Shown: piece after piece, positions 1 through 64,000 of the stretch
Numbering within the stretch: the stretch's first letter is position 1
How the letters are laid out: every line of letters starts with the position of its first letter
Origin: a virus
Virus record (IMG/VR): IMGVR_UViG_3300020220_000008
Coordinates: 1 to 64,000 of that record
Length of the DNA stretch: 64,000 nt
Direction: 5' to 3' (one strand)
Notes under the pieces: generated by a model
The model's input: the letters and a program-made list of their open reading frames with translations, nothing else
Told to the model about the DNA's origin: nothing
The model's database searches: none
Made by a program: the position numbers and the translations under genes

Positions 1-18
1 ATTTTAAAAATCAAAAAT

Positions 19-714
19 ATGAGAAAATTAGAAAAAAACACAAGACGGTATTTTGTAAATCTATTTGCCGACTACATTCTATCTAAATTTGACAAATCAG
101 AAAACACTATTATTCAAGTAACGGACTTTGAAAACTTTGTTGTTGTAAATGGTCAGACAACAAGTTCAAAAGTTTTAGATCTTAACGAAATTAAATATGA
201 ATTTTCAGGTTGGTTTGATGACTTATTAAGTAGTATTGGAATGAAGGATATAAACCTTATTGATATTATTAAGTATGAACAGGACATACCCGATTTTTCA
301 AAAGGGTGGGTTGATGTAAATAAGTCTTTACGTGTACAAGTTTACGAACCGATTTCTGAAATAAATGTTTCATCAGAATTTCCCTATGGACACAGTTTAG
401 GTTGTGGTCGAGCTATGTACTACTACTCACACTATATCTTTAACCACATGTACTCTTTATTGGGTGTAGATCAATTGTATTTTAGATACTCAAGTCAGTT
501 AGATGAAAATGAAGATTACAAAATCAAAGTTGTATCAAAATCTTCAATTGATAAGTCAAAGATAGAGAGTTTGGTCTTAGATGTTTTTGATATGAATTTA
601 ACTGATTTTAAAGAGAAACTTTCGAACTATCAGTTGTTTGATGATATAACAGATCCCAACTCACAAAAACCATATTTAATTCAGGATCGATTAAAAGATG
701 TAATATTATTATAA
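19..714 (+). CDS. Unknown protein, faint SAM-synthetase-like features
   Basis: A 231-residue protein, one of only four genes read on the plus strand here. It starts at an ATG 18 bases from the window edge, so its promoter is outside. Two segments faintly recall S-adenosylmethionine synthetase: VVVNGQTTSS followed by an Asp and a helix near residues 40-65, and SEFPYGHSLGCGR near 120. The usual nucleotide-binding core is not evident and the protein is short for that family (about 380-400), so this is a weak inference. There is no signal peptide or membrane segment. It converges on the minus-strand gene ending at 752. Confidence 0.7.
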   Translation: MRKLEKNTRRYFVNLFADYILSKFDKSENTIIQVTDFENFVVVNGQTTSSKVLDLNEIKYEFSGWFDDLLSSIGMKDINLIDIIKYEQDIPDFSKGWVDVNKSLRVQVYEPISEINVSSEFPYGHSLGCGRAMYYYSHYIFNHMYSLLGVDQLYFRYSSQLDENEDYKIKVVSKSSIDKSKIESLVLDVFDMNLTDFKEKLSNYQLFDDITDPNSQKPYLIQDRLKDVILL

Positions 715-751
715 AAATAAACCCCACTTTAAAGGTTAAGTTTTTTTAATA

Positions 752-1120
752 TTAACCGGCCAATGCTCCGATGTCATTCATGTGTTCTCTTGCTTCTTCC
801 ATATCATCAAAAGTCCCTGAATGTGCCTTAGCTTGATAATTATTACCAACCAATGCGATTTTATTATCATCTTCATCTCTATAATATCTAATTTCATTTG
901 GGTAAAAACCAAGAACTCTAAATACTTTTTTATATTTTACACCATCAATATCAATCAGACTTCTATCTACACTATCTACAGAACTATTTTTAGTTTTGTC
1001 TTTTCTACCGAAAAAGTTACTTAAGAAACCTTCTTCCATTTTTTTTTCTTGAGTTTCACGAATAACTCGTCTAACGATACGAGCCAAATCATTTTCTGTA
1101 AGTCTTACTATTCTTTTCAT
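752..1120 (-). CDS. Small putative virion-internal protein with cleavable leader
   Basis: A 122-residue protein. Its first 22 residues (MKRIVRLTENDL, then a basic helix ending VIRE) closely match the start of the protein at 30791-31114. They end in I-x-Glu, the consensus cleaved by the T4 prohead protease gp21. After the presumed cut the chain is charged, with an amphipathic segment FLSNFFGRKDK, and has no known domain. The inference is a capsid-targeted internal protein; its activity is unknown. A TATTTAT element lies 19 bases upstream of the ATG. Reading and start are secure because the paralogue shares the N-terminus. Confidence 0.75.
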   Translation of the reverse strand: MKRIVRLTENDLARIVRRVIRETQEKKMEEGFLSNFFGRKDKTKNSSVDSVDRSLIDIDGVKYKKVFRVLGFYPNEIRYYRDEDDNKIALVGNNYQAKAHSGTFDDMEEAREHMNDIGALAG

Positions 1121-1138
1121 AAATTATTAATTTCTTTT

Positions 1139-1145
1139 ATAAATA
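1139..1145 (-). promoter_or_regulatory. Candidate late element TATTTAT
   Basis: The coding strand reads TATTTATAAAA about 19 bases before the ATG at 1120. The same heptamer precedes many structural-type genes in this window. It resembles the reverse complement of the T4 late box TATAAATA. The late-promoter role is inferred from position only. Confidence 0.35.
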
Positions 1146-1185
1146 CAATCGAAAAAAAAAAAGAATCAAAAATTATAAAAAAAAA

Positions 1186-1473
1186 TTATCTTTCGTAAAA
1201 CTCTTTGATAATCTTTACACCATTTTCAATATTATCAAAATGTTGATCAGGAGCATATAATGAAGTTGTTGGTTTTTTACTCTCAAAATCTTGGATCAAC
1301 ATAAATGCTGGAACGTAATCGTTTCCTGTTGCATTTACAAATAAGTCGTATTCTTCTTCGAATTCAAAAATGTCTCTATCAACATAATCTACATTGGCCT
1401 CATCAAGTTGTTCTTTGAAGTCCACGCAGTGTGGACATGTTTTCATTGTATATATGACTACTAACTTATCCAT
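1186..1473 (-). CDS. Glutaredoxin
   Basis: A 95-residue thioredoxin-fold oxidoreductase. It has the redox motif CPHC at residues 13-16 right after the first strand, and the cis-proline loop VPAF at 54-57, as in glutaredoxins. It acts in the cytoplasm and probably recycles a dithiol on ribonucleotide reductase or another target. Its start overlaps the end of the thioredoxin gene by 8 bases, so the two are translationally linked. The phage also encodes a class II ribonucleotide reductase at 56303-58162, a natural partner. CPHC rather than CPYC is a common variant. Confidence 0.88.
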   Translation of the reverse strand: MDKLVVIYTMKTCPHCVDFKEQLDEANVDYVDRDIFEFEEEYDLFVNATGNDYVPAFMLIQDFESKKPTTSLYAPDQHFDNIENGVKIIKEFYER

Positions 1474-1780
1474 TGATTAATTCTGTTACTAAACTTTTTA
1501 TTTCCCCCTCAGAAAGAATACCAACTTTATTACCCACAACTTTTCCTCTATTGAAGGTTATGGTGTTAGGTATACTTCTAACATTAAGGCTCAATGCCGC
1601 CTCTCTATTCAAGTCTACATCCATAGTATACATTCCAACACCTGTTGTGTTTTCTGAAGCAACTTTTTCGAATATTGGTTTCATTAACCCGCAGGGGCGA
1701 CACCACGGAGCCCAAAAATCAACAATTATTTTTTCTCCGTTGTTAATTTTTTCTTGTAATTCTAATCCTGTAACTTCCAT
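1466..1780 (-). CDS. Thioredoxin
   Basis: A 104-residue protein of standard thioredoxin length. The active site is WCRPC at residues 26-30 after VDFWAP, and the conserved cis-proline is in RSIPNT near residue 71. The usual motif is WCGPC; Gly-to-Arg in the middle should change redox potential and partner choice. It likely reduces the phage class II ribonucleotide reductase or host proteins. It is the upstream member of a two-gene pair with the glutaredoxin, overlapping it by 8 bases. The ATG lies 4 bases after the stop of the next gene upstream (1785-2123). Confidence 0.92.
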   Translation of the reverse strand: MEVTGLELQEKINNGEKIIVDFWAPWCRPCGLMKPIFEKVASENTTGVGMYTMDVDLNREAALSLNVRSIPNTITFNRGKVVGNKVGILSEGEIKSLVTELING

Positions 1781-1784
1781 TAAT

Positions 1785-2123
1785 TTAATTTTTTTTAATT
1801 TTTTTTAAGTTTAATATAAAGAAATCAACGTCTCTCAATTTTCTTATAGGATAATAAATCTTACAAGAAAAAGAAGAGATCGTAGGTTCACTTTTAGATA
1901 AATATATGTGAATGTCGTTGTCAAAGACAAAAATTGAATCTAAATAAATTGTTCCGTCTGCATAATTTGTCCCCTCTAAAAAGTATGGTGTGAACTTTGG
2001 TTTATTCATTAGAGATCCGCATGTTAATCCATGTCCATCTGTTAGTTCTGTAATAGAAAATAACTCACCAGTTTTTTCTGTTATAAGTTTTAAAAATCTT
2101 TCTTCGTGTTTAAATTTTTCCAT
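1785..2123 (-). CDS. Unknown small protein
   Basis: A 112-residue soluble protein, not recognised. The N-terminal half is helical and charged, the middle has TDGHGLTCGSL, and the C-terminal half looks like beta strands. There are no membrane segments. It sits directly upstream of the thioredoxin/glutaredoxin pair with 4 bases between genes, so it is probably co-transcribed. Its ATG lies 10 bases after a strong hairpin (2134-2150), which would place that hairpin in the leader of this unit. Confidence 0.7.
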   Translation of the reverse strand: MEKFKHEERFLKLITEKTGELFSITELTDGHGLTCGSLMNKPKFTPYFLEGTNYADGTIYLDSIFVFDNDIHIYLSKSEPTISSFSCKIYYPIRKLRDVDFFILNLKKIKKN

Positions 2124-2133
2124 GATGTAAAAT

Positions 2134-2150
2134 GGGGGTCACTGACCCCC
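2134..2150. terminator. Strong hairpin between two minus-strand genes
   Basis: GGGGGTC-ACT-GACCCCC is a perfect 7-bp stem with a 3-base loop. On the plus strand it is followed by GTTTTTTG, and on the minus strand only by ATTTTAC. It separates the DUF932 gene (ends 2161) from the gene starting at 2123. It may terminate transcription from either side or act as an attenuator for the redoxin genes. Confidence 0.6.
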
Positions 2151-2160
2151 GTTTTTTGTT

Positions 2161-2922
2161 TTATACCAATAACAAGTCTTCTGCCGCTTCCCAAAGTTTT
2201 GTGTTCAATCGATGTGACGCTTGGATACTCTTGATCCCACGTAATTTGGTTGTTCTTCCTCGTGGTGTTTGGTAAGAGAATCCGCCTCTCATCATTTTCT
2301 CTTGTACCACGTTAAATACGGTCCAAAGATCACTACCCTCATCCTCAGGACGAAACGGTGTTAGAAGGTCACTTACGTCAATGGATGCTGGAGCATTTCC
2401 AACGGCCCATCGGATTTCAACTGCTCGTTTGATCAAACGAAGTTTTTCTTTTTCAGTAAGTTCTTTTTCCATCATCTTAGAAACTGACTCTTCAATTTTT
2501 GGAAGTTTTTTTGAGAAGTCCTCAGCCAAACCTTTCACCTCATCTAATGAGAAGTGGTTGTGACGAAGTGAGAATCGTTCTGCAACTGAAGTAGGTACTG
2601 TAAGTCCGTTTGAACATACCAAACGAAATAGTCCTGCTCCCATAGAAAATGTTGCCGATCCATCGTGAGAGTTACGGATGATTGCTTCAACCACAGTGTC
2701 ACCAACTTTGGGTAGTTGTCCGTTGCGGTACTTAAGTTCGTGTACTCCGTGAATACCACGACCTGATTGTTTTACTGAAGAAAGTTGCCAACCTTCACGA
2801 TCGAACATCTCCATAACTTCGTTCGTTGGTACGAACTCATATTTGTTAGTCAGTTTTAAAGATGGTGATGTTGCGAATACTGCCGGGGCGATTGATTTGA
2901 TTAGTTCTGGTGTATATATCAT
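2161..2922 (-). CDS. DUF932 family protein
   Basis: A 253-residue protein of the phage/plasmid DUF932 type. The recognisable core has HGVHELKYRNG near residues 60-70, followed by IIRNSHDGS and FRLVCSNGL around 84-110. The family is common on plasmids and phages but has no firmly established biochemistry. It is preceded by a 38-codon gene and a host-like promoter (3066-3095), which suggests early expression. The gene is less AT-rich in codon use than the structural genes. The ATG start is well placed, 3 bases after the upstream stop. Confidence 0.8.
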   Translation of the reverse strand: MIYTPELIKSIAPAVFATSPSLKLTNKYEFVPTNEVMEMFDREGWQLSSVKQSGRGIHGVHELKYRNGQLPKVGDTVVEAIIRNSHDGSATFSMGAGLFRLVCSNGLTVPTSVAERFSLRHNHFSLDEVKGLAEDFSKKLPKIEESVSKMMEKELTEKEKLRLIKRAVEIRWAVGNAPASIDVSDLLTPFRPEDEGSDLWTVFNVVQEKMMRGGFSYQTPRGRTTKLRGIKSIQASHRLNTKLWEAAEDLLLV

Positions 2923-2925
2923 AGT

Positions 2926-3042
2926 TTAATTATTTTCTTTGTTTTTGTGTTTTGTTTTACGAGTATAGGTTTTCTTACTTTTTTGAACACAGGGTCTAGT
3001 TACCTGCCATATTTCTTTCATCGTAAGTTCTATTGTTTTCAT
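2926..3042 (-). CDS. 38-residue basic peptide directly behind an early promoter
   Basis: The reading frame starts MKTIELTMKEIWQ and ends KTKHKNKENN. The C-terminal half is strongly basic (many Lys/Arg/Thr), and no domain is recognised. It lies 24 bases downstream of a perfect host-type -7 box and stops 3 bases before the DUF932 gene, so it would be the first gene of that transcript. A small basic early peptide could bind nucleic acid, but this is conjecture. Its shortness is the main doubt. Confidence 0.5.
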   Translation of the reverse strand: MKTIELTMKEIWQVTRPCVQKSKKTYTRKTKHKNKENN

Positions 3043-3065
3043 TTCGTTTCTCGTTAATCACATTA

Positions 3066-3095
3066 CAAAGATAATAAACTTTTTATAAATACCAA
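3066..3095 (-). promoter_or_regulatory. Bacteroidetes-type promoter (TTG-N19-TATCTTTG)
   Basis: The coding strand reads TTG at 3093-3095, 19 bases, then TATCTTTG at 3066-3073. This matches the Bacteroidetes housekeeping consensus TTG-N19-21-TAnnTTTG exactly. It drives 2926-3042 and the DUF932 gene. Confidence 0.7.
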
Positions 3096-3099
3096 AAGT

Positions 3100-3134
3100 T
3101 TTAATAAAAAAACCACGGTGTTCTGAGCGTGGTT
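3100..3134 (-). terminator. Rho-independent terminator
   Basis: The 7-bp stem AACCACG/CGTGGTT (3111-3117 with 3128-3134) has a 10-base loop. On the minus strand it is followed directly by seven T residues. It ends the transcript that carries 3254-3550 and the tiny frame 3163-3240. Confidence 0.8.
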
Positions 3135-3162
3135 AAAATAATTGTATTCTGACAATTAATTT

Positions 3163-3240
3163 TTAGTATGAATCGCACCAACCAAAACAAATTTTACCGA
3201 ATGTAATTTTTTTTACTAATAAACAAATTGTTTTTTTCAT
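3163..3240 (-). CDS. Possible 25-residue Cys-rich peptide
   Basis: An ATG-started frame encodes MKKTICLLVKKITF then GKICFGWCDSY, with three cysteines in 25 residues. It starts 14 bases after the stop of the preceding gene and ends 29 bases before a strong terminator, so it lies on a real transcript. The sequence looks hydrophobic and membrane-active. No homologue is recognised, and such a short frame can arise by chance in AT-rich DNA. Confidence 0.3.
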   Translation of the reverse strand: MKKTICLLVKKITFGKICFGWCDSY

Positions 3241-3253
3241 TTTTATTTTTTTT

Positions 3254-3550
3254 TTAGTTTAGAATTATATTACCCCATTTTGTTTTTTGGACACACACAT
3301 TAATTTTTTCAATCGACTCTTGGATCTCAATTAACTCATGTAATTTAAGTTGTATAACAATATTTACCATTTGTTGTTTAGTGATAATATAATCATCACT
3401 TTCTTTCAAATTTTTTTCACATTGTTCTCTTAACTTACCATAAAACTTTTGTTTTTTAACCTGTCCTATTAAATCCATAAGATCATTTGAATTACTTTCA
3501 AAAAAAGTAATGAGTCGTCTTATATATATTTCAAAATCCACATTTCCCAT
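3254..3550 (-). CDS. Unknown small protein behind a host-like promoter
   Basis: A roughly 98-residue helical protein of unknown function. A longer reading would begin at a TTG at 3580. I choose the ATG at 3550 (MGNVDFEIYIRR) because a promoter-like TTG-N20-TATATTGT lies just 5 bases before it, which would put the longer start upstream of the transcript. The composition is Ile/Lys/Glu-rich with no membrane segment. The transcript ends at the terminator 3100-3134. Confidence 0.6.
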   Translation of the reverse strand: MGNVDFEIYIRRLITFFESNSNDLMDLIGQVKKQKFYGKLREQCEKNLKESDDYIITKQQMVNIVIQLKLHELIEIQESIEKINVCVQKTKWGNIILN

Positions 3551-3555
3551 TACAA

Positions 3556-3585
3556 CAATATAACTTTTTATTAATTTCAAGTCAA
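3556..3585 (-). promoter_or_regulatory. Near-consensus Bacteroidetes promoter
   Basis: TTG (3583-3585), 20 bases, then TATATTGT is one T short of TAnnTTTG. Transcription would start at or next to the ATG at 3550, giving a nearly leaderless mRNA. It overlaps the 3' end of the 3589-4830 gene, so it would uncouple the small gene from the structural unit. Confidence 0.45.
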
Positions 3586-3588
3586 AAA

Positions 3589-4830
3589 TTAAAAATCCAA
3601 GTCGCTCAAATCGACATCATCATATCCCTCTTCCTCATCGTCATTATAACCCATAGCATCTTTATACTCTTGTTCTTTCAACTCTTTGACAATATCATCA
3701 ACCATTCTTTGAATGTATTGTTCACCTCTAGAATCACCACTCAAGATCATCTTCGCAACTCTCATAAACTCGTCGGCTTTTAATGAAGAGAATCGCATAA
3801 ACAAGTAATGTTGGATGTGTTTTTTATCATCATCAAATAATTCTAAAGGATAGGTTGCTAAAAACTTTTCCCAAAATACAGGTCCAAGACGAGAATCCCA
3901 AATTTCAGCCGGAAGTGAATCTTCAGCCCCTAATACCATTTCAGCTTGTCTTGGGTCGTCAGGTAAACCATGTGTACCAAACACCTCATAAACTCCTTTA
4001 ACTAATTCGTGAACTAATAATGGGAAAGTTACGGCTCTTGCCTTGACTGTTGGTGGATCTGTTTCTGCATCAAACTCTGATTGACCCATTTGACCACTAC
4101 CGCTTCCAGCCATTCCTTCCATGTCAGGAAATATCCAATAAGCATGTTCCATAAGTGCTTGTGTAACGGCGTATAGGTTCATTAATTGGGGATTCATATT
4201 ATTAATCTCATCTCTCACCAAATTATACATGTGCCCTCCTTTGAAAGCGGCCCCTTGAATAAGTGAGTTAATGAATCTTCGTTTTGCTCTCTCCAAATTA
4301 AAGTTTTCCATATCTCCCATTAATTCTTGAACCTCTTCTTCACTTGGCATTTCAGGTTCACTTTTCATTCCTTCAGCAGCACTCATAGGTTGTGTTACAA
4401 GTTCAGCGTCAAACTGCATTGCTCCTTCAGGTATTCCTAACTCTCTAACCACTAATTCAACTGCTAAATCTTCAAGTTCTTCTTTATTTTGAGACTGAAT
4501 CATCATTAGTCTTTGCATGGCCTGACCTACCGTCATCATAAGTTGCATAAGAGCGTTTCCACCTTGAATGGTTCTTGTGTCTCCCATCGCCATTCTTACT
4601 TTCTCAACTGAGTCTTTGAATCTTTTCGAAGATATTAACTCAACAAAGTCTCTGTCCATATTTGGCATTGCTGGAAAATTTGAGTATGGTGTTTGTTTTC
4701 CTAAGATTTTTCTTTCAACGTCACCAGCCATTCTTTCAGGTCCTTCGTAGTCAATTGGTGCTTCCATCAATTTGATGAACTCTTTTTTTGAAATTCCTTC
4801 CGTATATAATCTTTTTTTAATATTTCCCAT
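3589..4830 (-). CDS. Putative virion-internal or structural protein
   Basis: A 413-residue acidic protein, family not recognised. The N-terminus contains KEFIKLME at residues 16-23, a hydrophobic-x-Glu site of the prohead-protease type, then APIDYEGPERM. Residues 80-250 are Met- and Gln-rich and largely helical. The C-terminus is very acidic (DDEEEGYDD, then VDLSDLDF). It begins 1 base after the stop of 4832-5251, so the pair is co-translated. Acidic tail, helical body and leader fit a head-internal or core component, but this is inference. Confidence 0.75.
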   Translation of the reverse strand: MGNIKKRLYTEGISKKEFIKLMEAPIDYEGPERMAGDVERKILGKQTPYSNFPAMPNMDRDFVELISSKRFKDSVEKVRMAMGDTRTIQGGNALMQLMMTVGQAMQRLMMIQSQNKEELEDLAVELVVRELGIPEGAMQFDAELVTQPMSAAEGMKSEPEMPSEEEVQELMGDMENFNLERAKRRFINSLIQGAAFKGGHMYNLVRDEINNMNPQLMNLYAVTQALMEHAYWIFPDMEGMAGSGSGQMGQSEFDAETDPPTVKARAVTFPLLVHELVKGVYEVFGTHGLPDDPRQAEMVLGAEDSLPAEIWDSRLGPVFWEKFLATYPLELFDDDKKHIQHYLFMRFSSLKADEFMRVAKMILSGDSRGEQYIQRMVDDIVKELKEQEYKDAMGYNDDEEEGYDDVDLSDLDF

Positions 4831-4831
4831 C

Positions 4832-5251
4832 TTATTTAAATTCTATTCCAAGTTCATCGAAGGTTAACCAATCAGGCATATCACCTTCTCTTCCCGCCTT
4901 AGGGTCTGGTTTTGGCCCTGGTTTTGGTTTGTAAGGTGTTTTGGGTTGCTTAGGTTTGGTTCCCGGATCTATTTTAATTCTTTCTTTTTCTTTTGTACCA
5001 GGTAACATTACAGGAAGATCCATTTCTTCATCAAGTTCAATATCACCATTTGGTTTTGCCATCCCTTTGAACATTCCATCTAAGTCAAAAGAAGGAACAT
5101 CTCCACTATAATCATCCATATCTACAAAACCTTCTTCGTAGTCATCAAGGTGGACTTCCTTAACCTCAGGTTGTTCTGATAAGATACGACCTCTGTTATA
5201 GTTTAACAGATACTTCATATCTTTAATTTCCTCAATAATTTGTTTTTTCAT
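4832..5251 (-). CDS. Small acidic/Pro-rich protein with protease-site leader
   Basis: A 139-residue protein. An internal Met at residue 12 begins MKYLLNYNRGRILSE, a 15-residue block ending in L-x-Glu that matches the leader length of three neighbours, so translation may start there (5218). The ATG at 5251 is kept because a TATTTAT element lies 14 bases before it. The middle is acidic and residues 95-125 form a Pro/Lys linker (KPKQPKTPYKPKPGPKP). It is probably a minor virion protein; its function is unknown. Confidence 0.7.
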   Translation of the reverse strand: MKKQIIEEIKDMKYLLNYNRGRILSEQPEVKEVHLDDYEEGFVDMDDYSGDVPSFDLDGMFKGMAKPNGDIELDEEMDLPVMLPGTKEKERIKIDPGTKPKQPKTPYKPKPGPKPDPKAGREGDMPDWLTFDELGIEFK

Positions 5252-5265
5252 ATCGGTTTTATTTT

Positions 5266-5272
5266 ATAAATA
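5266..5272 (-). promoter_or_regulatory. Candidate late element TATTTAT
   Basis: The coding strand reads GATATTTATAAAATAAAA, 14 bases before the ATG at 5251. It fits the recurring element found before structural-type genes. The role is inferred. Confidence 0.35.
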
Positions 5273-5282
5273 TCAAGTTTTT

Positions 5283-5567
5283 TTATTCAGGCACCATATA
5301 GTACTGATATCCTAAAGAATAATATAAGAATTGTCCTTTATTCTTCAATACAGAATTAATATCGGCTTGTTTTGTAACCTTAACTCCAACAATCTTTTTG
5401 TCCTTTGGTATTTTTCTACCAGGGTGTGTATTCAATACATCCTCAACAGGATCCAAATAGTATTTGAGTTTTTTAATTAGGGTTTTCTTATCACCTACGG
5501 TTCCAATTCCGTATTGTTTACAAAGTGATTTGATTTCGGGTAATTCAAGTTTAGTTAAGTCTTCCAT
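5283..5567 (-). CDS. SAP-domain DNA-binding protein
   Basis: A 94-residue protein. The N-terminal 36 residues match a SAP motif: LTKLELPEIKSLCKQYGI, a GDKK turn, then LIKKLKYYL. SAP domains bind DNA, often AT-rich, through this helix-extended-helix unit. The C-terminal half, ending GYQYYMVPE, is unassigned. A host-type promoter ends 4 bases before the ATG, so the message is expected to be nearly leaderless and early. It could affect host or phage DNA organisation. Confidence 0.8.
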   Translation of the reverse strand: MEDLTKLELPEIKSLCKQYGIGTVGDKKTLIKKLKYYLDPVEDVLNTHPGRKIPKDKKIVGVKVTKQADINSVLKNKGQFLYYSLGYQYYMVPE

Positions 5568-5571
5568 TCTA

Positions 5572-5602
5572 CAAAGATAAGGAATTAAACTTCAATTTCC
5601 AA
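5572..5602 (-). promoter_or_regulatory. Bacteroidetes-type promoter (TTG-N20-TATCTTTG)
   Basis: TTG at 5600-5602, 20 bases, and TATCTTTG at 5572-5579 match the Bacteroidetes consensus exactly. The box ends 4 bases before the ATG at 5567, implying a leaderless or nearly leaderless transcript. It overlaps the end of the preceding gene. Confidence 0.72.
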
Positions 5603-5825
5603 ATGAACTGTTTTTGAAGTAGTTTAGATATTTAGCGGAATGTTGATCCCAAACAGGTTTTTTACCTCTTTCTTTGTCAGTGTAACCTTGATCATATGAA
5701 TGATTGACTATTTGTTTTTCTAAGGGTTTAATTTCCTTTTGAAGGTTCTCTAAAACTAAACGTGTTTCTTCTGAAAGTCCCTCAACTTTCAAATACTGAT
5801 CTATTTTTTTTACAATTGGTCCCAT
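5592..5825 (-). CDS. Unknown small helical protein
   Basis: About 77 residues from the ATG at 5825 (MGPIVKKIDQYLKVEGL). An upstream TTG at 5846 would add seven residues and overlap the preceding gene by 8 bases; ATG is preferred. Residues 15-50 look like a charged coiled-coil helix. No family is recognised. It lies between a leader-bearing protein and the SAP gene's promoter. Confidence 0.6.
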   Translation of the reverse strand: MGPIVKKIDQYLKVEGLSEETRLVLENLQKEIKPLEKQIVNHSYDQGYTDKERGKKPVWDQHSAKYLNYFKNSSFGN

Positions 5826-5838
5826 GTTGTTAAATATA

Positions 5839-6438
5839 TCAATCAAAGTTTTCTAAATCAACTTCCACATCAATAGGAATACCGTATTTTTCTAATAATT
5901 TGTAGAAAAACTCATAACATTGGTTATTTAGTCCGCCAAAAAAATCTCCCGTTTCATATGCTTCTTGAGCTTCGTACAGTGCATCCCAAAGATTACCTTT
6001 CACTAAACTTTGTTCCTCAGTCTCAGGATCAAGAAAATAATAACTTACTGTTCCATTACCATCAATATCTATCGATAGATCGACAATATCATATTTATAA
6101 CCTTTTACTTCTTCGATATTAGTGACTTTAATTTCAGTATCTAAGTCTAATTCAGGAACAACAAGTCTAAAAGTTTTATCTAAGACTTCTTCTTTAAGTT
6201 TTTTATATAAATTATTAAATCCACCATTATATCTATACCAAATTGGTCTAATTGTTTGAAAGTCTTCAGTTGTATTCTTTTCAATTCCAGAAATATCATA
6301 GATAATATCATCAAGATGAGGTTCTTCACCCATCTTTTTTTGTTTGTCCCAAACTTTATAACAAAATTTACGAAGATTTTCTTCGGTAATATTTTCCATT
6401 ATTAAATTTTGTTGTCGTTCTGTTATTATTATTTTCAT
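5839..6438 (-). CDS. Leader-bearing putative virion-internal protein
   Basis: A 199-residue acidic protein. The first 15 residues, MKIIITERQQNLIME, are nearly the same as those of the gene starting at 6845 and end in I-x-Glu, a prohead-protease-type site. The body (residues 20-199) has no recognised domain and is rich in Asp, Glu and Tyr, with a mixed alpha/beta look. The inference is a head-packaged cargo protein. The start is fixed by the shared leader. Confidence 0.75.
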   Translation of the reverse strand: MKIIITERQQNLIMENITEENLRKFCYKVWDKQKKMGEEPHLDDIIYDISGIEKNTTEDFQTIRPIWYRYNGGFNNLYKKLKEEVLDKTFRLVVPELDLDTEIKVTNIEEVKGYKYDIVDLSIDIDGNGTVSYYFLDPETEEQSLVKGNLWDALYEAQEAYETGDFFGGLNNQCYEFFYKLLEKYGIPIDVEVDLENFD

Positions 6439-6461
6439 TATCCAAAGAAGGGTTAAAAGAT

Positions 6462-6641
6462 TTATGGAATATTAAATATGTTTGCTCCATTAACCTCTTT
6501 TATTTCTACATCAGGAAATAATACTTTGAAGTAGTCGTATATTAAGTGTTTGATGTGTCTTGACCTAATATGACTTGGAATAATTCCCTCCATCTCATCT
6601 TCTAGTGAATAATTATAATATAATGTTTTAGATCCCATCAT
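6462..6641 (-). CDS. 58-59 residue frame, possible second half of a split gene
   Basis: The frame starts MMGSKTLYYNYSLEDEM and ends EIKEVNGANIFNIP. It is protein-like: aromatic, with a helix around residues 24-40. It lies in the same frame as the gene ending at 6657 and is separated from it by that TAA and five sense codons (15 bases), with no frameshift. It may therefore be the C-terminal part of a gene broken by one nonsense codon, or be made separately from the tandem ATGs at 6636-6641. Function is unknown. Confidence 0.5.
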   Translation of the reverse strand: MMGSKTLYYNYSLEDEMEGIIPSHIRSRHIKHLIYDYFKVLFPDVEIKEVNGANIFNIP

Positions 6642-6656
6642 ATAAGTAAATAAACT

Positions 6657-6845
6657 TTAACCATTCTCATTTTTTAATCGTATAGCTGAATACCCTTGAT
6701 GTGATGAGTCAACATCTTGTTTCAACATTTTAATAAACAACTTTTTATACTTTGGGTATTCATCACTATACTCAGCGTCCCAACGATCTCTTCTATAGTT
6801 TTCGTTGATTAAATTTAACTGACCTTCCGTGATAATGATTCTCAT
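6657..6845 (-). CDS. Short leader-bearing protein, possibly truncated
   Basis: From the ATG at 6845 the frame begins MRIIITEGQLNLINE, a 15-residue leader nearly identical to that of 5839-6438 and ending in I-x-Glu. A longer reading (to 6881) would start inside the terminator stem and is rejected. Only about 47 residues follow the leader before a TAA. The next 60 codons in the same frame are open, so the product looks like a truncated or readthrough version of a roughly 125-residue protein. TATTTAT lies 4 bases before the ATG. Confidence 0.6.
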   Translation of the reverse strand: MRIIITEGQLNLINENYRRDRWDAEYSDEYPKYKKLFIKMLKQDVDSSHQGYSAIRLKNENG

Positions 6846-6861
6846 AATAATAAATACCTTG

Positions 6862-6892
6862 TAAAATAAAAAACCCACCATAGAGGTGGGTT
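6862..6892 (-). terminator. Rho-independent terminator
   Basis: AACCCACC/GGTGGGTT (6872-6879 with 6885-6892) is an 8-bp stem with a 5-base loop, followed on the minus strand by a TTTTTTATTTT run. It ends the transcript of the 6912-8291 gene. Confidence 0.85.
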
Positions 6893-6911
6893 ATATTTGA
6901 TGTTTGTTTTC

Positions 6912-8291
6912 TTATGTAAACAAGTTGAAGTCTTCATCCTCCTCAGCTCTTCTTAGAACTGAATCAGGTATAATATTCTTACCTTCAGATCCTGGTATGT
7001 TTAACACCATTAGATTTGGCATGTCTCCAACACACTCAGGTAATCTTTGAAGGTTTTTATTATCAACCAAAGATAGGTATTGTAAATTAGGTAACTCACA
7101 AATTGATTCAGGTAAAGACACAATACAATTAACGAAGTTAAGTGCTTGTAATTGTTTAAATCTACTAACATCACTAGGAATATTTAATTCAATATTATCA
7201 CCTGATCTTGATGAGTTCTTGAATGTGAATCTTTTTAGGTTTTCGGGTAATGTCGCAAATAACTCATCAAACCCATAAAGAGCGACAAATTTAGATGCTG
7301 AGTCACCAGGGTAGTCAATAACCACTTTATCACCTTTTTCACCCGCCAATGACTTCATGAACTCAGGTTTGAAGAATTGTTTAAGTTCTTCTTCATTTGT
7401 GTTAAGGAATTCCACAAGATTGATTTGTCTATCTGATGGGTCCATGTATTGGTTAGAAGGGAAGTGGAATTGATAACGAAGGGCTGGAAGACCTGATACA
7501 TCACCATGTTCTTTTTCTCCTCTATGTTTCTGACCTTTATTTGGAATAACAACATATAAAGGACCATCTTTGATATAACGCTCAAACCAACTTAAACCAG
7601 GTGAAGATGTGCACCATCTTGTTTCACCTTTACTTTCTTCTTGATATGAACCTCCGTAGAAACATGCAGCATTTTTACCAAGTTTACCAGTGTCTGATAT
7701 TTTAGCAACAGTCCAATCTTGACCACGATAAACAATTTCAGCACCAGGGTGAGCATATGTTTTAGACGCCTCTTTTTTTTCAGTTGCAGAAGCTTTGGTT
7801 TTTTCTAAACTGAAATCTTTAACATTATCATATAAAGTATCAGGAGTCAATTTATTGATGTCTCTAAACTCTTGAGGTAATCTATTTTTGAATCTTTCAA
7901 ACTTTTTAAGGTCACCAGTAACCTTATATAAGTCTTCCATGAAAAGATCTTGGAATTGTTTAAGGGCCGCCTTGTATTGACCTGATTGAGGATCCACAAT
8001 GTTTAATGGATGGTCACCTGGTAACTTAGGTGTTACAAAGTTTTTTAACAACCACTGAGTATATTTTCCGATTTTCACTCGGTCCATATCTTGTGGTTTT
8101 ATATTGTCTATATCCATACCTTCAGGAAAGCTTGAAGTTGGGTCGGCTGCGATAAAAGCAATCAAAGTTTCAAACGGCATGATACCCTTTTTTCCCTTTT
8201 CTTTTGGTTTTACGAACTTATCAAAAAGGACTTGAAATCTTGAACTTTCAACAATAAGATCTCTAAGAAGATTGGTGAATCTAAGTGACAT
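6912..8291 (-). CDS. Leucine-rich-repeat protein with protease-site leader
   Basis: A 459-residue protein in three parts. The leader MSLRFTNLLRDLIVE (15 residues) ends in I-x-Glu. A central block near residues 200-260 has ACFYGGSYQ, GETRWCTSS and DGPLYVVIP, a motif combination I have seen in large-phage proteins but cannot name. Residues 355-445 hold about four leucine-rich repeats (LPENLKRF, LQALNFVNC, LPNLQYLSL, MPNLMVLNI). LRRs bind proteins. With the leader, the best guess is a head-packaged protein that acts on a host target after injection. It is monocistronic, with an upstream TATTTAT and its own terminator. Confidence 0.85.
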   Translation of the reverse strand: MSLRFTNLLRDLIVESSRFQVLFDKFVKPKEKGKKGIMPFETLIAFIAADPTSSFPEGMDIDNIKPQDMDRVKIGKYTQWLLKNFVTPKLPGDHPLNIVDPQSGQYKAALKQFQDLFMEDLYKVTGDLKKFERFKNRLPQEFRDINKLTPDTLYDNVKDFSLEKTKASATEKKEASKTYAHPGAEIVYRGQDWTVAKISDTGKLGKNAACFYGGSYQEESKGETRWCTSSPGLSWFERYIKDGPLYVVIPNKGQKHRGEKEHGDVSGLPALRYQFHFPSNQYMDPSDRQINLVEFLNTNEEELKQFFKPEFMKSLAGEKGDKVVIDYPGDSASKFVALYGFDELFATLPENLKRFTFKNSSRSGDNIELNIPSDVSRFKQLQALNFVNCIVSLPESICELPNLQYLSLVDNKNLQRLPECVGDMPNLMVLNIPGSEGKNIIPDSVLRRAEEDEDFNLFT

Positions 8292-8308
8292 ATTAATTTT
8301 ATTTTTAA

Positions 8309-8315
8309 ATAAATA
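8309..8315 (-). promoter_or_regulatory. Candidate late element TATTTAT
   Basis: The coding strand reads AATATTTATTTAAAAA, 17 bases before the ATG at 8291. It belongs to the recurring set before leader-bearing and structural genes. Confidence 0.35.
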
Positions 8316-8333
8316 TTTGTAATTATAAAAAAA

Positions 8334-9185
8334 TTAGTAATTCATGATAAGTAATTCTTCTCCCATGTTTTGTTTTTCACCTTTTTTTGCTGAAGCGGCC
8401 TTTGTAAACTTTTTTGTAACCCAAGTGTATTGATCTTTAGGAAACCATTCGTGAAGTAATTCAAAGTCATAATAAGACAATGAAAACTTACCTTGAACTC
8501 CGTGTAGTACATTTGCCAACCTTTCGTGATCTTGTGTTTCAAAGTTGTGATTGGAGTAATAAGATCCTTCACCAACGATATAATACGGTGGATCAACGTA
8601 AAAATATGTTGTAGGTGAGTCATATTTTGTGATTACATCTTCAAAATCCATGTTTTCAACAAAAGTAATAGATTCAAACATCTTTTGCCACTTTTCGTTT
8701 TTTAATTTATTCATGAATGAAGTGAACTTTGAGTGGTATTTACCTTTTAAATCTATAAATTTTGATTTTGATGGATTAGCGCCAGAAAAAACTTGTGTTA
8801 ATACATATATGTATTTTGCGGCAACTTCATAATCATAAGCTTCAGGAGTGAAATTTTCTTTGAATATTTGAGCTTGGAAGTTGATAAATTGTTCTTTACA
8901 AATTGGATCGGTAGAGTGTTCGTCTTTTTTTTGAACCACTAATTTCTCACACTCTTGTAGAAGTCGTTTATGATTTTTCAAACACTGATACATGTTGTAG
9001 TTTAATTTATTAAAATCGTTGTAAACAACGGTTTTTAGATTTGGATAGTCTATTAAATTCATTTTAAAGAATGTCCAGAATTGACCACTAAATGGCTCAA
9101 CATATGTTTCAATATCTTTTGGTATATTGGGGATTATTAATTGTGGGGCAATTTTTGATTTACCACCAATATATGATACACACAT
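8334..9185 (-). CDS. DNA adenine-N6 methyltransferase (D12/Dam class)
   Basis: A 283-residue enzyme that transfers a methyl group from S-adenosylmethionine to adenine N6. Motif I is SYIGGKSK at residues 4-11, a YNDFN segment follows near 78, and the catalytic motif IV DPPYY lies near residue 197. The order of motifs and the length (about 270-290) fit the Dam/D12 class. No matching restriction enzyme is nearby, so it probably protects phage DNA or alters gene control. It is a single gene between a structural-type gene and the 9186-9410 gap. Confidence 0.9.
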   Translation of the reverse strand: MCVSYIGGKSKIAPQLIIPNIPKDIETYVEPFSGQFWTFFKMNLIDYPNLKTVVYNDFNKLNYNMYQCLKNHKRLLQECEKLVVQKKDEHSTDPICKEQFINFQAQIFKENFTPEAYDYEVAAKYIYVLTQVFSGANPSKSKFIDLKGKYHSKFTSFMNKLKNEKWQKMFESITFVENMDFEDVITKYDSPTTYFYVDPPYYIVGEGSYYSNHNFETQDHERLANVLHGVQGKFSLSYYDFELLHEWFPKDQYTWVTKKFTKAASAKKGEKQNMGEELLIMNY

Positions 9186-9410
9186 GACCTATTTTTTAAT
9201 AATTTTATTTGGTTTAGCTAAATTTTATTTATCCTATGAAGGTTGAAAATTATCTAACTAATTAATAATAGATATTTTTTCTGACTTATCAAACTTTGAA
9301 ATTGGTTTTACATGGTAAATATGCTACTAACCCCAATTATTCCAAAACATCCCATCTGTAAATTATTTTTTAATGTTTATTTTCAACGTTGCAATATTTA
9401 AATTATAGTT
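9186..9410. other. Gap with no recognised gene
   Basis: These 225 AT-rich bases hold only very short frames (at most 15 codons). No strong hairpin or host-type promoter is visible. They probably carry the start signals of the divergent genes 8334-9185 (minus) and 9411-9581 (plus). Confidence 0.5.
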
Positions 9411-9581
9411 ATGGAAGATAAAAAAGCAACAGAAGTAAAATGCCACACCTGTGACAAAAGTAAGCAAGTCAAAAATACACAAATCTTGGTTTTAGTTTTT
9501 GGTGGTATTTTCTTTTTTTTCGGTGTATACGGAATTGTGTCTTTTGTTCACGATATTATTTCACTTTTTCAATCCCTTTGA
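9411..9581 (+). CDS. 56-residue zinc-motif membrane protein
   Basis: A plus-strand frame starting [19 protein letters not shown] and ending in TGA. It has one CxxC (CHTC, residues 11-14), followed by a hydrophobic stretch of about 25 residues (25-50, [19 protein letters not shown]) that should span the membrane once, with a short tail. A single CxxC could bind zinc only as a dimer or with other ligands. Its end overlaps the convergent dnaJ gene by 13 bases. Function is unknown. The clear modular layout supports a real gene despite its size. Confidence 0.65.
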
Positions 9582-10486
9582 TATTTTAAGTATTGATTTA
9601 CAATCAAATCACCAACAGTTTCTAATCTAAATCCTTTTGACTTAACTCTCAAAGGTGTGGAAGTATCTATATTTTTAGGTAATTTAATATTCAACTCACC
9701 ATCAGGATGAGGAACAGAAATATAACCATTTTGTAAATCGTGTAAATTAAAGTAAGCATTATAAACCAAATGATTAGCCAATTTATTAAAATTATTCTGT
9801 GGTTTGAGTTCAATTCTTATGACTAAATCACCGTAAGACCCATTTTTAAAATCCCCAACGTTCTTAAGCCTGAGGAACTGACCATTATCCACTCCATGAG
9901 GTAATGATACGTCTAAATTTTTTATTTCACGTTTCGAACCAATACCATTACAAAGAAAACAAGGTGTTATAAGTTTATTTCCATGACCACCACAATTTTC
10001 ACACGTTGTCTGTATTACCTGTATAAAAAATCCAGACCCTACTTTTCTAATCACAACACCCGACCCATTACAAACATTACAAAGTTTTCTTTCCCCCCCT
10101 GTTCCGTTACAAGGTTCACACATAATTGATCTTCTGTAAGAAAGAGTGTGTCTATTACCCATATAGGAGTCTAGAACCCCGACATTTACAGTAATGTTAG
10201 TTGTATGGACAGATTGATTCGGTTTTCTTATATTAAACAAGTCAGAAAAAAGATCTTCAGAATTGTCCAAATTTACAAACGGATTTTTTCTTTTCAAGTC
10301 ATAATCTTTTCTTTTATTTTCATCACTCAAAATATCATATGCGACCGATATTTTTTTAAACTTATCTTCATTTCCTCCTTTATCGGGATGATTTTTTTTT
10401 GCCAATTTTCTATAAGCAACCTTTATTTCATCTTGTGTTGCATTTTCCTGTACTTCAAGTACTTCGTAATAGTTTTCAATATTCAT
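9569..10486 (-). CDS. dnaJ: DnaJ-type co-chaperone
   Basis: A 305-residue J-protein. The J domain is at residues 5-66 with HPD at 33-35, which stimulates Hsp70 (DnaK) ATPase. The four CxxCxGxG zinc repeats begin at Cys123, Cys136, Cys162 and Cys176. The C-terminal substrate-binding domain runs to the end. The Gly/Phe linker of cellular DnaJ is essentially missing, and the protein is shorter than cellular forms (about 370). A phage copy could direct host DnaK toward capsid or tail folding. It is divergent from the gene at 10517 with 30 bases between them. Confidence 0.93.
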
Positions 10487-10516
10487 TTATTTTTTTGAAA
10501 TGTTATTATTTGTTTT

Positions 10517-11155
10517 ATGAATTATTTAGTTGTTTTATTCAAAAATAAAAAAAGAAAAAAAATAATCAACAAGTTTATAACGAGAGAAAAAGCAGAAAAA
10601 TTTTTTGATAGTCTTATCAAAAAAAACTCAACTGTTCAATTTGAAGTCCAAGTCGAGAATGCTAATGTTATAAACTATGAATTATGTTTACTGCAAAAAA
10701 GAGATGACAACTTCGAAAAAATTTTTATCAAAGATAGTTTAGGGAGACAAAAACTTGTTGAAACTGATGATCCAAATTACAAAATAATCAGAGTTGAAAG
10801 ATACAAAATTTCCGAAAAAATATTTGATATTGAAAAAAAAACAAAAATAACTTTGGAGGAATTTATAGAAAATTATCTTTCTAATTTTGATTTGAAACTT
10901 TTATCTATACTTAACAACAAAGTTGTGTTACAAAATAATGATGTTATAAAATTATTTTCTCTAAAAAATGAACACGAGTCCAAGAGATTTTTGGAAATTC
11001 TTAATCATTTAATGATGAGAAGTCAAAGATCGGATTGTATAATAGTTTCTGATTCATCAAAAAGTCAAAAAAAATACCTGTATAATATTTTAGATAATCA
11101 GGGGTTTCGTAAGCAGTGTTTGTATAGAAAATCAACTACTTTTAAACATAGATAA
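10517..11155 (+). CDS. Unknown charged protein
   Basis: A 212-residue Lys-rich plus-strand protein starting MNYLVVLFKNKKRKK. There are alternating strands and helices, no membrane segment and no recognised domain. It ends KSTTFKHR. It is divergent from dnaJ and overlaps the convergent gene 11132-11440 by 24 bases. The reading is secure from length and AT-poor codon positions, but the role is open. Confidence 0.7.
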   Translation: MNYLVVLFKNKKRKKIINKFITREKAEKFFDSLIKKNSTVQFEVQVENANVINYELCLLQKRDDNFEKIFIKDSLGRQKLVETDDPNYKIIRVERYKISEKIFDIEKKTKITLEEFIENYLSNFDLKLLSILNNKVVLQNNDVIKLFSLKNEHESKRFLEILNHLMMRSQRSDCIIVSDSSKSQKKYLYNILDNQGFRKQCLYRKSTTFKHR

Positions 11156-11440
11156 TATTTTTTTTAAAAAACTTTTTTTGAATGATATTTCTATTGGTTT
11201 CTGTTCTGTTTGTTCGGAAACGTCTTCTATAAAAACATGTTCTATTTCAGATATATTTATCGAAAATCTTTTGTGTACGTGATCTATTTTTCTGAAGTTT
11301 TCTTGAACACTTTTAAAATCAGTTTCATTTAATTGATACACACATATAACTTTACCTTCGGGAAAGGTATTTTGTATTGCATCTGTAACAAGAGCCAACT
11401 TTTCTATAATCCCAAAATCACTTTTTTGATTTTTTTCCAT
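11132..11440 (-). CDS. Unknown small protein
   Basis: 102 residues starting MEKNQKSDFGIIEKL. The middle (residues 25-80) appears to be an alpha/beta domain with ISEIEHVFIEDV, and the C-terminus is basic (FKKSFLKKILSMFKSS). It overlaps the plus-strand gene by 24 bases at its 3' end and the upstream coiled-coil gene at its 5' end, so it belongs to a compact run of small genes (11132-12350). No family is recognised. Confidence 0.6.
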   Translation of the reverse strand: MEKNQKSDFGIIEKLALVTDAIQNTFPEGKVICVYQLNETDFKSVQENFRKIDHVHKRFSINISEIEHVFIEDVSEQTEQKPIEISFKKSFLKKILSMFKSS

Positions 11441-11607
11441 AAAGTCAATTTTTCGGTTTTTGGTAAAAGATCTTGTTTTTCAAATGTTTTTATTTCATGA
11501 ATTAACTTTAATTTTTTACTATCCAATTCTTTTTGATCCTTTTCAAGTTCACTTTTCAACCAAGTTAGAGTTTGTTCCTCTCGTGTCAACAATTTCTTCT
11601 CCATCAT
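11404..11607 (-). CDS. Small coiled-coil protein
   Basis: About 67 residues from tandem ATGs at 11602-11607 (MMEKKLLTREEQTL). A TTG at 11631 would give a longer form but is less likely. Residues 10-45 form a charged coiled coil (KSELEKDQKELDSKKLK), and the end is basic and hydrophobic (WKKIKKVILGL), possibly membrane-associated. It overlaps both neighbours in other frames, a tight packing that suggests co-translation. Function is unknown. Confidence 0.5.
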   Translation of the reverse strand: MMEKKLLTREEQTLTWLKSELEKDQKELDSKKLKLIHEIKTFEKQDLLPKTEKLTLWKKIKKVILGL

Positions 11608-11977
11608 ACAATTTTTCTTCTGTGATATCAAATTTTAATGATTGTAAATTATCAAAATTTTGTTTTTCAAAAATTTTCTTTAATTCATCAATTTTTTGTT
11701 TTAACAACCTTTCTTTCATTTCTATTTCACGATTATAAGAAATAATATTTTTAATACTATTAATAGTTTCATTCATGAACTTATCGTCAAACTCACAAAC
11801 GAAAGAAAAAAATCTGTATCCTTCTTTTAATTTTTCATTTTCAATTATTTTATCTTCAATGACGTATTTTTTTGGTATTTTCCAAGTATCGGGAAATTCA
11901 ATATCAATTGCTAAGTATGTCTTTAATTTTCTGACCGATACTAAAAAAGTAAAAATTTCTTTTAATTGATTGTACAT
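11549..11977 (-). CDS. Unknown protein with C-terminal coiled coil
   Basis: 142 residues starting MYNQLKEIFTFLVSV. The first 75 residues look globular (VCEFDDKFMNETI). Residues 80-115 are a Lys/Glu-rich helix (EMKERLLKQKIDELKK). No known family. It is the third gene of a run of small overlapping genes headed by the H1-like gene at 12350. Confidence 0.6.
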   Translation of the reverse strand: MYNQLKEIFTFLVSVRKLKTYLAIDIEFPDTWKIPKKYVIEDKIIENEKLKEGYRFFSFVCEFDDKFMNETINSIKNIISYNREIEMKERLLKQKIDELKKIFEKQNFDNLQSLKFDITEEKLYDGEEIVDTRGTNSNLVEK

Positions 11978-11983
11978 GTTATT

Positions 11984-12178
11984 TTATAAAAATTTTGTTA
12001 AAATATAGGTTATTAAATAAGAAATAAAAAAGTAATTGGATATTTTGTCAAATTGATCATAAATTATTTTATTGGGATTTTCATTCGATATTTCTCTTAT
12101 TATTATCGTTAATCTATTCAAAATAAAGACGATAGACAAAACAAAAATAAACAAAGTTAAAATATCAAATATTTCCAT
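11984..12178 (-). CDS. Small two-helix membrane protein
   Basis: 64 residues with two hydrophobic helices, residues 3-23 (IFDILTLFIFVLSIVFILN) and 46-64 (ISNYFFISYLITYILTKFL), separated by a polar loop. It should be an inner-membrane hairpin. It sits directly after the H1-like gene with a 1-base gap and before small unknown genes. A holin role is possible from size and topology, but it is not next to the amidase, so this is speculation. Confidence 0.6.
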   Translation of the reverse strand: MEIFDILTLFIFVLSIVFILNRLTIIIREISNENPNKIIYDQFDKISNYFFISYLITYILTKFL

Positions 12179-12179
12179 A

Positions 12180-12350
12180 TTATTTTTTCTTTTCTTCTAA
12201 AATTTGACCCCTCAATTGTTGTAAAAGTGATTTTAAATCCTGTGAGGTTTTTCTTGCTCTTGTTCCAGCACTTTTGTTTCCGCTGAAAAATTTGTTAACA
12301 TCAACACTTAGTTGTTCAGTTAGTTCTTTAATTTTTTCTAAAGTTTCCAT
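12180..12350 (-). CDS. Histone H1-like (Hc1-type) DNA-binding protein
   Basis: 56 residues. The pattern of an amphipathic helix, then VNKFFSGNKSAGTRARKTSQDLKSL in two halves around residues 18-42, then a Lys-rich end (EEKKK) matches the bacterial histone H1-like Hc1 family common in Bacteroidetes. The family signature is KxxxxGNKAAGTRARKA. Such proteins coat and compact DNA. A phage copy may help condense its own genome or displace host chromatin proteins. Its TAA is 1 base before the next ATG, so it heads a compact operon. It is too short for routine gene calling, but the motif is clear. Confidence 0.8.
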   Translation of the reverse strand: METLEKIKELTEQLSVDVNKFFSGNKSAGTRARKTSQDLKSLLQQLRGQILEEKKK

Positions 12351-12415
12351 TTTAAAAATAAAAAATTATTGTTTATTAAAATAAATAATAAAAATAATGA
12401 GTGTTAATGTAAAGG

Positions 12416-12883
12416 TTACTTTTTGAGATTTTTATCAAGTGATTTATAAATGTTTGATATCAAATCTAAATCTACTTGTGTGAAAGGTTTTTCACGGTTG
12501 AACAGATCATTAAAAAAAATATCAATAGAATTTCTCAACTCATCTCTATCCTGTTTGTAGTATATTTCATTGAAGAGTGCGTAAAAGTATTCACAATGTT
12601 CACCTTTTATTTCAAATGAAATGTTTTCTTTTTCAAAGTTATCGATAACTTGTTTCCAACACCACTCGAAATGTTTTTTATTATCTTCTTCATTCATTTT
12701 GATGGTAGTTTCATTCGATTCATAACCTTCACCTAAATATGTTGATTTGATCATGACAAACAAACTGTAAGATAAATCATAATAAAGATCCATCTTTTCT
12801 GGTATAATGTTATTAATTCTAAACCAAACATCTACATGTTCGGGATCAACATTTTTAGTAATGTAATTGTAAAAATTATCCAT
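12416..12883 (-). CDS. Unknown acidic protein
   Basis: 155 residues starting MDNFYNYITKNVDPEHVDVWF, with helices throughout, many Asp/Glu and Trp/Tyr, and no membrane segment. Notable blocks are HFEWCWKQVIDNFEKENISF (residues 71-90) and EHCEYFYALFNEIYY. The pattern looks familiar from other large marine phage genomes, but I cannot attach a function. It is a single gene with gaps on both sides. Confidence 0.7.
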   Translation of the reverse strand: MDNFYNYITKNVDPEHVDVWFRINNIIPEKMDLYYDLSYSLFVMIKSTYLGEGYESNETTIKMNEEDNKKHFEWCWKQVIDNFEKENISFEIKGEHCEYFYALFNEIYYKQDRDELRNSIDIFFNDLFNREKPFTQVDLDLISNIYKSLDKNLKK

Positions 12884-12930
12884 AGTTTCAAACTACGAAA
12901 ATATTATAATTGAAAATTTTTTAATGTAAA

Positions 12931-14502
12931 TTATTGAGTTTTTCCATCATAAGTCATTAGCTTATGTATTTTTAAAAATTCTTCCGTTAGTTTTTCAACT
13001 TGTTTTTCGTTAACCGATTCTTCGATTTTACTCAAAACAGATTGTGAGCTTTTTTTACCTCTTTTGGTTTTCAAAGATCCTATTTCAGTATCTTCACCAG
13101 CTTGATCAACGGGTTGTGGTTGTCTTTTGTAAGACGCGTCTGCCTGTTCTTGACCGTAAAGATTTTCTTCAAAGTTTTTAAAGAATTTGTCTCCTACGTT
13201 TGAAGGTACGACATTCCCTAAAGCGTTTCCATCTTCATCAACTTGAGCATTTCCTGTTGTACTATGACCTTTCAAATATTTTTCAATATTCTTTTTATTT
13301 GGTTTGATTTCATCAAATCTTAAGTTAGTTAGACCTGGACGTGAAAAAGCATCATTATAATCATCAACAGCATCCGATGGTGTATATTTTTTTCTGATAC
13401 CTTTTTTCAGACCACCATTTTCAGTTGGGAATTTTTGAGTTTGTTTCATTTCCCATTTTGAATCTTTGTCCGAAACTCCTTTTAAATAGTTAGTTATTTT
13501 TTTTGCAACACTATTTAAATAATTATCATTTTCTTTTTTATCCGCTTTATGAGCTCTTTCATATTCTTTATATCCCTTAGGTTCTTTGAATGAAAACTTT
13601 TTTTCTTCATTAACTAAATTTTCAATAAAACTTATTAATTCATTTTCGGAAAAAATTAAACTTTCGACACTCTTACTATTTGCGATTTGTTTTCTTTTTT
13701 CAGTGATATAGGATTCTTTTACAGGAAGTGTTTTTCCGTCGAATTTAAATGTTTTTTTACCTGCTAATTTGGCTTTGTTTACTTCATTTGCAAACTTATT
13801 CCCTTCTTCAACTTCTTTTTCGAACTTAACTTCATAAAGTGGTTCTTCATCTTGTTGTTTTCTTAACATTTTAAAATCTTCTTTATCAAGTCTACCATTT
13901 TTGTTTTTATCTAATCTATGTTGTTTACCATGAAGTTTTTCTGTTATTTCTTTATCGTCACTATATCTATATTTAGTTTTATATGATGGCATATCGTCAG
14001 GTAATGGTGCATCAAACCTAAAATCATCTTCATCTTCCTCATAATCGTAATCCGGTGATGGCGCATTAAACCTGAAGTCATCTTCATCTTCCTCATAATC
14101 GTAATCCGGTGATGGCGCATTAAGCCTGAAGTCATCTTCATCGAAATCATCACCATATTCATAACTCCTGTCTGACATAAGATCCGCTTTATCTCTTCTT
14201 GACATTTTAGCAAAGTTTTTATTACCAAATCTCGGGTGTCCATCATCCATACCTCCAAGTTCCATAATTTCAACTCCTTCGTTGTTATATCCACACTCAG
14301 AACATTCACCTTCTTTTATTTCACCACCACATTCCTCACACATTGATTTTTCCTCTTGTACATAATCGAAAGAACCACCCGCAGGATGAAACGGAGTTTT
14401 ATCGTCATAATTCAATTTATTCAAAATTGAGTTTGCTTTTTCATTCAAACTTTCATTCAAAATTTTTTGAAATCTTGATTTAATATATTGGTGTGTATTC
14501 AT
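12931..14502 (-). CDS. Modular virion-internal protein with EF-hand and acidic repeats
   Basis: 523 residues. The leader MNTHQYIKSRFQKILNE (17) ends in L-x-Glu. Residues 53-72 hold a zinc ribbon (CEECGGEIKE then ECSEC). Residues 115-170 hold three copies of an 18-residue acidic Asp/Glu/Pro/Tyr unit. Residues 196-209 form a canonical EF-hand-like calcium loop (DKNKNGRLDKED). Around residue 290, SENELISFIENLVNEE resembles the leaders of other proteins here. The rest is Lys-rich and probably extended. It is likely an internal head or core protein, perhaps calcium-sensitive. It is preceded by TATTTAT. Confidence 0.8.
   Translation of the reverse strand: MNTHQYIKSRFQKILNESLNEKANSILNKLNYDDKTPFHPAGGSFDYVQEEKSMCEECGGEIKEGECSECGYNNEGVEIMELGGMDDGHPRFGNKNFAKMSRRDKADLMSDRSYEYGDDFDEDDFRLNAPSPDYDYEEDEDDFRFNAPSPDYDYEEDEDDFRFDAPLPDDMPSYKTKYRYSDDKEITEKLHGKQHRLDKNKNGRLDKEDFKMLRKQQDEEPLYEVKFEKEVEEGNKFANEVNKAKLAGKKTFKFDGKTLPVKESYITEKRKQIANSKSVESLIFSENELISFIENLVNEEKKFSFKEPKGYKEYERAHKADKKENDNYLNSVAKKITNYLKGVSDKDSKWEMKQTQKFPTENGGLKKGIRKKYTPSDAVDDYNDAFSRPGLTNLRFDEIKPNKKNIEKYLKGHSTTGNAQVDEDGNALGNVVPSNVGDKFFKNFEENLYGQEQADASYKRQPQPVDQAGEDTEIGSLKTKRGKKSSQSVLSKIEESVNEKQVEKLTEEFLKIHKLMTYDGKTQ
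14000..14142 (-). repeat. 54-bp tandem repeats in coding sequence
   Basis: Two nearly identical 54-bp units (14024-14077 and 14078-14131) and flanking partial copies encode the 18-residue acidic repeat of the 12931-14502 protein. Near-identity implies recent duplication or copy-number change. Confidence 0.85.
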
Positions 14503-14517
14503 TTTTTATTTTTCTTT

Positions 14518-14524
14518 ATAAATA
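14518..14524 (-). promoter_or_regulatory. Candidate late element TATTTAT
   Basis: The coding strand reads GATATTTATAAAGAAA, 15 bases before the ATG at 14502, in the recurring context of structural-type genes. Confidence 0.35.
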
Positions 14525-14533
14525 TCTTTATTT

Positions 14534-15271
14534 TTATCTTTTTTTGATTTGTTCAAAAACAATTTTCGAAATAAAGTTTTTATCAATCCCATAATTACTC
14601 GAGACACTGTCAATTGCGTTTTGGACAGACTCGTTTTCAAATATTCTAAGGGCCTTTATATCTCCTTGATTACAATATGGGAATTTTTTACACTGTTTTT
14701 TAACTTGAACTCTTTTTGCACCGGGCATATACTTTGTTGAGGCGCCTTTCCAATGTTTTTTACTCATAGATTTTGCCCAAATAGCCGGTTGATTATATTG
14801 ACCCGATGAAGATGAGGTTGTGGCCTCTTTAGTTTCTATTTTCTGCTCTTTTCGTTCTCTAACTGTTTTAACTAAATCTCCTTTAGTAATTGTTTTTTCT
14901 GGTCCCGATGAGAGAAATGGCATTGTATAGCCACCTCCTGAAGCGGTGTCAGTGGCTTCTTTGTTTTCTTCTTTTTTCTTAGCTTTGTTTAAATTTAAAA
15001 TCGATTCTAAGAATTGTTTTAAGTCATCAGGATCTTTTAAATATTCTTTTATTTTTTTTCTTATTTCGTTATTTGACATTTTTTTGTTCCTTACTAAACT
15101 ATAAATTGTTTTCAAATCTTCTTTGTTTTTCAGGTAATTTAGAAAATGATTTTCTTCATTTAATTCAGATGCGGTTTTATTTATCACTTTAATCGCGTCG
15201 AGTTTTGCATCTATATTACTACTTAATCCTTCACCTACTTTTTTTTTAAGATCACTTAAATAATTTTCCAC
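14534..15271 (-). CDS. Putative structural protein
   Basis: 245 residues with a GTG start overlapping the stop of the upstream gene (TAGTG). The helical N-terminal part (1-100) is followed by two low-complexity blocks with the shared start KEAT, KEATDTASGGGYTMPF and KEATTSSSSGQYNQPA. A Cys pair lies in KKQCKKFPYCNQGD near residue 195. The duplicated KEAT-Ser/Gly-aromatic unit looks like a recurring phage virion motif. No enzymatic domain is evident. It lies in a chain of overlapping genes running from 17466 to 14534. Confidence 0.7.
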   Translation of the reverse strand: MENYLSDLKKKVGEGLSSNIDAKLDAIKVINKTASELNEENHFLNYLKNKEDLKTIYSLVRNKKMSNNEIRKKIKEYLKDPDDLKQFLESILNLNKAKKKEENKEATDTASGGGYTMPFLSSGPEKTITKGDLVKTVRERKEQKIETKEATTSSSSGQYNQPAIWAKSMSKKHWKGASTKYMPGAKRVQVKKQCKKFPYCNQGDIKALRIFENESVQNAIDSVSSNYGIDKNFISKIVFEQIKKR

Positions 15272-15516
15272 TATGCGTTTCTAAATTTAGACTCCCAAAA
15301 ATATCTTTGTTGATACATTGTTGCGAAATATTCTTGGAAAGATTTTATTACTATTTCTTTAACATTTTTTTTTAATTCTCCCTTTTCAATTTCTTTTGAA
15401 ATTTTATTGATAAGTTTTTCCTCAAATTGTTTGGCAGTGTTAGAATCGAAAAAGTCTTTTATTTCTTTTCTCATCATAATTTCCAATTCTTTTTTTTCTG
15501 AGGAAGTAAGTGCCAT
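15271..15516 (-). CDS. Small helical structural-type protein
   Basis: 81 residues starting MALTSSEKKELEIMMRKE, almost entirely helical and charged, ending in an aromatic segment YQQRYFWESKFRNA. It overlaps both neighbours by a few bases (TAATG and TAGTG junctions), so it is part of a translationally coupled chain. Its position among leader-bearing and structural-type genes suggests a virion or assembly role. No family name can be given. Confidence 0.65.
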   Translation of the reverse strand: MALTSSEKKELEIMMRKEIKDFFDSNTAKQFEEKLINKISKEIEKGELKKNVKEIVIKSFQEYFATMYQQRYFWESKFRNA

Positions 15517-15938
15517 TATTTTGAAATCAAAGCATACGTTAATGGTGCTATTATAATACCCGCTATAATATTAAATAGTGTATTTTTAGTTTTGAGTCTT
15601 TTATTTTCTTTAGCCAGGTTTATATTTTCTTCTTTATATATTTTAACACTTTTTTGTTTTTCAGAAATAATTTCTTTATTGAGTTTGTTTTCTTCTTTCC
15701 AAAACTCGGTTTCTTTTTTTTGAAGAATTATTTTGCCATTCAGTTCATGAATTTCATTTTCATATGTTAAAACAATTTCTTTTAACTTATCGTATTCATT
15801 GAGGTCCAAAAGTATTTGTTGGACAACATTATAAGGAATACACATTTTGGTGGTATCCACAATAGGTTTTTGAGGGACTTGTGAGTTTAAGTTTATAACT
15901 GTAAAAAATAAAGTTAAAATTAATATTATGTTTTTCAT
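15516..15938 (-). CDS. Spanin-like protein: signal peptide, coiled coil, C-terminal membrane helix
   Basis: 140 residues. The N-terminus MKNIILILTLFFTVINLNSQ is a typical Bacteroidetes secretion signal. Residues 45-115 are a charged coiled coil, and residues 118-138 (FNIIAGIIIAPLTYALIS) form a membrane helix. There is no lipobox Cys. A periplasmic coiled coil anchored in a membrane, beside another membrane-anchored coiled-coil gene and close to the amidase, fits a spanin that disrupts the outer membrane at lysis. This is inferred from topology and context only. Confidence 0.7.
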   Translation of the reverse strand: MKNIILILTLFFTVINLNSQVPQKPIVDTTKMCIPYNVVQQILLDLNEYDKLKEIVLTYENEIHELNGKIILQKKETEFWKEENKLNKEIISEKQKSVKIYKEENINLAKENKRLKTKNTLFNIIAGIIIAPLTYALISK

Positions 15939-15942
15939 TTTT

Positions 15943-16296
15943 TTAAAATTTGTATCTGTTTCTTAGTAAACTATCAATTTTTTTTTCATCCGCATTTTTA
16001 ATTTCGTTTTCCTTGACAGTATAGTAGTTTTTTATTTCGTTTCTTTGGATTTTGATTTTGGATATTTTTTTATCAATTTTTTTTATTTCAGATTGGTAAA
16101 AAGTTATAGAATCTTGTATTTGAGATTGTTTTTTTTGTATTTCTTTGATTCGGGTTTCTATTTGTTCTAGTTTATATTTATTTAATTCAGTTACGGTTTT
16201 AACAGGTGTAAAAACTTTCATAAGTAAATATGATAGAACTATACCTAATATTATTAGTATTATGTTTTTCCAATTATATGTAAAAAATTTTTTCAT
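15943..16296 (-). CDS. Rz-like inner-membrane spanin candidate
   Basis: 117 residues. One N-terminal membrane helix (residues 11-29, NIILIILGIVLSYLLMKVF) is followed by about 75 residues of charged coiled coil facing the periplasm. This is the layout of i-spanins such as lambda Rz. It overlaps the upstream gene by 4 bases and precedes a second coiled-coil protein with a signal peptide. The amidase is two genes upstream. Together they suggest a lysis cassette. Length is in the range of phage i-spanins (about 100-160). Confidence 0.7.
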   Translation of the reverse strand: MKKFFTYNWKNIILIILGIVLSYLLMKVFTPVKTVTELNKYKLEQIETRIKEIQKKQSQIQDSITFYQSEIKKIDKKISKIKIQRNEIKNYYTVKENEIKNADEKKIDSLLRNRYKF

Positions 16297-16880
16297 TTTT
16301 TGGTATCTTCTTGTCTTGAAGCAACAATTTTACTCCATTTATTTTTAAATTTTTGGTAATAAGATTGTAACTTTGATATAGTTAATAAATGATTTTGATC
16401 AATTTTTATCATTTGACCATTTATATAAATTCCGTCGGATTCATTTACTGTATAAAAAAATTCCAAATTACTTTCTAATAATTTTCCTGTCCATTCTACG
16501 TTTTCACTGAAAACATTTAATTTACCAAATTCAACAAGTTCTGCAACATCCGTTCTAAACTCATCCACGCTAGAAGTAAAAGCATTTTTCTCGTCTGTTG
16601 TAATTTGTAAGTCAGCCTCTTTTTTTCCGTGGAAAACTATCAGATTACCCAAAATTCTGTATGTTTTTTGTTTATCTTTTTTTATCCCAATTTCGTCAGA
16701 ATCTTTTTTTTCTTTATTGGATAAAGATCCGTCTGAATCTTCGATTTTATCTTTTTCTAAAATTGCCTCACTTAAAATACCATATTTTTTTTTGATATTA
16801 CTTACATCTTCGTTGAGTTCTTTATTAAGAATTACTTTGGATCTCTTGATTAAACTCTTTATTTCTTCAAAATTATTCAT
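16293..16880 (-). CDS. Conserved-looking phage protein, unknown
   Basis: 195 residues. The N-terminus is helical with KSLIKRSKVILNKELNE and KKYGILSE, which include L-x-Glu sites, so it may be processed like its neighbours. Residues 45-70 are a charged linker and residues 75-195 form a compact domain (LGNLIVFHGKKEADL, VEWTGKLLES, EFFYTVNES, IYINGQMIKID). There are no membrane segments. It lies between the amidase and the spanin-like genes, overlapping both by 4-8 bases. A virion role is more likely than a lysis role. Confidence 0.65.
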   Translation of the reverse strand: MNNFEEIKSLIKRSKVILNKELNEDVSNIKKKYGILSEAILEKDKIEDSDGSLSNKEKKDSDEIGIKKDKQKTYRILGNLIVFHGKKEADLQITTDEKNAFTSSVDEFRTDVAELVEFGKLNVFSENVEWTGKLLESNLEFFYTVNESDGIYINGQMIKIDQNHLLTISKLQSYYQKFKNKWSKIVASRQEDTKK

Positions 16881-17466
16881 TTTCTAATAGTTTTTTAAAT
16901 TTTTCAAAATTAAATGCCGGACTCAAATCCGTCGCAAATTCATCGAAGTTCGATCTACTAAATATACCATTATAAGACTCAATACCTCTAATTTTTGTAT
17001 TATGTCCTATAAAGTTTTTCGAAAAATTATATTTTTTTGTTAAATTAATACACAATTCAGCTGTTTTATTTATTTGAATTTCAGTGTACGGATGCCAAAA
17101 AAAATAATCTCTCCATTTACGATCATAAACTTTTTCTTTATAAATATTACCAATCCAGTTAATGTGATAATGTTTTAATGGTTCTTTTTTTAGCCAACCT
17201 AAATTTTCTAAACAAACAAATATTGATTTTGAATTAATTTTATCATTATTAGAAAAATTTCCGTTCAAATAATCATTAATTAATTTAATAATTTTACCTT
17301 CTCTTGAGATAATATAATGTGGTAATTTGATTGGTTTACCACCAAATCTAAATTTTATAGAAATCATATAATCAAGAAGAGTTCTAGAGGTGTGACATAA
17401 AACTATTTGATTTTTTTTGTCTTCTTTTTTAAAATTTGTTTGGATTAAATTTTCTATTATTTCCAT
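16873..17466 (-). CDS. Endolysin candidate, N-acetylmuramoyl-L-alanine amidase-like
   Basis: 197 residues resembling the zinc amidase (Amidase_2/PGRP) fold. PHYIISREGKIIKLI near residues 55-70 supplies the first His, SIFVCLENLGW near 95 is the core strand, YTEIQINKTAEL is the helix, FIGHNTKI supplies the second ligand His, and TDLSPAFNFEKF matches the C-terminal D-x-SP-F block. It would cut peptidoglycan between muramic acid and L-alanine. There is no signal peptide, so it needs a holin. The adjacent coiled-coil membrane genes support a lysis role. The match is by motif order, not close identity. Confidence 0.65.
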   Translation of the reverse strand: MEIIENLIQTNFKKEDKKNQIVLCHTSRTLLDYMISIKFRFGGKPIKLPHYIISREGKIIKLINDYLNGNFSNNDKINSKSIFVCLENLGWLKKEPLKHYHINWIGNIYKEKVYDRKWRDYFFWHPYTEIQINKTAELCINLTKKYNFSKNFIGHNTKIRGIESYNGIFSRSNFDEFATDLSPAFNFEKFKKLLENE

Positions 17467-17469
17467 AGA

Positions 17470-18768
17470 TTATTTATGATATTTTAAAACTCTCTTTTTA
17501 GTCTCCTCTAACTTTTTATTAAATAATCCTTCCTCCAATTTGTTTCCTTGGTCATCGAATATTTGACCGTTATCATTTACATAGTATTTAAAAGGAACCT
17601 CAACTTCTTTTATTACTTCTACAGGAACCTCTCTAACTATTTCAACTAATTTATCCACAGGAACTTCAACAATCTTTTCAACTTCCCTAATCACCTCCAC
17701 AGGAACTTCAACAATCTTTTCAACTTCCCTAATCACCTCCACAGGAACTTCAACAATCTTTTCAACTTCCCTAATCACCTCCACAGGAACTTCAACAATC
17801 TTTTCAACTTCCCTAATCACCTCCACAGGAACTTCAACAATCTTTTCATTTATTTGTGTCTCTTGTTGTTTTTGCGTTTCGGAACTGAATTTTGATATAT
17901 CATCTATTAGATAAAAAAAATTTTCAGGTACTTCGATATCTTCGTATTCTTTTTCTTCTTCTTTTCTTCTTCTATAATTTTTGAATGCTTGGTTTGTTGC
18001 AATAACCAAAGCAATTGCTAGAGGATCAAAAACAAAAATTAAAGTTAGAATGAAAAAGTTTGCGGTTTTTTTTATATCCCATCCAGTTATTTCACTTAAA
18101 TATTTTATTGCTCCCAATTCACCTGTTTCAATTTCCTTTGATGTTATATCTAAAATGAGAATGTCTAAGTTCGTAATACTATCATTTATTGCGTCAATTT
18201 TAGACGAAAGTGTGTCTTTACTTTGTTGTGCAATTTTTAATTGTTTTTCAAACGCTTTTCTGTTTCCAGCATTCGCTTTTGTAATTACTTGTCCTGATTT
18301 TCTATCAATCGTTTGTGTTGTTGTGTTTGTTGAGAGGGCATTTCTTAAATTGGTAATATCTGCATTCAGAACTTTTTTTTCTTTTTGGTGTTCTTCTTTT
18401 ATTTTTTCAAATCTTTCTTTCTTTACCTCAATATTATTAATTTTTTTGTTACTAATTTCGAGTCCTGAAATACTTTTTTGAAACCCTGTTGCTAACAAAC
18501 CATATATACCAATTGAGGTCAAAATTGATAATACCAAAATGGCGATTGTTAAATAAATCTTTAAAATACCGTATGTTTTTTTCCAACTATCGTGAAGATA
18601 AGTTGCGATTGCAATTTTAGAAACTTCCAAAAAAGAACCCATAATAATAACAGGAATTGCAACGCCCGAGAAAATAATGGAGAGTCCGTAAACACTATAA
18701 TATGCCGCTGTAGATGAAAGTCCAAGAGCACAAAATAGTAATAACCATGATAATAATTTATTATTCAT
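17470..18768 (-). CDS. Multi-pass membrane protein with tandem coiled-coil repeats
   Basis: 432 residues. There are three membrane helices in the first 95 residues and one near 238-262, with a periplasmic or cytoplasmic coiled coil (100-230) between. Residues 305-385 contain four and a half copies of a 14-residue unit EVPVEVIREVEKIV, encoded by near-identical 42-bp DNA repeats, then a short basic end. The layout resembles membrane proteins of the DUF4407 kind, but this is uncertain. A similar VEVIKEVEKIVEV stretch occurs in 24788-25426. It is the first gene of the unit that includes the amidase; TATTTAT lies upstream. Confidence 0.75.
   Translation of the reverse strand: MNNKLLSWLLLFCALGLSSTAAYYSVYGLSIIFSGVAIPVIIMGSFLEVSKIAIATYLHDSWKKTYGILKIYLTIAILVLSILTSIGIYGLLATGFQKSISGLEISNKKINNIEVKKERFEKIKEEHQKEKKVLNADITNLRNALSTNTTTQTIDRKSGQVITKANAGNRKAFEKQLKIAQQSKDTLSSKIDAINDSITNLDILILDITSKEIETGELGAIKYLSEITGWDIKKTANFFILTLIFVFDPLAIALVIATNQAFKNYRRRKEEEKEYEDIEVPENFFYLIDDISKFSSETQKQQETQINEKIVEVPVEVIREVEKIVEVPVEVIREVEKIVEVPVEVIREVEKIVEVPVEVIREVEKIVEVPVDKLVEIVREVPVEVIKEVEVPFKYYVNDNGQIFDDQGNKLEEGLFNKKLEETKKRVLKYHK
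17659..17848 (-). repeat. 42-bp tandem repeats
   Basis: Four identical or nearly identical 42-bp units (17659-17700, 17701-17742, 17743-17784, 17785-17826) plus 22 bases of a fifth, all in frame inside the membrane-protein gene. Each unit is 14 codons, that is four heptad-like turns. Confidence 0.95.
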
Positions 18769-18782
18769 TTTGTTTTTTTTTT

Positions 18783-18789
18783 ATAAATA
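18783..18789 (-). promoter_or_regulatory. Candidate late element TATTTAT
   Basis: The coding strand reads AATATTTATAAAAAA, 14 bases before the ATG at 18768. It sits between the terminator at 18811-18840 and the gene, where a promoter is required. Confidence 0.4.
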
Positions 18790-18810
18790 TTAAATTTAAA
18801 GTATTTGAAA

Positions 18811-18840
18811 TATAAAAAAGGGTGGAATAAAATCCACCCT
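18811..18840 (-). terminator. Rho-independent terminator
   Basis: GGGTGGA/TCCACCC (18820-18826 with 18833-18839) is a 7-bp GC-rich stem with a 6-base loop and a T-rich tract (TTTTTTATA) on the minus strand. It ends the sigma-factor transcript, about 220 bases after the sigma stop codon. Confidence 0.88.
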
Positions 18841-19058
18841 AATTGGTTTCATATCAAGAAATTGGTCATACATTTGTATGAGTATGGATAAGACGGTGAT
18901 CACCACATTTCTGCGTATTTAGCAAATGTCCCTATTTTTTAATCATCATAACCCTACCTAAACAGGGTTATGAAAATTTTTTAATGGAAAGTCACAAAAC
19001 CAATTATCTAACTCGTCACTAAAAAAATAATTCTTTTTTTGAATCACCAAAAATTATT
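18841..19058 (-). ncRNA. Structured untranslated region, possible small RNA
   Basis: 218 bases between the sigma-factor stop and the terminator hold no frame above about 7 codons but several inverted repeats: 18947-18955 with 18964-18972 (9 bp, CATAACCCT/AGGGTTATG), 18905-18910 with 18924-18929, a 10-base palindrome at 18895-18904, and CATAC/GTATG at 18867-18880. With the terminator this makes a long structured 3' region that could be released as a small RNA or protect the sigma mRNA. No internal promoter is visible. It is not a tRNA. Confidence 0.4.
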
Positions 19059-19859
19059 TTATAAATAATCAAATAATTCTGTAGAATCGTTTCTTAGTCG
19101 ACGAATAGCCTTTTCTTTAATCTGACGAACTCTTTCTTTTGTTAAACCAAAATCACTTCCAATATCTTCTAAAGTTCGTGGTGTTCCCGTCAAACCAAAA
19201 TAATCACAAACAATAACTTTTTCGCGAGTGTCTAAAACATCTAAAAGAGTCATCAACTTATCTTTAAGAATATCTTGGGTATTAAAAAATGCGTCAGGCA
19301 AAACGGCATTTTTATTTTCAATCATATCTAACAAAGTATCACCTTCTTCATTGATATTCATGTCAAGATCGATTATTGAAGGTAATGTTGAAAACTTGTC
19401 CTCAAGTTTTTTTCCTGACTGCTCAACCTCTTTTTTTGCCTTTTGTAGATCCTGCACCACATTGACCGGTAGTCGAATGGTTCTTGCGTTGTCATTTAAA
19501 GACTGAATGATCGATTGTTTAATCCACCACACACCATAAGATATAAAACGGAGATCTTTTTCCCAATCAAAGTTTTTAATTGCCTTCATAAGTCCTAAAT
19601 TTCCTTCAGCAATCAAATCAGACAAATCAAGTCCTTGATTTTGATATTGTTTTGCTACCGTAATTACAAAACGAAGATTTCCTTCAATGATCTCTTGCTC
19701 AATTCGTCTTCGTTCATAAGTTGGTGTTTCTTCTGACTTCATTTTTTTTGCCAACTCTTTTTCTCTTTCTACAGTCATTACCTTAATTTTTCGAATATCC
19801 TTTAGGTAATGTTGTATTTCCTCTTGATTTATATGTGCTCCCGTGTTTTTGTCTTTCAT
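19059..19859 (-). CDS. RpoD-like sigma-70 factor
   Basis: 266 residues with the full sigma-70 layout. An N-terminal segment (EIQHYLKDIRKIKVMT, region 1.2) is followed by region 2 at residues 60-125 with NLRFVITVAKQYQNQGL, DLIAEGNLGLMKA and FISYGVWWIKQSI, region 3 near 125-200, and region 4 at 205-256 with TLEDIGSDFGLTKERVRQIK. It should bind core RNA polymerase and recognise both promoter elements. It resembles Bacteroidetes RpoD far more than T4 gp55, which lacks a comparable region 4. It is co-transcribed with 19869-20396 and is a candidate switch to middle or late genes. Confidence 0.93.
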   Translation of the reverse strand: MKDKNTGAHINQEEIQHYLKDIRKIKVMTVEREKELAKKMKSEETPTYERRRIEQEIIEGNLRFVITVAKQYQNQGLDLSDLIAEGNLGLMKAIKNFDWEKDLRFISYGVWWIKQSIIQSLNDNARTIRLPVNVVQDLQKAKKEVEQSGKKLEDKFSTLPSIIDLDMNINEEGDTLLDMIENKNAVLPDAFFNTQDILKDKLMTLLDVLDTREKVIVCDYFGLTGTPRTLEDIGSDFGLTKERVRQIKEKAIRRLRNDSTELFDYL

Positions 19860-19868
19860 ATATTATAA

Positions 19869-20396
19869 TTAGATTGATTTTGAGTACTCTTGTAATTTTT
19901 GTTTTTCTATTTCTGTAAGTGACTCCATACCTTGAAAGCTAATCTTATCAAGTAACTCGTCAAGTGTCATGTTACAAACCTGTGGTTTTTTTATTTTCAT
20001 AATGAGATCTGATAAGTCCAAAAAAATTTCGCCATCTTTTGATGCTTTGAATTCATAATTGATTTTTGGGGGTGTTGGTTTGTTTTTTGATTTGGTTTTC
20101 TTTAACGACAACAAGTGCTCAAGGTTGTCTTTTGGCATGTTGGACGCTGAACTTCTTGGTTTGGGTGTTAGAAAATATTCAAAACAATTAAGTTCGTCGT
20201 TGATAATATTGATCCATCCTGCCATTTCATCGATTGTCATGTCTGATGCGAAGTGAAATATTGCGTGTTTGTCTCCAAACATAAATTTCGCTTCCTTGGA
20301 TGTCATTTGTTCTGCAATTCTACTTGCAATTTCATTTGTGGATATTTCTGAGTTTTCAACTGTGTTGTCGTAATAAACAAAAAGTAAGTAATTCAT
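19869..20396 (-). CDS. Unknown protein co-transcribed with sigma factor
   Basis: 175 residues. Residues 1-75 look like an alpha/beta domain (MNYLLFVYYDNTVENSE, FGDKHAIFHFASDMT). A Lys/Pro linker near 95-112 (KKTKSKNKPTPPK) is followed by a helical C-terminal part (LDELLDKISFQGMESLTEIE). Nothing is recognised. It lies 9 bases upstream of the sigma gene behind a host-type -7 box, so it is expected early. A sigma regulator is possible from the pairing alone. Confidence 0.7.
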   Translation of the reverse strand: MNYLLFVYYDNTVENSEISTNEIASRIAEQMTSKEAKFMFGDKHAIFHFASDMTIDEMAGWINIINDELNCFEYFLTPKPRSSASNMPKDNLEHLLSLKKTKSKNKPTPPKINYEFKASKDGEIFLDLSDLIMKIKKPQVCNMTLDELLDKISFQGMESLTEIEKQKLQEYSKSI

Positions 20397-20418
20397 GTGT
20401 TGTTTTTAAAATGTTCTA

Positions 20419-20426
20419 CAAATATA
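20419..20426 (-). promoter_or_regulatory. Bacteroidetes-type -7 box (TATATTTG)
   Basis: TATATTTG on the coding strand lies 22 bases before the ATG at 20396 and fits TAnnTTTG. No TTG is present at the expected -33 distance, so this is a weaker promoter candidate for the sigma-factor operon. Confidence 0.5.
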
Positions 20427-20447
20427 CTAATAAAATTGGGATTTGTT

Positions 20448-21257
20448 CTAATTTTTCACCCTTTCAAGACAAATATTAAAATATTGCTCAGATATTTCAG
20501 ATCCTATATAATTTCTTTGTGTTTCTATTGCACCTTTTGCTGTTGTACCACTACCCATAAATGGGTCAAAGACAACATCATTTGGGTTTGTCCAACTTAT
20601 TATATGGTCCTTTACAAGTTGTATTGGGAATATTGCTGGATGTTGGTACGCAATCTCATCTTCTTGACCATTTTTTGATGTTTTATATGTCCAAACATTA
20701 TATCTTTGACCATATTCTTCTATGACTTTCTTTTTCCTCTCAACCATAGTCCCATCAACTTGTCTTGATGTATTTTTACCCCAACTTCCAACTTGGCCTC
20801 CATACACATTTTTTCTATCTTTAATTGAATTAAATGTTTTCGGTTTACCTTTTGAAAAAACGAACATATATTCGAATATTTGATGGTAACGATTTGAGGA
20901 CGGATTCGAAAAATTATTCTTCATGTAGATCATAGTGTCGTGAATATTAAATCCAAGTTCTTTAAAGAATAAGGCTTGTCTAAAAGATGTTCCAGTTTCA
21001 CTTCCTTTTTCCGTCCCATCACCTACAACCCAAACAACAACACCACCAGGTTTTGTTACCCTATAAAGTTCTTTGGCAATATTTTCAAAATCGAAAGAAT
21101 ATCCATTAAATTCAGTTTTCTTTCCTGTAATATGATTATTGTATGTTCTTAAGTCATCATATGGGGGGGAAGTGACTGTCAAATCAATATTATTATCGGG
21201 TATTTTAGACAATGTTTCTAAACAATTTTCATTGTATATCTTATTTATTTCTATCAT
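20448..21257 (-). CDS. DNA methyltransferase with TSPPY motif
   Basis: About 269 residues from the ATG at 21257 (MIEINKIYNENCLE). A TTG three codons upstream could also start it. Motif IV TSPPYDD lies near residue 30, typical of beta-class N4-cytosine or N6-adenine methyltransferases. Motif I VFDPFMGSGTT lies near residue 230, so the order is IV before I. It transfers methyl from S-adenosylmethionine to a DNA base. No cognate endonuclease is seen. It overlaps the gene 21241-21702, so the pair is co-translated. Confidence 0.9.
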   Translation of the reverse strand: MIEINKIYNENCLETLSKIPDNNIDLTVTSPPYDDLRTYNNHITGKKTEFNGYSFDFENIAKELYRVTKPGGVVVWVVGDGTEKGSETGTSFRQALFFKELGFNIHDTMIYMKNNFSNPSSNRYHQIFEYMFVFSKGKPKTFNSIKDRKNVYGGQVGSWGKNTSRQVDGTMVERKKKVIEEYGQRYNVWTYKTSKNGQEDEIAYQHPAIFPIQLVKDHIISWTNPNDVVFDPFMGSGTTAKGAIETQRNYIGSEISEQYFNICLERVKN

Positions 21258-21702
21258 ATTTTTCAAAAAATTTTTTGGAGGAAATTGATTTATTTTTACC
21301 CAATGGTAATTTCATAATATCCTCTTTAGTTAATTCAATTGTATTAATTATTCCTTCTTCAATTAATCTCTTATCTATAAGTACAAACTGATCCACAGAA
21401 AGTAATTTTTCTGAGAATCCTTTTTCAGTGACTTTTCTACCAAAACCAACTTCTTTAGATGACGCAAAACTAACTTTGTCAGTTATAGTTCTTATCTCAC
21501 TTTTACTGTTGTTTTTTTCTTTAACATCAAAAGATGAATTTTCTTTTTCTCTAACACCATTATTAGAATTTTGATGTAAAAATTCTCCAATTCTACCTAA
21601 CATTCTTCCATCGTTAAACATTTCAATAGTTTTATCTATTGGTAAACCAAATCCTTGAGCAATCATTACCCAATTCAAATTATATGTGTTCATTCCCCTC
21701 AT
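21241..21702 (-). CDS. Unknown protein coupled to the methyltransferase
   Basis: 153 residues from the ATG at 21702. The promoter at 21707-21736 would put the transcript start at about this codon, so the second ATG at 21693 (MNTYNLNWVMIAQGFGL) may be the real start; it has a purine-rich GAGGGGA just before it. Residues 1-40 are hydrophobic/helical, 45-85 polar, and 95-150 a charged domain ending KKFFEKYDRNK. No nuclease motif is apparent. It overlaps the methyltransferase gene, suggesting joint function. Confidence 0.65.
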   Translation of the reverse strand: MRGMNTYNLNWVMIAQGFGLPIDKTIEMFNDGRMLGRIGEFLHQNSNNGVREKENSSFDVKEKNNSKSEIRTITDKVSFASSKEVGFGRKVTEKGFSEKLLSVDQFVLIDKRLIEEGIINTIELTKEDIMKLPLGKNKSISSKKFFEKYDRNK

Positions 21703-21706
21703 AAAA

Positions 21707-21736
21707 CAAAACTACAAATAATATTTCAAATTACAA
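21707..21736 (-). promoter_or_regulatory. Bacteroidetes-type promoter (TTG-N19-TAGTTTTG)
   Basis: TTG at 21734-21736, 19 bases, TAGTTTTG at 21707-21714: an exact fit to TTG-N19-21-TAnnTTTG. It drives the 21241-21702/methyltransferase pair. It lies between that pair and the end of the gp46-like gene. Confidence 0.7.
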
Positions 21737-24103
21737 AACTTTTGACACATTATTTTCTTTACGAATTTTAACAACGTGTTCTCCCCACTGATTAATTAGG
21801 TTAGAGTGGGATATAATGAACACTTTCTCAAAGTAATTTTTTACTTTAATAAAGAACTCGTATAACATATCATAGTTATCGGGAGACACCTTACCAAACA
21901 CCTCGTCCATCACGACCAAATTTGGTGTAGGGAGCGTACAGATCTTAGTCAATACCGATCTTAAAGCTAGTGAAGCAATAGTTTTTTCATAACCTGAACC
22001 ACTTGTCATAAGTTTTTCAACACCAGTACTGTTATCAATCATCATAAACTCAACCTCATTCTTATCGTTGATTCTGATTTCAAGTTTGAAGTAGCAAGAA
22101 TCTTCCATAAGTCTTTGTAATTCTGAATTAATCAGCGGCATCATAGTTTTCATTATGATTTTAGAAACTCCATTTTTACCATAAGCTTCCAAGTATATCT
22201 TATAGATTTTTTCTTTTTCCTCTTCTTCTTTGATTTTAACAATCATTTTTTTGTTGTTATCAATCTTTTCATTTAACGAGGTAATTGAAACTTTGTTACC
22301 AGAAATTACGGAATTTATTTTTGTTTTTTCTCTTTCAAGTTCTTCAAGTCTTGAATCAGCCTTGATTAGTTGTCCGTCAATCTTTTGATTTTCTTGGATC
22401 TTGTCTTGGATTTCTTCCCACCTTTTAAGTTTGTCTTTTAACGCACTTATTTTCAAATCACAACTTTCAACTGAGATCTCATACTTTTCTTTAACAAGTT
22501 TGTTTTTTTCATACTCATCAAACTCTTTTTTTAACTGAACAAAACTTTGTTCTTTGCGGGATAAATCCTGCATAAGTGTCGTTTTTGTGTTTTTTTGCAC
22601 GATTAATCCATCAAGTTCTGCAATTTTAGCATTTGTGATTGCTGCGTTCATTAATTCAATACCACAGTGTTCACACTTGATTCCACCTTCTACTTCAGAT
22701 TTCAATTTGTTGATTGATGAAATTTCGGTATCAATCTGAACGATCTCTTTGTAGACCTCATTATATTGTTCTTTAACCTCATCGTGTTTGTCCTCATGAT
22801 AAAACTCACTTGGTTCAACTACTTTAAGTTCGTTGATTTTAGAAACGTAACCTTTCTTTTCAAAATCAATCGTGTTGATTTCTTCTTGAGTGTTGGTTGG
22901 GTTTAATCTACTAATTTCTTGGTCAATGTTTGTATGTTTCTTTTTCAACATGTCATCACGATAGTTTTTACCTTTCGTAATTGCATCTTCAACATTTGTT
23001 AATTCTTTTTGAATTTCATCAATTTGAGTTGTAAGTGTCCCAATTGATTCTTCGTGAGTAGTAATATCATTTTTCAATTCTTCAGATGAATATATGTTTG
23101 ACAACTTTTGTTTTGAAAATTCTCCGTAGATTTCTTTAGCAACCTCCTCTTTCTTTTTCAAAAACTCAAGACCCATAAATCTTGATAGAACCTGACCACG
23201 AGCCGTTGGTTTTGACTCCAATAATTCTTCAAGGTTTGATCCTGTTGTAAGAATGGTCATTAAAAAGTCTTCTTTGGTTCCAATTGAGGTTTTGATGAAA
23301 GCTTCAGTTTCTCTTCTTTGTTCTCCTGTAAAGTTTAATAACGTTCCGTCAGATAGTTTTTTAAAAAAGTCTAATTCGGTTTTAACATTCCATTCACCTT
23401 TCTTGGACATCTTTCTTTCAATATTTCTAACAATAACATATTCTTCACCATCAATTGTGATTTCACCTTTAACATGAACTTTGTCTTTGTTTGAAAATCT
23501 GTTGAATATTTCTTCAGCCTTTGTTGTCTTTGTTGTTTCGTTAAAGAACAAGAACATTAAAAGATCCACCGTCAATACGGTTTTACCACCGAAGTTTGGT
23601 GGATCTGACTCTACCACCACAATACCATTTAATTTATCAAAATCTAATTTTTGATTTTCACCGTATGATAAAAAGTTTGAGAACTCAATGTTTCTAATAT
23701 ACCACTTCTTAAACTGAGATTGGTTTTCCTCATCACCATTCATTTTGTTTTCAACCATTTTGTTGATCCCAAAAATATCATCAGTCTTATCTTTATGTCC
23801 TTTTGACTCAATAAAGTTCTTTAATAGATCCAATTGGTAATTCGCATCACTAATGTTTACTGAAACATCAATAGATTGCATTTCATCAGTTTGCACCGTT
23901 TTAGCTTTGGTTAAAACGTTAACATTTGTGGTGTTGTATTTTTTCGAGAAGTAATGTTTTACACTTTTGATTTTATCTTGTGTAAAGTTTTCTGGTAAAT
24001 CTTCCCATACAACTTGTATTATGGGATTTTTAAAGCTTGGAAAGTCCAAATCTTTTATCATGATTTTGTAGTTAAATAATTTCAGTGGATTAAATAAATC
24101 CAT
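21731..24103 (-). CDS. gp46-like recombination nuclease ATPase (SbcC/Rad50 family)
   Basis: 790 residues. The ATPase head starts near residue 134 (KKWYIRNIEFSNFLSYGEN). The P-loop region is DPPNFGGKT (167-175), unusual because the first Gly of GxxxxGKT is Pro. Two long coiled coils flank a zinc hook CEHC near 476-479. The signature LMTSGSGYEKTIASLALR and Walker B NLVVMDEVFG are near the C-terminus. With gp47 it resects DNA ends for recombination-dependent replication. An extra N-terminal domain of about 130 residues is absent from T4 gp46 (560 residues). Confidence 0.93.
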   Translation of the reverse strand: MDLFNPLKLFNYKIMIKDLDFPSFKNPIIQVVWEDLPENFTQDKIKSVKHYFSKKYNTTNVNVLTKAKTVQTDEMQSIDVSVNISDANYQLDLLKNFIESKGHKDKTDDIFGINKMVENKMNGDEENQSQFKKWYIRNIEFSNFLSYGENQKLDFDKLNGIVVVESDPPNFGGKTVLTVDLLMFLFFNETTKTTKAEEIFNRFSNKDKVHVKGEITIDGEEYVIVRNIERKMSKKGEWNVKTELDFFKKLSDGTLLNFTGEQRRETEAFIKTSIGTKEDFLMTILTTGSNLEELLESKPTARGQVLSRFMGLEFLKKKEEVAKEIYGEFSKQKLSNIYSSEELKNDITTHEESIGTLTTQIDEIQKELTNVEDAITKGKNYRDDMLKKKHTNIDQEISRLNPTNTQEEINTIDFEKKGYVSKINELKVVEPSEFYHEDKHDEVKEQYNEVYKEIVQIDTEISSINKLKSEVEGGIKCEHCGIELMNAAITNAKIAELDGLIVQKNTKTTLMQDLSRKEQSFVQLKKEFDEYEKNKLVKEKYEISVESCDLKISALKDKLKRWEEIQDKIQENQKIDGQLIKADSRLEELEREKTKINSVISGNKVSITSLNEKIDNNKKMIVKIKEEEEKEKIYKIYLEAYGKNGVSKIIMKTMMPLINSELQRLMEDSCYFKLEIRINDKNEVEFMMIDNSTGVEKLMTSGSGYEKTIASLALRSVLTKICTLPTPNLVVMDEVFGKVSPDNYDMLYEFFIKVKNYFEKVFIISHSNLINQWGEHVVKIRKENNVSKVL

Positions 24104-24105
24104 TT

Positions 24106-24423
24106 TTATTCTTCAGTAGGTATTTCTCTATCTTCAATTGTATAACCCGTACTATAATACTCAGGTTCAAATTCTTTGTTAATTTTCGCTGACTCCTCTT
24201 CATTTGGTGTAAATTTGAATGCGTGATCGATAGTTTTGTGTTCAACAACTTCATAATTTATTTCGTTTCCTTGGACTTCGACCTTTATTTCATCATCTTT
24301 TAATTTATTCAATTGTTCTTGTAATAAAAGATCAAATGCTTTTTGCGTTTCTGATTTTTGTTGTTTAATTTTTGCGTTTCTTTTTGCAACTTTTGCTCTG
24401 TGTTCTTTAGCCTTCTTACCCAT
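24106..24423 (-). CDS. Unknown small basic-to-acidic protein
   Basis: 105 residues. The first 30 are very basic (MGKKAKEHRAKVAKRNAKIKQQ) and could contact nucleic acid; the C-terminal half is acidic (NEEESAKINKEFEPEYY). There is no known domain. It ends 2 bases before the gp46-like gene begins, so it is translated with it and may be an accessory of the nuclease complex. This is inferred from position only. Confidence 0.65.
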   Translation of the reverse strand: MGKKAKEHRAKVAKRNAKIKQQKSETQKAFDLLLQEQLNKLKDDEIKVEVQGNEINYEVVEHKTIDHAFKFTPNEEESAKINKEFEPEYYSTGYTIEDREIPTEE

Positions 24424-24437
24424 TTTATTTTTTTTTA

Positions 24438-24791
24438 TTAATTATTACTCGGTCTATTTTCTTCAAACCATTCAATTATTCCGTTAATTGCCCATACAGC
24501 CCCTGCTGAGACAATACCGTCAAAAAACCAAGAATACGAAATTGGTGTGTTGAACATATGATTTGTAGGTGAAAAAATCAATAAGGACAATACAAATCCA
24601 CCCCACGTTGAAAAGCAAAGTGGACAGTTAATTAATCCTGATAAAAATTTACCTATTGGTTGTAATGGTAATAATTCATTATTAGCCCATCGGCCTAAAA
24701 AATCTCTTAATCCTTGGAATATTGATCCGTAAACCATAATATTCATTAGTCCATAACTCATAATGAACCATACTAAAACTTTTGTTATCAT
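24438..24791 (-). CDS. Small membrane protein, DUF1360-like
   Basis: 117 residues with about three membrane helices. The block LSGLINCPLCFSTWGGFVLSLL near residues 50-70 has the CxxCxSxW pattern of DUF1360 membrane proteins, whose role is unknown. It starts 4 bases inside the end of the coiled-coil gene 24788-25426. Its place inside the gp46/gp47 operon is odd for a membrane protein and may mean that replication or recombination complexes are tethered to the membrane, which is speculation. Confidence 0.7.
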   Translation of the reverse strand: MITKVLVWFIMSYGLMNIMVYGSIFQGLRDFLGRWANNELLPLQPIGKFLSGLINCPLCFSTWGGFVLSLLIFSPTNHMFNTPISYSWFFDGIVSAGAVWAINGIIEWFEENRPSNN

Positions 24792-25426
24792 ACTCGTTTG
24801 TTTAAATTTGATCCCCTGAGTAGATAAGCCTGATTTTGGTTACCATTCAAAAGGTCTCGGTTTATTTTTTCTAATTGTTTTATTTGTTCGTTCTTTTGTT
24901 GTAGTTCAGTTCTTAGATTTTGTAATGTCTCTTGAAGTAGTTTTGCTTTGTCATTACCTTTTGAAATGTATAAACTTCGTCTAAGTTCATCTATTTCTTC
25001 ATTCTTTTTAAACATTTCATTTTCCAAGTTTACAATTATTTCGCCAAGTTCATTTTCAGTTGTTTTGTCACTAATATATTCTATTTTTGTGACAACTTTT
25101 TCGACAGGTATTTCTTTAAGTACCTCAACTATTTTTTCAACTTCAACGATTCTATCAACAGAAACCTCAACAATTTTTTCCACCTCTTTTATCACTTCAA
25201 CAGGTATTTCGTTTTCCGCCCATTTTTTTTGTTCCACCCCTGTTTTTAAGTTTTTTTCACTATCATTGAGTGTTTTTTCTAAAAGTCCATATTTTTTAAT
25301 ATCAAAACCTTGTTTAAAACATAGATACATAAAGTTATCCACATCTTCAATTTCTTGTGATTCACAAAAGGCAGATACCGCCAGCATTATTTCTTTATTA
25401 AAGATTTTGAAGTTTTTCAATTCCAT
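24788..25426 (-). CDS. Coiled-coil protein between gp47- and gp46-like genes
   Basis: 212 residues. Residues 1-50 look globular (FCESQEIEDVDNFMYLCF). Residues 65-115 contain VEVIKEVEKIVEV-type repeats like those in 17470-18768. Residues 120-200 are a long coiled coil. It overlaps the 3' end of the gp47-like gene by 29 bases in another frame, and the next gene overlaps it by 4. A structural accessory of the SbcCD-like complex is one possibility. No family is recognised. Confidence 0.65.
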   Translation of the reverse strand: MELKNFKIFNKEIMLAVSAFCESQEIEDVDNFMYLCFKQGFDIKKYGLLEKTLNDSEKNLKTGVEQKKWAENEIPVEVIKEVEKIVEVSVDRIVEVEKIVEVLKEIPVEKVVTKIEYISDKTTENELGEIIVNLENEMFKKNEEIDELRRSLYISKGNDKAKLLQETLQNLRTELQQKNEQIKQLEKINRDLLNGNQNQAYLLRGSNLNKRV

Positions 25427-26189
25427 TTTCGATATCTTCGAATGATTTTATTTTGAACTTTAAAAATGGTTTCGGGTTCGGTAGATCAACATAAGAATAT
25501 TCTTTTGTTTCAACATCATAAATTCCATATCCATGTCGTTCAATATTTTCTCCGATGTTTTGTTGGATTGGTGATCCGATCATATAACCCTTTCCTGTTT
25601 TGAATTGGAACTCTTGTCGTTTATGAATATCACCACATAATACAGTTTCAAGTCCATCAAACTTTTCAACATCATACGCTTCTTGACCGAAGTCAAATCC
25701 AAGATCGGTTTTCATTCCTTGAATTGGTCCATGAAACAATCCAATTCGTTTACCTTTAGATTCTGTAATATCAGGTGGAATATTTCCTTGGTATTGTGAA
25801 TACACACACCAACTAATATTATCATCTTCATACACACCACGGTCTTTGTAGTAAACAATATTTTTACTATTAAGTGATTTAATTATTGGTGATAGTGCGT
25901 CCAATCGTTCTGTATTATTTACCAAGAAGTCGTGGTTACCTGGTATGATAATTGTTTTACAAATGAATGAACATTCAGTTAAAATCCAACTAACCATTTC
26001 AATAAGTTCAGGTGTCATTTGATTTTTAGAATGAACAAGGTCACCAGTAAAAACAATCCTATCAGGTTCCAATTCTCGCCATTGTTCAATTGCAGTTTCT
26101 AAGATTGACTTGTAAAGATCGTGGTCTTTAAATAGTCTGATGTGTAAATCCGAGAAATGAACTAATTTTTTAATCATATTATTTTTCAA
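25398..26189 (-). CDS. gp47-like recombination nuclease (SbcD/Mre11 family)
   Basis: 263 residues. Metallophosphoesterase motifs appear in order: FSDLHIR near residue 12, FTGDLVHSKNQ near 48, IPGNHDFL near 82, FHGP near 155 and CGDIHKRQEF near 197. It is the Mn-dependent exo/endonuclease partner of the gp46-like ATPase. The length is shorter than T4 gp47 (339), mostly by lacking a C-terminal cap. It overlaps the genes on both sides, so the operon is tightly coupled. Confidence 0.92.
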   Translation of the reverse strand: MKNNMIKKLVHFSDLHIRLFKDHDLYKSILETAIEQWRELEPDRIVFTGDLVHSKNQMTPELIEMVSWILTECSFICKTIIIPGNHDFLVNNTERLDALSPIIKSLNSKNIVYYKDRGVYEDDNISWCVYSQYQGNIPPDITESKGKRIGLFHGPIQGMKTDLGFDFGQEAYDVEKFDGLETVLCGDIHKRQEFQFKTGKGYMIGSPIQQNIGENIERHGYGIYDVETKEYSYVDLPNPKPFLKFKIKSFEDIENGIEKLQNL

Positions 26190-26400
26190 TTCTCATATTT
26201 GTATTTGCGATTGGTGCTCTAAACACAGGAATTGATGTGTGTGAGTCCTCATCAACTTTTTTCATGACTTCGTAAAAACCAAGTTCACTACATTTAACGG
26301 TTGATATATTTTCGAAAGTTAATAATACATTTGATTTTCCTATTGAACCTTCTAACAAGGTTACATCTTTTGTTGTTGTGTTAAAAATTAATGTTTGCAT
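26179..26400 (-). CDS. Unknown small protein
   Basis: 73 residues starting MQTLIFNTTTKDVTLLEGS, mostly beta strands with a short helix (ELGFYEVMKKVDED) and ending NTNMRIEK. There is no known domain. Its end overlaps the gp47-like gene by 11 bases and its start is 1 base after the upstream stop, so it is in the recombination operon. Confidence 0.65.
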   Translation of the reverse strand: MQTLIFNTTTKDVTLLEGSIGKSNVLLTFENISTVKCSELGFYEVMKKVDEDSHTSIPVFRAPIANTNMRIEK

Positions 26401-26401
26401 T

Positions 26402-26707
26402 TTAATCGTTTAATTGTTGTTTAGTTTCACAATAGACCTCAAATGGTGGTGAATATGGGTCTGTTTTTGGAAATGGGTTAATTGGAACTGGAATTTGTTC
26501 ATACCTATGAATTGATGGTTTTGGATTTTCATCTTCAACCATATTCATTTTTTCAACTATAGGTGTAATATCTATGTGTTTGTTTTCAAGTTTACCATGT
26601 AGGTATCCTTCTAACCAAATATAAAATTCTTTATAACTTAACATATTAAATATATTTCCATTTATAACCACCAGCGGTTTTTGTTCTATTTTGTAAACAA
26701 TTGACAA
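26402..26707 (-). CDS. Unknown small protein with TTG start
   Basis: 101 residues if translation begins at the TTG at 26707. No ATG exists in frame before residue 22, and an in-frame stop lies just upstream, so TTG is the best start that keeps the strand LVVINGN. The core MLSYKEFYIWLEGYLHGK, then HIDITPIVEKM, looks conserved, and the second half is Pro-rich (YEQIPVPINPFPKTDPY). No function is recognised. It is in the recombination operon. Confidence 0.6.
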   Translation of the reverse strand: MSIVYKIEQKPLVVINGNIFNMLSYKEFYIWLEGYLHGKLENKHIDITPIVEKMNMVEDENPKPSIHRYEQIPVPINPFPKTDPYSPPFEVYCETKQQLND

Positions 26708-26801
26708 TTGATGTTCTCAAAATTTTAGTTTCAATTGATGCTTGTTTAGTATTACTATAAGTTTTTTTTCATATTATCGTCAAGTGTAGACTGAAGTATT
26801 T

Positions 26802-26942
26802 TTATTCTCTACAATATAAAGTCGCAAGTATCATTCTTGCAAACTTGAAGTGTTTAACTTTGTTTAACTTCAAACCGTACATTGAAGCAATGCTTTGCAA
26901 ATATGGTTTAGCTTCGCTTATGGTCATTTTTCCAATTTCCAT
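26802..26942 (-). CDS. 46-residue basic peptide, translationally coupled
   Basis: The frame starts at an ATG that shares its A with the upstream stop (TAATG at 26940-26944) and encodes MEIGKMTISEAKPYLQSIA, a basic middle (LKLNKVKHFKFAR), and an end MILATLYCRE. It is helical and basic with no recognised domain. The stop-start overlap with the zinc-ribbon gene is strong evidence that it is translated. Confidence 0.6.
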   Translation of the reverse strand: MEIGKMTISEAKPYLQSIASMYGLKLNKVKHFKFARMILATLYCRE

Positions 26943-27160
26943 TAGTCTATAAATAATTCAAAATCACCATTAACGTGTCCGCATTCGTTACACATGTATG
27001 TTGGAAATGGAACAATCGTGTCTTCAGAACTTCCTGTTAGTAATTTTGGAACTTTTTTTAACATCGTTATTTCTTTAAAAAACTTTGAACCACACTTTTC
27101 ACATTTGATCGTTTGTTGTTGTCGTAAGTCAATTTTGGGTCTAATAATTTCGTCGTTCAT
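26942..27160 (-). CDS. Zinc-ribbon protein
   Basis: 72 residues with two CxxC pairs, CEKC near residues 19-22 and CNEC near 57-60, spaced as in a four-Cys zinc ribbon. The intervening loop is KKVPKLLTGSSEDTIVPFP. Such small ribbons often join transcription or replication complexes. It is coupled to the 46-codon gene downstream and lies just below the PD-(D/E)XK nuclease and primase genes. Confidence 0.8.
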   Translation of the reverse strand: MNDEIIRPKIDLRQQQTIKCEKCGSKFFKEITMLKKVPKLLTGSSEDTIVPFPTYMCNECGHVNGDFELFID

Positions 27161-27184
27161 AATTTTTTTTATTTAAAATATAGT

Positions 27185-28048
27185 TTATTTTTTAAGTTTA
27201 GTCAAATATTGTTTCATGTCCATTTCGAGAATTGTATTCATAGTTTTCTTAGAAACTCTGTGTTCATGGTATTCTTTTTTATCAGTTAACAATACAATAA
27301 TACACCCCAATAATTGAATATCCTCGTATTTAGATCCTTCCAACATTTTCAACAATAATTTACCATAAAAAGGTAGTTGAGTGTTGTAGTGGCCAAGAGC
27401 GTTATCAAATAGATCATGAAATGGTGATTTCATTTTTTTTGTATATCGTGTGGTTTCAAAGTTCTTAGGTTTATTACTTTTCCAATCAGTTATTAAAATA
27501 CCAACTTTTCCGTTTGTTCCAACAACTAACCAGACCTTATCGGGTTGACCAGTATATCCAAGTTCAGGATGACCTAACACTATCTCCGTATCAATCAACA
27601 CACACCCTCTTTCTTTTAGAAGATCAATATATTTTTTACCTGCAATAATCATAGAATCACTTTTAATGATCTGTTCAGGGTCACATTGAAATATTGGTTG
27701 ACGAACCTGTTTTTCGATACCAAACTCTTTAAGAGTGTGTTCCTCTAAAATAAAGTGACAACGAGAACCTAAGTTAGTTGATTTTCTACCGGCTTCAGCC
27801 CACTCTTCCATTAATCTTTTAGCTCCATCTACATCCCAACCTGCCTTGTTAAACGCGGCCTGCTCTGTTGGAAAGTCGTCGTAGAAAAGTTTCATGACTT
27901 TTGAAACTGATGGAAAATCACTTCTCAATTTTCCCTTCTCATCTAACATCGTATATGTGTGACTTTCTTCTACAAAAGTTATCTGAAACTCTTTTTGTCT
28001 TTCAGACAAGATATCTCGTATTTCTTGTGCTATTTTTTTTAAATCCAT
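27185..28048 (-). CDS. PD-(D/E)XK nuclease (RecB/Cas4-like)
   Basis: 287 residues. An early block (HTYTMLDEKGK, FPSVSKVMKLF) is followed by LGSRCHFILEEH near residue 95 (the GxxxH motif), TEIVLGHPELGYTGQPDKVW near 155-170 (the active-site Asp), ITDWKSNK near 185 (D-x-K) and YNTQLPFYGKLL near 220. This is the motif order of RecB-family exonucleases. It could recycle host DNA or trim recombination ends. It overlaps the primase gene by 1 base. Confidence 0.85.
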   Translation of the reverse strand: MDLKKIAQEIRDILSERQKEFQITFVEESHTYTMLDEKGKLRSDFPSVSKVMKLFYDDFPTEQAAFNKAGWDVDGAKRLMEEWAEAGRKSTNLGSRCHFILEEHTLKEFGIEKQVRQPIFQCDPEQIIKSDSMIIAGKKYIDLLKERGCVLIDTEIVLGHPELGYTGQPDKVWLVVGTNGKVGILITDWKSNKPKNFETTRYTKKMKSPFHDLFDNALGHYNTQLPFYGKLLLKMLEGSKYEDIQLLGCIIVLLTDKKEYHEHRVSKKTMNTILEMDMKQYLTKLKK

Positions 28049-28947
28049 TATCTTATTATATAATAATATTCATTTTTTATTTCACCCCTAAGATCGGCAA
28101 TATCTTTTTCGTCAGGTAACTTTATTAATTTAATTCTACCCCATAATTCACCACCATGTAACTCGTGATAAAGTTTCACCGCATTTTCCCATGCGTCGGC
28201 ATCCAAACAGATAATAATATTCCCTTTGGCCTTTTGGTAGATTGTTTCGAACAAAAGTTCTGACATATGTTTACCTAACATCGGAATCGCATTGTCTAAA
28301 AACAAACCATCAAAGGCCCCCTCAACCAAATAGATATCACGATCCCAATCAATAAGGTTTTCCCAAAATATAATTTTGTCTTTTTCTGCTTCAGGATTTT
28401 TATATTTAGCTCGAGCCATCGGGTTCCAACTTCTGGCTATATAATAATTCAATTCACCCTTACTATCGTATGATGGAATCACAATACGACCAGCGTGATC
28501 ACCTTTATCACAAAAACCAATTTGATATTTTTCGATCATATAATCGGTAATTCCCCGATTATATAAATAATTTAACGCAGCTTTTCTAACAGGATAAACA
28601 GGACTTGAATCTTTGAACAAAGTGTATCTATCGGGAAGTCTTAGTTTTTTTTTGGGTTTTTCTCTTCTAAATACCGTTTCAGGTTTTAATACTTGATATA
28701 GTTTTTTTTGTTTTTTATTTCCATATTTGTCAAATAATTTCCCGAGTGACCCTCGAGTACCTTCACTATCAGAACAACTCCAACACTTGAACACGTTGTC
28801 TATATAATTGACCTCTAAATTATGTTTATTTCTATCGTCATCACATACAGGACAGTTAAAGGATATTTGCCCACGATTGGGGTAGTGGAGTCCGTGCTCC
28901 CCCAAAACATCCTCTAATAACTCAACTAAAGCATCATTTTCATCCAT
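28048..28947 (-). CDS. DNA primase (gp61/DnaG-like)
   Basis: 299 residues. The zinc-binding N-terminus has Cys32, Cys35, His42, Cys55 and Cys58 (CPVCDDDRNK ... CWSC). A RNA-polymerase/TOPRIM core follows with RIVIPSYDSKGELNYYIAR, YLVEGAFDGLFLD near residue 205 (the TOPRIM Glu) and IIICLDADAW near 245 (the TOPRIM Asp pair). It makes RNA primers with the gp41-like helicase encoded at 58179-59570. It is the most upstream gene of the minus-strand recombination operon, divergent from the plus-strand tail genes. Confidence 0.93.
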   Translation of the reverse strand: MDENDALVELLEDVLGEHGLHYPNRGQISFNCPVCDDDRNKHNLEVNYIDNVFKCWSCSDSEGTRGSLGKLFDKYGNKKQKKLYQVLKPETVFRREKPKKKLRLPDRYTLFKDSSPVYPVRKAALNYLYNRGITDYMIEKYQIGFCDKGDHAGRIVIPSYDSKGELNYYIARSWNPMARAKYKNPEAEKDKIIFWENLIDWDRDIYLVEGAFDGLFLDNAIPMLGKHMSELLFETIYQKAKGNIIICLDADAWENAVKLYHELHGGELWGRIKLIKLPDEKDIADLRGEIKNEYYYIIR

Positions 28948-29008
28948 CCTTTATAATATAGTCATAAACTTTTTATCAATCAACTACACAAAGTTTTATC
29001 ATTTTTTA

Positions 29009-29015
29009 TATTTAT
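29009..29015 (+). promoter_or_regulatory. Candidate late element TATTTAT on the plus strand
   Basis: TATATTTATTATTGACATG on the plus strand puts TATTTAT 7 bases before the ATG of the first plus-strand tail gene. The element switches strand with the gene, which supports a directional signal. Confidence 0.45.
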
Positions 29016-29022
29016 TATTGAC

Positions 29023-29259
29023 ATGCCAACACAAATTACTGTTAATTTTTCGGGTGGTTCACCTCCATTTGATATTTATACTTGTGATACGGGTTACACG
29101 ACTTGTATTTATGTAGACACGGTTGGTTTTGGAGAATTACCATATTCGTTTGACCTTCCATTTGTTTTGGAGGGTATGTCTTCTGTTGGAGTAAAGGTAG
29201 TTGACAGTAATGATTGTTTTGCATCAAATAATTCAATAATAGAATATGGCAAGTTGTAA
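29023..29259 (+). CDS. Small tail-associated protein, SprB-domain-like
   Basis: 78 residues, a single beta-rich domain (GGSPPFDIYTCDTGYTTC ... LPYSFDLPF ... VKVVDSNDC). It is clearly related to the minus-strand gene 37813-38037: both share PPF, a CD, a Cys-Tyr block, a LP..F.LP block and a D-S-x-x-C end. The GG-PPF opening and VVDSNDC resemble SprB repeats. It is probably a tail-fibre accessory or decoration module. It overlaps the start of the next plus-strand gene by 14 bases. Confidence 0.7.
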   Translation: MPTQITVNFSGGSPPFDIYTCDTGYTTCIYVDTVGFGELPYSFDLPFVLEGMSSVGVKVVDSNDCFASNNSIIEYGKL

Positions 29260-30736
29260 TAATTTAGGAGTATTTGCACTTGACACTTCAGCTAGTCTAA
29301 ATCTTTGTCTTTCAGCCCAAACAAATAATGTTTATGGTGATAGTTTAGTAGTTAGTAAGGGAGTTTATTTAGACTCAGGATGCACAATGGCTTTAACAAC
29401 AATTTATTTAAGTAATGGTATTAACTTATATGAAACGAATTCTATAGGAGAAATTATAGGTATTACAGGATGTCCTTGTAATTATTTAGGGACTTTTTCA
29501 TCTGCCTCAGATCCTGACACAAGTTGTTTAGGGCCATTTATATTTGAGGTATATGGTTCAAACCTAAATATCGGAAAAACTCTATATTCGAACTCTTCAT
29601 GTACAATTAATTATATTACAACTTTTTTATCCGACGGTGTTAACGTGTACAGTGTTGATTCAGTAGGAGTTATTGATACTATTTACGGTTGTTCGTGTGG
29701 AGCATTTGTTTGTGTTCATAACGACACCGTTTATGACGACCAATATCAGTTTGCAGGGGTTTTCGATAGTCAAAACTATTACACAGGACAAACAACCAAT
29801 TTTAACATATTTTATTCATCAAGTGAATCTCGTTGGTGTTTAGCCCAAAACCTTGGCGATCCTTGCGATCAGTTTGGTCCCTTTGGAAGTACTTCGTCCT
29901 GTCCTGATTTTGATGACACGGTTGCCTATACAGGATTTTGTGTAACGACCACTACTACAACAAATCCTTGTGTTGATTTTGATTTTGATGCGGTTTTTGA
30001 TTGTTATGTACCGCCAACTCCAACTTTGACTGCAACAAACACGCCAACTCCAACGCCAACTCCAACACCATCAACATCTGCAATTTGTGGTGGACTATCT
30101 ATTGATGTATCGGTAAGTGGTTACACACCAACCCCAACGCCGACATATAGCCCCACCCCAACCCCGACAAGTCAAATTAAGCGAAACTGTAATTTTAGTG
30201 GTGAAGTTGTATTTAATACATTCAATGAAATACTTCAATGTGCAAATAGTAAAAAATTTAAAGATTGTTTCACGGGTCAAGAGTATTTTTCTTCGGATTT
30301 AATTTTAATATCAGAAACAACTTCGAAACCTAAAGAAGGTTACGTATATAATGCAATAATAAACAATCAAGGACGTTGTGTTATTTATGAAGGGTTATTT
30401 GAAAACATAAGTGGTGTAGATGACGTAATTCTTAAAAATGAAGTTGGTTCTAGAATCGATGGGTCCTGTTTACAATGTATTCCAAACCTTTCTGCGACCC
30501 CAACTCCAACTCCAACACAGACTCCAACACCTACTCCTTCGACGACACCATGTGTATTAGTTAGATGGTATGTTGCAAACAATAGTCTAAACGAAATTAA
30601 ATATGTTTATTATAATTGTGGTGAAGAATTGACTGGCGGACTAAACGCCTATTCCTCCCTCTATGTATGTTCGAGTTCCACCCCAACATCAAACTCTCCC
30701 AACTTCACTGTAACATCATCTCAAACAATTTGTTAA
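29246..30736 (+). CDS. Tail-fibre/adhesin candidate with Pro-Thr linkers
   Basis: 496 residues. Residues 1-155 hold two copies of a Cys-containing beta domain (YLDSGCTMALTTIYLSNGI and YSNSSCTINYITTFLSDGV). Residues 255-311 and 417-435 are Pro-Thr linkers (TPTPTPTPTP). Further Cys-rich domains lie between and after. Linkers of this type also occur in the minus-strand protein 31863-34370. The modular Cys-rich architecture fits an exposed host-recognition protein. The Pro/Thr stretches are potential O-glycosylation sites. It ends at the hairpin 30740-30765. Confidence 0.7.
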   Translation: MASCNNLGVFALDTSASLNLCLSAQTNNVYGDSLVVSKGVYLDSGCTMALTTIYLSNGINLYETNSIGEIIGITGCPCNYLGTFSSASDPDTSCLGPFIFEVYGSNLNIGKTLYSNSSCTINYITTFLSDGVNVYSVDSVGVIDTIYGCSCGAFVCVHNDTVYDDQYQFAGVFDSQNYYTGQTTNFNIFYSSSESRWCLAQNLGDPCDQFGPFGSTSSCPDFDDTVAYTGFCVTTTTTTNPCVDFDFDAVFDCYVPPTPTLTATNTPTPTPTPTPSTSAICGGLSIDVSVSGYTPTPTPTYSPTPTPTSQIKRNCNFSGEVVFNTFNEILQCANSKKFKDCFTGQEYFSSDLILISETTSKPKEGYVYNAIINNQGRCVIYEGLFENISGVDDVILKNEVGSRIDGSCLQCIPNLSATPTPTPTQTPTPTPSTTPCVLVRWYVANNSLNEIKYVYYNCGEELTGGLNAYSSLYVCSSSTPTSNSPNFTVTSSQTIC

Positions 30737-30765
30737 AAAAAATATCGTCCAAAAGGACGATATTT
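30735..30765. terminator. Strong hairpin terminator between convergent genes
   Basis: AAATATCGTCC/GGACGATATTT (30740-30750 with 30755-30765) is an 11-bp stem with an AAAA loop. The minus strand continues with eight T residues, giving a canonical terminator for 30791-31114. The plus strand also gets a hairpin just after its stop codon. Confidence 0.88.
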
Positions 30766-30790
30766 CAAATTATCGGTATTTAAAACGATA

Positions 30791-31114
30791 TTATCTTCGT
30801 CTTCTAAAATATCTTGATTCCGACATTGTCTCCATATCCATATCCATTTTGTTTTTACCCCAATTTGGATTTGGTCTTTGACTTGCAATGTCCATATCAT
30901 TTTTTTCACTTCTAATTGCAAATTCCAATTCTTTCAAGTCAGACATAATTTCATCTGGTGTTCTTGCACCCAATGTACCACCTCTTTCTTCTAAAAAACT
31001 TCTCAAAAAGTCCATAGCACTTCTTTGTTCTGTTCTTTCATCTTCCATTTCAAAAATGGTTCTTTTAACTATTCTTGATAAATCTCTTTCTGTTAATTTA
31101 ACTATTTTTTTCAT
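30791..31114 (-). CDS. Small leader-bearing putative virion-internal protein
   Basis: 107 residues. The first 22 residues (MKKIVKLTERDL, then a basic helix ending TIFE) are a close paralogue of the leader of 752-1120 and end in I-x-Glu. The mature part is acidic then helical (MDFLRSFLEERGG, DEIMSDLKELEFAIRSEK) and ends in an Arg cluster (SRYFRRRR). It could bind DNA or the portal through that basic tail. It sits alone between terminators and has TATTTAT 12 bases before the ATG. Confidence 0.75.
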   Translation of the reverse strand: MKKIVKLTERDLSRIVKRTIFEMEDERTEQRSAMDFLRSFLEERGGTLGARTPDEIMSDLKELEFAIRSEKNDMDIASQRPNPNWGKNKMDMDMETMSESRYFRRRR

Positions 31115-31126
31115 ATTTTTTTAATT

Positions 31127-31133
31127 ATAAATA
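31127..31133 (-). promoter_or_regulatory. Candidate late element TATTTAT
   Basis: The coding strand reads CTATATTTATAATTAA, 12 bases before the ATG at 31114. Confidence 0.35.
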
Positions 31134-31154
31134 TAGAGGTAATTGAAAAATTTT

Positions 31155-31763
31155 TTAATTCCAAATTTTTTTGTATCTCATAAATCCTAAAACACAAGTA
31201 TAGGCATCTGTTTGATCAAAATTTTCTTTTTTAAGTGTATTGTTTTTAGTATAATGCCAAGTAATCTGAGGTTCTCTTTTAGCCACCTTTTCCCAAATTA
31301 TTATTTTTTTATCAACATCTTTAGGTAGTCCACCAAATAATACAAATTTCTTTTTATCATTTTCTTGGACCAATTCAGGAAATGCAAATTTTCTTGAATT
31401 ATAAGTTGAAATAAATTCAGGAACTATATCTAAAACATTATAAATTTCTTTAAAAATAAAACTATTGAATCTAAGAAGAGTTTGTATTGTATGAAGATTG
31501 TTAGAATTCAAAAGTGGTTCTTCTATTATCACTCTAACTATACCTAAATTTTTATAATATTTTAATTTTTCGGCAAATATTTCAGACTTAAGTATAAGTT
31601 CTTTTAATTTTTCGTCTTCTTTTTCCATTTTGGGTCTTGGTGAAACATGTGTAAGTTCCAAAAGATCTTGACTTTGAATATCGAATAATGCCCAACCAAT
31701 AGTGCGGGTTGAAACGTCAAGTCCTAATATTTTAGGGGTGTTTTTTAATTTTGTGTTATTCAT
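31155..31763 (-). CDS. RuvC-like Holliday junction resolvase
   Basis: 202 residues with an RNase H-like fold. The first catalytic Asp is in ILGLDVSTRTIGWA (Asp16), the second acidic site is VIIEEPLL near residue 80, and the C-terminal DQTDAYTCVLGF near 187 carries the last Asp pair. The motif spacing fits RuvC-family resolvases. It would cut four-way junctions before packaging, a role played by gp49 (a different fold) in T4. It lies alone between head-internal and tail genes. Confidence 0.82.
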   Translation of the reverse strand: MNNTKLKNTPKILGLDVSTRTIGWALFDIQSQDLLELTHVSPRPKMEKEDEKLKELILKSEIFAEKLKYYKNLGIVRVIIEEPLLNSNNLHTIQTLLRFNSFIFKEIYNVLDIVPEFISTYNSRKFAFPELVQENDKKKFVLFGGLPKDVDKKIIIWEKVAKREPQITWHYTKNNTLKKENFDQTDAYTCVLGFMRYKKIWN

Positions 31764-31862
31764 TTAAATTTTCTTAGAAAGAATTTTCTTATTTGCATAT
31801 AAGATTCAAAATTTTAACTCACCGTAAAGTTCGGTAAAAAGTTTAAATTGTAAAGTTTCCGA

Positions 31863-34370
31863 TTAAATATCTAATTTAACAAAATATTGTTGAATTCCCT
31901 GTCTCAAAACTGGCGATTGCATTTTGGACATTATTAAAACATCTTTGTTTTCATCCATCAATGCAATTTCCGTAATGTAAGATGGTGTTCCGAAAGTCCA
32001 AGTTGGATTTTGCGAAATTATGAATTCATTTACGCTCAAATTAATTTTATATTTCATTTCGTAAATTGTTGCTTGGATGTCTGTTTCCAAATTTCCATAA
32101 AAATAGTATTCATCCCCGAAATTTAAATTTACTCCACTTGCACCGTTTGGTACTAAACTTACATAATCATTTAAGTCATAATAAGGTGCCGAGTAATAGT
32201 TTTCTGAAGTGATTACAAATGTGGTTGCTGTAAGAGATTCTTGAGTTACAAACCCATTTATAAAATCATTTTGTATCTGACTTGTAAAATCTATCATCCT
32301 CCATAAAGTAGGGTCAGGTCTTACACCTGTTGGTCTAATTTGTGCTAAAATTTGAAATTCTTGAGCGTAAAATCCAGCAGGGACAACACATGTTGGACAT
32401 TGAGTTGTGGTTGTTGTTGTGTAAGGATAAAATGTGGTGGTAGTTGTTGTGTTAGGATAAATTGTGGTGGTAGTTGTTGTGGTTGTTGGTGAATATCCAG
32501 GTTGAACTAAACATGGAAATTCACCACCAAATCTTACTGCAACATTTTTTGGTGTGTCTGGTGTGCAAATATTTTCAGTTCCCACAACACTCGTGTAATA
32601 ATTACTATGTAAAGAATTTGTGAATGTATTGGTATTTGACAGTCTATAAGTAACCCATAATGTTTCTGCTCCTCCAGTTAAAACACCTGTAGTATTCGAG
32701 GTTCCACAAGTATTCGGTGTAATCAATGAAACTTGTGGTGCTGGTAGAGTCCAGTTTCTGTTTGATTTATTGGATAATGCCGCAACCAATTCTTCGTCAT
32801 CAATGATGATTAGTTTGGAATCGGGATATACTTTTCCAATTCTACTTGGCAAACCATTAGATTGTGCAAATGTGTCCCACAAATTATAATATCTAATACC
32901 AAGTTGATTCATCTGTTGTGATATTTTAGACTTAGTAAATTGTACTTGAAATAAATTTTGATTTTCGAATCCTGGTGGATCAACAAAAAAAGTTTGCCCA
33001 AAACAACATTCAGGATTTTTATGCCACATTATTGTTGGCATGTAAAGTTTGAAATTTCTTGCTTGGCCTTGCGTATTTTCGGGATTCGTAAAATCATAAG
33101 GTTCTAATGCAAATTTTTCACCATAAAAAAAATCAATTGTTTGATTGGTATAATGAATAATTGCGATTGCTTTTTGTTCTTCAGGTGTCACTACAATTTT
33201 TTCTTTGAAAGAATTATAGTAATAAACATCATCGGTAGAACTTTGACCCTTTGATGAATTATAACCAAAGTATTCTTTTTGACCTATATAATTTATTGAG
33301 CCGAATTTTGTGTAATCTTGGAATTTAGTCGATATCAAACCAGCAGGGCTTTCAGTCCACGGAATATTCATATTCCATATTTTAACATCAAACTGATCCG
33401 TATCACAAACAGATTCAAAATCAATAACATTTTTATTCCAATGTGGTTCAGGAGTAAAACTATCATATATTGGAACCATCTGCGGGGGATAAATTAAAGT
33501 TCTTGCCAAACAATCGCTTGATAAATTAGTAAAGTCAGGTGTATTTCTGTCTAATGTTAATAGGTTACCGCAAACATCAACAATTTTATAAGTAAGAATT
33601 GAAAAACAACTAACGACATCTTTTATACAATCTGGTGGTTGAGGTATTGGACATTGAGCGCTTGGTGTGGGTGTTAAACATGGAGTATGTGTCGGTGATG
33701 GTGTAGGTGTAGGTGACGCACATGGTTCTGATAATGTGCTTGTAGGAGTGGGTGTTGGTGTTGGTGTACTGTAAAGGGATGGTGTTGGTGTTGGTGTTGG
33801 ATAATTACTACAAACACAATCAGTTTTTGCCCTACCATCGTAATAAATTGTTATAAAATCACCAACATTCGGGGTGTTGTTGTTTTGAACGTTACAGTCC
33901 ATTTTTTCGACCAAAATTTGATTTGTTCCTTTAAGAGTGGACATATTAACCACATAATTTGGAGTTATGACATACGAATTATTTACAAGTGCCTTCCAAT
34001 CTATTGTAGTTGCGGTTGTATTTCCCGTAAAAAAACCTCTCATTGCGGCCCTATTATAAACAGAATTAATATCAGAGTCCATAAAAGGTATACCATATAT
34101 GTTAGTTTCACCTTGATCAACCAAATAAGGATATTTTATATATTGTCGGTTTGACTCAGGAACACCCGAACTATTTTGGGCATTAAATTGTGGCTCTAAA
34201 ACTACAGTATTTGTTTGGTTATAGGTTGTAGGTAATTCATCATATGTAATTTCACTATCTCCAACCGCAAAATAGACAATATTAAATCTCCCTTCAGACA
34301 TTCTTTGTCTTCCTGTATCAGTTACCCTTGTATTAACTAAACCTGATGTGTTTTTTATTATATATGCCAT
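31863..34370 (-). CDS. Large tail/baseplate-region protein with Pro-Thr and poly-Thr linkers
   Basis: 835 residues. The N-terminal domain (MAYIIKNTSGLVNTRVTDTG) is followed by a Pro/Thr/Ser linker at 187-240 (PTPTPTP with Cys), a large central domain (240-620), a poly-Thr linker at 623-657 made of three TTTTTT-(I/F)-YP units, and a C-terminal domain (658-835). It is clearly a structural protein by context and composition. Its exact baseplate position is not recognised. TATTTAT lies 7 bases before the ATG. Confidence 0.75.
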   Translation of the reverse strand: MAYIIKNTSGLVNTRVTDTGRQRMSEGRFNIVYFAVGDSEITYDELPTTYNQTNTVVLEPQFNAQNSSGVPESNRQYIKYPYLVDQGETNIYGIPFMDSDINSVYNRAAMRGFFTGNTTATTIDWKALVNNSYVITPNYVVNMSTLKGTNQILVEKMDCNVQNNNTPNVGDFITIYYDGRAKTDCVCSNYPTPTPTPSLYSTPTPTPTPTSTLSEPCASPTPTPSPTHTPCLTPTPSAQCPIPQPPDCIKDVVSCFSILTYKIVDVCGNLLTLDRNTPDFTNLSSDCLARTLIYPPQMVPIYDSFTPEPHWNKNVIDFESVCDTDQFDVKIWNMNIPWTESPAGLISTKFQDYTKFGSINYIGQKEYFGYNSSKGQSSTDDVYYYNSFKEKIVVTPEEQKAIAIIHYTNQTIDFFYGEKFALEPYDFTNPENTQGQARNFKLYMPTIMWHKNPECCFGQTFFVDPPGFENQNLFQVQFTKSKISQQMNQLGIRYYNLWDTFAQSNGLPSRIGKVYPDSKLIIIDDEELVAALSNKSNRNWTLPAPQVSLITPNTCGTSNTTGVLTGGAETLWVTYRLSNTNTFTNSLHSNYYTSVVGTENICTPDTPKNVAVRFGGEFPCLVQPGYSPTTTTTTTTIYPNTTTTTTFYPYTTTTTTQCPTCVVPAGFYAQEFQILAQIRPTGVRPDPTLWRMIDFTSQIQNDFINGFVTQESLTATTFVITSENYYSAPYYDLNDYVSLVPNGASGVNLNFGDEYYFYGNLETDIQATIYEMKYKINLSVNEFIISQNPTWTFGTPSYITEIALMDENKDVLIMSKMQSPVLRQGIQQYFVKLDI
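32413..32500 (-). repeat. 30-bp tandem repeats encoding poly-Thr linker
   Basis: Units at 32413-32442 and 32443-32472, plus a partial third, differ at only a few bases. Each encodes six Thr plus an aromatic-Pro turn. Slippage here would lengthen or shorten the linker in steps of 10 residues. Confidence 0.8.
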
Positions 34371-34377
34371 TTATTTA

Positions 34378-34384
34378 ATAAATA
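34378..34384 (-). promoter_or_regulatory. Candidate late element TATTTAT
   Basis: The coding strand reads GAATATTTATTAAATAAATG, 7 bases before the ATG at 34370. Confidence 0.35.
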
Positions 34385-34397
34385 TTCTTATTTTGAT

Positions 34398-36527
34398 TTA
34401 TTCATTCGGTTGTGGTGTAGGTGGTGAAGTGATGATTGTTTTAGGATTACAACAACTACAATTGTTTAAAACAACATTCGATAGCGTAAGTGAATAATAT
34501 CCTAATGCAAATTTACAAAGTCCAACTGGTTGATTGATTATGTTTGTAGAAGTGCTCCCTGATATTACTTGACCACTTGTCATAGTTATTGTATTTAAGA
34601 ATTGTTTTACGATTTGTGTATTATTAATAGGTCCTGTTATACTACACGGACCACCTAATGCATAAACATTGACTAATGTGTTTACAAGTGTCATATTCCC
34701 AACACCTTGAATATTTGTGAAATTATTATATGTTGGTATTGGAATTAAATTTTGGGGGTAATAATTAAAAGTTGAATTCATTACGACATCTAATGTAATG
34801 GTCACTCCAATCGGTAGAGACGGAGCGGTTAAAACAAAAGTATTATTGTTGTAATTTATATTGAAATCGATCACATAATCTGTTATAGGAACATTACCAA
34901 CCACAATGTTTGTTAATGAACCTGTTACATTATTTGAGTCTAATACAAAAATATCGTAATTGCCAGGTGACAAACTACCGAATATTGGTGACGATTGATA
35001 TGTAAGTCCTCCATTGATAGAATATTGATAAGGCATTTGACCTCCATTTGCACTTACGGTAATACTTCCATTAGTATTACATTCTGCGTCATTTACAACA
35101 GTTGAAACCACAATTTCATAAGAATCCAAACATTCGCCTTGAGTCATTTGTAAACTTAAAACTTCAGGAGGTCCATAAATTTGCCAATTACTTAATGGTG
35201 GATATGTCGGGTCATTGTTAACAATATTTATTAACGAATTTGAATAACCTGTAAATACCCATTGTGGCGGTGTTGATCCAATGTTCCAATAAACAACATA
35301 TTGACCTGATGTTGAAGAAGTACCAGTCGAAGGGGAGGAAGGGGCCGAAGGAGAAGCTGAAGAACTTGTTGATGAAGACCAACTTGGTTCTCCATTTATT
35401 GTATTACCCGAATCTAACTGTATTTGTAGTAATTCAACAGGAGAATCTGTTTTTGATGATCTTATAGTTAAAGTTACACACAATGATGTCAATTCAATAG
35501 GTATAGTCGGCTCTTCACAATTACCTAATGTGGATTGAGTTATCGAATATTGTGTGTCAGAAATAATTACCCAATTTCCTGTTGAACCAGTAGGATATAA
35601 ATAATCATTTTTGGTTAAAATGTTGTAGGGTTCCCCTTGACATTCCAAAGTAGTACAAAAAACCCACATATTATTATTTTGATCCCAAAATACATACCCC
35701 AAAAGTTCTACACCATATTGTATGATAAAATAAGGTTTTGTGTTTTTGAAACCTTCGGGTTGTGAATTTATAAAAACAAGTTCGCTTTCAACCAAACCAG
35801 TAAGTACAAAACACATACCAGAAAAATTTGTGGTTTCAGCAGTTAAACTACAAGTTGTTGTCGCCGAAAAATCACCATAGTAGTCAGTAATTGTTGCCGA
35901 ATAATCTCCAACCCCCAAATTAGTTAGTGCTGGAGCAAAACTTCCGATTTCCCAAAAAATAATATAAGGCGGAGTTCCACCTGTAACGATCAATTCTACC
36001 GCACCATCAAAAGTTCTATCTGAGGAGGGTTGTTGTGTAAAACAACTAACTCCCATTGGAAATATCGTAATCACATCGCATTCATTTTTGGGTTTAACCG
36101 AAGGAATACTTGTCGGACATTGATTGTCTTCACAAATATCCGTTAACTTTAAAGGTATCTGAATTTGATCATCAAACTGAGGATAAATTTTACTACAAAT
36201 ATTGTAAGTTAAACCTTGTGTAATTGTGTCTACAACAATGTTGTCATTACAATCGACATATGTTATGTCTGTTGTTTGGTCTTTTGATTTTATAAAATAA
36301 CAATAACAGTTACAAGTGCAAGTAATTCCTGTATTGATTGTAATTTCATATGTTATATCACATTCCACAATACCTAAATCGACAACAAAAAAACAAGTAT
36401 CAGGTGTTTGTCCAGATATATCAATAGAAACATAATTAAATGATGACTCACTCAAACCAGAAAAATTTGATATAATTGGAGGATATGTTCCATCACAGGA
36501 ATAGAGTATATAACAGTTTTCTATCAT
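34398..36527 (-). CDS. Tail protein with SprB-like repeats
   Basis: 709 residues, beta-rich. Several units follow the SprB pattern: a Cys-x-Asn-Gly-(S/T) opening (AECNTNGSITVSANGGQMPY), a tyrosine strand (YQYSINGG), then a Gly turn and YDIFVLDSNN. A Ser/Pro-rich linker (SSSTSSSASPSAPSSPSTG) lies near residues 381-400. The C-terminus is Cys-rich (NNCSCCNPK). SprB repeats belong to the flavobacterial gliding adhesin. Here they probably build a long fibre or decorate the tail. It is preceded by TATTTAT. Confidence 0.75.
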   Translation of the reverse strand: MIENCYILYSCDGTYPPIISNFSGLSESSFNYVSIDISGQTPDTCFFVVDLGIVECDITYEITINTGITCTCNCYCYFIKSKDQTTDITYVDCNDNIVVDTITQGLTYNICSKIYPQFDDQIQIPLKLTDICEDNQCPTSIPSVKPKNECDVITIFPMGVSCFTQQPSSDRTFDGAVELIVTGGTPPYIIFWEIGSFAPALTNLGVGDYSATITDYYGDFSATTTCSLTAETTNFSGMCFVLTGLVESELVFINSQPEGFKNTKPYFIIQYGVELLGYVFWDQNNNMWVFCTTLECQGEPYNILTKNDYLYPTGSTGNWVIISDTQYSITQSTLGNCEEPTIPIELTSLCVTLTIRSSKTDSPVELLQIQLDSGNTINGEPSWSSSTSSSASPSAPSSPSTGTSSTSGQYVVYWNIGSTPPQWVFTGYSNSLINIVNNDPTYPPLSNWQIYGPPEVLSLQMTQGECLDSYEIVVSTVVNDAECNTNGSITVSANGGQMPYQYSINGGLTYQSSPIFGSLSPGNYDIFVLDSNNVTGSLTNIVVGNVPITDYVIDFNINYNNNTFVLTAPSLPIGVTITLDVVMNSTFNYYPQNLIPIPTYNNFTNIQGVGNMTLVNTLVNVYALGGPCSITGPINNTQIVKQFLNTITMTSGQVISGSTSTNIINQPVGLCKFALGYYSLTLSNVVLNNCSCCNPKTIITSPPTPQPNE

Positions 36528-36535
36528 GTTTTAAT

Positions 36536-36542
36536 ATAAATA
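36536..36542 (-). promoter_or_regulatory. Candidate late element TATTTAT
   Basis: The coding strand reads AATTATTTATATTAAAAC, 8 bases before the ATG at 36527. Confidence 0.35.
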
Positions 36543-36543
36543 A

Positions 36544-37524
36544 TTAAAAACTGTATTTTTGAAGATAAGTTTTCATGTTTTCAATATATTTTATTGTTGA
36601 GCTTTTAGAATCTATATAATCAAAATAATTTATGTTTTCTTTTAATTTTTTTAATGGGTCTATATTAATATAGGAACCTTTGTAGAATTTTGTATTTTTT
36701 AAGTCTTCAGTAACTCCTGCCATATGTAAAATTGGTTTTTTTTCATAGACTTCAATATTGTCGGTCGCCCATGAAAAATCAAGTTCTTTTGTTATAACTG
36801 TTTGTTTGTTGTCCTTCCACAAGTTCCACAATAAACTCCACATTTCTGCAGTCCAAAATTGAATTTCTCCAGGTGATATTGGAAATCTTTTTTGATAATC
36901 TAACATTTGATTATACAACCCTATTGAGTCTTCATATATTTTTTCCCACAACTCATATGTTGTATCTTTGATAATATACTGACCTCCACCTGAATGTAGT
37001 CTATTTTTTTCAATAACGTCGATATCAATTTTTACAATTTCTGCCATTTCTTCTAACAACTGATTTCTTGTTGAACTCGGGTATTGTTGTTCATATCTTC
37101 TACAACAATCAACTATATAGTCATAACTAATATATCCATTCGTGTCTGACAAATAACAAACGTCATCTTGAATCATTTTTTCAAAATTTGGTAAAGTTCT
37201 AAATATTATATCCGCGTCATGTAGAAAAAATAATTTTCCGTTTTGAGGACAATCTTTAATCCACTTTGAAATCAGGTATGGTTTTATAGAAGGTATGTAA
37301 TGTTTTTTTTTTCTTTCGTCAAAATAGTAATGGACTTTTACTCCCATTTTTTTTAACTCTGAAGACTCCTTAGATGGCTCTTGACTTGGGGTTACAATTG
37401 CAAAAATTATATGAATATTTGATGGGTCAATTTTTTTTTCAATAAAGTTGTGAATATAAAGTTTGGCTTGCCAAATGAAGTATGGAACATCTGGTTGTGC
37501 TGTGACAAATAATAGATTTTCCAT
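36544..37524 (-). CDS. Glycosyltransferase (GT-A type)
   Basis: 326 residues. The N-terminus MENLLFVTAQPDVPYFIWQ and the nucleotide-sugar DxD motif in FFLHDADIIFR (about residue 101-107) fit a GT-A fold. SGGGQYIIK near 174 and EIQFWTAEMWSLLW near 220 recall protein O-galactosyltransferases of the hydroxyproline/serine type, though only loosely. It lies between SprB-repeat and Pro/Thr-rich tail genes, so the likely acceptor is a tail protein, with DNA or host glycan as alternatives. The start is an ATG behind a T-rich leader with TATTTAT at 37534-37540. Confidence 0.78.
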   Translation of the reverse strand: MENLLFVTAQPDVPYFIWQAKLYIHNFIEKKIDPSNIHIIFAIVTPSQEPSKESSELKKMGVKVHYYFDERKKKHYIPSIKPYLISKWIKDCPQNGKLFFLHDADIIFRTLPNFEKMIQDDVCYLSDTNGYISYDYIVDCCRRYEQQYPSSTRNQLLEEMAEIVKIDIDVIEKNRLHSGGGQYIIKDTTYELWEKIYEDSIGLYNQMLDYQKRFPISPGEIQFWTAEMWSLLWNLWKDNKQTVITKELDFSWATDNIEVYEKKPILHMAGVTEDLKNTKFYKGSYINIDPLKKLKENINYFDYIDSKSSTIKYIENMKTYLQKYSF

Positions 37525-37558
37525 AAAAAAAAAATAAATAAAAAAACTATAAAGTGAA

Positions 37559-37812
37559 TTAACCTACCTTATCAATTGTAACAATTCAATATGGAATTAC
37601 TGTAACGTTTCATGAAGCCACTTGATGTTTTATAAACATCTGATTATTAACATTACTATTTATCTCCCATTTTAATTTTACATTCTTGTTCGCGGTTGTT
37701 GTTTGGAAAAATAAGTTCCAAGCAGGAACAACATAAAGAGAATTCTATGATTAACCGATTCGACTTAAACTATTAGGAACATCTAAACCGTTTTGGTAAA
37801 GTCAAAATCTGT
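37559..37812 (-). pseudogene. Decayed gene remnant with five in-frame stops
   Basis: One minus-strand frame reads through the whole gap as protein-like sequence: LYQNGLDVPNSLSRIG, stop, S, stop, NSLYVVPAWNLFFQTTTANK, NVKLKWEINSNVNNQMFIKH, QVAS, stop, NVTVIPY, stop, IVTIDKVG, stop, with one more TGA near the start. TAA, TAG and TGA all occur inside. The amino acid pattern (tryptophans, beta-like strands) is unlike random AT-rich translation. It looks like a former tail-domain gene adjoining 37813-38037. No intact copy is present here. Confidence 0.55.
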
Positions 37813-38037
37813 TTATGAAGAACAGTAAACAATTTCATAAAACAAACACCCCTGACTATCAATGATGGTGAGTTGCATGGCAGGAGCTGTGTCGAATTGC
37901 GAAGGTAAATTAAAAATATGAGGTAAGGTTGATCCTGTTCCTAAATATTGGCATTGATTACCATATATATCACAAGCAATACCACTAAATGGCGGGACTA
38001 AATCAACTATTGTTGTGACTGAAACTTGGTTTGCCAT
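37813..38037 (-). CDS. Small SprB-like tail-associated protein
   Basis: 74 residues. It is a paralogue of the plus-strand 29023-29259 protein, with shared PPF, CD-x-x-x-x-C, a LP..F.LP block and a D-S-x-G-C end. Single beta domain, no membrane segment. It begins immediately after the stop of the 732-residue SprB-repeat gene and is probably co-translated with it. It is followed by the decayed frame 37559-37812, so it may once have been longer. Confidence 0.65.
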   Translation of the reverse strand: MANQVSVTTIVDLVPPFSGIACDIYGNQCQYLGTGSTLPHIFNLPSQFDTAPAMQLTIIDSQGCLFYEIVYCSS

Positions 38038-40236
38038 TTAACTACAATCTACACAAGAAATGTTATAATCAATTACTAAATTAACTTCTATTTCTGTATC
38101 TTGTAATGGATTTATAACTTGTGGTTTACAGGATTTATTAATTTCTTCACAGTTTGTTTTTATCGTAATTCTATTAGAAACTAAATCAATAGTTACGTCC
38201 GAAATTCCAACAAAACCATTCAAAATGTCAGTGATCGCTTCCGCCCACTGAATATCGTTAGGATAATCTGTTCCACCATTAGATGAATAAAATTCAGTAA
38301 TGGCGGATTGTGAACCCACTTTAGCTGAAATAGAAAATGTCGCAGAGTCTATAATACAATTGGTATCTCCACTTGTTAAATCATAAAACCCTTCTAGAAA
38401 CATTGATCTAACAGTTCTTTTTGTGACTAATCCACTATCGATAAAAATATTATTACAAACATTGTAATATTGATAATTACTAAATTTTTTTGTTCCTTGT
38501 AAGGTTGTGTATTTCGTAAGACTACATCCACTTTCGTCAATCACAGTTAAACTATAAGTGCCTGCGGTTAGACCAGTCACAACATAGCCATCTTGTGTCT
38601 CTGCAGTACCTCCACTCCAATTGAGAGTAAATGGCGGAGTTCCTTGTGTTATAAATGCGGTTATAGACCCGTCTTTACCAACAATTGGTTGGTTAGGAAC
38701 TAAATTAAAATTTACAGGTTGACTTGTTGATATGTTTATTGGAAATGTTTGAATACAATTAGGTGTTGAAGAATCTTGTATTGTTAATACATAATTTCCC
38801 GTGTATAAGTTGTTAAAAACATTGAATGGACTTGTGACTGTTGTTGGATTTGTACCTGTGGGTCCTACCAAAGTATAAATATACGGAAATGTTCCACCAG
38901 TTGATGCTTCAACTTGTAAAATCCCATTGTTCAAACCACAAGTTGTTCCTGTCACTTGAGTTGTAGCACTAAATAAATTAACAGACTCAATTACTGTGGA
39001 TGTAGTATAAGTACACCCTGTCGATGTGACTGTAACAATATAAGTTCCATTTGATAACCCATTGAAAGTTTGATTAGAATTTCCCATTAAGCCAACTTTA
39101 CTAATACCTGTAGAACCAGATATAGAAATTTGTAGATTTAATACGGGACTTAATCCACCATCAACTAAAACATTCAAAGATCCATTGTTCACTGAACAAG
39201 TAGAATTTGTTGTCGTTAACTGAACGGTTGTAAAAGAATTAGGAGTTGTCAAACTTACTGAATCGTAAATTGTACATAGTCCGGCATCGGTGACTAAAAA
39301 AGAATAAAATCCTGTTGACAATCCTGTAAATGTAACTGATGAACTAAATGTTATTTCAACTTGTCCTGTAGAAGCACTAAAAAAATATGGTGGAGTTCCA
39401 TCTACAATTATAAATTCTACCTCTCCATCGTTACTAAAACATGTTGGTTGTGAAATTACAATAAAACCACCCGAAGTTAATGGGGCAACTGAATTAACCG
39501 TAAATGATTGTGAGGAGGAACAACCAATAGAATTAGTAACTGTTGCGATATATACACCTGCCGTTAGACCGGTAATTGTAGACCCTGTTTGACCATTTGC
39601 GTTGGAAGACCACGTTATTGTGTAATCGACTGATGGCGATGTTAAACCTGTGATAAATATTTTACCACTTCCATTTCCAATACAACTAGCATCATCAACA
39701 ACATAACCACCAAAGGTGATACCTGATGATGGATTTAAAATTACTGAAGCGGTAATTCCATTACATCCTCCACCATCATCGGCAACTATGTAGTAAGTTC
39801 CCGCAGACAGACTTGTGAAATCTAAATAGTTTGTGGTAGAAATTCCACTAGTTATTAGATTATTCGTAATGTCATAAAGTAAAAATGTTGTAAAACCATA
39901 AACGGATGAGGTGAATCCTGTTATACTTCCGTTGTTGAATCCACAACTAGTATTTGTAGAATCAATTGTGGCGGTTGTTCCTGTTGAAATATAGACTGTA
40001 ATTATAATTGAAGCCGAAGTACCGTCAGTTATTTGTAAAAAGTAAGTTCCACCTGATAAACCAGTTACCCTATATTCGTATGGTTCGGTTAGAGCTGAAG
40101 TTGGTAGTGGACAACCTGCGGTTATACAGTTTACCGCAAATGGGGGTGTTGATCCTGTGACGCTGAAAAACAGCTCAGCTGAGTTTGTATTTGTACAATC
40201 ACCTCTTACACTATATTGTTCAATCGAAATACTCAT
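38038..40236 (-). CDS. SprB-repeat tail fibre/adhesin candidate
   Basis: 732 residues. Residues 1-600 are about eight tandem beta repeats of some 75 residues, each with the SprB features T-x-C-x-x-NNGS, a GG-x-x-P-(Y/F) strand, FNGLSNGTYIVTV and an end like D-x-x-GC. The C-terminal 130 residues are a different domain (FSNYQYYNVCNN ... NISCVDCS) resembling the end of the 995-residue protein. SprB is the mobile surface adhesin of gliding flavobacteria, so these fibres may mimic or bind it. It overlaps the next gene by 1 base. Confidence 0.8.
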   Translation of the reverse strand: MSISIEQYSVRGDCTNTNSAELFFSVTGSTPPFAVNCITAGCPLPTSALTEPYEYRVTGLSGGTYFLQITDGTSASIIITVYISTGTTATIDSTNTSCGFNNGSITGFTSSVYGFTTFLLYDITNNLITSGISTTNYLDFTSLSAGTYYIVADDGGGCNGITASVILNPSSGITFGGYVVDDASCIGNGSGKIFITGLTSPSVDYTITWSSNANGQTGSTITGLTAGVYIATVTNSIGCSSSQSFTVNSVAPLTSGGFIVISQPTCFSNDGEVEFIIVDGTPPYFFSASTGQVEITFSSSVTFTGLSTGFYSFLVTDAGLCTIYDSVSLTTPNSFTTVQLTTTNSTCSVNNGSLNVLVDGGLSPVLNLQISISGSTGISKVGLMGNSNQTFNGLSNGTYIVTVTSTGCTYTTSTVIESVNLFSATTQVTGTTCGLNNGILQVEASTGGTFPYIYTLVGPTGTNPTTVTSPFNVFNNLYTGNYVLTIQDSSTPNCIQTFPINISTSQPVNFNLVPNQPIVGKDGSITAFITQGTPPFTLNWSGGTAETQDGYVVTGLTAGTYSLTVIDESGCSLTKYTTLQGTKKFSNYQYYNVCNNIFIDSGLVTKRTVRSMFLEGFYDLTSGDTNCIIDSATFSISAKVGSQSAITEFYSSNGGTDYPNDIQWAEAITDILNGFVGISDVTIDLVSNRITIKTNCEEINKSCKPQVINPLQDTEIEVNLVIDYNISCVDCS

Positions 40237-43223
40237 TATTGATTACAATAGATTTCGAACGATAATCCGATGTTTATTTCAAACTGATTAAAGTTCGGTA
40301 TGCAATTATTATTGAAAACGGTCACAATTTCATCATCTTCATTAATATTATAACTGTAACCTGAAAGTTGTAAATTATTTAACGCCTCAGTTAATCCATT
40401 AATCCAATCTTGATTAGTCGGAACATTGAAAGGTCCGACTCCAACAAAAAATTCATAGTTTGTAAGTACAACGCCATTTAATCTCAAATCCGCGTACCAT
40501 GTAGAAACTACAGTATTCGGTAAACACGTTGCCGAATCCAAAGAATTATTAGAGTAAAAACTGTCTAAAGTAGAATTTAACACAGACCCCATCGAGGTAA
40601 TGATTGGGTTATCATTCCAAGGATATAATCCACATATAACTTGTTGGACTGGACAATCGTAAACAAAAACTTGAGTAGAAAGTGAACATGGTTTACATGG
40701 TACGGGAACAATTTTACATCCTTCTTGTCTTCTCCATACAAACTTTTGTCTATGAAAAATAGAATTTTCTAATTTTACACCTGTATTCCAAATAGTGGTT
40801 GCAGGAACCATTTGTTCAACCATTCTAATCCAATAGCTTCCCATACCATTGATATAATCTATCATAGTTTGATATGTAAAATTATCGTTAGTAATTCCTG
40901 CTTGTGTTTGTGATTCTAAATATTTCCAATATATAGATTGCAGTGTTGGGTATCCCCCTGTTTTGCCGTCCGTTATAAATTGTCTATTTCTAGTGTTTAC
41001 CATGTTTCTCCAAAAAGTTTGAGCAAATTCGAAAAAAGTTTTTTGTTTTGGTTTTGGAACTATTGTTGTCCAATCTATACCTCCGTATCTCGGGTAGAGA
41101 TTTTGTACCTTACAAGGCGTATCCGGTGTGTAGAAAAGACCTTGTTCGGGGATTGGGTAATTATATTGTCGAGACATTGTCCAAACATCATAGACTAAAC
41201 CTTGTGCGGGATTCATCATAATGTCCACATTTTTAACATTTAATGTTAAACATTCTTCACCAACAGAATAATAAGCCGTAAATCCACCATCAGATGCGAG
41301 TCTGAGTGTTGGATTTGTATCTGTCCAACTTTTTTTGTTGTCACTAATTCTTTTTAACTTATATCCCAAATTCATGTATGGGAAATTTCTATACAATTGA
41401 AGATATTCTTCACCGTAATTGAAAGGTAATAATTCTGTTTGAAAATTAGGGTTGTTACCTATAAATATTTGATTTGTTGGTGGTGCAAACTCCGGCATTC
41501 TATGATCTGGTGTTGATTCAAACCAACCTCCACCTATTTGGAAAAAATACGATTCTGATTGAGTTGCCATCTTTGGACATCCAAAATCATCAACAGGATA
41601 ATCTTCTCTTGTTGTTAAAACTGTTCGATTTGCTAACGTTGTTGTAAAACCAGTGTATTGAATTCCTTGTATGGAAAATGTGTTGTTTGTTTCTAGTACT
41701 GGAAATTGTTCAGTAAATGTTCCTCCAGATAAACTTAAAAACTGTTGTTGGAATTCAGACATGTTGATTCTTTGATCGGCAACATAAATGTATTCGTTAA
41801 AATCTATCAGTGCTTCTGGAGCCCCCACCATTCTAAGCAAACATTCTATTGATTTACGAGTTCCTTTGGATTTGAACAACCACGCCGAATTTATAATTAA
41901 ATTTCTATAAAATTGATAGTTTATCTCTTCAGGTGTTGGTCCTATTTGTAATCCAGGAAATGTGTTTGGTTGGGTTGTAAAAACCGCTTGTAATAATTCT
42001 TCGTTTGATATTGGCGAAAAGTTTGTAACCCATCCTAATGTTTGAGCCAAATTTTTAAGAAGTTGTGATGGTATGTCATTTTTAACGGTATAATGAACAC
42101 TATTAATATTCCCTAAAACAGAAATGAAGGACTTTGTTTGATCAAAACTTCTACCATAAATTTGTAACAATTTTTCAAATTTACGATCTGGAGTATCAAA
42201 TTCTTTCAAGCATCCAGTTGTCAAAAATCTCGATATAATATTTGTATTATACGTATCTAAATTAATTGCAAAATCATTAATTTTGGTAAGATAATTATCG
42301 AAAACTTGGGATTCAATATCTAAATTCCACACCCCACTTTTTGGAAATGTTGCAAGTTCAGTTGTTATAGTAAAAGTTCCATCTTCTTGTTCTTTAGGAA
42401 CCGTAAAGGTTGCGGTATATGCCGGAGTTATATTTCTATTCAGTAAAAATTTTTCTACTGGATCAAACTTCAAGTTGAAAACTCTGTTAACTTCAAAACT
42501 ATTTGGTCGAATAACCAAATAGTCGTATGAAATACTGTCTCGATTAAATGGATTACCATCAACTATCATTTTTAAAGAAGTAGATTTATTAGTTGTTGGG
42601 TATAAATAATTTATTGGATATTCATTTCCATTCACTACTAATACATATTTTTTATATTCCAACTTCATGTTTCTCAAAATAGAAATTTCCATTTCATTGA
42701 ACAACATATTGGTTTCTGCGTTAACTGTGTAATCTATATCGAATGGGTTTCTTATCGATGTTATCAGTATTTCTAAAGTTGTATCGTTTTCAACTGAGTC
42801 ATAAGTTATATTAAAGGCTGTCTCTTGTGTGATAAATTTGTCAGTAGTTGGAGAAACTTCTAAACCTGCCGGAAAAAAATTTATTATTTTGGTTATTGAT
42901 ACTGAAAATCTTTTAATCAATGATCCATACTGTGTAAAATTAGTAACTTGGGATAAATCGTAGTTAGGATATACTCTGTAGTTGTTCGCCAATATTTCCG
43001 CGGCTTCGACGTTGTTTTCAATATTTATACCTTGTAAATTTATAGGATCTGAAAAAGTTCCGATATTAAATTTTCTAGTTTGTTTTTCAGAAATATTTGT
43101 GGTAAAGTTGAAATTTGCTTGTGTCAAACCTCCTCCAGTTACTAACTGAACTCCAACCAAATTATTTGAAAATTGATTGGCGGCGCTACTCTGAGTGGGA
43201 CAAGTAAATTTATTAACCGCCAT
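40236..43223 (-). CDS. Baseplate wedge/tail protein (gp7- or P2 gpI-like region)
   Basis: 995 residues. Around residues 345-475 the block LKNLAQTLGWVTNF ... YRNLIINSAWLFKSKGTRK then SIECLLRMVGAPEALIDF resembles the KGT helix of P2 gpI-type tail proteins and the gp7-type wedge. The length is close to T4 gp7 (1032). The C-terminal 100 residues form a Cys-containing domain shared in style with 38038-40236. It is likely the baseplate connection to the fibres. It is coupled to both neighbours by 1-base overlaps. Confidence 0.7.
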   Translation of the reverse strand: MAVNKFTCPTQSSAANQFSNNLVGVQLVTGGGLTQANFNFTTNISEKQTRKFNIGTFSDPINLQGINIENNVEAAEILANNYRVYPNYDLSQVTNFTQYGSLIKRFSVSITKIINFFPAGLEVSPTTDKFITQETAFNITYDSVENDTTLEILITSIRNPFDIDYTVNAETNMLFNEMEISILRNMKLEYKKYVLVVNGNEYPINYLYPTTNKSTSLKMIVDGNPFNRDSISYDYLVIRPNSFEVNRVFNLKFDPVEKFLLNRNITPAYTATFTVPKEQEDGTFTITTELATFPKSGVWNLDIESQVFDNYLTKINDFAINLDTYNTNIISRFLTTGCLKEFDTPDRKFEKLLQIYGRSFDQTKSFISVLGNINSVHYTVKNDIPSQLLKNLAQTLGWVTNFSPISNEELLQAVFTTQPNTFPGLQIGPTPEEINYQFYRNLIINSAWLFKSKGTRKSIECLLRMVGAPEALIDFNEYIYVADQRINMSEFQQQFLSLSGGTFTEQFPVLETNNTFSIQGIQYTGFTTTLANRTVLTTREDYPVDDFGCPKMATQSESYFFQIGGGWFESTPDHRMPEFAPPTNQIFIGNNPNFQTELLPFNYGEEYLQLYRNFPYMNLGYKLKRISDNKKSWTDTNPTLRLASDGGFTAYYSVGEECLTLNVKNVDIMMNPAQGLVYDVWTMSRQYNYPIPEQGLFYTPDTPCKVQNLYPRYGGIDWTTIVPKPKQKTFFEFAQTFWRNMVNTRNRQFITDGKTGGYPTLQSIYWKYLESQTQAGITNDNFTYQTMIDYINGMGSYWIRMVEQMVPATTIWNTGVKLENSIFHRQKFVWRRQEGCKIVPVPCKPCSLSTQVFVYDCPVQQVICGLYPWNDNPIITSMGSVLNSTLDSFYSNNSLDSATCLPNTVVSTWYADLRLNGVVLTNYEFFVGVGPFNVPTNQDWINGLTEALNNLQLSGYSYNINEDDEIVTVFNNNCIPNFNQFEINIGLSFEIYCNQ

Positions 43224-44128
43224 TAAGGTGTGATATTATTAAATGCTTTAGAAAAATCAATATTGTCGCCTCGGTTTTCTCTTACTTCATAGAGTAGAGA
43301 GTTGAATTGGTCTTTGATTTCATATAAGTTATACTGTTTATAAATATTATTATCAGTATCGTAAATTGTATAGATACCGTCTTCAATCGACTTAGTTTGG
43401 TTTCCATATAAGGCAATTGCAAGGGTTGAGATGTCTTGGTCTACAATTTCAATTTCTGTTGAAATTGGATTAAAATATGTGTTTGTTATAATAATATTTT
43501 GATTAGGTTGTCCAATGAATGGAGTTGCACTTGGTTTGTTACTAGGCGAAGACGATGGTGATAAAGTACAAAACATCAAATTTGTTGCACCCTCCACATA
43601 TCGATATCTAATTGATTTTTGAATTGTGTTGGTTAAGTTTTGAATGACGGGTTCGCAATAAAAGGATGAAGTTATTATTCTAAAAAAATTTGGAATTTTA
43701 GTCCCATCTGAATTCAAATACTCAACTCTAAATCCAACGAGACCTTGATTTATAAATTTATTTTTGTATTCAACAGGAACATTATTAAGATCAATTACAA
43801 TTCCTTTGACATTAGGTAATGCAGACAAAACCCCACAATCAGTTATTGTTGTTCTAATTTGTGCTGGTCTTATCATAAGTGTATATATTCCTAAACTAGT
43901 GAATTGATCTGCGGGTAATTTTAAACTGTATAATCCCCCTAAAACCTCCACAGTATTTCCACCAGTCTCATTATTGTTAAAGTAGGGCCTCAAAACATCT
44001 TGTGCGTTTAAAGTGGTTAAAATAAAGTTTTCCGTGTCATCTCTTGATGGTGTATAAACCATGACAATTTCTACGTCCTCGGGGCTTACGTCTGCCGGTC
44101 TTATTGTCCCATAATTACCTGTTGCCAT
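43223..44128 (-). CDS. Baseplate-region structural protein, unknown
   Basis: 301 residues, mixed beta. Its start MATGNYGTIRPADVSPEDVE, the block YSLKLPADQFTSLGIYTLMIRP, and a Ser/Pro linker (LSPSSSPSNKPSATPF, residues 190-205) are visible. No known domain. It is the first gene after a TATTTAT element and overlaps the 995-residue gene by 1 base, so a role in the same assembly is likely. Confidence 0.68.
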   Translation of the reverse strand: MATGNYGTIRPADVSPEDVEIVMVYTPSRDDTENFILTTLNAQDVLRPYFNNNETGGNTVEVLGGLYSLKLPADQFTSLGIYTLMIRPAQIRTTITDCGVLSALPNVKGIVIDLNNVPVEYKNKFINQGLVGFRVEYLNSDGTKIPNFFRIITSSFYCEPVIQNLTNTIQKSIRYRYVEGATNLMFCTLSPSSSPSNKPSATPFIGQPNQNIIITNTYFNPISTEIEIVDQDISTLAIALYGNQTKSIEDGIYTIYDTDNNIYKQYNLYEIKDQFNSLLYEVRENRGDNIDFSKAFNNITP

Positions 44129-44146
44129 TTTTTTTTCTTTTTTTTA

Positions 44147-44153
44147 ATAAATA
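44147..44153 (-). promoter_or_regulatory. Candidate late element TATTTAT
   Basis: The coding strand reads AACTATTTATTAAAAAAA, 18 bases before the ATG at 44128. Confidence 0.35.
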
Positions 44154-44154
44154 G

Positions 44155-45330
44155 TTATGTTGATATTTTTTCAATGTTAAAGTATTTGTATCCATATTTT
44201 TCCAAATCACCTACATTATCAACTTCACCAATTCTTTGTATATTTTCTAGTGGGGTGTATTTACCCCTTTCTACAAAAACATTAGTTATAATTTCGGGTT
44301 CATCAATAACATTAATCAAAGCCTCATTTTTTGTTAGAGCACTCAATACTATGTCACCAGGTGCCAACCCATATGAATCTGTGACATATATCGTAAAATC
44401 TTCATAATCTAAGTATGTTATTCCATTAATTGTATAGGCAGTATAAGTATTAGATTGATTTGGTCCCCAAAACGTTCCTATTGCACCTGTTGTTCCAGTT
44501 ACTTGTAGTCCTAATTTAAATTTGCCAGCATACAAACTTGATTTTGGTCCAAATTGTGATAAATCATTTACAGTCGATAAAGTTAAACCTGTGATTTGGA
44601 ATGGAACTGTTGTATAGTTATATGAATAATAATCATTAATATTTGTGTTCGAATCTCCTGTGAAAATATAATCGTAACTTAACGGGGTGTTCGCCCAACT
44701 ACCTCCCGCAGGATAAAATGTTATTGATCCATTAGGGTTTGATATTGTTGCGTTTGTGAAAGGAATATTAATTTTTTTTTGAACTTTAGAAATGCCCCAA
44801 GGCGAGTTTGCCGTCAAAGTTATTGTATAACTTGTTTGACTAACAGGATAAGTATGTGTAATTGGAGTAATACCCAAAACTAATTGTGTTGGGGAACCGT
44901 CACCCCAATTAATTGTGTAAGTAGTTAATTGTAAAAATTTTATCAACTCCAAGTCAGAAGTGTTATAGAATGTATAGGTATAAGGGTTTAATGTGGTTGC
45001 AGTAACAATAAAATTGTTTAACACGTCAAGTTGTAAAATCATTCCGTCTGTTGGAGTATAATAACCCAAATCGACAGTAGATTCAGTAAACATTATATTG
45101 ATACTCAAACCACTAAGAAATGAAGTGCCTCCAGTGTTTCCTGATAATATATACTCCATTGGAAGATAAATTCCCGTTGTTCCTGTTGTAGTCGCACTGA
45201 GTGTTGTTGCAGTCAAACAACATGGATCTATAATTGTTGTGATATCGGTTTCGCCTGTATACGTTACGTACACTAAATCACTTTTAATGTTCTCAGGAGA
45301 TACTATAAAATTATATTGTTGTAGTTCCAT
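44155..45330 (-). CDS. Tail protein with PKD-like domain
   Basis: 391 residues. Residues 135-190 (YTINWGDGSPTQLV, THTYPVSQTSYTITLT) carry the WGDG turn and the H-x-Y strand of PKD domains, beta-sandwiches used in surface and phage fibre proteins. The N-terminal part is Thr/Gly-rich and the C-terminus ends in a compact FVERGKYTPLENIQRIGEVD motif, probably an assembly peptide. It overlaps the upstream gene by 1 base. Position between baseplate genes indicates a fibre or wedge component. Confidence 0.72.
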   Translation of the reverse strand: MELQQYNFIVSPENIKSDLVYVTYTGETDITTIIDPCCLTATTLSATTTGTTGIYLPMEYILSGNTGGTSFLSGLSINIMFTESTVDLGYYTPTDGMILQLDVLNNFIVTATTLNPYTYTFYNTSDLELIKFLQLTTYTINWGDGSPTQLVLGITPITHTYPVSQTSYTITLTANSPWGISKVQKKINIPFTNATISNPNGSITFYPAGGSWANTPLSYDYIFTGDSNTNINDYYSYNYTTVPFQITGLTLSTVNDLSQFGPKSSLYAGKFKLGLQVTGTTGAIGTFWGPNQSNTYTAYTINGITYLDYEDFTIYVTDSYGLAPGDIVLSALTKNEALINVIDEPEIITNVFVERGKYTPLENIQRIGEVDNVGDLEKYGYKYFNIEKIST

Positions 45331-46133
45331 TATGGGTTAACGTATTCATACCATTTTATCGGTGTTACTGAATCTCCAACTCGCAAATTTGTTGAGGTGG
45401 AAAACACTTCATATGTTTTAGTTGAGTAATTCAACTCATACCTATAATAGAAATAATCAGAATTATTAAAAGTAAACTTGTTTGGTAATATTAAATCTTG
45501 TTTAGTATTGGTCATTTGTTTGAATGTTCCTATTCTTGCATCAAAAAATTTTGCGGTTACATAAAATTCATCTATATATATGAAATTTTTGCTCCTTAGC
45601 CAATAGATGAAAAAACCTTCTTTATCACCTATAAAATCCAAAATCATTTGCGGTTTTTTAATATCAACTTGAGGAACTAAACTTGATAATGTTGCAATTT
45701 GTGTAGTTCCTTGTTGAACTGGAAGAATTATTGATAAGTAAATTTGTTGTTGTTTTTCATCTACACTATCATAAAAATCCAACTTGAAAAAAGATTTTGT
45801 AAATGGTTTAGAATAATAATAAATTTCACTAACACTAAATCCATTATTGAGATATGAAATCGACCAATTACCAACTGTATTTGCAGTTATAGGTTGTGAA
45901 TAATCATAAAAATAAAAATCATATTGTATCGAGGTGTTTTGGTTTGGAAATATATTTTGTGAAAATCTTGCAATTTCAAAATCTGCTGCAGGCCCAATGA
46001 CTTGATCAATAACTTCAACTTCATATTCATCAATCGCCTGATCTTTACCCGTAAAATCCCACTGCATATTGATTGGAACGTTGACATAACCATCGATACT
46101 ACTTTTTATTATTTTAATTCTATTCGCATTCAT
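45330..46133 (-). CDS. Baseplate/tail-region structural protein, unknown
   Basis: 267 residues starting MNANRIKIIKSSIDGYVNVP. It is beta-rich with several aromatic strands (FYFYDYSQPI, YFYYRYELNYSTKTY) and no known domain. It overlaps both neighbours (1 and 14 bases), so it is in the same translational chain as the wedge genes. There is no membrane helix or signal peptide. Confidence 0.68.
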   Translation of the reverse strand: MNANRIKIIKSSIDGYVNVPINMQWDFTGKDQAIDEYEVEVIDQVIGPAADFEIARFSQNIFPNQNTSIQYDFYFYDYSQPITANTVGNWSISYLNNGFSVSEIYYYSKPFTKSFFKLDFYDSVDEKQQQIYLSIILPVQQGTTQIATLSSLVPQVDIKKPQMILDFIGDKEGFFIYWLRSKNFIYIDEFYVTAKFFDARIGTFKQMTNTKQDLILPNKFTFNNSDYFYYRYELNYSTKTYEVFSTSTNLRVGDSVTPIKWYEYVNP

Positions 46134-47931
46134 CGGATAAAGGATCTGCTATTGTTGTAATATTCAACGGTATTGAACCTGAAGTTGCGTAATCATTGGG
46201 TATATTAAATAATTCTGGCGTAATTCTGAATATTGTATTTTTGTATGGATAATGTGCATCATTTAAAAAAGGATAATCTACACCAATACCATCAGTATCG
46301 ATAAACCCGTATGGATATTTATCTCTCCACCTGAAAAGTACCGCTAACGTTGAGTAATAAGAATAATCAGGTATTCCGACTACATTCAATGAATCTGCTT
46401 CTTCAACATAATCTGAAAAAGCCGCAATTCGAATTACACTATGTGGTTGATAAAAATAACCAGGTTGATTGGTCGGCGTGAAATTAGTAAGTAAGGTAAA
46501 CCAATTTGTATTATATTTTATTTTGTGTTGATATTCTGAAATAACCCTTTCAAATTGATTATAGTCATTCCATTCACAAAAATCCCCATCTATTGTGTCT
46601 CCTGATTGTAAAAAATTGTTATAAAAAAATGGACCTGATCCAATAAGTGAAACATAGCTATTTTGTCCTATTAATGGGTTCGAGTTTATATTATTGTCAT
46701 CCCACCAAATTTGGGGTTTATTGTTTTCTAAAAAAGTATTAAAATACCAACCTTGTTTTAAATTTTTAGTCCACCCAAAATACCCTCTCCAAATTGTAGT
46801 AAAAAATAATTCAGATAAAGGTCTTCCTTGATTGTCACTCAATCCTTGTATGTTAACATCACAATTGAAGGAAAGGGTGTATGTTCTACTTCCTTCTTTC
46901 GTTGAGGTCCTGTTTCGATTATCTGGTGTTAATGCGTCTACTTCACATTTTACTTTGTCACCATATATGTTTCTTTCAAAACCTGCATTTACAACTACCG
47001 CACATTCAGGATTTGTAAGAATTCTATGTCTTCTAACATAATATTTACTTATTGTGTCTGCAGAATTGGCAACGTTAATAATTCTTCTGAAAGTTCCTTG
47101 TTGATTACTGTTAAAAGTTGTACCAGTATATCCAATATTTTTTATATTGAATATAAATTGGTCTGAGCCTTTTCCCGAATTTCCTAAGCTTGCTACTTGA
47201 AATATTTCAATTCCATTATAATTGATTGTTAAATAAACATATTCACCAACCTCCAACCCGTGTCTAACGGGACATTTGAATGATATTTCATTAGTATTGT
47301 TATTATTTCCAACAATTACATAGAATGGGATCCCATCAGATGCCGTCCAATTCCAAGTAATTTGTTTTCTCGGTTCAGAAGCAAACAATTGTTTATTATA
47401 ATCATTATTAAATGCGTAACTAATATAATGACTCCAATTATAAGTTGAAGCACTTACGTTTTTGAAGTTCAAATGATTACTAGGTGGTTGAGTATATCCT
47501 ACAACATCGTTGTCTGTTCTGATAAAATCGAATTCGAAATATTGTGGAAATCCACTCCAAAGAACTAAAGGATTTATTGGTGGGTTTGGAATCAATCCAT
47601 TAATGTTTGCATTACCCGATGGGTAATAATTTGCCGCGTTTTGAACTTCGTTTGTGTAATATAAATTGTTTCTAAAAGGTATATATTTTGTAGCTCCTGT
47701 CAAACCATTTTCAAATAAAATTGTATATTTCGAAACAGGTCTAAAGACTGTTGAAGCTTGTCGTTCTTCATCAAATACTGTTGCTAAATTAACATCTACA
47801 CTTCTATCATATTCGATTAGATTTCTGAAACTTTGAGTAAAAGGCACGTTCAAAAATTCATCTTGTTTAGGTGCGGATTTAAATCTTTGTGTTGAAAGAA
47901 TTATTTTGGTTGAGGGATCTACATTCATCAT
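46120..47931 (-). CDS. Baseplate/tail-region structural protein, unknown
   Basis: 603 residues, beta-rich, aromatic and Asn-rich, starting MMNVDPSTKIILSTQRFKSA. Central blocks such as FKCPVRHGLEVGEYVYLTIN and TYTLSFNCDVNIQG suggest jelly-roll or OB-like sheets, but no family is recognised. It starts 4 bases inside the end of the 1851-residue gene. Given the operon it is probably a baseplate or tail-fibre attachment protein. Confidence 0.68.
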   Translation of the reverse strand: MMNVDPSTKIILSTQRFKSAPKQDEFLNVPFTQSFRNLIEYDRSVDVNLATVFDEERQASTVFRPVSKYTILFENGLTGATKYIPFRNNLYYTNEVQNAANYYPSGNANINGLIPNPPINPLVLWSGFPQYFEFDFIRTDNDVVGYTQPPSNHLNFKNVSASTYNWSHYISYAFNNDYNKQLFASEPRKQITWNWTASDGIPFYVIVGNNNNTNEISFKCPVRHGLEVGEYVYLTINYNGIEIFQVASLGNSGKGSDQFIFNIKNIGYTGTTFNSNQQGTFRRIINVANSADTISKYYVRRHRILTNPECAVVVNAGFERNIYGDKVKCEVDALTPDNRNRTSTKEGSRTYTLSFNCDVNIQGLSDNQGRPLSELFFTTIWRGYFGWTKNLKQGWYFNTFLENNKPQIWWDDNNINSNPLIGQNSYVSLIGSGPFFYNNFLQSGDTIDGDFCEWNDYNQFERVISEYQHKIKYNTNWFTLLTNFTPTNQPGYFYQPHSVIRIAAFSDYVEEADSLNVVGIPDYSYYSTLAVLFRWRDKYPYGFIDTDGIGVDYPFLNDAHYPYKNTIFRITPELFNIPNDYATSGSIPLNITTIADPLSDECE

Positions 47932-50900
47932 TCTTCTTCTACTGAGACGTAAAGTTTATAAAATCTATCGATTGCCGTTTTACCATTATTTAATCCAAAA
48001 TAGAAGTGATATGGTGCACCAACCACAACCGCTTGATTAGGTATTCCTGAAGGTTGTCCGAAATTTACAACAGTTGGTGGAATTAATGGTTCTGGAACTC
48101 CAGCCAAAGTATAGTTTGTAATATAACCTAAATTAGTTGTACTAGTTTTATATTTTTCTCCCGATGTTGTAAAATTTAAATCTTGATAATTTTTCTTAAA
48201 AAAACCTTGTCCTATGATATCAGTATACCAATTATTATCTTCTGTTCCAAAAATATTCTGACTAGGATTACTTTTTTTCAAACTCCATTTATAGTGAGGA
48301 ACTTCTTGTGATTTAGGATAACCAAAGTAGTTTTGAATCAAAGGATTGAATGAGTATGTCTCGATTCCTGGCGATTCTATTTGTCTATATCTTGAACTTT
48401 CTTCAGGTGTTTGAAAAAACAAACCAAGTACAGGTTTAATTTCCGCGCCAGAAGGTGGGTTAGAGGGATAATAGTTGTCTCCGAAAAAAATATAGGAATT
48501 TGCATTAGGTCCTTGTAAATTTTCAACTATGAAGGGAAGAACTTTCCATTCAGAGTTAATTGACAACATTTGAGCCCAATCTCCATCAATTCTATCTCCA
48601 CCTCGATTACTGTTAAAAAACTGAACGATACCTTTTCCTTCCGAGTTCTTTCCACCAGTACTGATAGGTATGATTCTTTGTCTGACTCCTTGATTCAATA
48701 TTCTAGATAAAAATCCTAATTGGACTATATCTGCGTTATCTTGGTAAGATGTTGACTTTAACTGATCGGCATAATATGACGATGCATCAGTTTTACAACA
48801 AATTTCATTAATAAAAGAATCCCTTGGACCTAAGTCCACTAATGTAGTTGGAAATTGTATTTGTCTTTTATTATAACCATATCCAGGATAGTTTATCAGA
48901 GATGAGGGAATGTTGGGATTTGGGGTCGGACTTGCCTTTCCAATAAATTCTTGAATTGTATTATTCCAAGGTGAAGACCTGTAATAAAAAATATTATTGA
49001 TATCATCGAATATGATTACATTTTTACAATATGAATAGTTTGATGATGAAGGATTTAAACTAAATTGGAGTCTTTTATTAAAGTTAAACATATATAAAAC
49101 TCCGTTTATCCAATTGTTTTGAAATGCTTGTGCAAATACCCCCCTACAAGCCGCAAAATTCATTGTAAATCTAACTTTCCATTCTAAAAACAATCTCACA
49201 TCTTCATCGTATTGTGAGACATATTTTTTGTTCAATAAACAGTAGCATCCATTAATCATTCTATTTGCAGGAATTGAGCATTGTCCCGCAGGTAACACAC
49301 CAACGTTATTACCCGAACCACTATAACAAGCTAAAGGAACCATTCCCTCGCAAGTCAAAGTATTAGTTAAACCTGATGTGATATCATCTTGATCTAAAGA
49401 TTCACCACTCGGTAAATCTAAACCTGCACTAATTGTTGGTGGAGATAATACTCCTCCAACGGCGTAAAATGCAAAATTATTATTTTGATGTAACGCATAT
49501 CCTGTATTAATTTGTGCGCCATTTTCTGTTTTGGTAGAAGTTGGTAATCTGTCACTTCTCATAACTATTCTATTGGAGTCTAAGAAATTAATCTCTGAAA
49601 GTGGATATGTATAGTATGCCGGTGAATATGTAGATACAAGTCCTGCTTGAGCTATAAAATATGGACCATTTACTGGATGTTTATAATATTGTTGTTTCTG
49701 ACAATTTGAATTGCAACTACCACCACTACCCGTAGTTAATGCAATAGGTAAACTTACGTTTGAATTCCATCTCATATATGTACCCCCAACAGTATAAAAA
49801 GAAACAGGGAGTAATGGTAAAGATTGAGAGTTGATAAGTGTTTGTTGTAAATTTGAAGTACTATTAGTATTTGTATTAAAAAATGATGGAAATGGGGAAT
49901 AGTTATTACTTAGTGTATCGTCCGTACTTAAATAATAATATGGTAAGTTAGATGTGAATGCGGTGTAGGATCCCGAATCAGCAGTAAAAGTGTATGAAGG
50001 GAAGTATAAATTATTAGCATTATTAGTCGATGTATCGTGTTGTTGTGGTTTTACTCCAGTTGGTAGTGCTTGTATTGGTATATTCAAATAATACTGCCCT
50101 TGAATATTAACTTGGTTATAAGAGTTATAACCGAAAATACGAGATAAATCATAGTTTATAGTTTGTTTTGGTGTGTTTGGATCCACACCTCTAACAAAGA
50201 TACAAATTTCTAAGTTTTCGTAATTACTCATGTATTTTATATAATCCGCTATTGTTTCAGTAATAAAACCATCTAGATCACAGTTTGGTCTTATATATTG
50301 CATGTTATGATATAAATAAGCTTCAGGAAAAAAACCTGAAAGTCCTATTGGGTTTTTTATATTGTTAAATTCTGAAATTGTTATTCCTGTTATAAGTTGG
50401 AAATATTCTAAATCAGGATTGAATTGTAGATATGATTGTTCAACGGCAACGTTACCGTTTACAGGTAATTGACTGACTTGTGGAGTATTTATAACAATTG
50501 TAGCCGAGAGTGACGCGGTTGGATTTGAGGGATTTGCGTATGGAACTGTAGTTGATGTTACACCCGTTGTAGTTACACCAGTAATTGCATTATTTTGGAA
50601 TTGGTTTAAAGTAGCCCCTGTCAAATTAATCATTCTTGATATTAGACCACTATTTGTTGACAAAGGGTTTTGAAATGTTAATAGATTTCCTGCGCCAATT
50701 TGTGACGCGCTTCCTGCATTCATTAGTATAACAACAACTTGATCTTCAAAAGGAGTTGAACCTGAAGTTGGGTTTACAATTGTTTTGATTTTATTTACAC
50801 CTGAATTAGCTACATTCGATGTTCCATTGTAAAAATATTTATCTCTTGTGTTAAATTCGTTTAGTTTTTGTGCTAAAGTTACTGCCGTAGGGTAAGCAAA

Positions 50901-53483
50901 AAATCTTATATCAGGACCAGTTCTTTTCCTAGCGGAAAATAAAAAGGGTTGTGGTGATTTTAATAAATATTTTTCATTTGATATGTATTTGTTTGGATCT
51001 GTAGATGACAAAACATCATATCCCGAAAACATTCTTTGGAAGTCTAAGACGGCTCTGACTACAACATCTTGTGATATATCATCATTAGTAATCAAAGTTG
51101 TGAATGATTTGAAATAAGGATTAAGACCTGCACATTCATAAGGATCATCTCCGTTTTCGTCATTTTCAAAATTTGGATGACTTATTACGTAAGATTGTGG
51201 CGAATTCAATGGGGCGATTAGTGAATTTGGCTGAGTCACCTTTAACTCAAATCCGGCAGATCCACTACTGCTCAATCCATTTTGAGTGTCTTGGATTTCT
51301 TGTTTAATTGTGTTTTCATCAAAATCATCATCTAAACTAGCGTTACCACATTGACACTCACAACTTGTACAATCTGGATATGCAATCATTGGCAGTCCTA
51401 TTCTTGGAAAATTATCTATTTTACCATTTTTTGTATTGTTAATAAAAAATTTTGTATAAAATATTGTAAATACAATACCTGCGGCCACTGTTGCTAAAGC
51501 ATACAGACCTTGACCTATGATTTGTAAAATTGTAGCCACTGAAATTACTGGACCTCCAACGTTTGCATCCGTTAAACTTAAAATGTAATAAGCCAAGTCC
51601 ACACCAGCCTTTACACCCATTGCAGTTATATAAGGGCCTAAAAATAATAACACATATTTTAATATGGGCCAAAGAAGTGCAATCAAGTGAGCTACAAATA
51701 ACAAGACAAGTATTGGAAAAGTTAGAATGTTTATAAGAATGTTGAAAATAAAAAATATGAAATCGAAATTTCGTATAATGTCGTTTACTGGAAACGTACT
51801 AACCGTTGATTTACAAGTGCGATTGTCTATTTCTTTTATACCTAAATGTTTGGCTCTTCCAAAACCATTTTTGTATCTGTCAAGGAACATTGCCGTTGTA
51901 TATATTCTGTTATATTGGAATTCATAAAAAGTATCCTTGCAATCTATAGCTTCTTGTACATCTACATAATCATCCCAATCTGTGCTAAATGCATAAGAAC
52001 GATAAAGATCAAACAATGATTGTGGATATTGTTTAAAGTTTATAATTTGTGGTTGTGATGGGTCTGTAGGATTTGCAACAATTTGAAGTGTGTCTCCAAA
52101 ATTTAATGCAATTGCATTTAATGTTCCTGTATATGGAACTCCATTTATATATATTATATATGATGTTACATTAACCGCTGTTGGATCCGCTAAACCTTGA
52201 TTAAAATTTATTGTTGTAGTTGCTCCCGTTACAACTCCTATAGGTAGTGTATATGAATATGTTGAGGTTGAACTATTTGTGAATGGATCTTGTGTGTAGT
52301 TTGACCATCCGTATTCTTTTATATTCGGTACTAAAAAATTTGCCCTTAAAAAACTGCCTTGCAGACCTTGTTCATTTCGCCACCTCAATCTAAATCGATA
52401 CTTTCCTTTTGTAGGTATTCCTTTACTTGGATCGTTGGATATTATTTGTTGTCCAAATTCGTTGGTAAATACATAGTCCAAGTTCATTGGGATATTGACT
52501 AAAAAAGTTCCGTCACTATCAATTACTTCACCACCCTCCCCAATTTGATATTGTTCCAAAATTGGTAGTCCTTGGTCATCAGAATTTATGGTCTGTCTAA
52601 TTGATTCAATTATACCTGGTCCTGAGACTAACTCACATAGGTTTCCAGTATTATTTTTTGGTTTACAGCTCACCTTTAACGCGTCGTCATCTGTTGTGGA
52701 AACTATTGACCCCATAAAAATCGCTGTGGGTTGGATATTAATATTAGCCAATTTGGTTAAATCAAAATCTGCTCTAGTGATTGCGACTTGACATAAATCT
52801 TGGTCTCCCCAAAATGGGACAACATCAACGTCAAAAATTAAATTTTTGATTTGTGGTAATTCTCTTAAGTTAGTTGATGTTTTGTATTTTGCCCCGTCAA
52901 CTTGGGACTCAGTTGCCAAACCTTGTTGGACTAAATCTTGAGGATGTAATGAAAAACATCCTATATCAGAAAGGTCAATATCCATTACTATTTTTTGTAC
53001 ACCTATCGGAACTCCAAAAATCATAAAATCCCCACTTTCATTTGTTTTAACTGTAAATCTATAATATTTGTCGTAAACTTCGATATAAGTATCGCTCATC
53101 AAAACATCCGAAATGTTAGGAAAAGATCCTGTTGATTGATGTCCTCTATAAGATGGTAATTTTGGTAATAAATTATATCTATATCCCTCGTCATTTGTAT
53201 CTGTGATTGTTTTGTAAGGATATATGTCCGTTATTGATGGATTTAATTCATCCGCATCTTCTAACGGAATAAAAACGGATATTTTAGCGTTAGGTAATCC
53301 GAATCCGTTATTTACAAAAACTCTACCAACCACAACACCATAATCTGCACACATTCTTGTGTATACATTATTCGCTAATAACTTCAAGGATAAAACTTCA
53401 AGAGATTCCCAATCTTGTTCCAAATTGACGTTGATATACTTATCACTACCAACTTCGGTCCTTATTCTGTATGATTTAGGCAT
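47928..53483 (-). CDS. Giant baseplate-region protein with hydrophobic segment
   Basis: 1851 residues, the largest gene here. The N-terminal part (1-260) has carboxypeptidase-regulatory-like beta units (FVNNGFGLPNAKISVFIP, VKTNESGDFMIFGVPIG). Residues 571-684 contain three to four long hydrophobic helices, unusual in a virion protein, and a Cys cluster (CTSCECQCG) follows near 704. The remainder is beta-rich with many Tyr/Asn. It may be a baseplate hub or fibre that inserts into a membrane at injection, an inference from the helices. TATTTAT lies 17 bases upstream. Confidence 0.8.
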   Translation of the reverse strand: MPKSYRIRTEVGSDKYINVNLEQDWESLEVLSLKLLANNVYTRMCADYGVVVGRVFVNNGFGLPNAKISVFIPLEDADELNPSITDIYPYKTITDTNDEGYRYNLLPKLPSYRGHQSTGSFPNISDVLMSDTYIEVYDKYYRFTVKTNESGDFMIFGVPIGVQKIVMDIDLSDIGCFSLHPQDLVQQGLATESQVDGAKYKTSTNLRELPQIKNLIFDVDVVPFWGDQDLCQVAITRADFDLTKLANINIQPTAIFMGSIVSTTDDDALKVSCKPKNNTGNLCELVSGPGIIESIRQTINSDDQGLPILEQYQIGEGGEVIDSDGTFLVNIPMNLDYVFTNEFGQQIISNDPSKGIPTKGKYRFRLRWRNEQGLQGSFLRANFLVPNIKEYGWSNYTQDPFTNSSTSTYSYTLPIGVVTGATTTINFNQGLADPTAVNVTSYIIYINGVPYTGTLNAIALNFGDTLQIVANPTDPSQPQIINFKQYPQSLFDLYRSYAFSTDWDDYVDVQEAIDCKDTFYEFQYNRIYTTAMFLDRYKNGFGRAKHLGIKEIDNRTCKSTVSTFPVNDIIRNFDFIFFIFNILINILTFPILVLLFVAHLIALLWPILKYVLLFLGPYITAMGVKAGVDLAYYILSLTDANVGGPVISVATILQIIGQGLYALATVAAGIVFTIFYTKFFINNTKNGKIDNFPRIGLPMIAYPDCTSCECQCGNASLDDDFDENTIKQEIQDTQNGLSSSGSAGFELKVTQPNSLIAPLNSPQSYVISHPNFENDENGDDPYECAGLNPYFKSFTTLITNDDISQDVVVRAVLDFQRMFSGYDVLSSTDPNKYISNEKYLLKSPQPFLFSARKRTGPDIRFFAYPTAVTLAQKLNEFNTRDKYFYNGTSNVANSGVNKIKTIVNPTSGSTPFEDQVVVILMNAGSASQIGAGNLLTFQNPLSTNSGLISRMINLTGATLNQFQNNAITGVTTTGVTSTTVPYANPSNPTASLSATIVINTPQVSQLPVNGNVAVEQSYLQFNPDLEYFQLITGITISEFNNIKNPIGLSGFFPEAYLYHNMQYIRPNCDLDGFITETIADYIKYMSNYENLEICIFVRGVDPNTPKQTINYDLSRIFGYNSYNQVNIQGQYYLNIPIQALPTGVKPQQHDTSTNNANNLYFPSYTFTADSGSYTAFTSNLPYYYLSTDDTLSNNYSPFPSFFNTNTNSTSNLQQTLINSQSLPLLPVSFYTVGGTYMRWNSNVSLPIALTTGSGGSCNSNCQKQQYYKHPVNGPYFIAQAGLVSTYSPAYYTYPLSEINFLDSNRIVMRSDRLPTSTKTENGAQINTGYALHQNNNFAFYAVGGVLSPPTISAGLDLPSGESLDQDDITSGLTNTLTCEGMVPLACYSGSGNNVGVLPAGQCSIPANRMINGCYCLLNKKYVSQYDEDVRLFLEWKVRFTMNFAACRGVFAQAFQNNWINGVLYMFNFNKRLQFSLNPSSSNYSYCKNVIIFDDINNIFYYRSSPWNNTIQEFIGKASPTPNPNIPSSLINYPGYGYNKRQIQFPTTLVDLGPRDSFINEICCKTDASSYYADQLKSTSYQDNADIVQLGFLSRILNQGVRQRIIPISTGGKNSEGKGIVQFFNSNRGGDRIDGDWAQMLSINSEWKVLPFIVENLQGPNANSYIFFGDNYYPSNPPSGAEIKPVLGLFFQTPEESSRYRQIESPGIETYSFNPLIQNYFGYPKSQEVPHYKWSLKKSNPSQNIFGTEDNNWYTDIIGQGFFKKNYQDLNFTTSGEKYKTSTTNLGYITNYTLAGVPEPLIPPTVVNFGQPSGIPNQAVVVGAPYHFYFGLNNGKTAIDRFYKLYVSVEEE

Positions 53484-53500
53484 TAAAAAATCGTTTTTTC

Positions 53501-53507
53501 ATAAATA
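53501..53507 (-). promoter_or_regulatory. Candidate late element TATTTAT
   Basis: The coding strand reads AACTATTTATGAAAAAAC, 17 bases before the ATG at 53483. It would start the long tail operon (53483 down to 44155). Confidence 0.38.
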
Positions 53508-53560
53508 GTTTATTTCCCATTTTCATAGAAAAATAGTCCAATTCATAAAAAAATAAATTA

Positions 53561-55408
53561 CTAAGAAAAATTAACCGATTTTAAGTTCAAAACTCTAATA
53601 TTAATATCTTTGTTGGGGAATCTAATTTGGTATACTTGAGTGGGGGTTGCAAATATAGTATCGGCCGTAGGTTGAATTTGTTTTGTCAAAGGATCTAAGT
53701 AAGGCATTGAAGTTTGTGCTGAAGAATACTGTCCTCCAACTTGATTAAAAAATAAAATATCAGAAACACTTACTACTCCATTTTCTGACTGAAGAAGTTT
53801 TCTGATTTCAGAGATGTTAACATTCTGTCCTAATTGAATTACTAACGGATTAAAATATTCTGAGACAATCTGGATCGCCTTTGTTATAAGCGCCCCTTGG
53901 TTTTGACTGTTATCAAGTACAAGATCTACTGTTACACTCAAATCAATTGTTTCTGCCGCTTCCACAGATATATAATCATTTATCATTCTATAATTCGAAA
54001 GATAATTAGCAATGTTTTGTTTAAGAGTGTTCGACACCACATTTGATAAGCTACCTTCAGTATCATAAGATAACATTTTGATTCTTATCTTATTGTTTTC
54101 TTCGGTAATTGCAACTTTAGCTGGCGCACCAAATTGGGATGGCATAGTCCTAATCAAAGAATTATAATCATTAACTGTAACCGCCCTTTTCTGTGCCGCA
54201 AAATTAAAAGAAACCATGTTTCTAACATCTTCAGTTGTTGGTAAATTAGCGCCACCGATAGTTGCGGTAACATTATTACACTGTAAACTGTTGATAACAG
54301 TTCTATTTACCGAATCCGAAGGCCCATTTACTGCAAAAGAAATAGTCCCAATCTGATTAATGGTGTTTAATCCAACATTACTAGCTAATCCTCCTCCAAT
54401 TCTATATTGAACAAAAAGAGTGGTATTGGGCGTTAGTGCCGCTCCCATGGCGTAATTGTTGGTGTATCTACTCAAATCGAATCCTTTGCCGTCTCTTGCA
54501 AATTCTCGAAGTTGTTCTTCAGCAGAAATATTTCCTCCACCAAAAGTTAATTTACAAAAACCTTGAGGTGTATATTCAGAAATAAATTTATTCGATGTCG
54601 TTATGTATCTTCCAACTTTAATACCTGGTTGATCAGAAACTTTAGTTGGGTCTTCAACAAAAATTCTATCTTGAACTAAGGCGTCCACTTCATACCACCT
54701 GTCTAAACCCAAACTTAAAAAATCTTGTGGGCTTGGTGTTGTTGAATATTGTGTTCCAGGTTTTAACAAAACACTTGTTATATTGAGAATATTTTTTTCA
54801 GGAAGAAACAATTCTAAATAAGGTTTAACATCATTTGGTGTTATAACTCTTTTGAAAACTTTTGTAACTCCATTTACAACTACTTCTCTTTTTACAATAG
54901 TATAATTAATTAGTTTTCCACTCGAGTCAAAATTTGGAATTTTAACTCTATTAGGTGACCCTTCAGCGTTTATTGGTGACGCAAAATCAATATCGTAGAC
55001 TGTTTCAAATGGTTGTCCAGCGCCATTAACTAAAGACCCTCTTCTCAAAATTCCACAATATCTCAGATCTTCTCTATCTCCAAAAGCTGGAACGGTAATT
55101 GAAAAATCTACTAATCCAACTGAAGGTCTTTGACCCGGCACTTTCAATCCGTAAGTTCTTGCAATATTGTATACAGAGTTTTTTTGTTGGGCAAATTGTA
55201 ATACGGTTTCTTGAATACTTCTGTCTATCTGGTAATTCAAATTATCTGTCACGGCAGCATTCAAATCCAACATTACTGAAAAAATACCGGCGTCGTTGAA
55301 ATTTTGAACTAAATCTGGATAGTACGTTCTTGTAAAATTTATAAGTTCAGTTCTAACTCCTTGGAAGTCTCTAGCTACGTATGATATTTTTTTTTCTGCC
55401 ATATTCAT
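53561..55408 (-). CDS. Baseplate wedge protein, gp6-like
   Basis: 615 residues. The N-terminal region (VARDFQGVRTELINFTRTYYPD, DAGIFSVMLDLNAAVTDNLNYQIDR) and the central ANYAMGAALTPNTT/VRNMVSFNFAAQKRAVTVNDY blocks fit the gp6/baseplate-J family. T4 gp6 (660 residues) forms the iris-like inner ring of the baseplate. Two starts are possible, MNMAEKK or MAEKK; the first overlaps the gp25-like stop by 1 base. It lies directly after the gp25-like gene, as in many T4-like phages. Confidence 0.88.
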   Translation of the reverse strand: MNMAEKKISYVARDFQGVRTELINFTRTYYPDLVQNFNDAGIFSVMLDLNAAVTDNLNYQIDRSIQETVLQFAQQKNSVYNIARTYGLKVPGQRPSVGLVDFSITVPAFGDREDLRYCGILRRGSLVNGAGQPFETVYDIDFASPINAEGSPNRVKIPNFDSSGKLINYTIVKREVVVNGVTKVFKRVITPNDVKPYLELFLPEKNILNITSVLLKPGTQYSTTPSPQDFLSLGLDRWYEVDALVQDRIFVEDPTKVSDQPGIKVGRYITTSNKFISEYTPQGFCKLTFGGGNISAEEQLREFARDGKGFDLSRYTNNYAMGAALTPNTTLFVQYRIGGGLASNVGLNTINQIGTISFAVNGPSDSVNRTVINSLQCNNVTATIGGANLPTTEDVRNMVSFNFAAQKRAVTVNDYNSLIRTMPSQFGAPAKVAITEENNKIRIKMLSYDTEGSLSNVVSNTLKQNIANYLSNYRMINDYISVEAAETIDLSVTVDLVLDNSQNQGALITKAIQIVSEYFNPLVIQLGQNVNISEIRKLLQSENGVVSVSDILFFNQVGGQYSSAQTSMPYLDPLTKQIQPTADTIFATPTQVYQIRFPNKDINIRVLNLKSVNFS

Positions 55409-55866
55409 TAAATATTAAGGATAACAAAATCTTGAGATTCGAAGGCTGAATCTGTAATTTTGTAATCAATTTTGATTCTTGCGGTGTGTTCTAAATTAGC
55501 GATGTTTGTTACTTTGAACTCTCTTTCTCCTGAACTATTTACGGTGTAACCTTTGTTTTCTAAACCAGCAGAAGCAGGTTCCACAGTTATATTTGTTACT
55601 TGTAAATTTGGCATGTAAGTTTTGACCGTATCTCGTATTTCAGATTCTATATCGGAAAAGGTTGGTCCATCTAAAGGTTCGAAAATATATTCATATAATC
55701 TAGTACCGAAATTTGGTAAATAATATCTTGAGCCTTTTCTTGTTAAAAGTAAGTGGACAAGATTTGATCTAATTTCAGTTTCTGTAGTACTTGTAACGTC
55801 CAAATACCTTCCAGTAAACGAATCCACAAAAGGGAAAGAAATACCATAAGTAATACCATTTGCCAT
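55408..55866 (-). CDS. Baseplate wedge protein, gp25-like
   Basis: 152 residues of the GPW/gp25 family: ISFPFVDSFTGRYLDVTSTTETEIRSN in two parts at residues 9-36, LLLTRKGSRYYLPNFGTRLYEYIF around 39-62, then IESEIRDTVKTYMP. gp25 joins the baseplate wedge to the sheath. Length matches T4 gp25 (132) with a slightly longer C-terminus. It is the first gene of the unit with gp6, with TATTTAT 7 bases upstream. Confidence 0.92.
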   Translation of the reverse strand: MANGITYGISFPFVDSFTGRYLDVTSTTETEIRSNLVHLLLTRKGSRYYLPNFGTRLYEYIFEPLDGPTFSDIESEIRDTVKTYMPNLQVTNITVEPASAGLENKGYTVNSSGEREFKVTNIANLEHTARIKIDYKITDSAFESQDFVILNI

Positions 55867-55873
55867 ATCACAT

Positions 55874-55880
55874 ATAAATA
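55874..55880 (-). promoter_or_regulatory. Candidate late element TATTTAT
   Basis: The coding strand reads GTTATATTTATATGTG, 7 bases before the ATG at 55866, just downstream of a terminator. A new transcript is needed at this point. Confidence 0.42.
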
Positions 55881-55910
55881 TAACTTAGGTTTTTTTTAAG
55901 TAAAAAATAT

Positions 55911-55943
55911 ATAAATAAAAAACCCTCCTGTTATAGGAGGGTT
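55911..55943 (-). terminator. Rho-independent terminator
   Basis: AACCCTCCT/AGGAGGGTT (55921-55929 with 55935-55943) is a 9-bp stem with a 5-base loop and a TTTTATTTAT tract on the minus strand. It separates the replication-side genes from the gp25/gp6 unit. Confidence 0.88.
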
Positions 55944-55952
55944 AAATTTTAT

Positions 55953-56075
55953 TTATCTTCTTCTATATTGTCTTTGTCTGTAGGATTCAACACTTTCAAC
56001 CATAACAACAGGAGTTCTTCCGAGTCTTCTTAAATTTCTTTGACTATAATATTTTTTATTTATAAATATTACCAT
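55953..56075 (-). CDS. Possible 40-residue Arg-rich peptide
   Basis: The frame begins MVIFINKKYYSQRNLRRLGR, continues TPVVMVESVESYRQ and ends RQYRRR, ten bases before the terminator. A TATTTAT element overlaps its fifth codon, so a shorter product from the internal Met25 is also possible. The Arg-rich end recalls the SRYFRRRR end of 30791-31114. It could be a small DNA- or RNA-binding peptide. Confidence 0.45.
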   Translation of the reverse strand: MVIFINKKYYSQRNLRRLGRTPVVMVESVESYRQRQYRRR

Positions 56076-56087
56076 ATAAAAAAATCA

Positions 56088-56300
56088 CTACCGAAGTAAT
56101 GATTCTCCTTTTTTATATAAAGGTTCGTATGGACAATGCTTACAACGAGACCCACAACAACTCCCTCTTTTAATATGATACGATTCTGTCATTACGATCT
56201 TGTTGTTTTCATCTTTATAAAAGTCAGGTTCAGGATATTTTTTTGTTGTCTCCTGAACATATAACTGTTGTATCCAATCGTTTGATGCGCTTACTGTCAT
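56088..56300 (-). CDS. Small Cys-rich protein, DUF5522-like
   Basis: 70 residues. The C-terminal YHIKRGSCCGSRCKHCPYEP matches the CCGxxCxHCPY signature of the small DUF5522 family, common in Bacteroidetes, and is probably a metal site. The function is unknown. Its ATG is 2 bases after the stop of the ribonucleotide reductase gene, so the two are co-translated. A redox or metal role linked to the reductase is possible. Confidence 0.78.
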   Translation of the reverse strand: MTVSASNDWIQQLYVQETTKKYPEPDFYKDENNKIVMTESYHIKRGSCCGSRCKHCPYEPLYKKGESLLR

Positions 56301-56302
56301 GA

Positions 56303-58162
56303 TTATACTATTTCACAAGCTCCACCCGCACAAGCGGCTTCACCACTAAGGTTTGTATTATCTTGTAATTCGATTACTTTTGTTAAATCTACATCTGATA
56401 ATGTTTTAATCAAGCGGTCGAAATCTTCTTCTGTACAATCTTCAAATGGTGCTTGAGTGTATGTTCCTCCATTATATGGTAACACAGATAAACCATTATA
56501 AAATTTTCTGTTGTTCCACATCCAATCCCCAACTAAATCCCACTCGTCTTCTTTAATTGAAACCGTCGCTGATACGTTGTGTGAGTTTTGACCTCCTCTG
56601 TGTCCAAATTTGATCCACTCTTGAGATACTTTTTTAACACGTTCCAACATTTGGAATACTGACTCGTGACGAAAAATAGATCCTTCAGGTGACTTTTGTG
56701 GGATTGTAATTACCGCAGTGTCATGAGGTCTAAAGAACTCATCTTCAACTAACTGAGGGTGATTGATTGCCAAGTAAGAATAGATTGCTTCGTTTTTACC
56801 AACACGAATTCTTCTTAAATAGAAATTATTATGCCAAGCGTGAATACCTGAAGATGTACCTAAAACCAAAGATGAAGTTCCTGATGGTTTAACAGTTGTT
56901 GTTCTTGCCGCCTTGTTGATTCCAATAAGATTAACAACTCTTTCATTTTCTTGTTTAACAGCAATCGCCGCAGCTTTCATATCATAACCCAAAACAACAC
57001 CTGATCCAATACCTGTCATACCAACTCCGATAAGAGCGTCTTTTTCGGTTGTTCTTTTCCAAACATCACGAAGATAGTGGAAATCTGTGTAACCTGCTTG
57101 GAGTGTCCCGATAAATGCCGCCCCTTTAACTCTTTTTTCAAAGTCTTCTTGAGATTCGATGTCAGACGCATTTACCTCACACAAGTTACAGAACTGATAG
57201 GGACGAAGACCGATTTCACAACAAGGATTAGTTCCCCAGTCTTTATCGTTTGATAAATAGATTCCAGGTTCTCCCGCTCCTGACAACTCGATTCGTTTCC
57301 AAAGGTCCATAAAATAATCTTTAGTAACTTTGTGACGAAGAAGAACTGCTGAGTTATTTGCTCTACCTCTTTGGGGATTTGATTCCCACCAACCTCCAGA
57401 CTTACAAGAAATCATTTCATCATCATCTGCCGAGAATAGTGAAATCAAAGCCGCTCTGCGAATACCACCTGCTAATACTGAATCTGCAATATGGCAAATA
57501 ATATCGTGGGTTTCAATAGGTGAGAGTTTTTCACCGTCAACTTTGTTTTCAAATACTTTGATAATGTTATGAATACAATCTTTTAATGGTTGTGGTCCAG
57601 GAGCTTTTCCTCCTGATGTAACCAACAATGCACCCTTTTGACGGATATCTGAAAAGTCAAAAATTGGTGTTGATGATTTAACACCTAAATAAGATTCGAT
57701 CAATACTTTGATTGCATCAGCCCACCCTTCAATGCTATCCCCGATTAAATATCTTCTTGTTCTATTTGGATTCGGTTTTTTAATTTCAGGTAGTTTTTCT
57801 ACGTGATGTTTTTGAACTGAAAATCCTACACCTGTACCACCTAACAATAAAAACATTGTTTCTGAAAATGCATCAAAGTGGTCAATTGGCATGTATGCAC
57901 AGTTATAAATTCGGTTTGGTGAGATTTCAATTGGTTTTCCACCAAATTGTAAAGATCTCATTGAAGGTAAGATTTTTTTATCATATACCATTTGATAAAC
58001 TTCTTCGATCTCATCTTTAATTTGTGGGTATTTCTTTTGGTGCATTTGTTTGTTTCTTGTCACCAGTTCTTCCCACGTTTCTCGTCTGTTTTTTTCAGGA
58101 AGAAACTTTGCGTATTTCATATACACCGTGATATCACTTAATATTCTTTGCGAAATATCCAT
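56303..58162 (-). CDS. nrdJ: Class II (adenosylcobalamin) ribonucleotide reductase
   Basis: 619 residues. It has the 10-stranded barrel features of class II enzymes: YNCAYMPIDH near 84, GGTGVGFSVQKHH near 108, NPCCEIGLRPYQFCNLCEVN near 312-330 with the catalytic Cys and Glu, TTTVKPSGTSSLVLG near 425, and a C-terminal Cys pair (AACAGGACEIV) that is re-reduced by thioredoxin. No small subunit is needed because the radical comes from adenosylcobalamin. It converts ribonucleotides to deoxyribonucleotides. Length is close to monomeric reductases of the Lactobacillus type. It lies between helicase and DUF5522 genes. Confidence 0.92.
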   Translation of the reverse strand: MDISQRILSDITVYMKYAKFLPEKNRRETWEELVTRNKQMHQKKYPQIKDEIEEVYQMVYDKKILPSMRSLQFGGKPIEISPNRIYNCAYMPIDHFDAFSETMFLLLGGTGVGFSVQKHHVEKLPEIKKPNPNRTRRYLIGDSIEGWADAIKVLIESYLGVKSSTPIFDFSDIRQKGALLVTSGGKAPGPQPLKDCIHNIIKVFENKVDGEKLSPIETHDIICHIADSVLAGGIRRAALISLFSADDDEMISCKSGGWWESNPQRGRANNSAVLLRHKVTKDYFMDLWKRIELSGAGEPGIYLSNDKDWGTNPCCEIGLRPYQFCNLCEVNASDIESQEDFEKRVKGAAFIGTLQAGYTDFHYLRDVWKRTTEKDALIGVGMTGIGSGVVLGYDMKAAAIAVKQENERVVNLIGINKAARTTTVKPSGTSSLVLGTSSGIHAWHNNFYLRRIRVGKNEAIYSYLAINHPQLVEDEFFRPHDTAVITIPQKSPEGSIFRHESVFQMLERVKKVSQEWIKFGHRGGQNSHNVSATVSIKEDEWDLVGDWMWNNRKFYNGLSVLPYNGGTYTQAPFEDCTEEDFDRLIKTLSDVDLTKVIELQDNTNLSGEAACAGGACEIV

Positions 58163-58178
58163 TTTAATTTTTTTTTAA

Positions 58179-59570
58179 TTAATTATTTGTTTGATTTTGG
58201 GAGTCCTTTTGTTTCCTTTTTTCAAGTAACTCTCTAACTCTTTGTCTTTGTCTTTCCTCTTTTTGTTCTTCTAACCCTAAGAAAGTCATAGAGCTTTCAG
58301 TATCAATTTCAATCATTGCATTATCAAATTTACAATTTTCAAACACTACCCCATCATCACCTATTCGAGACTTTGTTATCGCGATGGTTGCCAACTTTAA
58401 TTCTTTTTGTTGCAACGTTTTAGCCACCGAGATAATAACATGTCCGACTTGTGCTTTTTTAATTGATCCACCCATTTGATCGGTCGTTACAAGTTCTGAA
58501 GATATTGATGACCTATTTCCTTGAGTTGCGGTCCATCCAACTAAGTTCATTTCGTGACACATAGCCTCGAATGCTCTCATAACAGATCCTTCACTTTTCC
58601 ACTCATCACCTAAGTTTTTGTCAGGAACAATACAATCAATATAGTCTAAAACAACCATATCAATTTTAATTCCTTCGGAAACCATTTTTCTAATTTGATT
58701 TTTAATTTGTAACATCGTGAGTGTATCAGATGGAAGTTTTTTCAAAATAAGTTTGTTTGGCATCTTGTCGTGGATCTCTGTAACCGTATTCATAACATCT
58801 TTCTTTTTTTCTGACAAATCATCAGGATGAATCTTTGTCCATAATGTGAAGTGTTTTCTTTGTATTACTTTTGGGTTGTCTTCGAAAAAGATTTGTAAAA
58901 CATTGAAACCAAGGTTAAATGCGTGGTTTGAGATTTTGGTTAGTACCGTAGATTTTCCAACACCAGTTGGTGCTAAAATAACTCCGATTTCACCTTTAGC
59001 CAAACCACCTTTTAATAGTCTGTCAATTCCAGATATACCCATAGGTATAGGATGTCTATAATCATCTTCGAGAACTTGATCAAGGTTTGAGAATACGTCT
59101 AACATTGACGTATCTTTTGCTCCGACCTGAAGGGCCGTTTTTACCATTTCTTCGAGAGTGTCATAGTTTTCAAACTCGCCCCCATCAATGATCTTCTGTG
59201 CTTTTCCCATAACCTTTTGAAGTTCTTGTTGTTTACAGAATTTCAATGCTTTTTCTTGAACAAAACCTACTCCATCAATAGGTGCATCTTTAATTTTTTT
59301 AATTGTGTCTAAGACAATCTTCGATGCCGTTGCCTGTTGTAGTTCAGATTTGCTTATTTGTTCAAGTGTTTCAAAAGACGGTGTGTGATCGTATTTTAGG
59401 TAATACTCTTTTACCATTTGAATTAATATTTTAAAATACTTGTTTTCAAAATAACTGTTTTCGATAACATCAAGAATGGAGTGTGAAAAGTCTTTATCTA
59501 CAATAATTTGATTTAATAGTTGTAATTGAAAAGTGTTTCCTAAATACTCAAAATTTTTACTTGTCGCCAT
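58179..59570 (-). CDS. Replicative DNA helicase, gp41/DnaB-like
   Basis: 463 residues. The N-terminal helical domain (1-155) is followed by the RecA-like core with Walker A APTGVGKST at residues 200-208, Walker B VVLDYIDC near 305, and WTATQGNRSS and GSIKKAQVGH motifs. The end is Gln/Arg-rich. It unwinds DNA as a hexamer and recruits the primase at 28048-28947. It lies downstream of UvsX and RNase H genes, the T4-type replication cluster. A TATTTAT element and a longer leader precede it. Confidence 0.93.
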   Translation of the reverse strand: MATSKNFEYLGNTFQLQLLNQIIVDKDFSHSILDVIENSYFENKYFKILIQMVKEYYLKYDHTPSFETLEQISKSELQQATASKIVLDTIKKIKDAPIDGVGFVQEKALKFCKQQELQKVMGKAQKIIDGGEFENYDTLEEMVKTALQVGAKDTSMLDVFSNLDQVLEDDYRHPIPMGISGIDRLLKGGLAKGEIGVILAPTGVGKSTVLTKISNHAFNLGFNVLQIFFEDNPKVIQRKHFTLWTKIHPDDLSEKKKDVMNTVTEIHDKMPNKLILKKLPSDTLTMLQIKNQIRKMVSEGIKIDMVVLDYIDCIVPDKNLGDEWKSEGSVMRAFEAMCHEMNLVGWTATQGNRSSISSELVTTDQMGGSIKKAQVGHVIISVAKTLQQKELKLATIAITKSRIGDDGVVFENCKFDNAMIEIDTESSMTFLGLEEQKEERQRQRVRELLEKRKQKDSQNQTNN

Positions 59571-59593
59571 ATGTTTTTTTCCTGTTGGTAAAA

Positions 59594-59600
59594 ATAAATA
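59594..59600 (-). promoter_or_regulatory. Candidate TATTTAT element before helicase gene
   Basis: The coding strand reads GACTATTTATTTTTACC, 23 bases before the ATG at 59570. This gene is not a structural gene, so the element may not be strictly late. Confidence 0.28.
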
Positions 59601-59603
59601 GTC

Positions 59604-60053
59604 TTAGTTTTTAATAAATTCAGAATAAAAATAATTATATTTTTTACCTGAAAAAATGTCAGTAAGTGACGCAAGTATGTTTTTTAACTTTGGCCGTAGG
59701 TCTACGGTATATCTGACCTTTGGAGGATAAACTTTAGCATCAAACTCACGCTGACAAATTGTCATGTCTCCAAGTTTAATTATCAAGTTAAAATTTTCAG
59801 GACCTTCAGTAATTGATGTGTCTAACACATTAGGATTCTCAAAAATTTCATATTGATTATCTAACATATAAGTTACCGATCTCATTTTTAAATCATACTT
59901 GAGTTCATTACATAAACTTGTAATGTGTTCATAAAACTCTTCAGATTTATGAGCGTTCTTATTAAACCCTCTAACATTAAAAAATCGTTGAACTACAATG
60001 TTGTTATTACACATTAACAAAAATTCTAATTTTGTTATATCCTGGTCTTTCAT
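59604..60053 (-). CDS. Unknown replication-cluster protein
   Basis: 149 residues starting MKDQDITKLEFLLMCNNNIV. It is mixed alpha/beta with blocks NVRGFNKNAHKSEEF and VYPPKVRYTVDLRPKL and no known domain. It overlaps the RNase H/exonuclease gene by 4 bases and precedes the helicase, so it belongs to the replication operon. A helicase-loader role (T4 gp59) is possible from position, but no sequence resemblance is visible. Confidence 0.68.
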   Translation of the reverse strand: MKDQDITKLEFLLMCNNNIVVQRFFNVRGFNKNAHKSEEFYEHITSLCNELKYDLKMRSVTYMLDNQYEIFENPNVLDTSITEGPENFNLIIKLGDMTICQREFDAKVYPPKVRYTVDLRPKLKNILASLTDIFSGKKYNYFYSEFIKN

Positions 60054-61072
60054 TTGTTTGTTTTATTTTTGTTATTTCTAAATTTTTGTTTTTCTTTTCT
60101 TGTTAATTTTAGGAATGGTTTTAAAAAACTTACCCAAGCGTCGTCACCCTTCGGTAAGTATTTAAAAAACCCGTCCTCCATCATCATTCGAATTAGATTT
60201 CTATACCCTCTTCCGTCGGGATCCATCGACTCTGAGTAATATAGTCCAACTAATTCTTTTTCCTCTTCATTTAAAAGGGGGTTATCCAAGTTAACAAGTT
60301 TTTCGTTGATTACAAAAAACTCATCACCAAAAATACCCTCTTTTGTTTTCCCACTGAGGAGGTTATGAAGAACAACGTTTTCTTTTTCTTCTTTTAAAAG
60401 TTTTTCACTCTTTTGTAAAATATATACTAATTCAACATGTTGTTCAAGTAACTCAGGAAACATTTTAATTAAAGTTTTCTCACCAAGATAGAATATACCA
60501 TCAATATTGTCGGAGATATCTCCTGTGAGTATTTTAATTGTTTTAACATTATAGTGAGGGACTTCGATATCGTGAAGTTTTATTTTATCTCCCAACTTAT
60601 AATATTTTTTTGTGGATGGTGAATAAATCGAAACTTTTTCGTCAATCAGTTGAGTCAAATCTCTGTCACTCGAAAAGATTGTTTTTTCTTCGTCTAAAGA
60701 GACTTTGCAGTACTGAGCAATTAAGTCATCAGCTTCTGCATGTTCTGTCTCCAGTTGTCTTACAAACATCTCCTCAAGGTATTGTTTAACCCTTTGTTTT
60801 TGTTCCAAAAAAGATTCTTCTTTCAATTCCGTTTCAGATGATTTACGGTTTAACTTATACTTGGGATAAATTAATCTTCTCTGAGTCGATGAAGTTTTAG
60901 AGTCCCAAAGAACAACAACTTTATTGTAGTTATGTTCTTCGAGGAATTTGCGAAGAGTGTTTATAAAGTGCCATACACCACCAACATGTTTTCCATTATG
61001 ATAGAAATCTCTAACACCATGAAATCCAATTTTCAATAAATTATTTCCATCTACTAATAATGTTTTGGACAC
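60050..61072 (-). CDS. 5'-3' exonuclease / RNase H (FEN family)
   Basis: 340 residues with a GTG start. FEN-family motifs: LLVDGNNLLKIGF at residues 4-16, VVVLWDSKTSSTQRRLIYP near 48-66, ETEHAEADDLIAQY near 107-120 with the metal-binding acids, IFSSDRDLTQLI near 131, and ILTGDISDNIDGI near 180. As T4 RNase H (305 residues) it removes RNA primers and gap-flap DNA. It lies between UvsX and the unknown gene, close to the gp32-like and helicase genes. Confidence 0.9.
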   Translation of the reverse strand: MSKTLLVDGNNLLKIGFHGVRDFYHNGKHVGGVWHFINTLRKFLEEHNYNKVVVLWDSKTSSTQRRLIYPKYKLNRKSSETELKEESFLEQKQRVKQYLEEMFVRQLETEHAEADDLIAQYCKVSLDEEKTIFSSDRDLTQLIDEKVSIYSPSTKKYYKLGDKIKLHDIEVPHYNVKTIKILTGDISDNIDGIFYLGEKTLIKMFPELLEQHVELVYILQKSEKLLKEEKENVVLHNLLSGKTKEGIFGDEFFVINEKLVNLDNPLLNEEEKELVGLYYSESMDPDGRGYRNLIRMMMEDGFFKYLPKGDDAWVSFLKPFLKLTRKEKQKFRNNKNKTNK

Positions 61073-61093
61073 TTCCTGAAAATTAAATGATTT

Positions 61094-62101
61094 CTACTCT
61101 ACTTCTTCTTTTTCTGTTTTCAGATCAAAGTCACCATCAACTCCGATTATATCTTTCCAATAGTCAGCATACTCTTTCTTATACTTTTCTATTGATGCCT
61201 TTTCTTCGGTTGTATCTTTACCGGGTAAAAATCCGTGGGGAGTTACAATAATTCTTCCGTCTTCAAAACCAAGACCATTAATGTGGTTTTTCATAACTGA
61301 CACTTTTGTCCTTGAAGCAAACTTTACAGTCCTCTTATCTTTTGTTGCTGTGATCTTTGTTGTACCAGCACCTTTTTGATTACCAAATAAGAACACCAAA
61401 GAGGAATTTAACCAAATTGCTTCACCACCTTTTGCCTTAATTTTTGGTTGACCAAAAGGATTATCGGGCAACTCTACCCATGGTTGGTTAACCACTATCA
61501 AAGTATTTTCGTGTTTGGAATCTGATTTACGAGATCCTGAAATTCTTTGGTTAATACCCATACCGATTTTGTCGGCCAATGCTGCTGCATTGTGTTGTTT
61601 TCCACCTCGCCCTTCATAAGTCATTTTACATGGAACTGATCCGACTGAATCCCACACTATACAAAGTGAATAATCTAACTCACCTTTTTCTTGTGCATCC
61701 AATAAATCGTTTATATATTCCGTAATTTGTTCAATGTAGTCGAAGTTATTATTAAATAAGAAAAATCCATCCCATGTTAATTCACCCGTTTCTTCATCTA
61801 CCACTTCTTCACAGTCAAGTCCCATAAGTTTGGAGTGTTCAAAAGACCACTTCTGTTCAGTAATAATAAAAACAGGAAGAATACCCTTTTTTTGTGCGTC
61901 AACTGCAGTTTTAATAAGTGCAGTAGTTTTTCCTGTATCCGAGTGACCGAGCAACATATTCAAGTGTCCTATTGCAGGACCAGGTAATCCAACCGCATCA
62001 AGGAATTCTGAACCAAGATCAAAAAATCTTTGTGGTTTATATTTTGCGTCCGCAGAGAACTTCTTTTTTATCGAAGTAAAGTCATTTTTCTTAAGAGCCA
62101 T
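61094..62101 (-). CDS. uvsX: UvsX/RecA-like recombinase
   Basis: 335 residues. Walker A LGHSDTGKTT at 51-60, CIVWDSVGSVP near 153 (Walker B) and TLIVVNQPWVEL near 202 (L2 region) give the RecA core. The length is short for RecA (about 350) and close to T4 UvsX (391) without its N-terminal extension. The C-terminus is acidic. It forms filaments on ssDNA and drives strand invasion for recombination-dependent replication, with the gp32-like protein and gp46/47. It overlaps the upstream small gene by 1 base. Confidence 0.93.
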   Translation of the reverse strand: MALKKNDFTSIKKKFSADAKYKPQRFFDLGSEFLDAVGLPGPAIGHLNMLLGHSDTGKTTALIKTAVDAQKKGILPVFIITEQKWSFEHSKLMGLDCEEVVDEETGELTWDGFFLFNNNFDYIEQITEYINDLLDAQEKGELDYSLCIVWDSVGSVPCKMTYEGRGGKQHNAAALADKIGMGINQRISGSRKSDSKHENTLIVVNQPWVELPDNPFGQPKIKAKGGEAIWLNSSLVFLFGNQKGAGTTKITATKDKRTVKFASRTKVSVMKNHINGLGFEDGRIIVTPHGFLPGKDTTEEKASIEKYKKEYADYWKDIIGVDGDFDLKTEKEEVE

Positions 62102-62322
62102 TATAGTCCGTGAATTTTAAAATTTGCGATTGTTTCTAACTTATCTTTTGCATTTGTCATCTGCTCAACTAAGTTATCCATTTCTTCTGTATGTTGTGGA
62201 TGTTCTCCAATACCAACAGGATTTGTGAAATAAATATAAAGTCTTGCTTCTGCATCTGCGATTTCTGCCTCATATTTTTTTACAAGGGCTTCTTGTAATT
62301 TTTCTACCATAAAAGGGTTCAT
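62101..62322 (-). CDS. Small helical protein before uvsX
   Basis: 73 residues from the ATG at 62322 (MNPFMVEKLQEALVKKYEAE). A longer form would start inside the terminator stem at 62353-62378 and is rejected. It has two helices around a conserved-looking NPVGIGEHPQHTEEMDNLV turn. The stop overlaps the uvsX start. It may be a mediator of UvsX by position, but there is no resemblance to UvsY that I can see. Confidence 0.7.
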   Translation of the reverse strand: MNPFMVEKLQEALVKKYEAEIADAEARLYIYFTNPVGIGEHPQHTEEMDNLVEQMTNAKDKLETIANFKIHGL

Positions 62323-62340
62323 AATTTGTTTTTTAAAAAT

Positions 62341-62380
62341 ATAAACAAAAAAGGGCACTTTGTATATAAAAAGTACCCAA
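62341..62380 (-). terminator. Rho-independent terminator after gp32-like gene
   Basis: GGGTACTTT pairs with AAAGTGCCC on the minus strand (62370-62378 with 62353-62361, one G-U), 8-base loop, then TTTTTTTTG. It makes the gp32-like gene a single-gene transcript. The plus strand also has a T run. Confidence 0.82.
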
Positions 62381-62392
62381 TTTTTTGTGTGA

Positions 62393-63256
62393 TTAAAACG
62401 GTAATTGTTCGTCGATTTCGTCTTCTAACTGTGGGTCATTGACTTCGTTAATTAGTTTAGAAGTTGATTTTCCTCCTAAAGAAACTTCTGAAGTTTCATC
62501 ATTCGAATAAACATACCCACCTTTTTCTGAGTCCCAACGTGGAGTTTCTCCTCGTGCAATTGCTTCGAGATATTCAACAGGTTTTTTAGAGTATACATCT
62601 TCCCAAGTCATTCCGTCCTCAACCCATTCTTTACCTTGAGTGACATCATTTGAAATTGATGATGGATCGTCATACATTACTGTTTGAATTACCGTATAAG
62701 TCGCTCCTTTCGGAGTTTTTGCTTTAGTCAATTCTAAAATAAGGTCTCGACCATTATCAGGATCTGTAATATCACCTTTAGCCTTCCAAATAGGAATAAT
62801 TTTGTCAAGGATTCCTTCTTGTTTGTAGTTGTGTTTGAAACGCCAAAATTTTACTCCGTCTTGTTCGTTGTCACGATCAATAACTTTAACAATGTAAAAC
62901 TTCCGAGCTTTGTATTGTTTTGCAAGTTCTTTATCAGACTCTCTACCCGTTGATATAAGTTCTTCATAAACCTCATTCAAGGGTGAACGCTCATTATCAT
63001 TTTTTGATGGATCATAAAATTTTTGCCATTTTCCGTCCACTTGAACTTCGTGGAACCATACTTCTTTAAACGGTGAAGATCCGTCGGACGTTGGTAAGAT
63101 TCTAAGTTTTCTTTGTCCTTGTTTTTCATTGTCTTTCAAAAGAGCCGCAAAGTATTTCTTCATTCGGTCTTCAGATGACATTTTTAATGTAGTGTTAGAA
63201 CTACTTTGTGATTTTTCGTACTGCGCAAGTACTGCGTTTAGTGAATTTGTCGCCAT
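62393..63256 (-). CDS. Single-stranded DNA-binding protein, gp32-like
   Basis: 287 residues. The OB-fold region (40-215) resembles T4 gp32: RKLRILPTSDGSSPFKEVWFHEV, a long loop, KFWRFKHNYKQ and DLILELTK. The zinc-finger Cys/His of T4 gp32 are not evident. The acidic C-terminus ends DEIDEQLPF, which resembles the DDDIPF tip by which cellular SSB recruits partners. It coats ssDNA for replication and recombination. It has its own promoter (63291-63319) and terminator, fitting a highly expressed gene. Confidence 0.88.
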   Translation of the reverse strand: MATNSLNAVLAQYEKSQSSSNTTLKMSSEDRMKKYFAALLKDNEKQGQRKLRILPTSDGSSPFKEVWFHEVQVDGKWQKFYDPSKNDNERSPLNEVYEELISTGRESDKELAKQYKARKFYIVKVIDRDNEQDGVKFWRFKHNYKQEGILDKIIPIWKAKGDITDPDNGRDLILELTKAKTPKGATYTVIQTVMYDDPSSISNDVTQGKEWVEDGMTWEDVYSKKPVEYLEAIARGETPRWDSEKGGYVYSNDETSEVSLGGKSTSKLINEVNDPQLEDEIDEQLPF

Positions 63257-63290
63257 GTGTAATTAAAAATTTAAAGTTTATGTGTAAAAA

Positions 63291-63319
63291 AGTATAAGTA
63301 TATAGAAAGGTTTTGTCAA
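63291..63319 (-). promoter_or_regulatory. Consensus-like promoter TTGACA-N17-TATACT
   Basis: TTGACA (63314-63319), 17 bases, TATACT (63291-63296) on the coding strand, 34 bases before the ATG at 63256. It is a perfect -35 and near-perfect -10 of the classical sigma-70 type. It also contains TTG with a TAnnTTT-like box at longer spacing. It drives the gp32-like gene. Confidence 0.65.
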
Positions 63320-63334
63320 TTGGTGTTGAAAAAA

Positions 63335-64000
63335 TTAAGAGTTATATTTGTTCAATAATATGTCGTCTTCATCGTCCATCGGTTCATTGAAAGATTTTTC
63401 AATTTCAGATGGGCTAAAACTTTCAACTTCATCTTGTGTTAGTACGTACTCATTTTTTCCCGTTTTCTCCATTTCTTGTTGTTTATCTTGGAAAAAGTCG
63501 GCCAAATTTTGTTTGAATGGCCCTGAGTCTAGTGATCTTAGTTGTAATTTTTCTTGAGCCGTCTTTGGTCTATATTTTTCGACCTTTGTGTCTAATGTGT
63601 CAAGTTTAGAGACAATAGAATCCATTTCCGCCAATTTTTCTTCCATTTTTTTTATTTGGTCGAACAAATTAGTAAAATATTCTTCTTGTTTATCTGCCAT
63701 CGTTTTTTGTGAATCAACCAAGTCTGTTATGTCAAGTTCTTCAGTTTCTCCTTCGGCCCCTTCCTCCCCTTCGACTGGTACTTCTTCAACATCAGGATCT
63801 GTTTTAGGATCTATAGGTGCCCCCTCAGCTTCGGCTGGCGGTGTGGGTGGTGCTCCTGCCGCTGCTGGATCTACGGGTGGTGCTCCTGCCGCTAACGGAT
63901 CCGCAGCTGGTTCTGCGGGTGGTGGTGGAACCTCTTGTTCCATTATGTAATTGTTGATAGACCTATATCTAGCAAGTTCATTTAATATTTTTTCGTCTAA
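63335..64000 (-). CDS. Structural-type protein with Pro/Ala-rich N-terminus, cut by window edge
   Basis: The frame from an ATG at 63943 is open past 64000 (LDEKILNELARYRSINNYIMEQ precedes that Met region in frame), so the true start is beyond the edge. ILNE and YIME are L/I-x-Glu sites like the leaders elsewhere. The visible part has a Pro/Ala/Glu-rich stretch (VPPPPAEPAADPLAAG), a helical coiled coil near 85-125 and a basic-to-acidic C-terminus ending LLNKYNS. It is probably a virion or core protein. Function is unknown. Confidence 0.7.
   Translation of the reverse strand, partial: LDEKILNELARYRSINNYIMEQEVPPPPAEPAADPLAAGAPPVDPAAAGAPPTPPAEAEGAPIDPKTDPDVEEVPVEGEEGAEGETEELDITDLVDSQKTMADKQEEYFTNLFDQIKKMEEKLAEMDSIVSKLDTLDTKVEKYRPKTAQEKLQLRSLDSGPFKQNLADFFQDKQQEMEKTGKNEYVLTQDEVESFSPSEIEKSFNEPMDDEDDILLNKYNS

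Follow-up and report, generated by a model that had tools for sequence, protein, structure and literature searches.

A phage protein family with a glycosyltransferase fold is co-inherited with poly-threonine tags on structural proteins

Many phage glycosyltransferases modify DNA or host surface glycans. Among enzymes with protein acceptors, the plant hydroxyproline/serine O-glycosyltransferases (GT95 and GT96) act on Pro/Ser/Thr-rich proteins, and the general O-glycosylation of Bacteroidota uses the motif D-S/T-A/I/L/M/T/V. Glycosylation of the virion itself by phage-encoded enzymes is reported for the mycobacteriophages Che8, Corndog and Myrna (Freeman et al. 2023, via PMC12363180 and PMC12619734), where the glycans are said to sit on the C-terminal ends of the capsid and tail-tube proteins (PMC12619734, citing Freeman et al. 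2023). Here we analyse a 64,000-nucleotide stretch (the window) of a 152-kb IMG/VR virus record, IMGVR_UViG_3300020220_000008, in which a putative glycosyltransferase is encoded close to proteins bearing uninterrupted runs of threonine.

The enzyme gene (36544-37524, minus strand, ATG start) encodes 326 residues and is matched over its full length by the phrog_4417 profile (E 1.2e-65; residues 6-319 against profile positions 3-290 of 293). PHROG 4417 is annotated as function unknown and carries an older label, ‘prophage pi2 protein 34’. Confirmed relatives in IMG/VR number 434-549, a figure that varies with the query; in a collection of isolated phages 77 records match the enzyme, 74 of them covering at least 80% of the query, and among bacterial species genomes 39 loci hold relatives, many of them evidently prophages. 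A repeat of the viral scan, run from a wider alignment, gave an identical set of 80 loci. The sequence-only reading had proposed a DxD-type glycosyltransferase, and this proposal is borne out: the motif is D103-A-D105, in FFLHDADIIF, both aspartates are invariant in alignments of 21 and of 52 diverse relatives, H267 and K282 are invariant among the 52, and structure prediction returns a confident GT-A (Rossmann-like) fold (pLDDT 96.7, pTM 0.93) with the DxD placed between strands 98-101 and 106-108.

Foldseek matched this model with probability 1.00 to GT24, GT8 and GT6 structures. The nearest solved structures are the catalytic domain of UGGT (GT24), GT6 enzymes, and glycogenin and XXYLT1 (GT8), at about 8-12% identity and TM-scores of 0.38-0.47 by query length. 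By analogy with glycogenin, D103, D105 and H267 would presumably bind the metal. At the level of sequence, 21 family members matched no glycosyltransferase-related Pfam family even at E<=10, and neither these members nor their profile gave a Pfam or PDB match to GT8, GT24 or GT6. The order of motifs in the enzyme (DxD, a Gly pair, W-x-x-E-M, H-x-G) is similar to that in plant GT95/GT96; as to kinship, the 21 members gave no Pfam match to these families at E<=10, and no such structure was recognised among the PDB matches listed. Judged from the model, phrog_4417 is a distinct family with a GT-A glycosyltransferase fold. The enzyme has no predicted transmembrane segment and no hydrophobic stretch of transmembrane kind.

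The gene lies in a tail/baseplate region and is flanked by structural genes, in agreement with its earlier placement between tail genes: family matches identify gp6-like (53561-55408) and gp25-like (55408-55866) baseplate wedge proteins, and the neighbours carry SprB repeats. Directly downstream of the enzyme, after a 16-nt gap, is a 709-residue SprB-repeat protein (34398-36527, minus strand), and 27 nt further on, two genes downstream and on the same strand, an 835-residue tail-region protein (31863-34370, minus strand). Directly upstream, across 288 nt, a 74-residue protein (37813-38037, minus strand) occupies a slot that is variable between relatives and in some holds long Pro-Thr repeats; beyond it a 732-residue tail-region protein in the same orientation (38038-40236, minus strand) has a weak SprB-repeat match that falls below the curated Pfam cut-off. 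On the opposite strand, a 496-residue tail-region protein (29246-30736, plus strand) bears Pro-Thr linkers and one run of six threonines (T6). SprB repeats are known from Bacteroidota gliding adhesins. Their occurrence in tail-region proteins to either side of the enzyme gene (34398-36527 and 38038-40236) suggests a Bacteroidota host and adhesive tail domains. Elsewhere in the window, two otherwise different small proteins (752-1120 and 30791-31114) begin with nearly the same leader (MKRIVRLTENDLARIVRRVIRE and MKKIVKLTERDLSRIVKRTIFE), possibly a capsid-targeting or sorting peptide, and a 432-residue protein with membrane-like N-terminal segments (17470-18768) has a tandem heptad-like repeat, PVEVIREVEKIVEV, similar to a repeat in 24788-25426.

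Pro-Thr or poly-Thr linkers had been noted in 29246-30736 and 31863-34370, with Ser/Pro linkers in two more proteins. All are present, the Ser/Pro-rich stretches being visible in 34398-36527 and 43223-44128, and since the reading frame, family, DxD, fold and listed linkers all checked out, the underlying observation was correct. In 31863-34370 the threonines form blocks of eight (T8, 32463-32486), six (T6, 32433-32450) and six (T6, 32403-32420), together residues 629-656 (32403-32486, minus strand); their Thr codons are mixed, which speaks for selection at the protein level and against repeat slippage. The same protein has a Pro-Thr linker around residues 190-240, with its core (residues 201-217) at 33720-33770 (minus strand). 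In 29246-30736 the T6 run (residues 234-239; 29945-29962, plus strand) is encoded by ACG ACC ACT ACT ACA ACA, and three Pro-Thr repeats lie at 30011-30082, 30125-30175 and 30491-30553 (plus strand). Runs of at least five threonines (T5+) occur in only three of about 147 called genes of the 152-kb record, two of them near the enzyme; the third gene, 96753-97796, lies outside the window and has T6, T5 and T6 blocks (VTTTTTTVSPITTTTTLMPVTTTTTTNG). An eight-Thr-codon pattern occurs once, in 31863-34370; shuffled versions of the window give an expected count of 0.00. The predicted acceptors in the window are most likely the T8, T6 and T6 blocks of 31863-34370 and the T6 run of 29246-30736, and 96753-97796 of the record is a possible third candidate, far from the enzyme gene. 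The latter forms a paralogous-looking pair with 95873-96793 (L446), which bears a Pro-Thr linker instead of Thr blocks.

We surveyed the neighbourhoods of about 200 enzyme loci systematically and then dereplicated them. In clades other than the window's, a T5+ run was present in the gene at position -1 of the enzyme in 57/78 dereplicated loci, in the gene at +1 in 0/77, and in genes further away in 47/569. In the window's clade the run falls at +2 in 23/34 loci, far from the enzyme in 25/340, and at +1 in 14/37, the slot of 34398-36527, which itself has a Ser/Thr/Pro-rich stretch and no T5 run. Tags typically consist of T5-T8 blocks, often with spacers of 1-5 residues such as S, AAP, EAP or KP, and in Firmicutes phages they are Thr runs with little Pro. 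The proteins that bear them next to the enzyme are unrelated structural proteins of many folds, in isolated phages mostly major capsid, major tail and decoration proteins. The enzyme gene of isolated phages usually comes after a major structural gene: the major tail protein gene in phiFL1A (with a 1-nt overlap) and Semele, the ‘major structural protein’ in 1706, and the capsid protein in bIL285 and Planchet. In iLp84 it comes after a small protein that follows the major capsid protein, and in SA2 one small gene separates it from the major tail protein. Semele, LpeD, 521B and LP65 have the tagged gene and the enzyme at a site separate from the main structural block.

Sixteen of the 115 dereplicated loci had no T5 run within 6 kb by simple gene calls; genes in unannotated contigs were called by a simple ORF rule, by which some tags (Semele) were missed, and at least three of the sixteen (Semele, 521B and LP65) bear a variant Thr-rich tag. 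The Lactobacillus phages 521B and LP65 hold the most diverged members of the enzyme family, and their neighbouring tags are diverged as well, (TTVKPTTVAP)n in 521B (L089 6425-6967) and (TATTTETQTQTQNPV)n in LP65 (L090 6052-6934), as if enzyme and tag were co-evolving. bIL285, where the enzyme follows an untagged capsid gene, was dropped as an exception because its orf50, five genes away, has the tag. Poly-Thr is insufficient to predict the presence of the enzyme: among loci found by a poly-Thr DNA pattern only 7/36 have it, and with this count the notion of an enzyme for all poly-Thr phage proteins was rejected. The remaining 29 of these 36 usable loci (among L450-L529), from varied viruses, encode proteins with runs of at least nine threonines and have no phrog_4417 member nearby; some of these proteins may go with glycosyltransferases of other families.

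For one Bacilli major tail protein, orthologues were gathered regardless of the enzyme. A poly-Thr C-terminal tail was present in 16/16 with the enzyme nearby and in 0/57 without it (Fisher p 2e-16, relatedness ignored). On a tree made from this protein minus its tail (68 rows), both enzyme and tail change at nine points, always together and without a mismatch; the nine co-changes of the best tree lie partly on weak branches, and restriction to firmly supported branches leaves five independent pairs, all concordant (sign-test p 0.06). Coetzeevirus R3.3, in which the enzyme is present, has capsid and tail proteins ending in TTTTTTKAPTTTTTSSHA and TTTTTTSHA; the nearest of its relatives in which the examined region holds no enzyme, Bassarid, ATCC8014 and phiJL-1 (capsid proteins at 68-75% identity to the relative that served as query), have neither tail. 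Capsid and tail proteins bear matching poly-Thr C-termini in R3.3, phiFL1A, 1706 (both ending T9-10-HHD) and iLp84 (both ending T7-SK). A capsid-protein scan for a second contrast found only close relatives, all with the enzyme. The joint presence or absence of enzyme and Thr runs in related phages suggests that these phages sugar their own particles.

Adjacent genes can be carried together by recombination, and the enzyme and Thr runs might accordingly form a mosaic block linked by chance, the runs being merely flexible tails. We consider such an accident extremely improbable: the tails occur jointly on non-adjacent capsid and tail genes in 1706, iLp84, phiFL1A and R3.3, the tagged gene of bIL285 is separated from the enzyme and its untagged neighbour, and the structural proteins that carry enzyme-adjacent runs are unrelated. 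We also give next to no credence to phage DNA or host surface glycans as the acceptor, with a role in restriction evasion or serotype conversion, common though such modification is among phage glycosyltransferases, which often act on these substrates (PMC12619734). Against this acceptor stand the lack of a predicted transmembrane segment, the position of the enzyme within structural operons of unrelated phages, and its co-inheritance with poly-Thr tails. DNA glycosylation in particular was judged unlikely because no hydroxymethylase of thymidylate-synthase type was found in the 152-kb record, which may be a fragment; the search with PF00303 (thymidylate-synthase fold) gave no match, and the controls were positive.

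In the window's own clade, homologues of 31863-34370 were gathered both with and without the enzyme nearby. The homologue contains a T6 run in 35/42 loci with the enzyme and in 0/30 without; when any gene of the locus is counted, the figures are 39/42 and 5/30. In the set placed on the tree, eight enzyme-bearing relatives have a homologue with no T6 run. PTPTPT repeats occur in 42/42 and 30/30, and in four relatives (L273, L349, L360 and L364) the Pro-Thr linker is kept and the Thr run cleanly gone. The enzyme therefore goes with the Thr run and not with the Pro-Thr repeat. Only uninterrupted runs separate the two sets of loci, as a looser density (at least 8 T in 12) gives 40/42 against 20/30. 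Since the enzyme changes only twice on the clade's tree, nearly a single comparison, this covariation is weak on its own. No copy of the enzyme was found in 20 records of enzyme-free relatives, some above 300 kb and the largest about 326 kb, in a search with no internal positive control; the gene was detected in the window's own record by a separate search.

These counts also speak against the link between enzyme and Pro-Thr linkers that the sequence-only reading had expected in related phages. Co-occurrence with Pro-Thr linkers, as scored in first counts of P+T content, was rejected because enzyme-free relatives retain Pro-Thr repeats, and for this reason the claim was narrowed to Thr runs. 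Modification of the Pro-Thr linkers, comparable to that of plant extensins and with the Thr runs incidental, would be in keeping with the linkers of all 42 enzyme-bearing relatives and of the 31863-34370 homologues, but we hold it very unlikely given that the repeats are equally constant in relatives without the enzyme, that the linker outlasts the Thr run in the four relatives named above, and that the tags of Firmicutes phages are poor in Pro. Some enzyme-free relatives (L291, L299, L304 and L315) have other carbohydrate genes beside their Pro-Thr proteins, namely GT9, a DegT aminotransferase with a hexapeptide transferase, a sulfotransferase and an FkbM methyltransferase. As a lead, such relatives may decorate their Pro-Thr linkers by another route.

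A transferase acting on Thr runs need not be the one that primes them. The enzyme might extend a sugar already set on Thr by a host or phage transferase, as would suit its structural neighbours XXYLT1 and GT6, which extend glycans (self-glucosylating glycogenin is another neighbour), and as the sugar genes of relatives without the enzyme (GT9, aminotransferase with acetyltransferase, sulfotransferase, FkbM methyltransferase) would allow. We regard this as unlikely, because small phages have a tagged protein and the enzyme in a structural block where no further sugar gene is evident.

We consider it quite probable that the enzyme itself, acting in the cytoplasm, glycosylates Thr runs on structural proteins of its own phage, in a metal-dependent reaction with a nucleotide-sugar donor. 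The fold, conserved motifs, gene neighbourhood and co-inheritance with the Thr tag are established for the enzyme; the acceptor, O-linkage, donor, retention and timing of its action are what we infer. A soluble, metal-dependent GT-A enzyme would take a sugar from the nucleotide-sugar donor and place it on Thr side chains within runs of T5 to T10, often with xP or xxP spacers. The transfer would probably proceed with retention of configuration, since the closest structural families (GT24, GT8 and GT6) are retaining. Modification would occur in the cytoplasm, before or during virion assembly, and its likeliest role would be to give exposed, flexible virion tags a coat of glycan, which might serve shielding, adsorption or stability. 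The earlier proposal that the phage O-glycosylates its own fibres, for shielding or a tuned host binding, thus stands in part: co-inheritance of the family with Thr-rich structural tags, together with their co-occurrence, makes O-glycosylation of the phage's own virion proteins most likely, whereas ‘fibres’ is too restrictive a term, most tagged proteins of isolated phages being major capsid, major tail or decoration proteins. More tentatively, and short of calling it probable, we propose that poly-Thr is a portable tag and that enzyme and Thr run form a two-part cassette, gained or lost as a unit by phages of Bacilli, Bacteroidota and others, which would sugar-coat any tagged capsid, tail, decoration or baseplate protein.

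We found no description of the phrog_4417 family together with a poly-Thr tag in the open-access literature, and both the enzyme family and its acceptor signature appear to be new, for an activity that is itself known, phage-encoded virion glycosylation. An unannotated protein family would thereby gain a putative function, and the Thr run would serve as a sequence tag predicting which proteins are modified. It is also implied that virion glycosylation by phage enzymes is far commoner than in the few mycobacteriophages for which it has been shown, and that it extends to phages of Enterococcus, Lactobacillus, Staphylococcus, Lactococcus, other Bacilli and Bacteroidota. Isolated phages with enzyme and tags are named here, the lactococcal phages bIL285 and 1706 and the Lacticaseibacillus phage R3.3 among them, so a test is possible without delay. 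If the idea is confirmed, it would bear on the recognition of phages by antibodies and bacterial surfaces, and may provide a simple one-enzyme tool to O-glycosylate tagged proteins; if the tag is truly portable, it might be all that a cytoplasmic protein of any kind needs in order to be glycosylated.

How, then, does this locus compare with the systems already described? Like the mycobacteriophage system, it has a phage-encoded glycosyltransferase, here a predicted one linked to structural genes, and the mycobacteriophage glycans are reported on the same two proteins and at the same end as the poly-Thr tails of the phages examined here. The systems differ in that the predicted acceptor here is a Thr run and the hosts are Bacilli and Bacteroidota. 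No mycobacteriophage was among the sequence matches of the enzyme family, and Thr tails were rejected as a feature common to Che8, whose capsid and major tail proteins have no C-terminal Thr run. With GT24 (UGGT), GT8 (glycogenin, XXYLT1) and GT6 the enzyme shares the fold, the DxD and a conserved C-terminal His, but it differs from them in that profile searches of its sequence matched no Pfam or PDB family. Unlike for the plant GT95 and GT96 enzymes, no hydroxyproline is expected in the phage. General O-glycosylation in Bacteroidota, the presumed host phylum, likewise involves an O-linked sugar on Ser/Thr of proteins; its sequon is absent from the Thr blocks at 32403-32486 and 29945-29962, which hold only Thr, with spacers (IYPN, FYPY) that lack Asp. 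The phage case differs further: the cytoplasm is where its structural proteins are put together, and it has an enzyme of its own. Within PHROG 4417 the window's protein is a full-length member, and the fold and the association with a Thr tag are what this analysis newly brings to the family.
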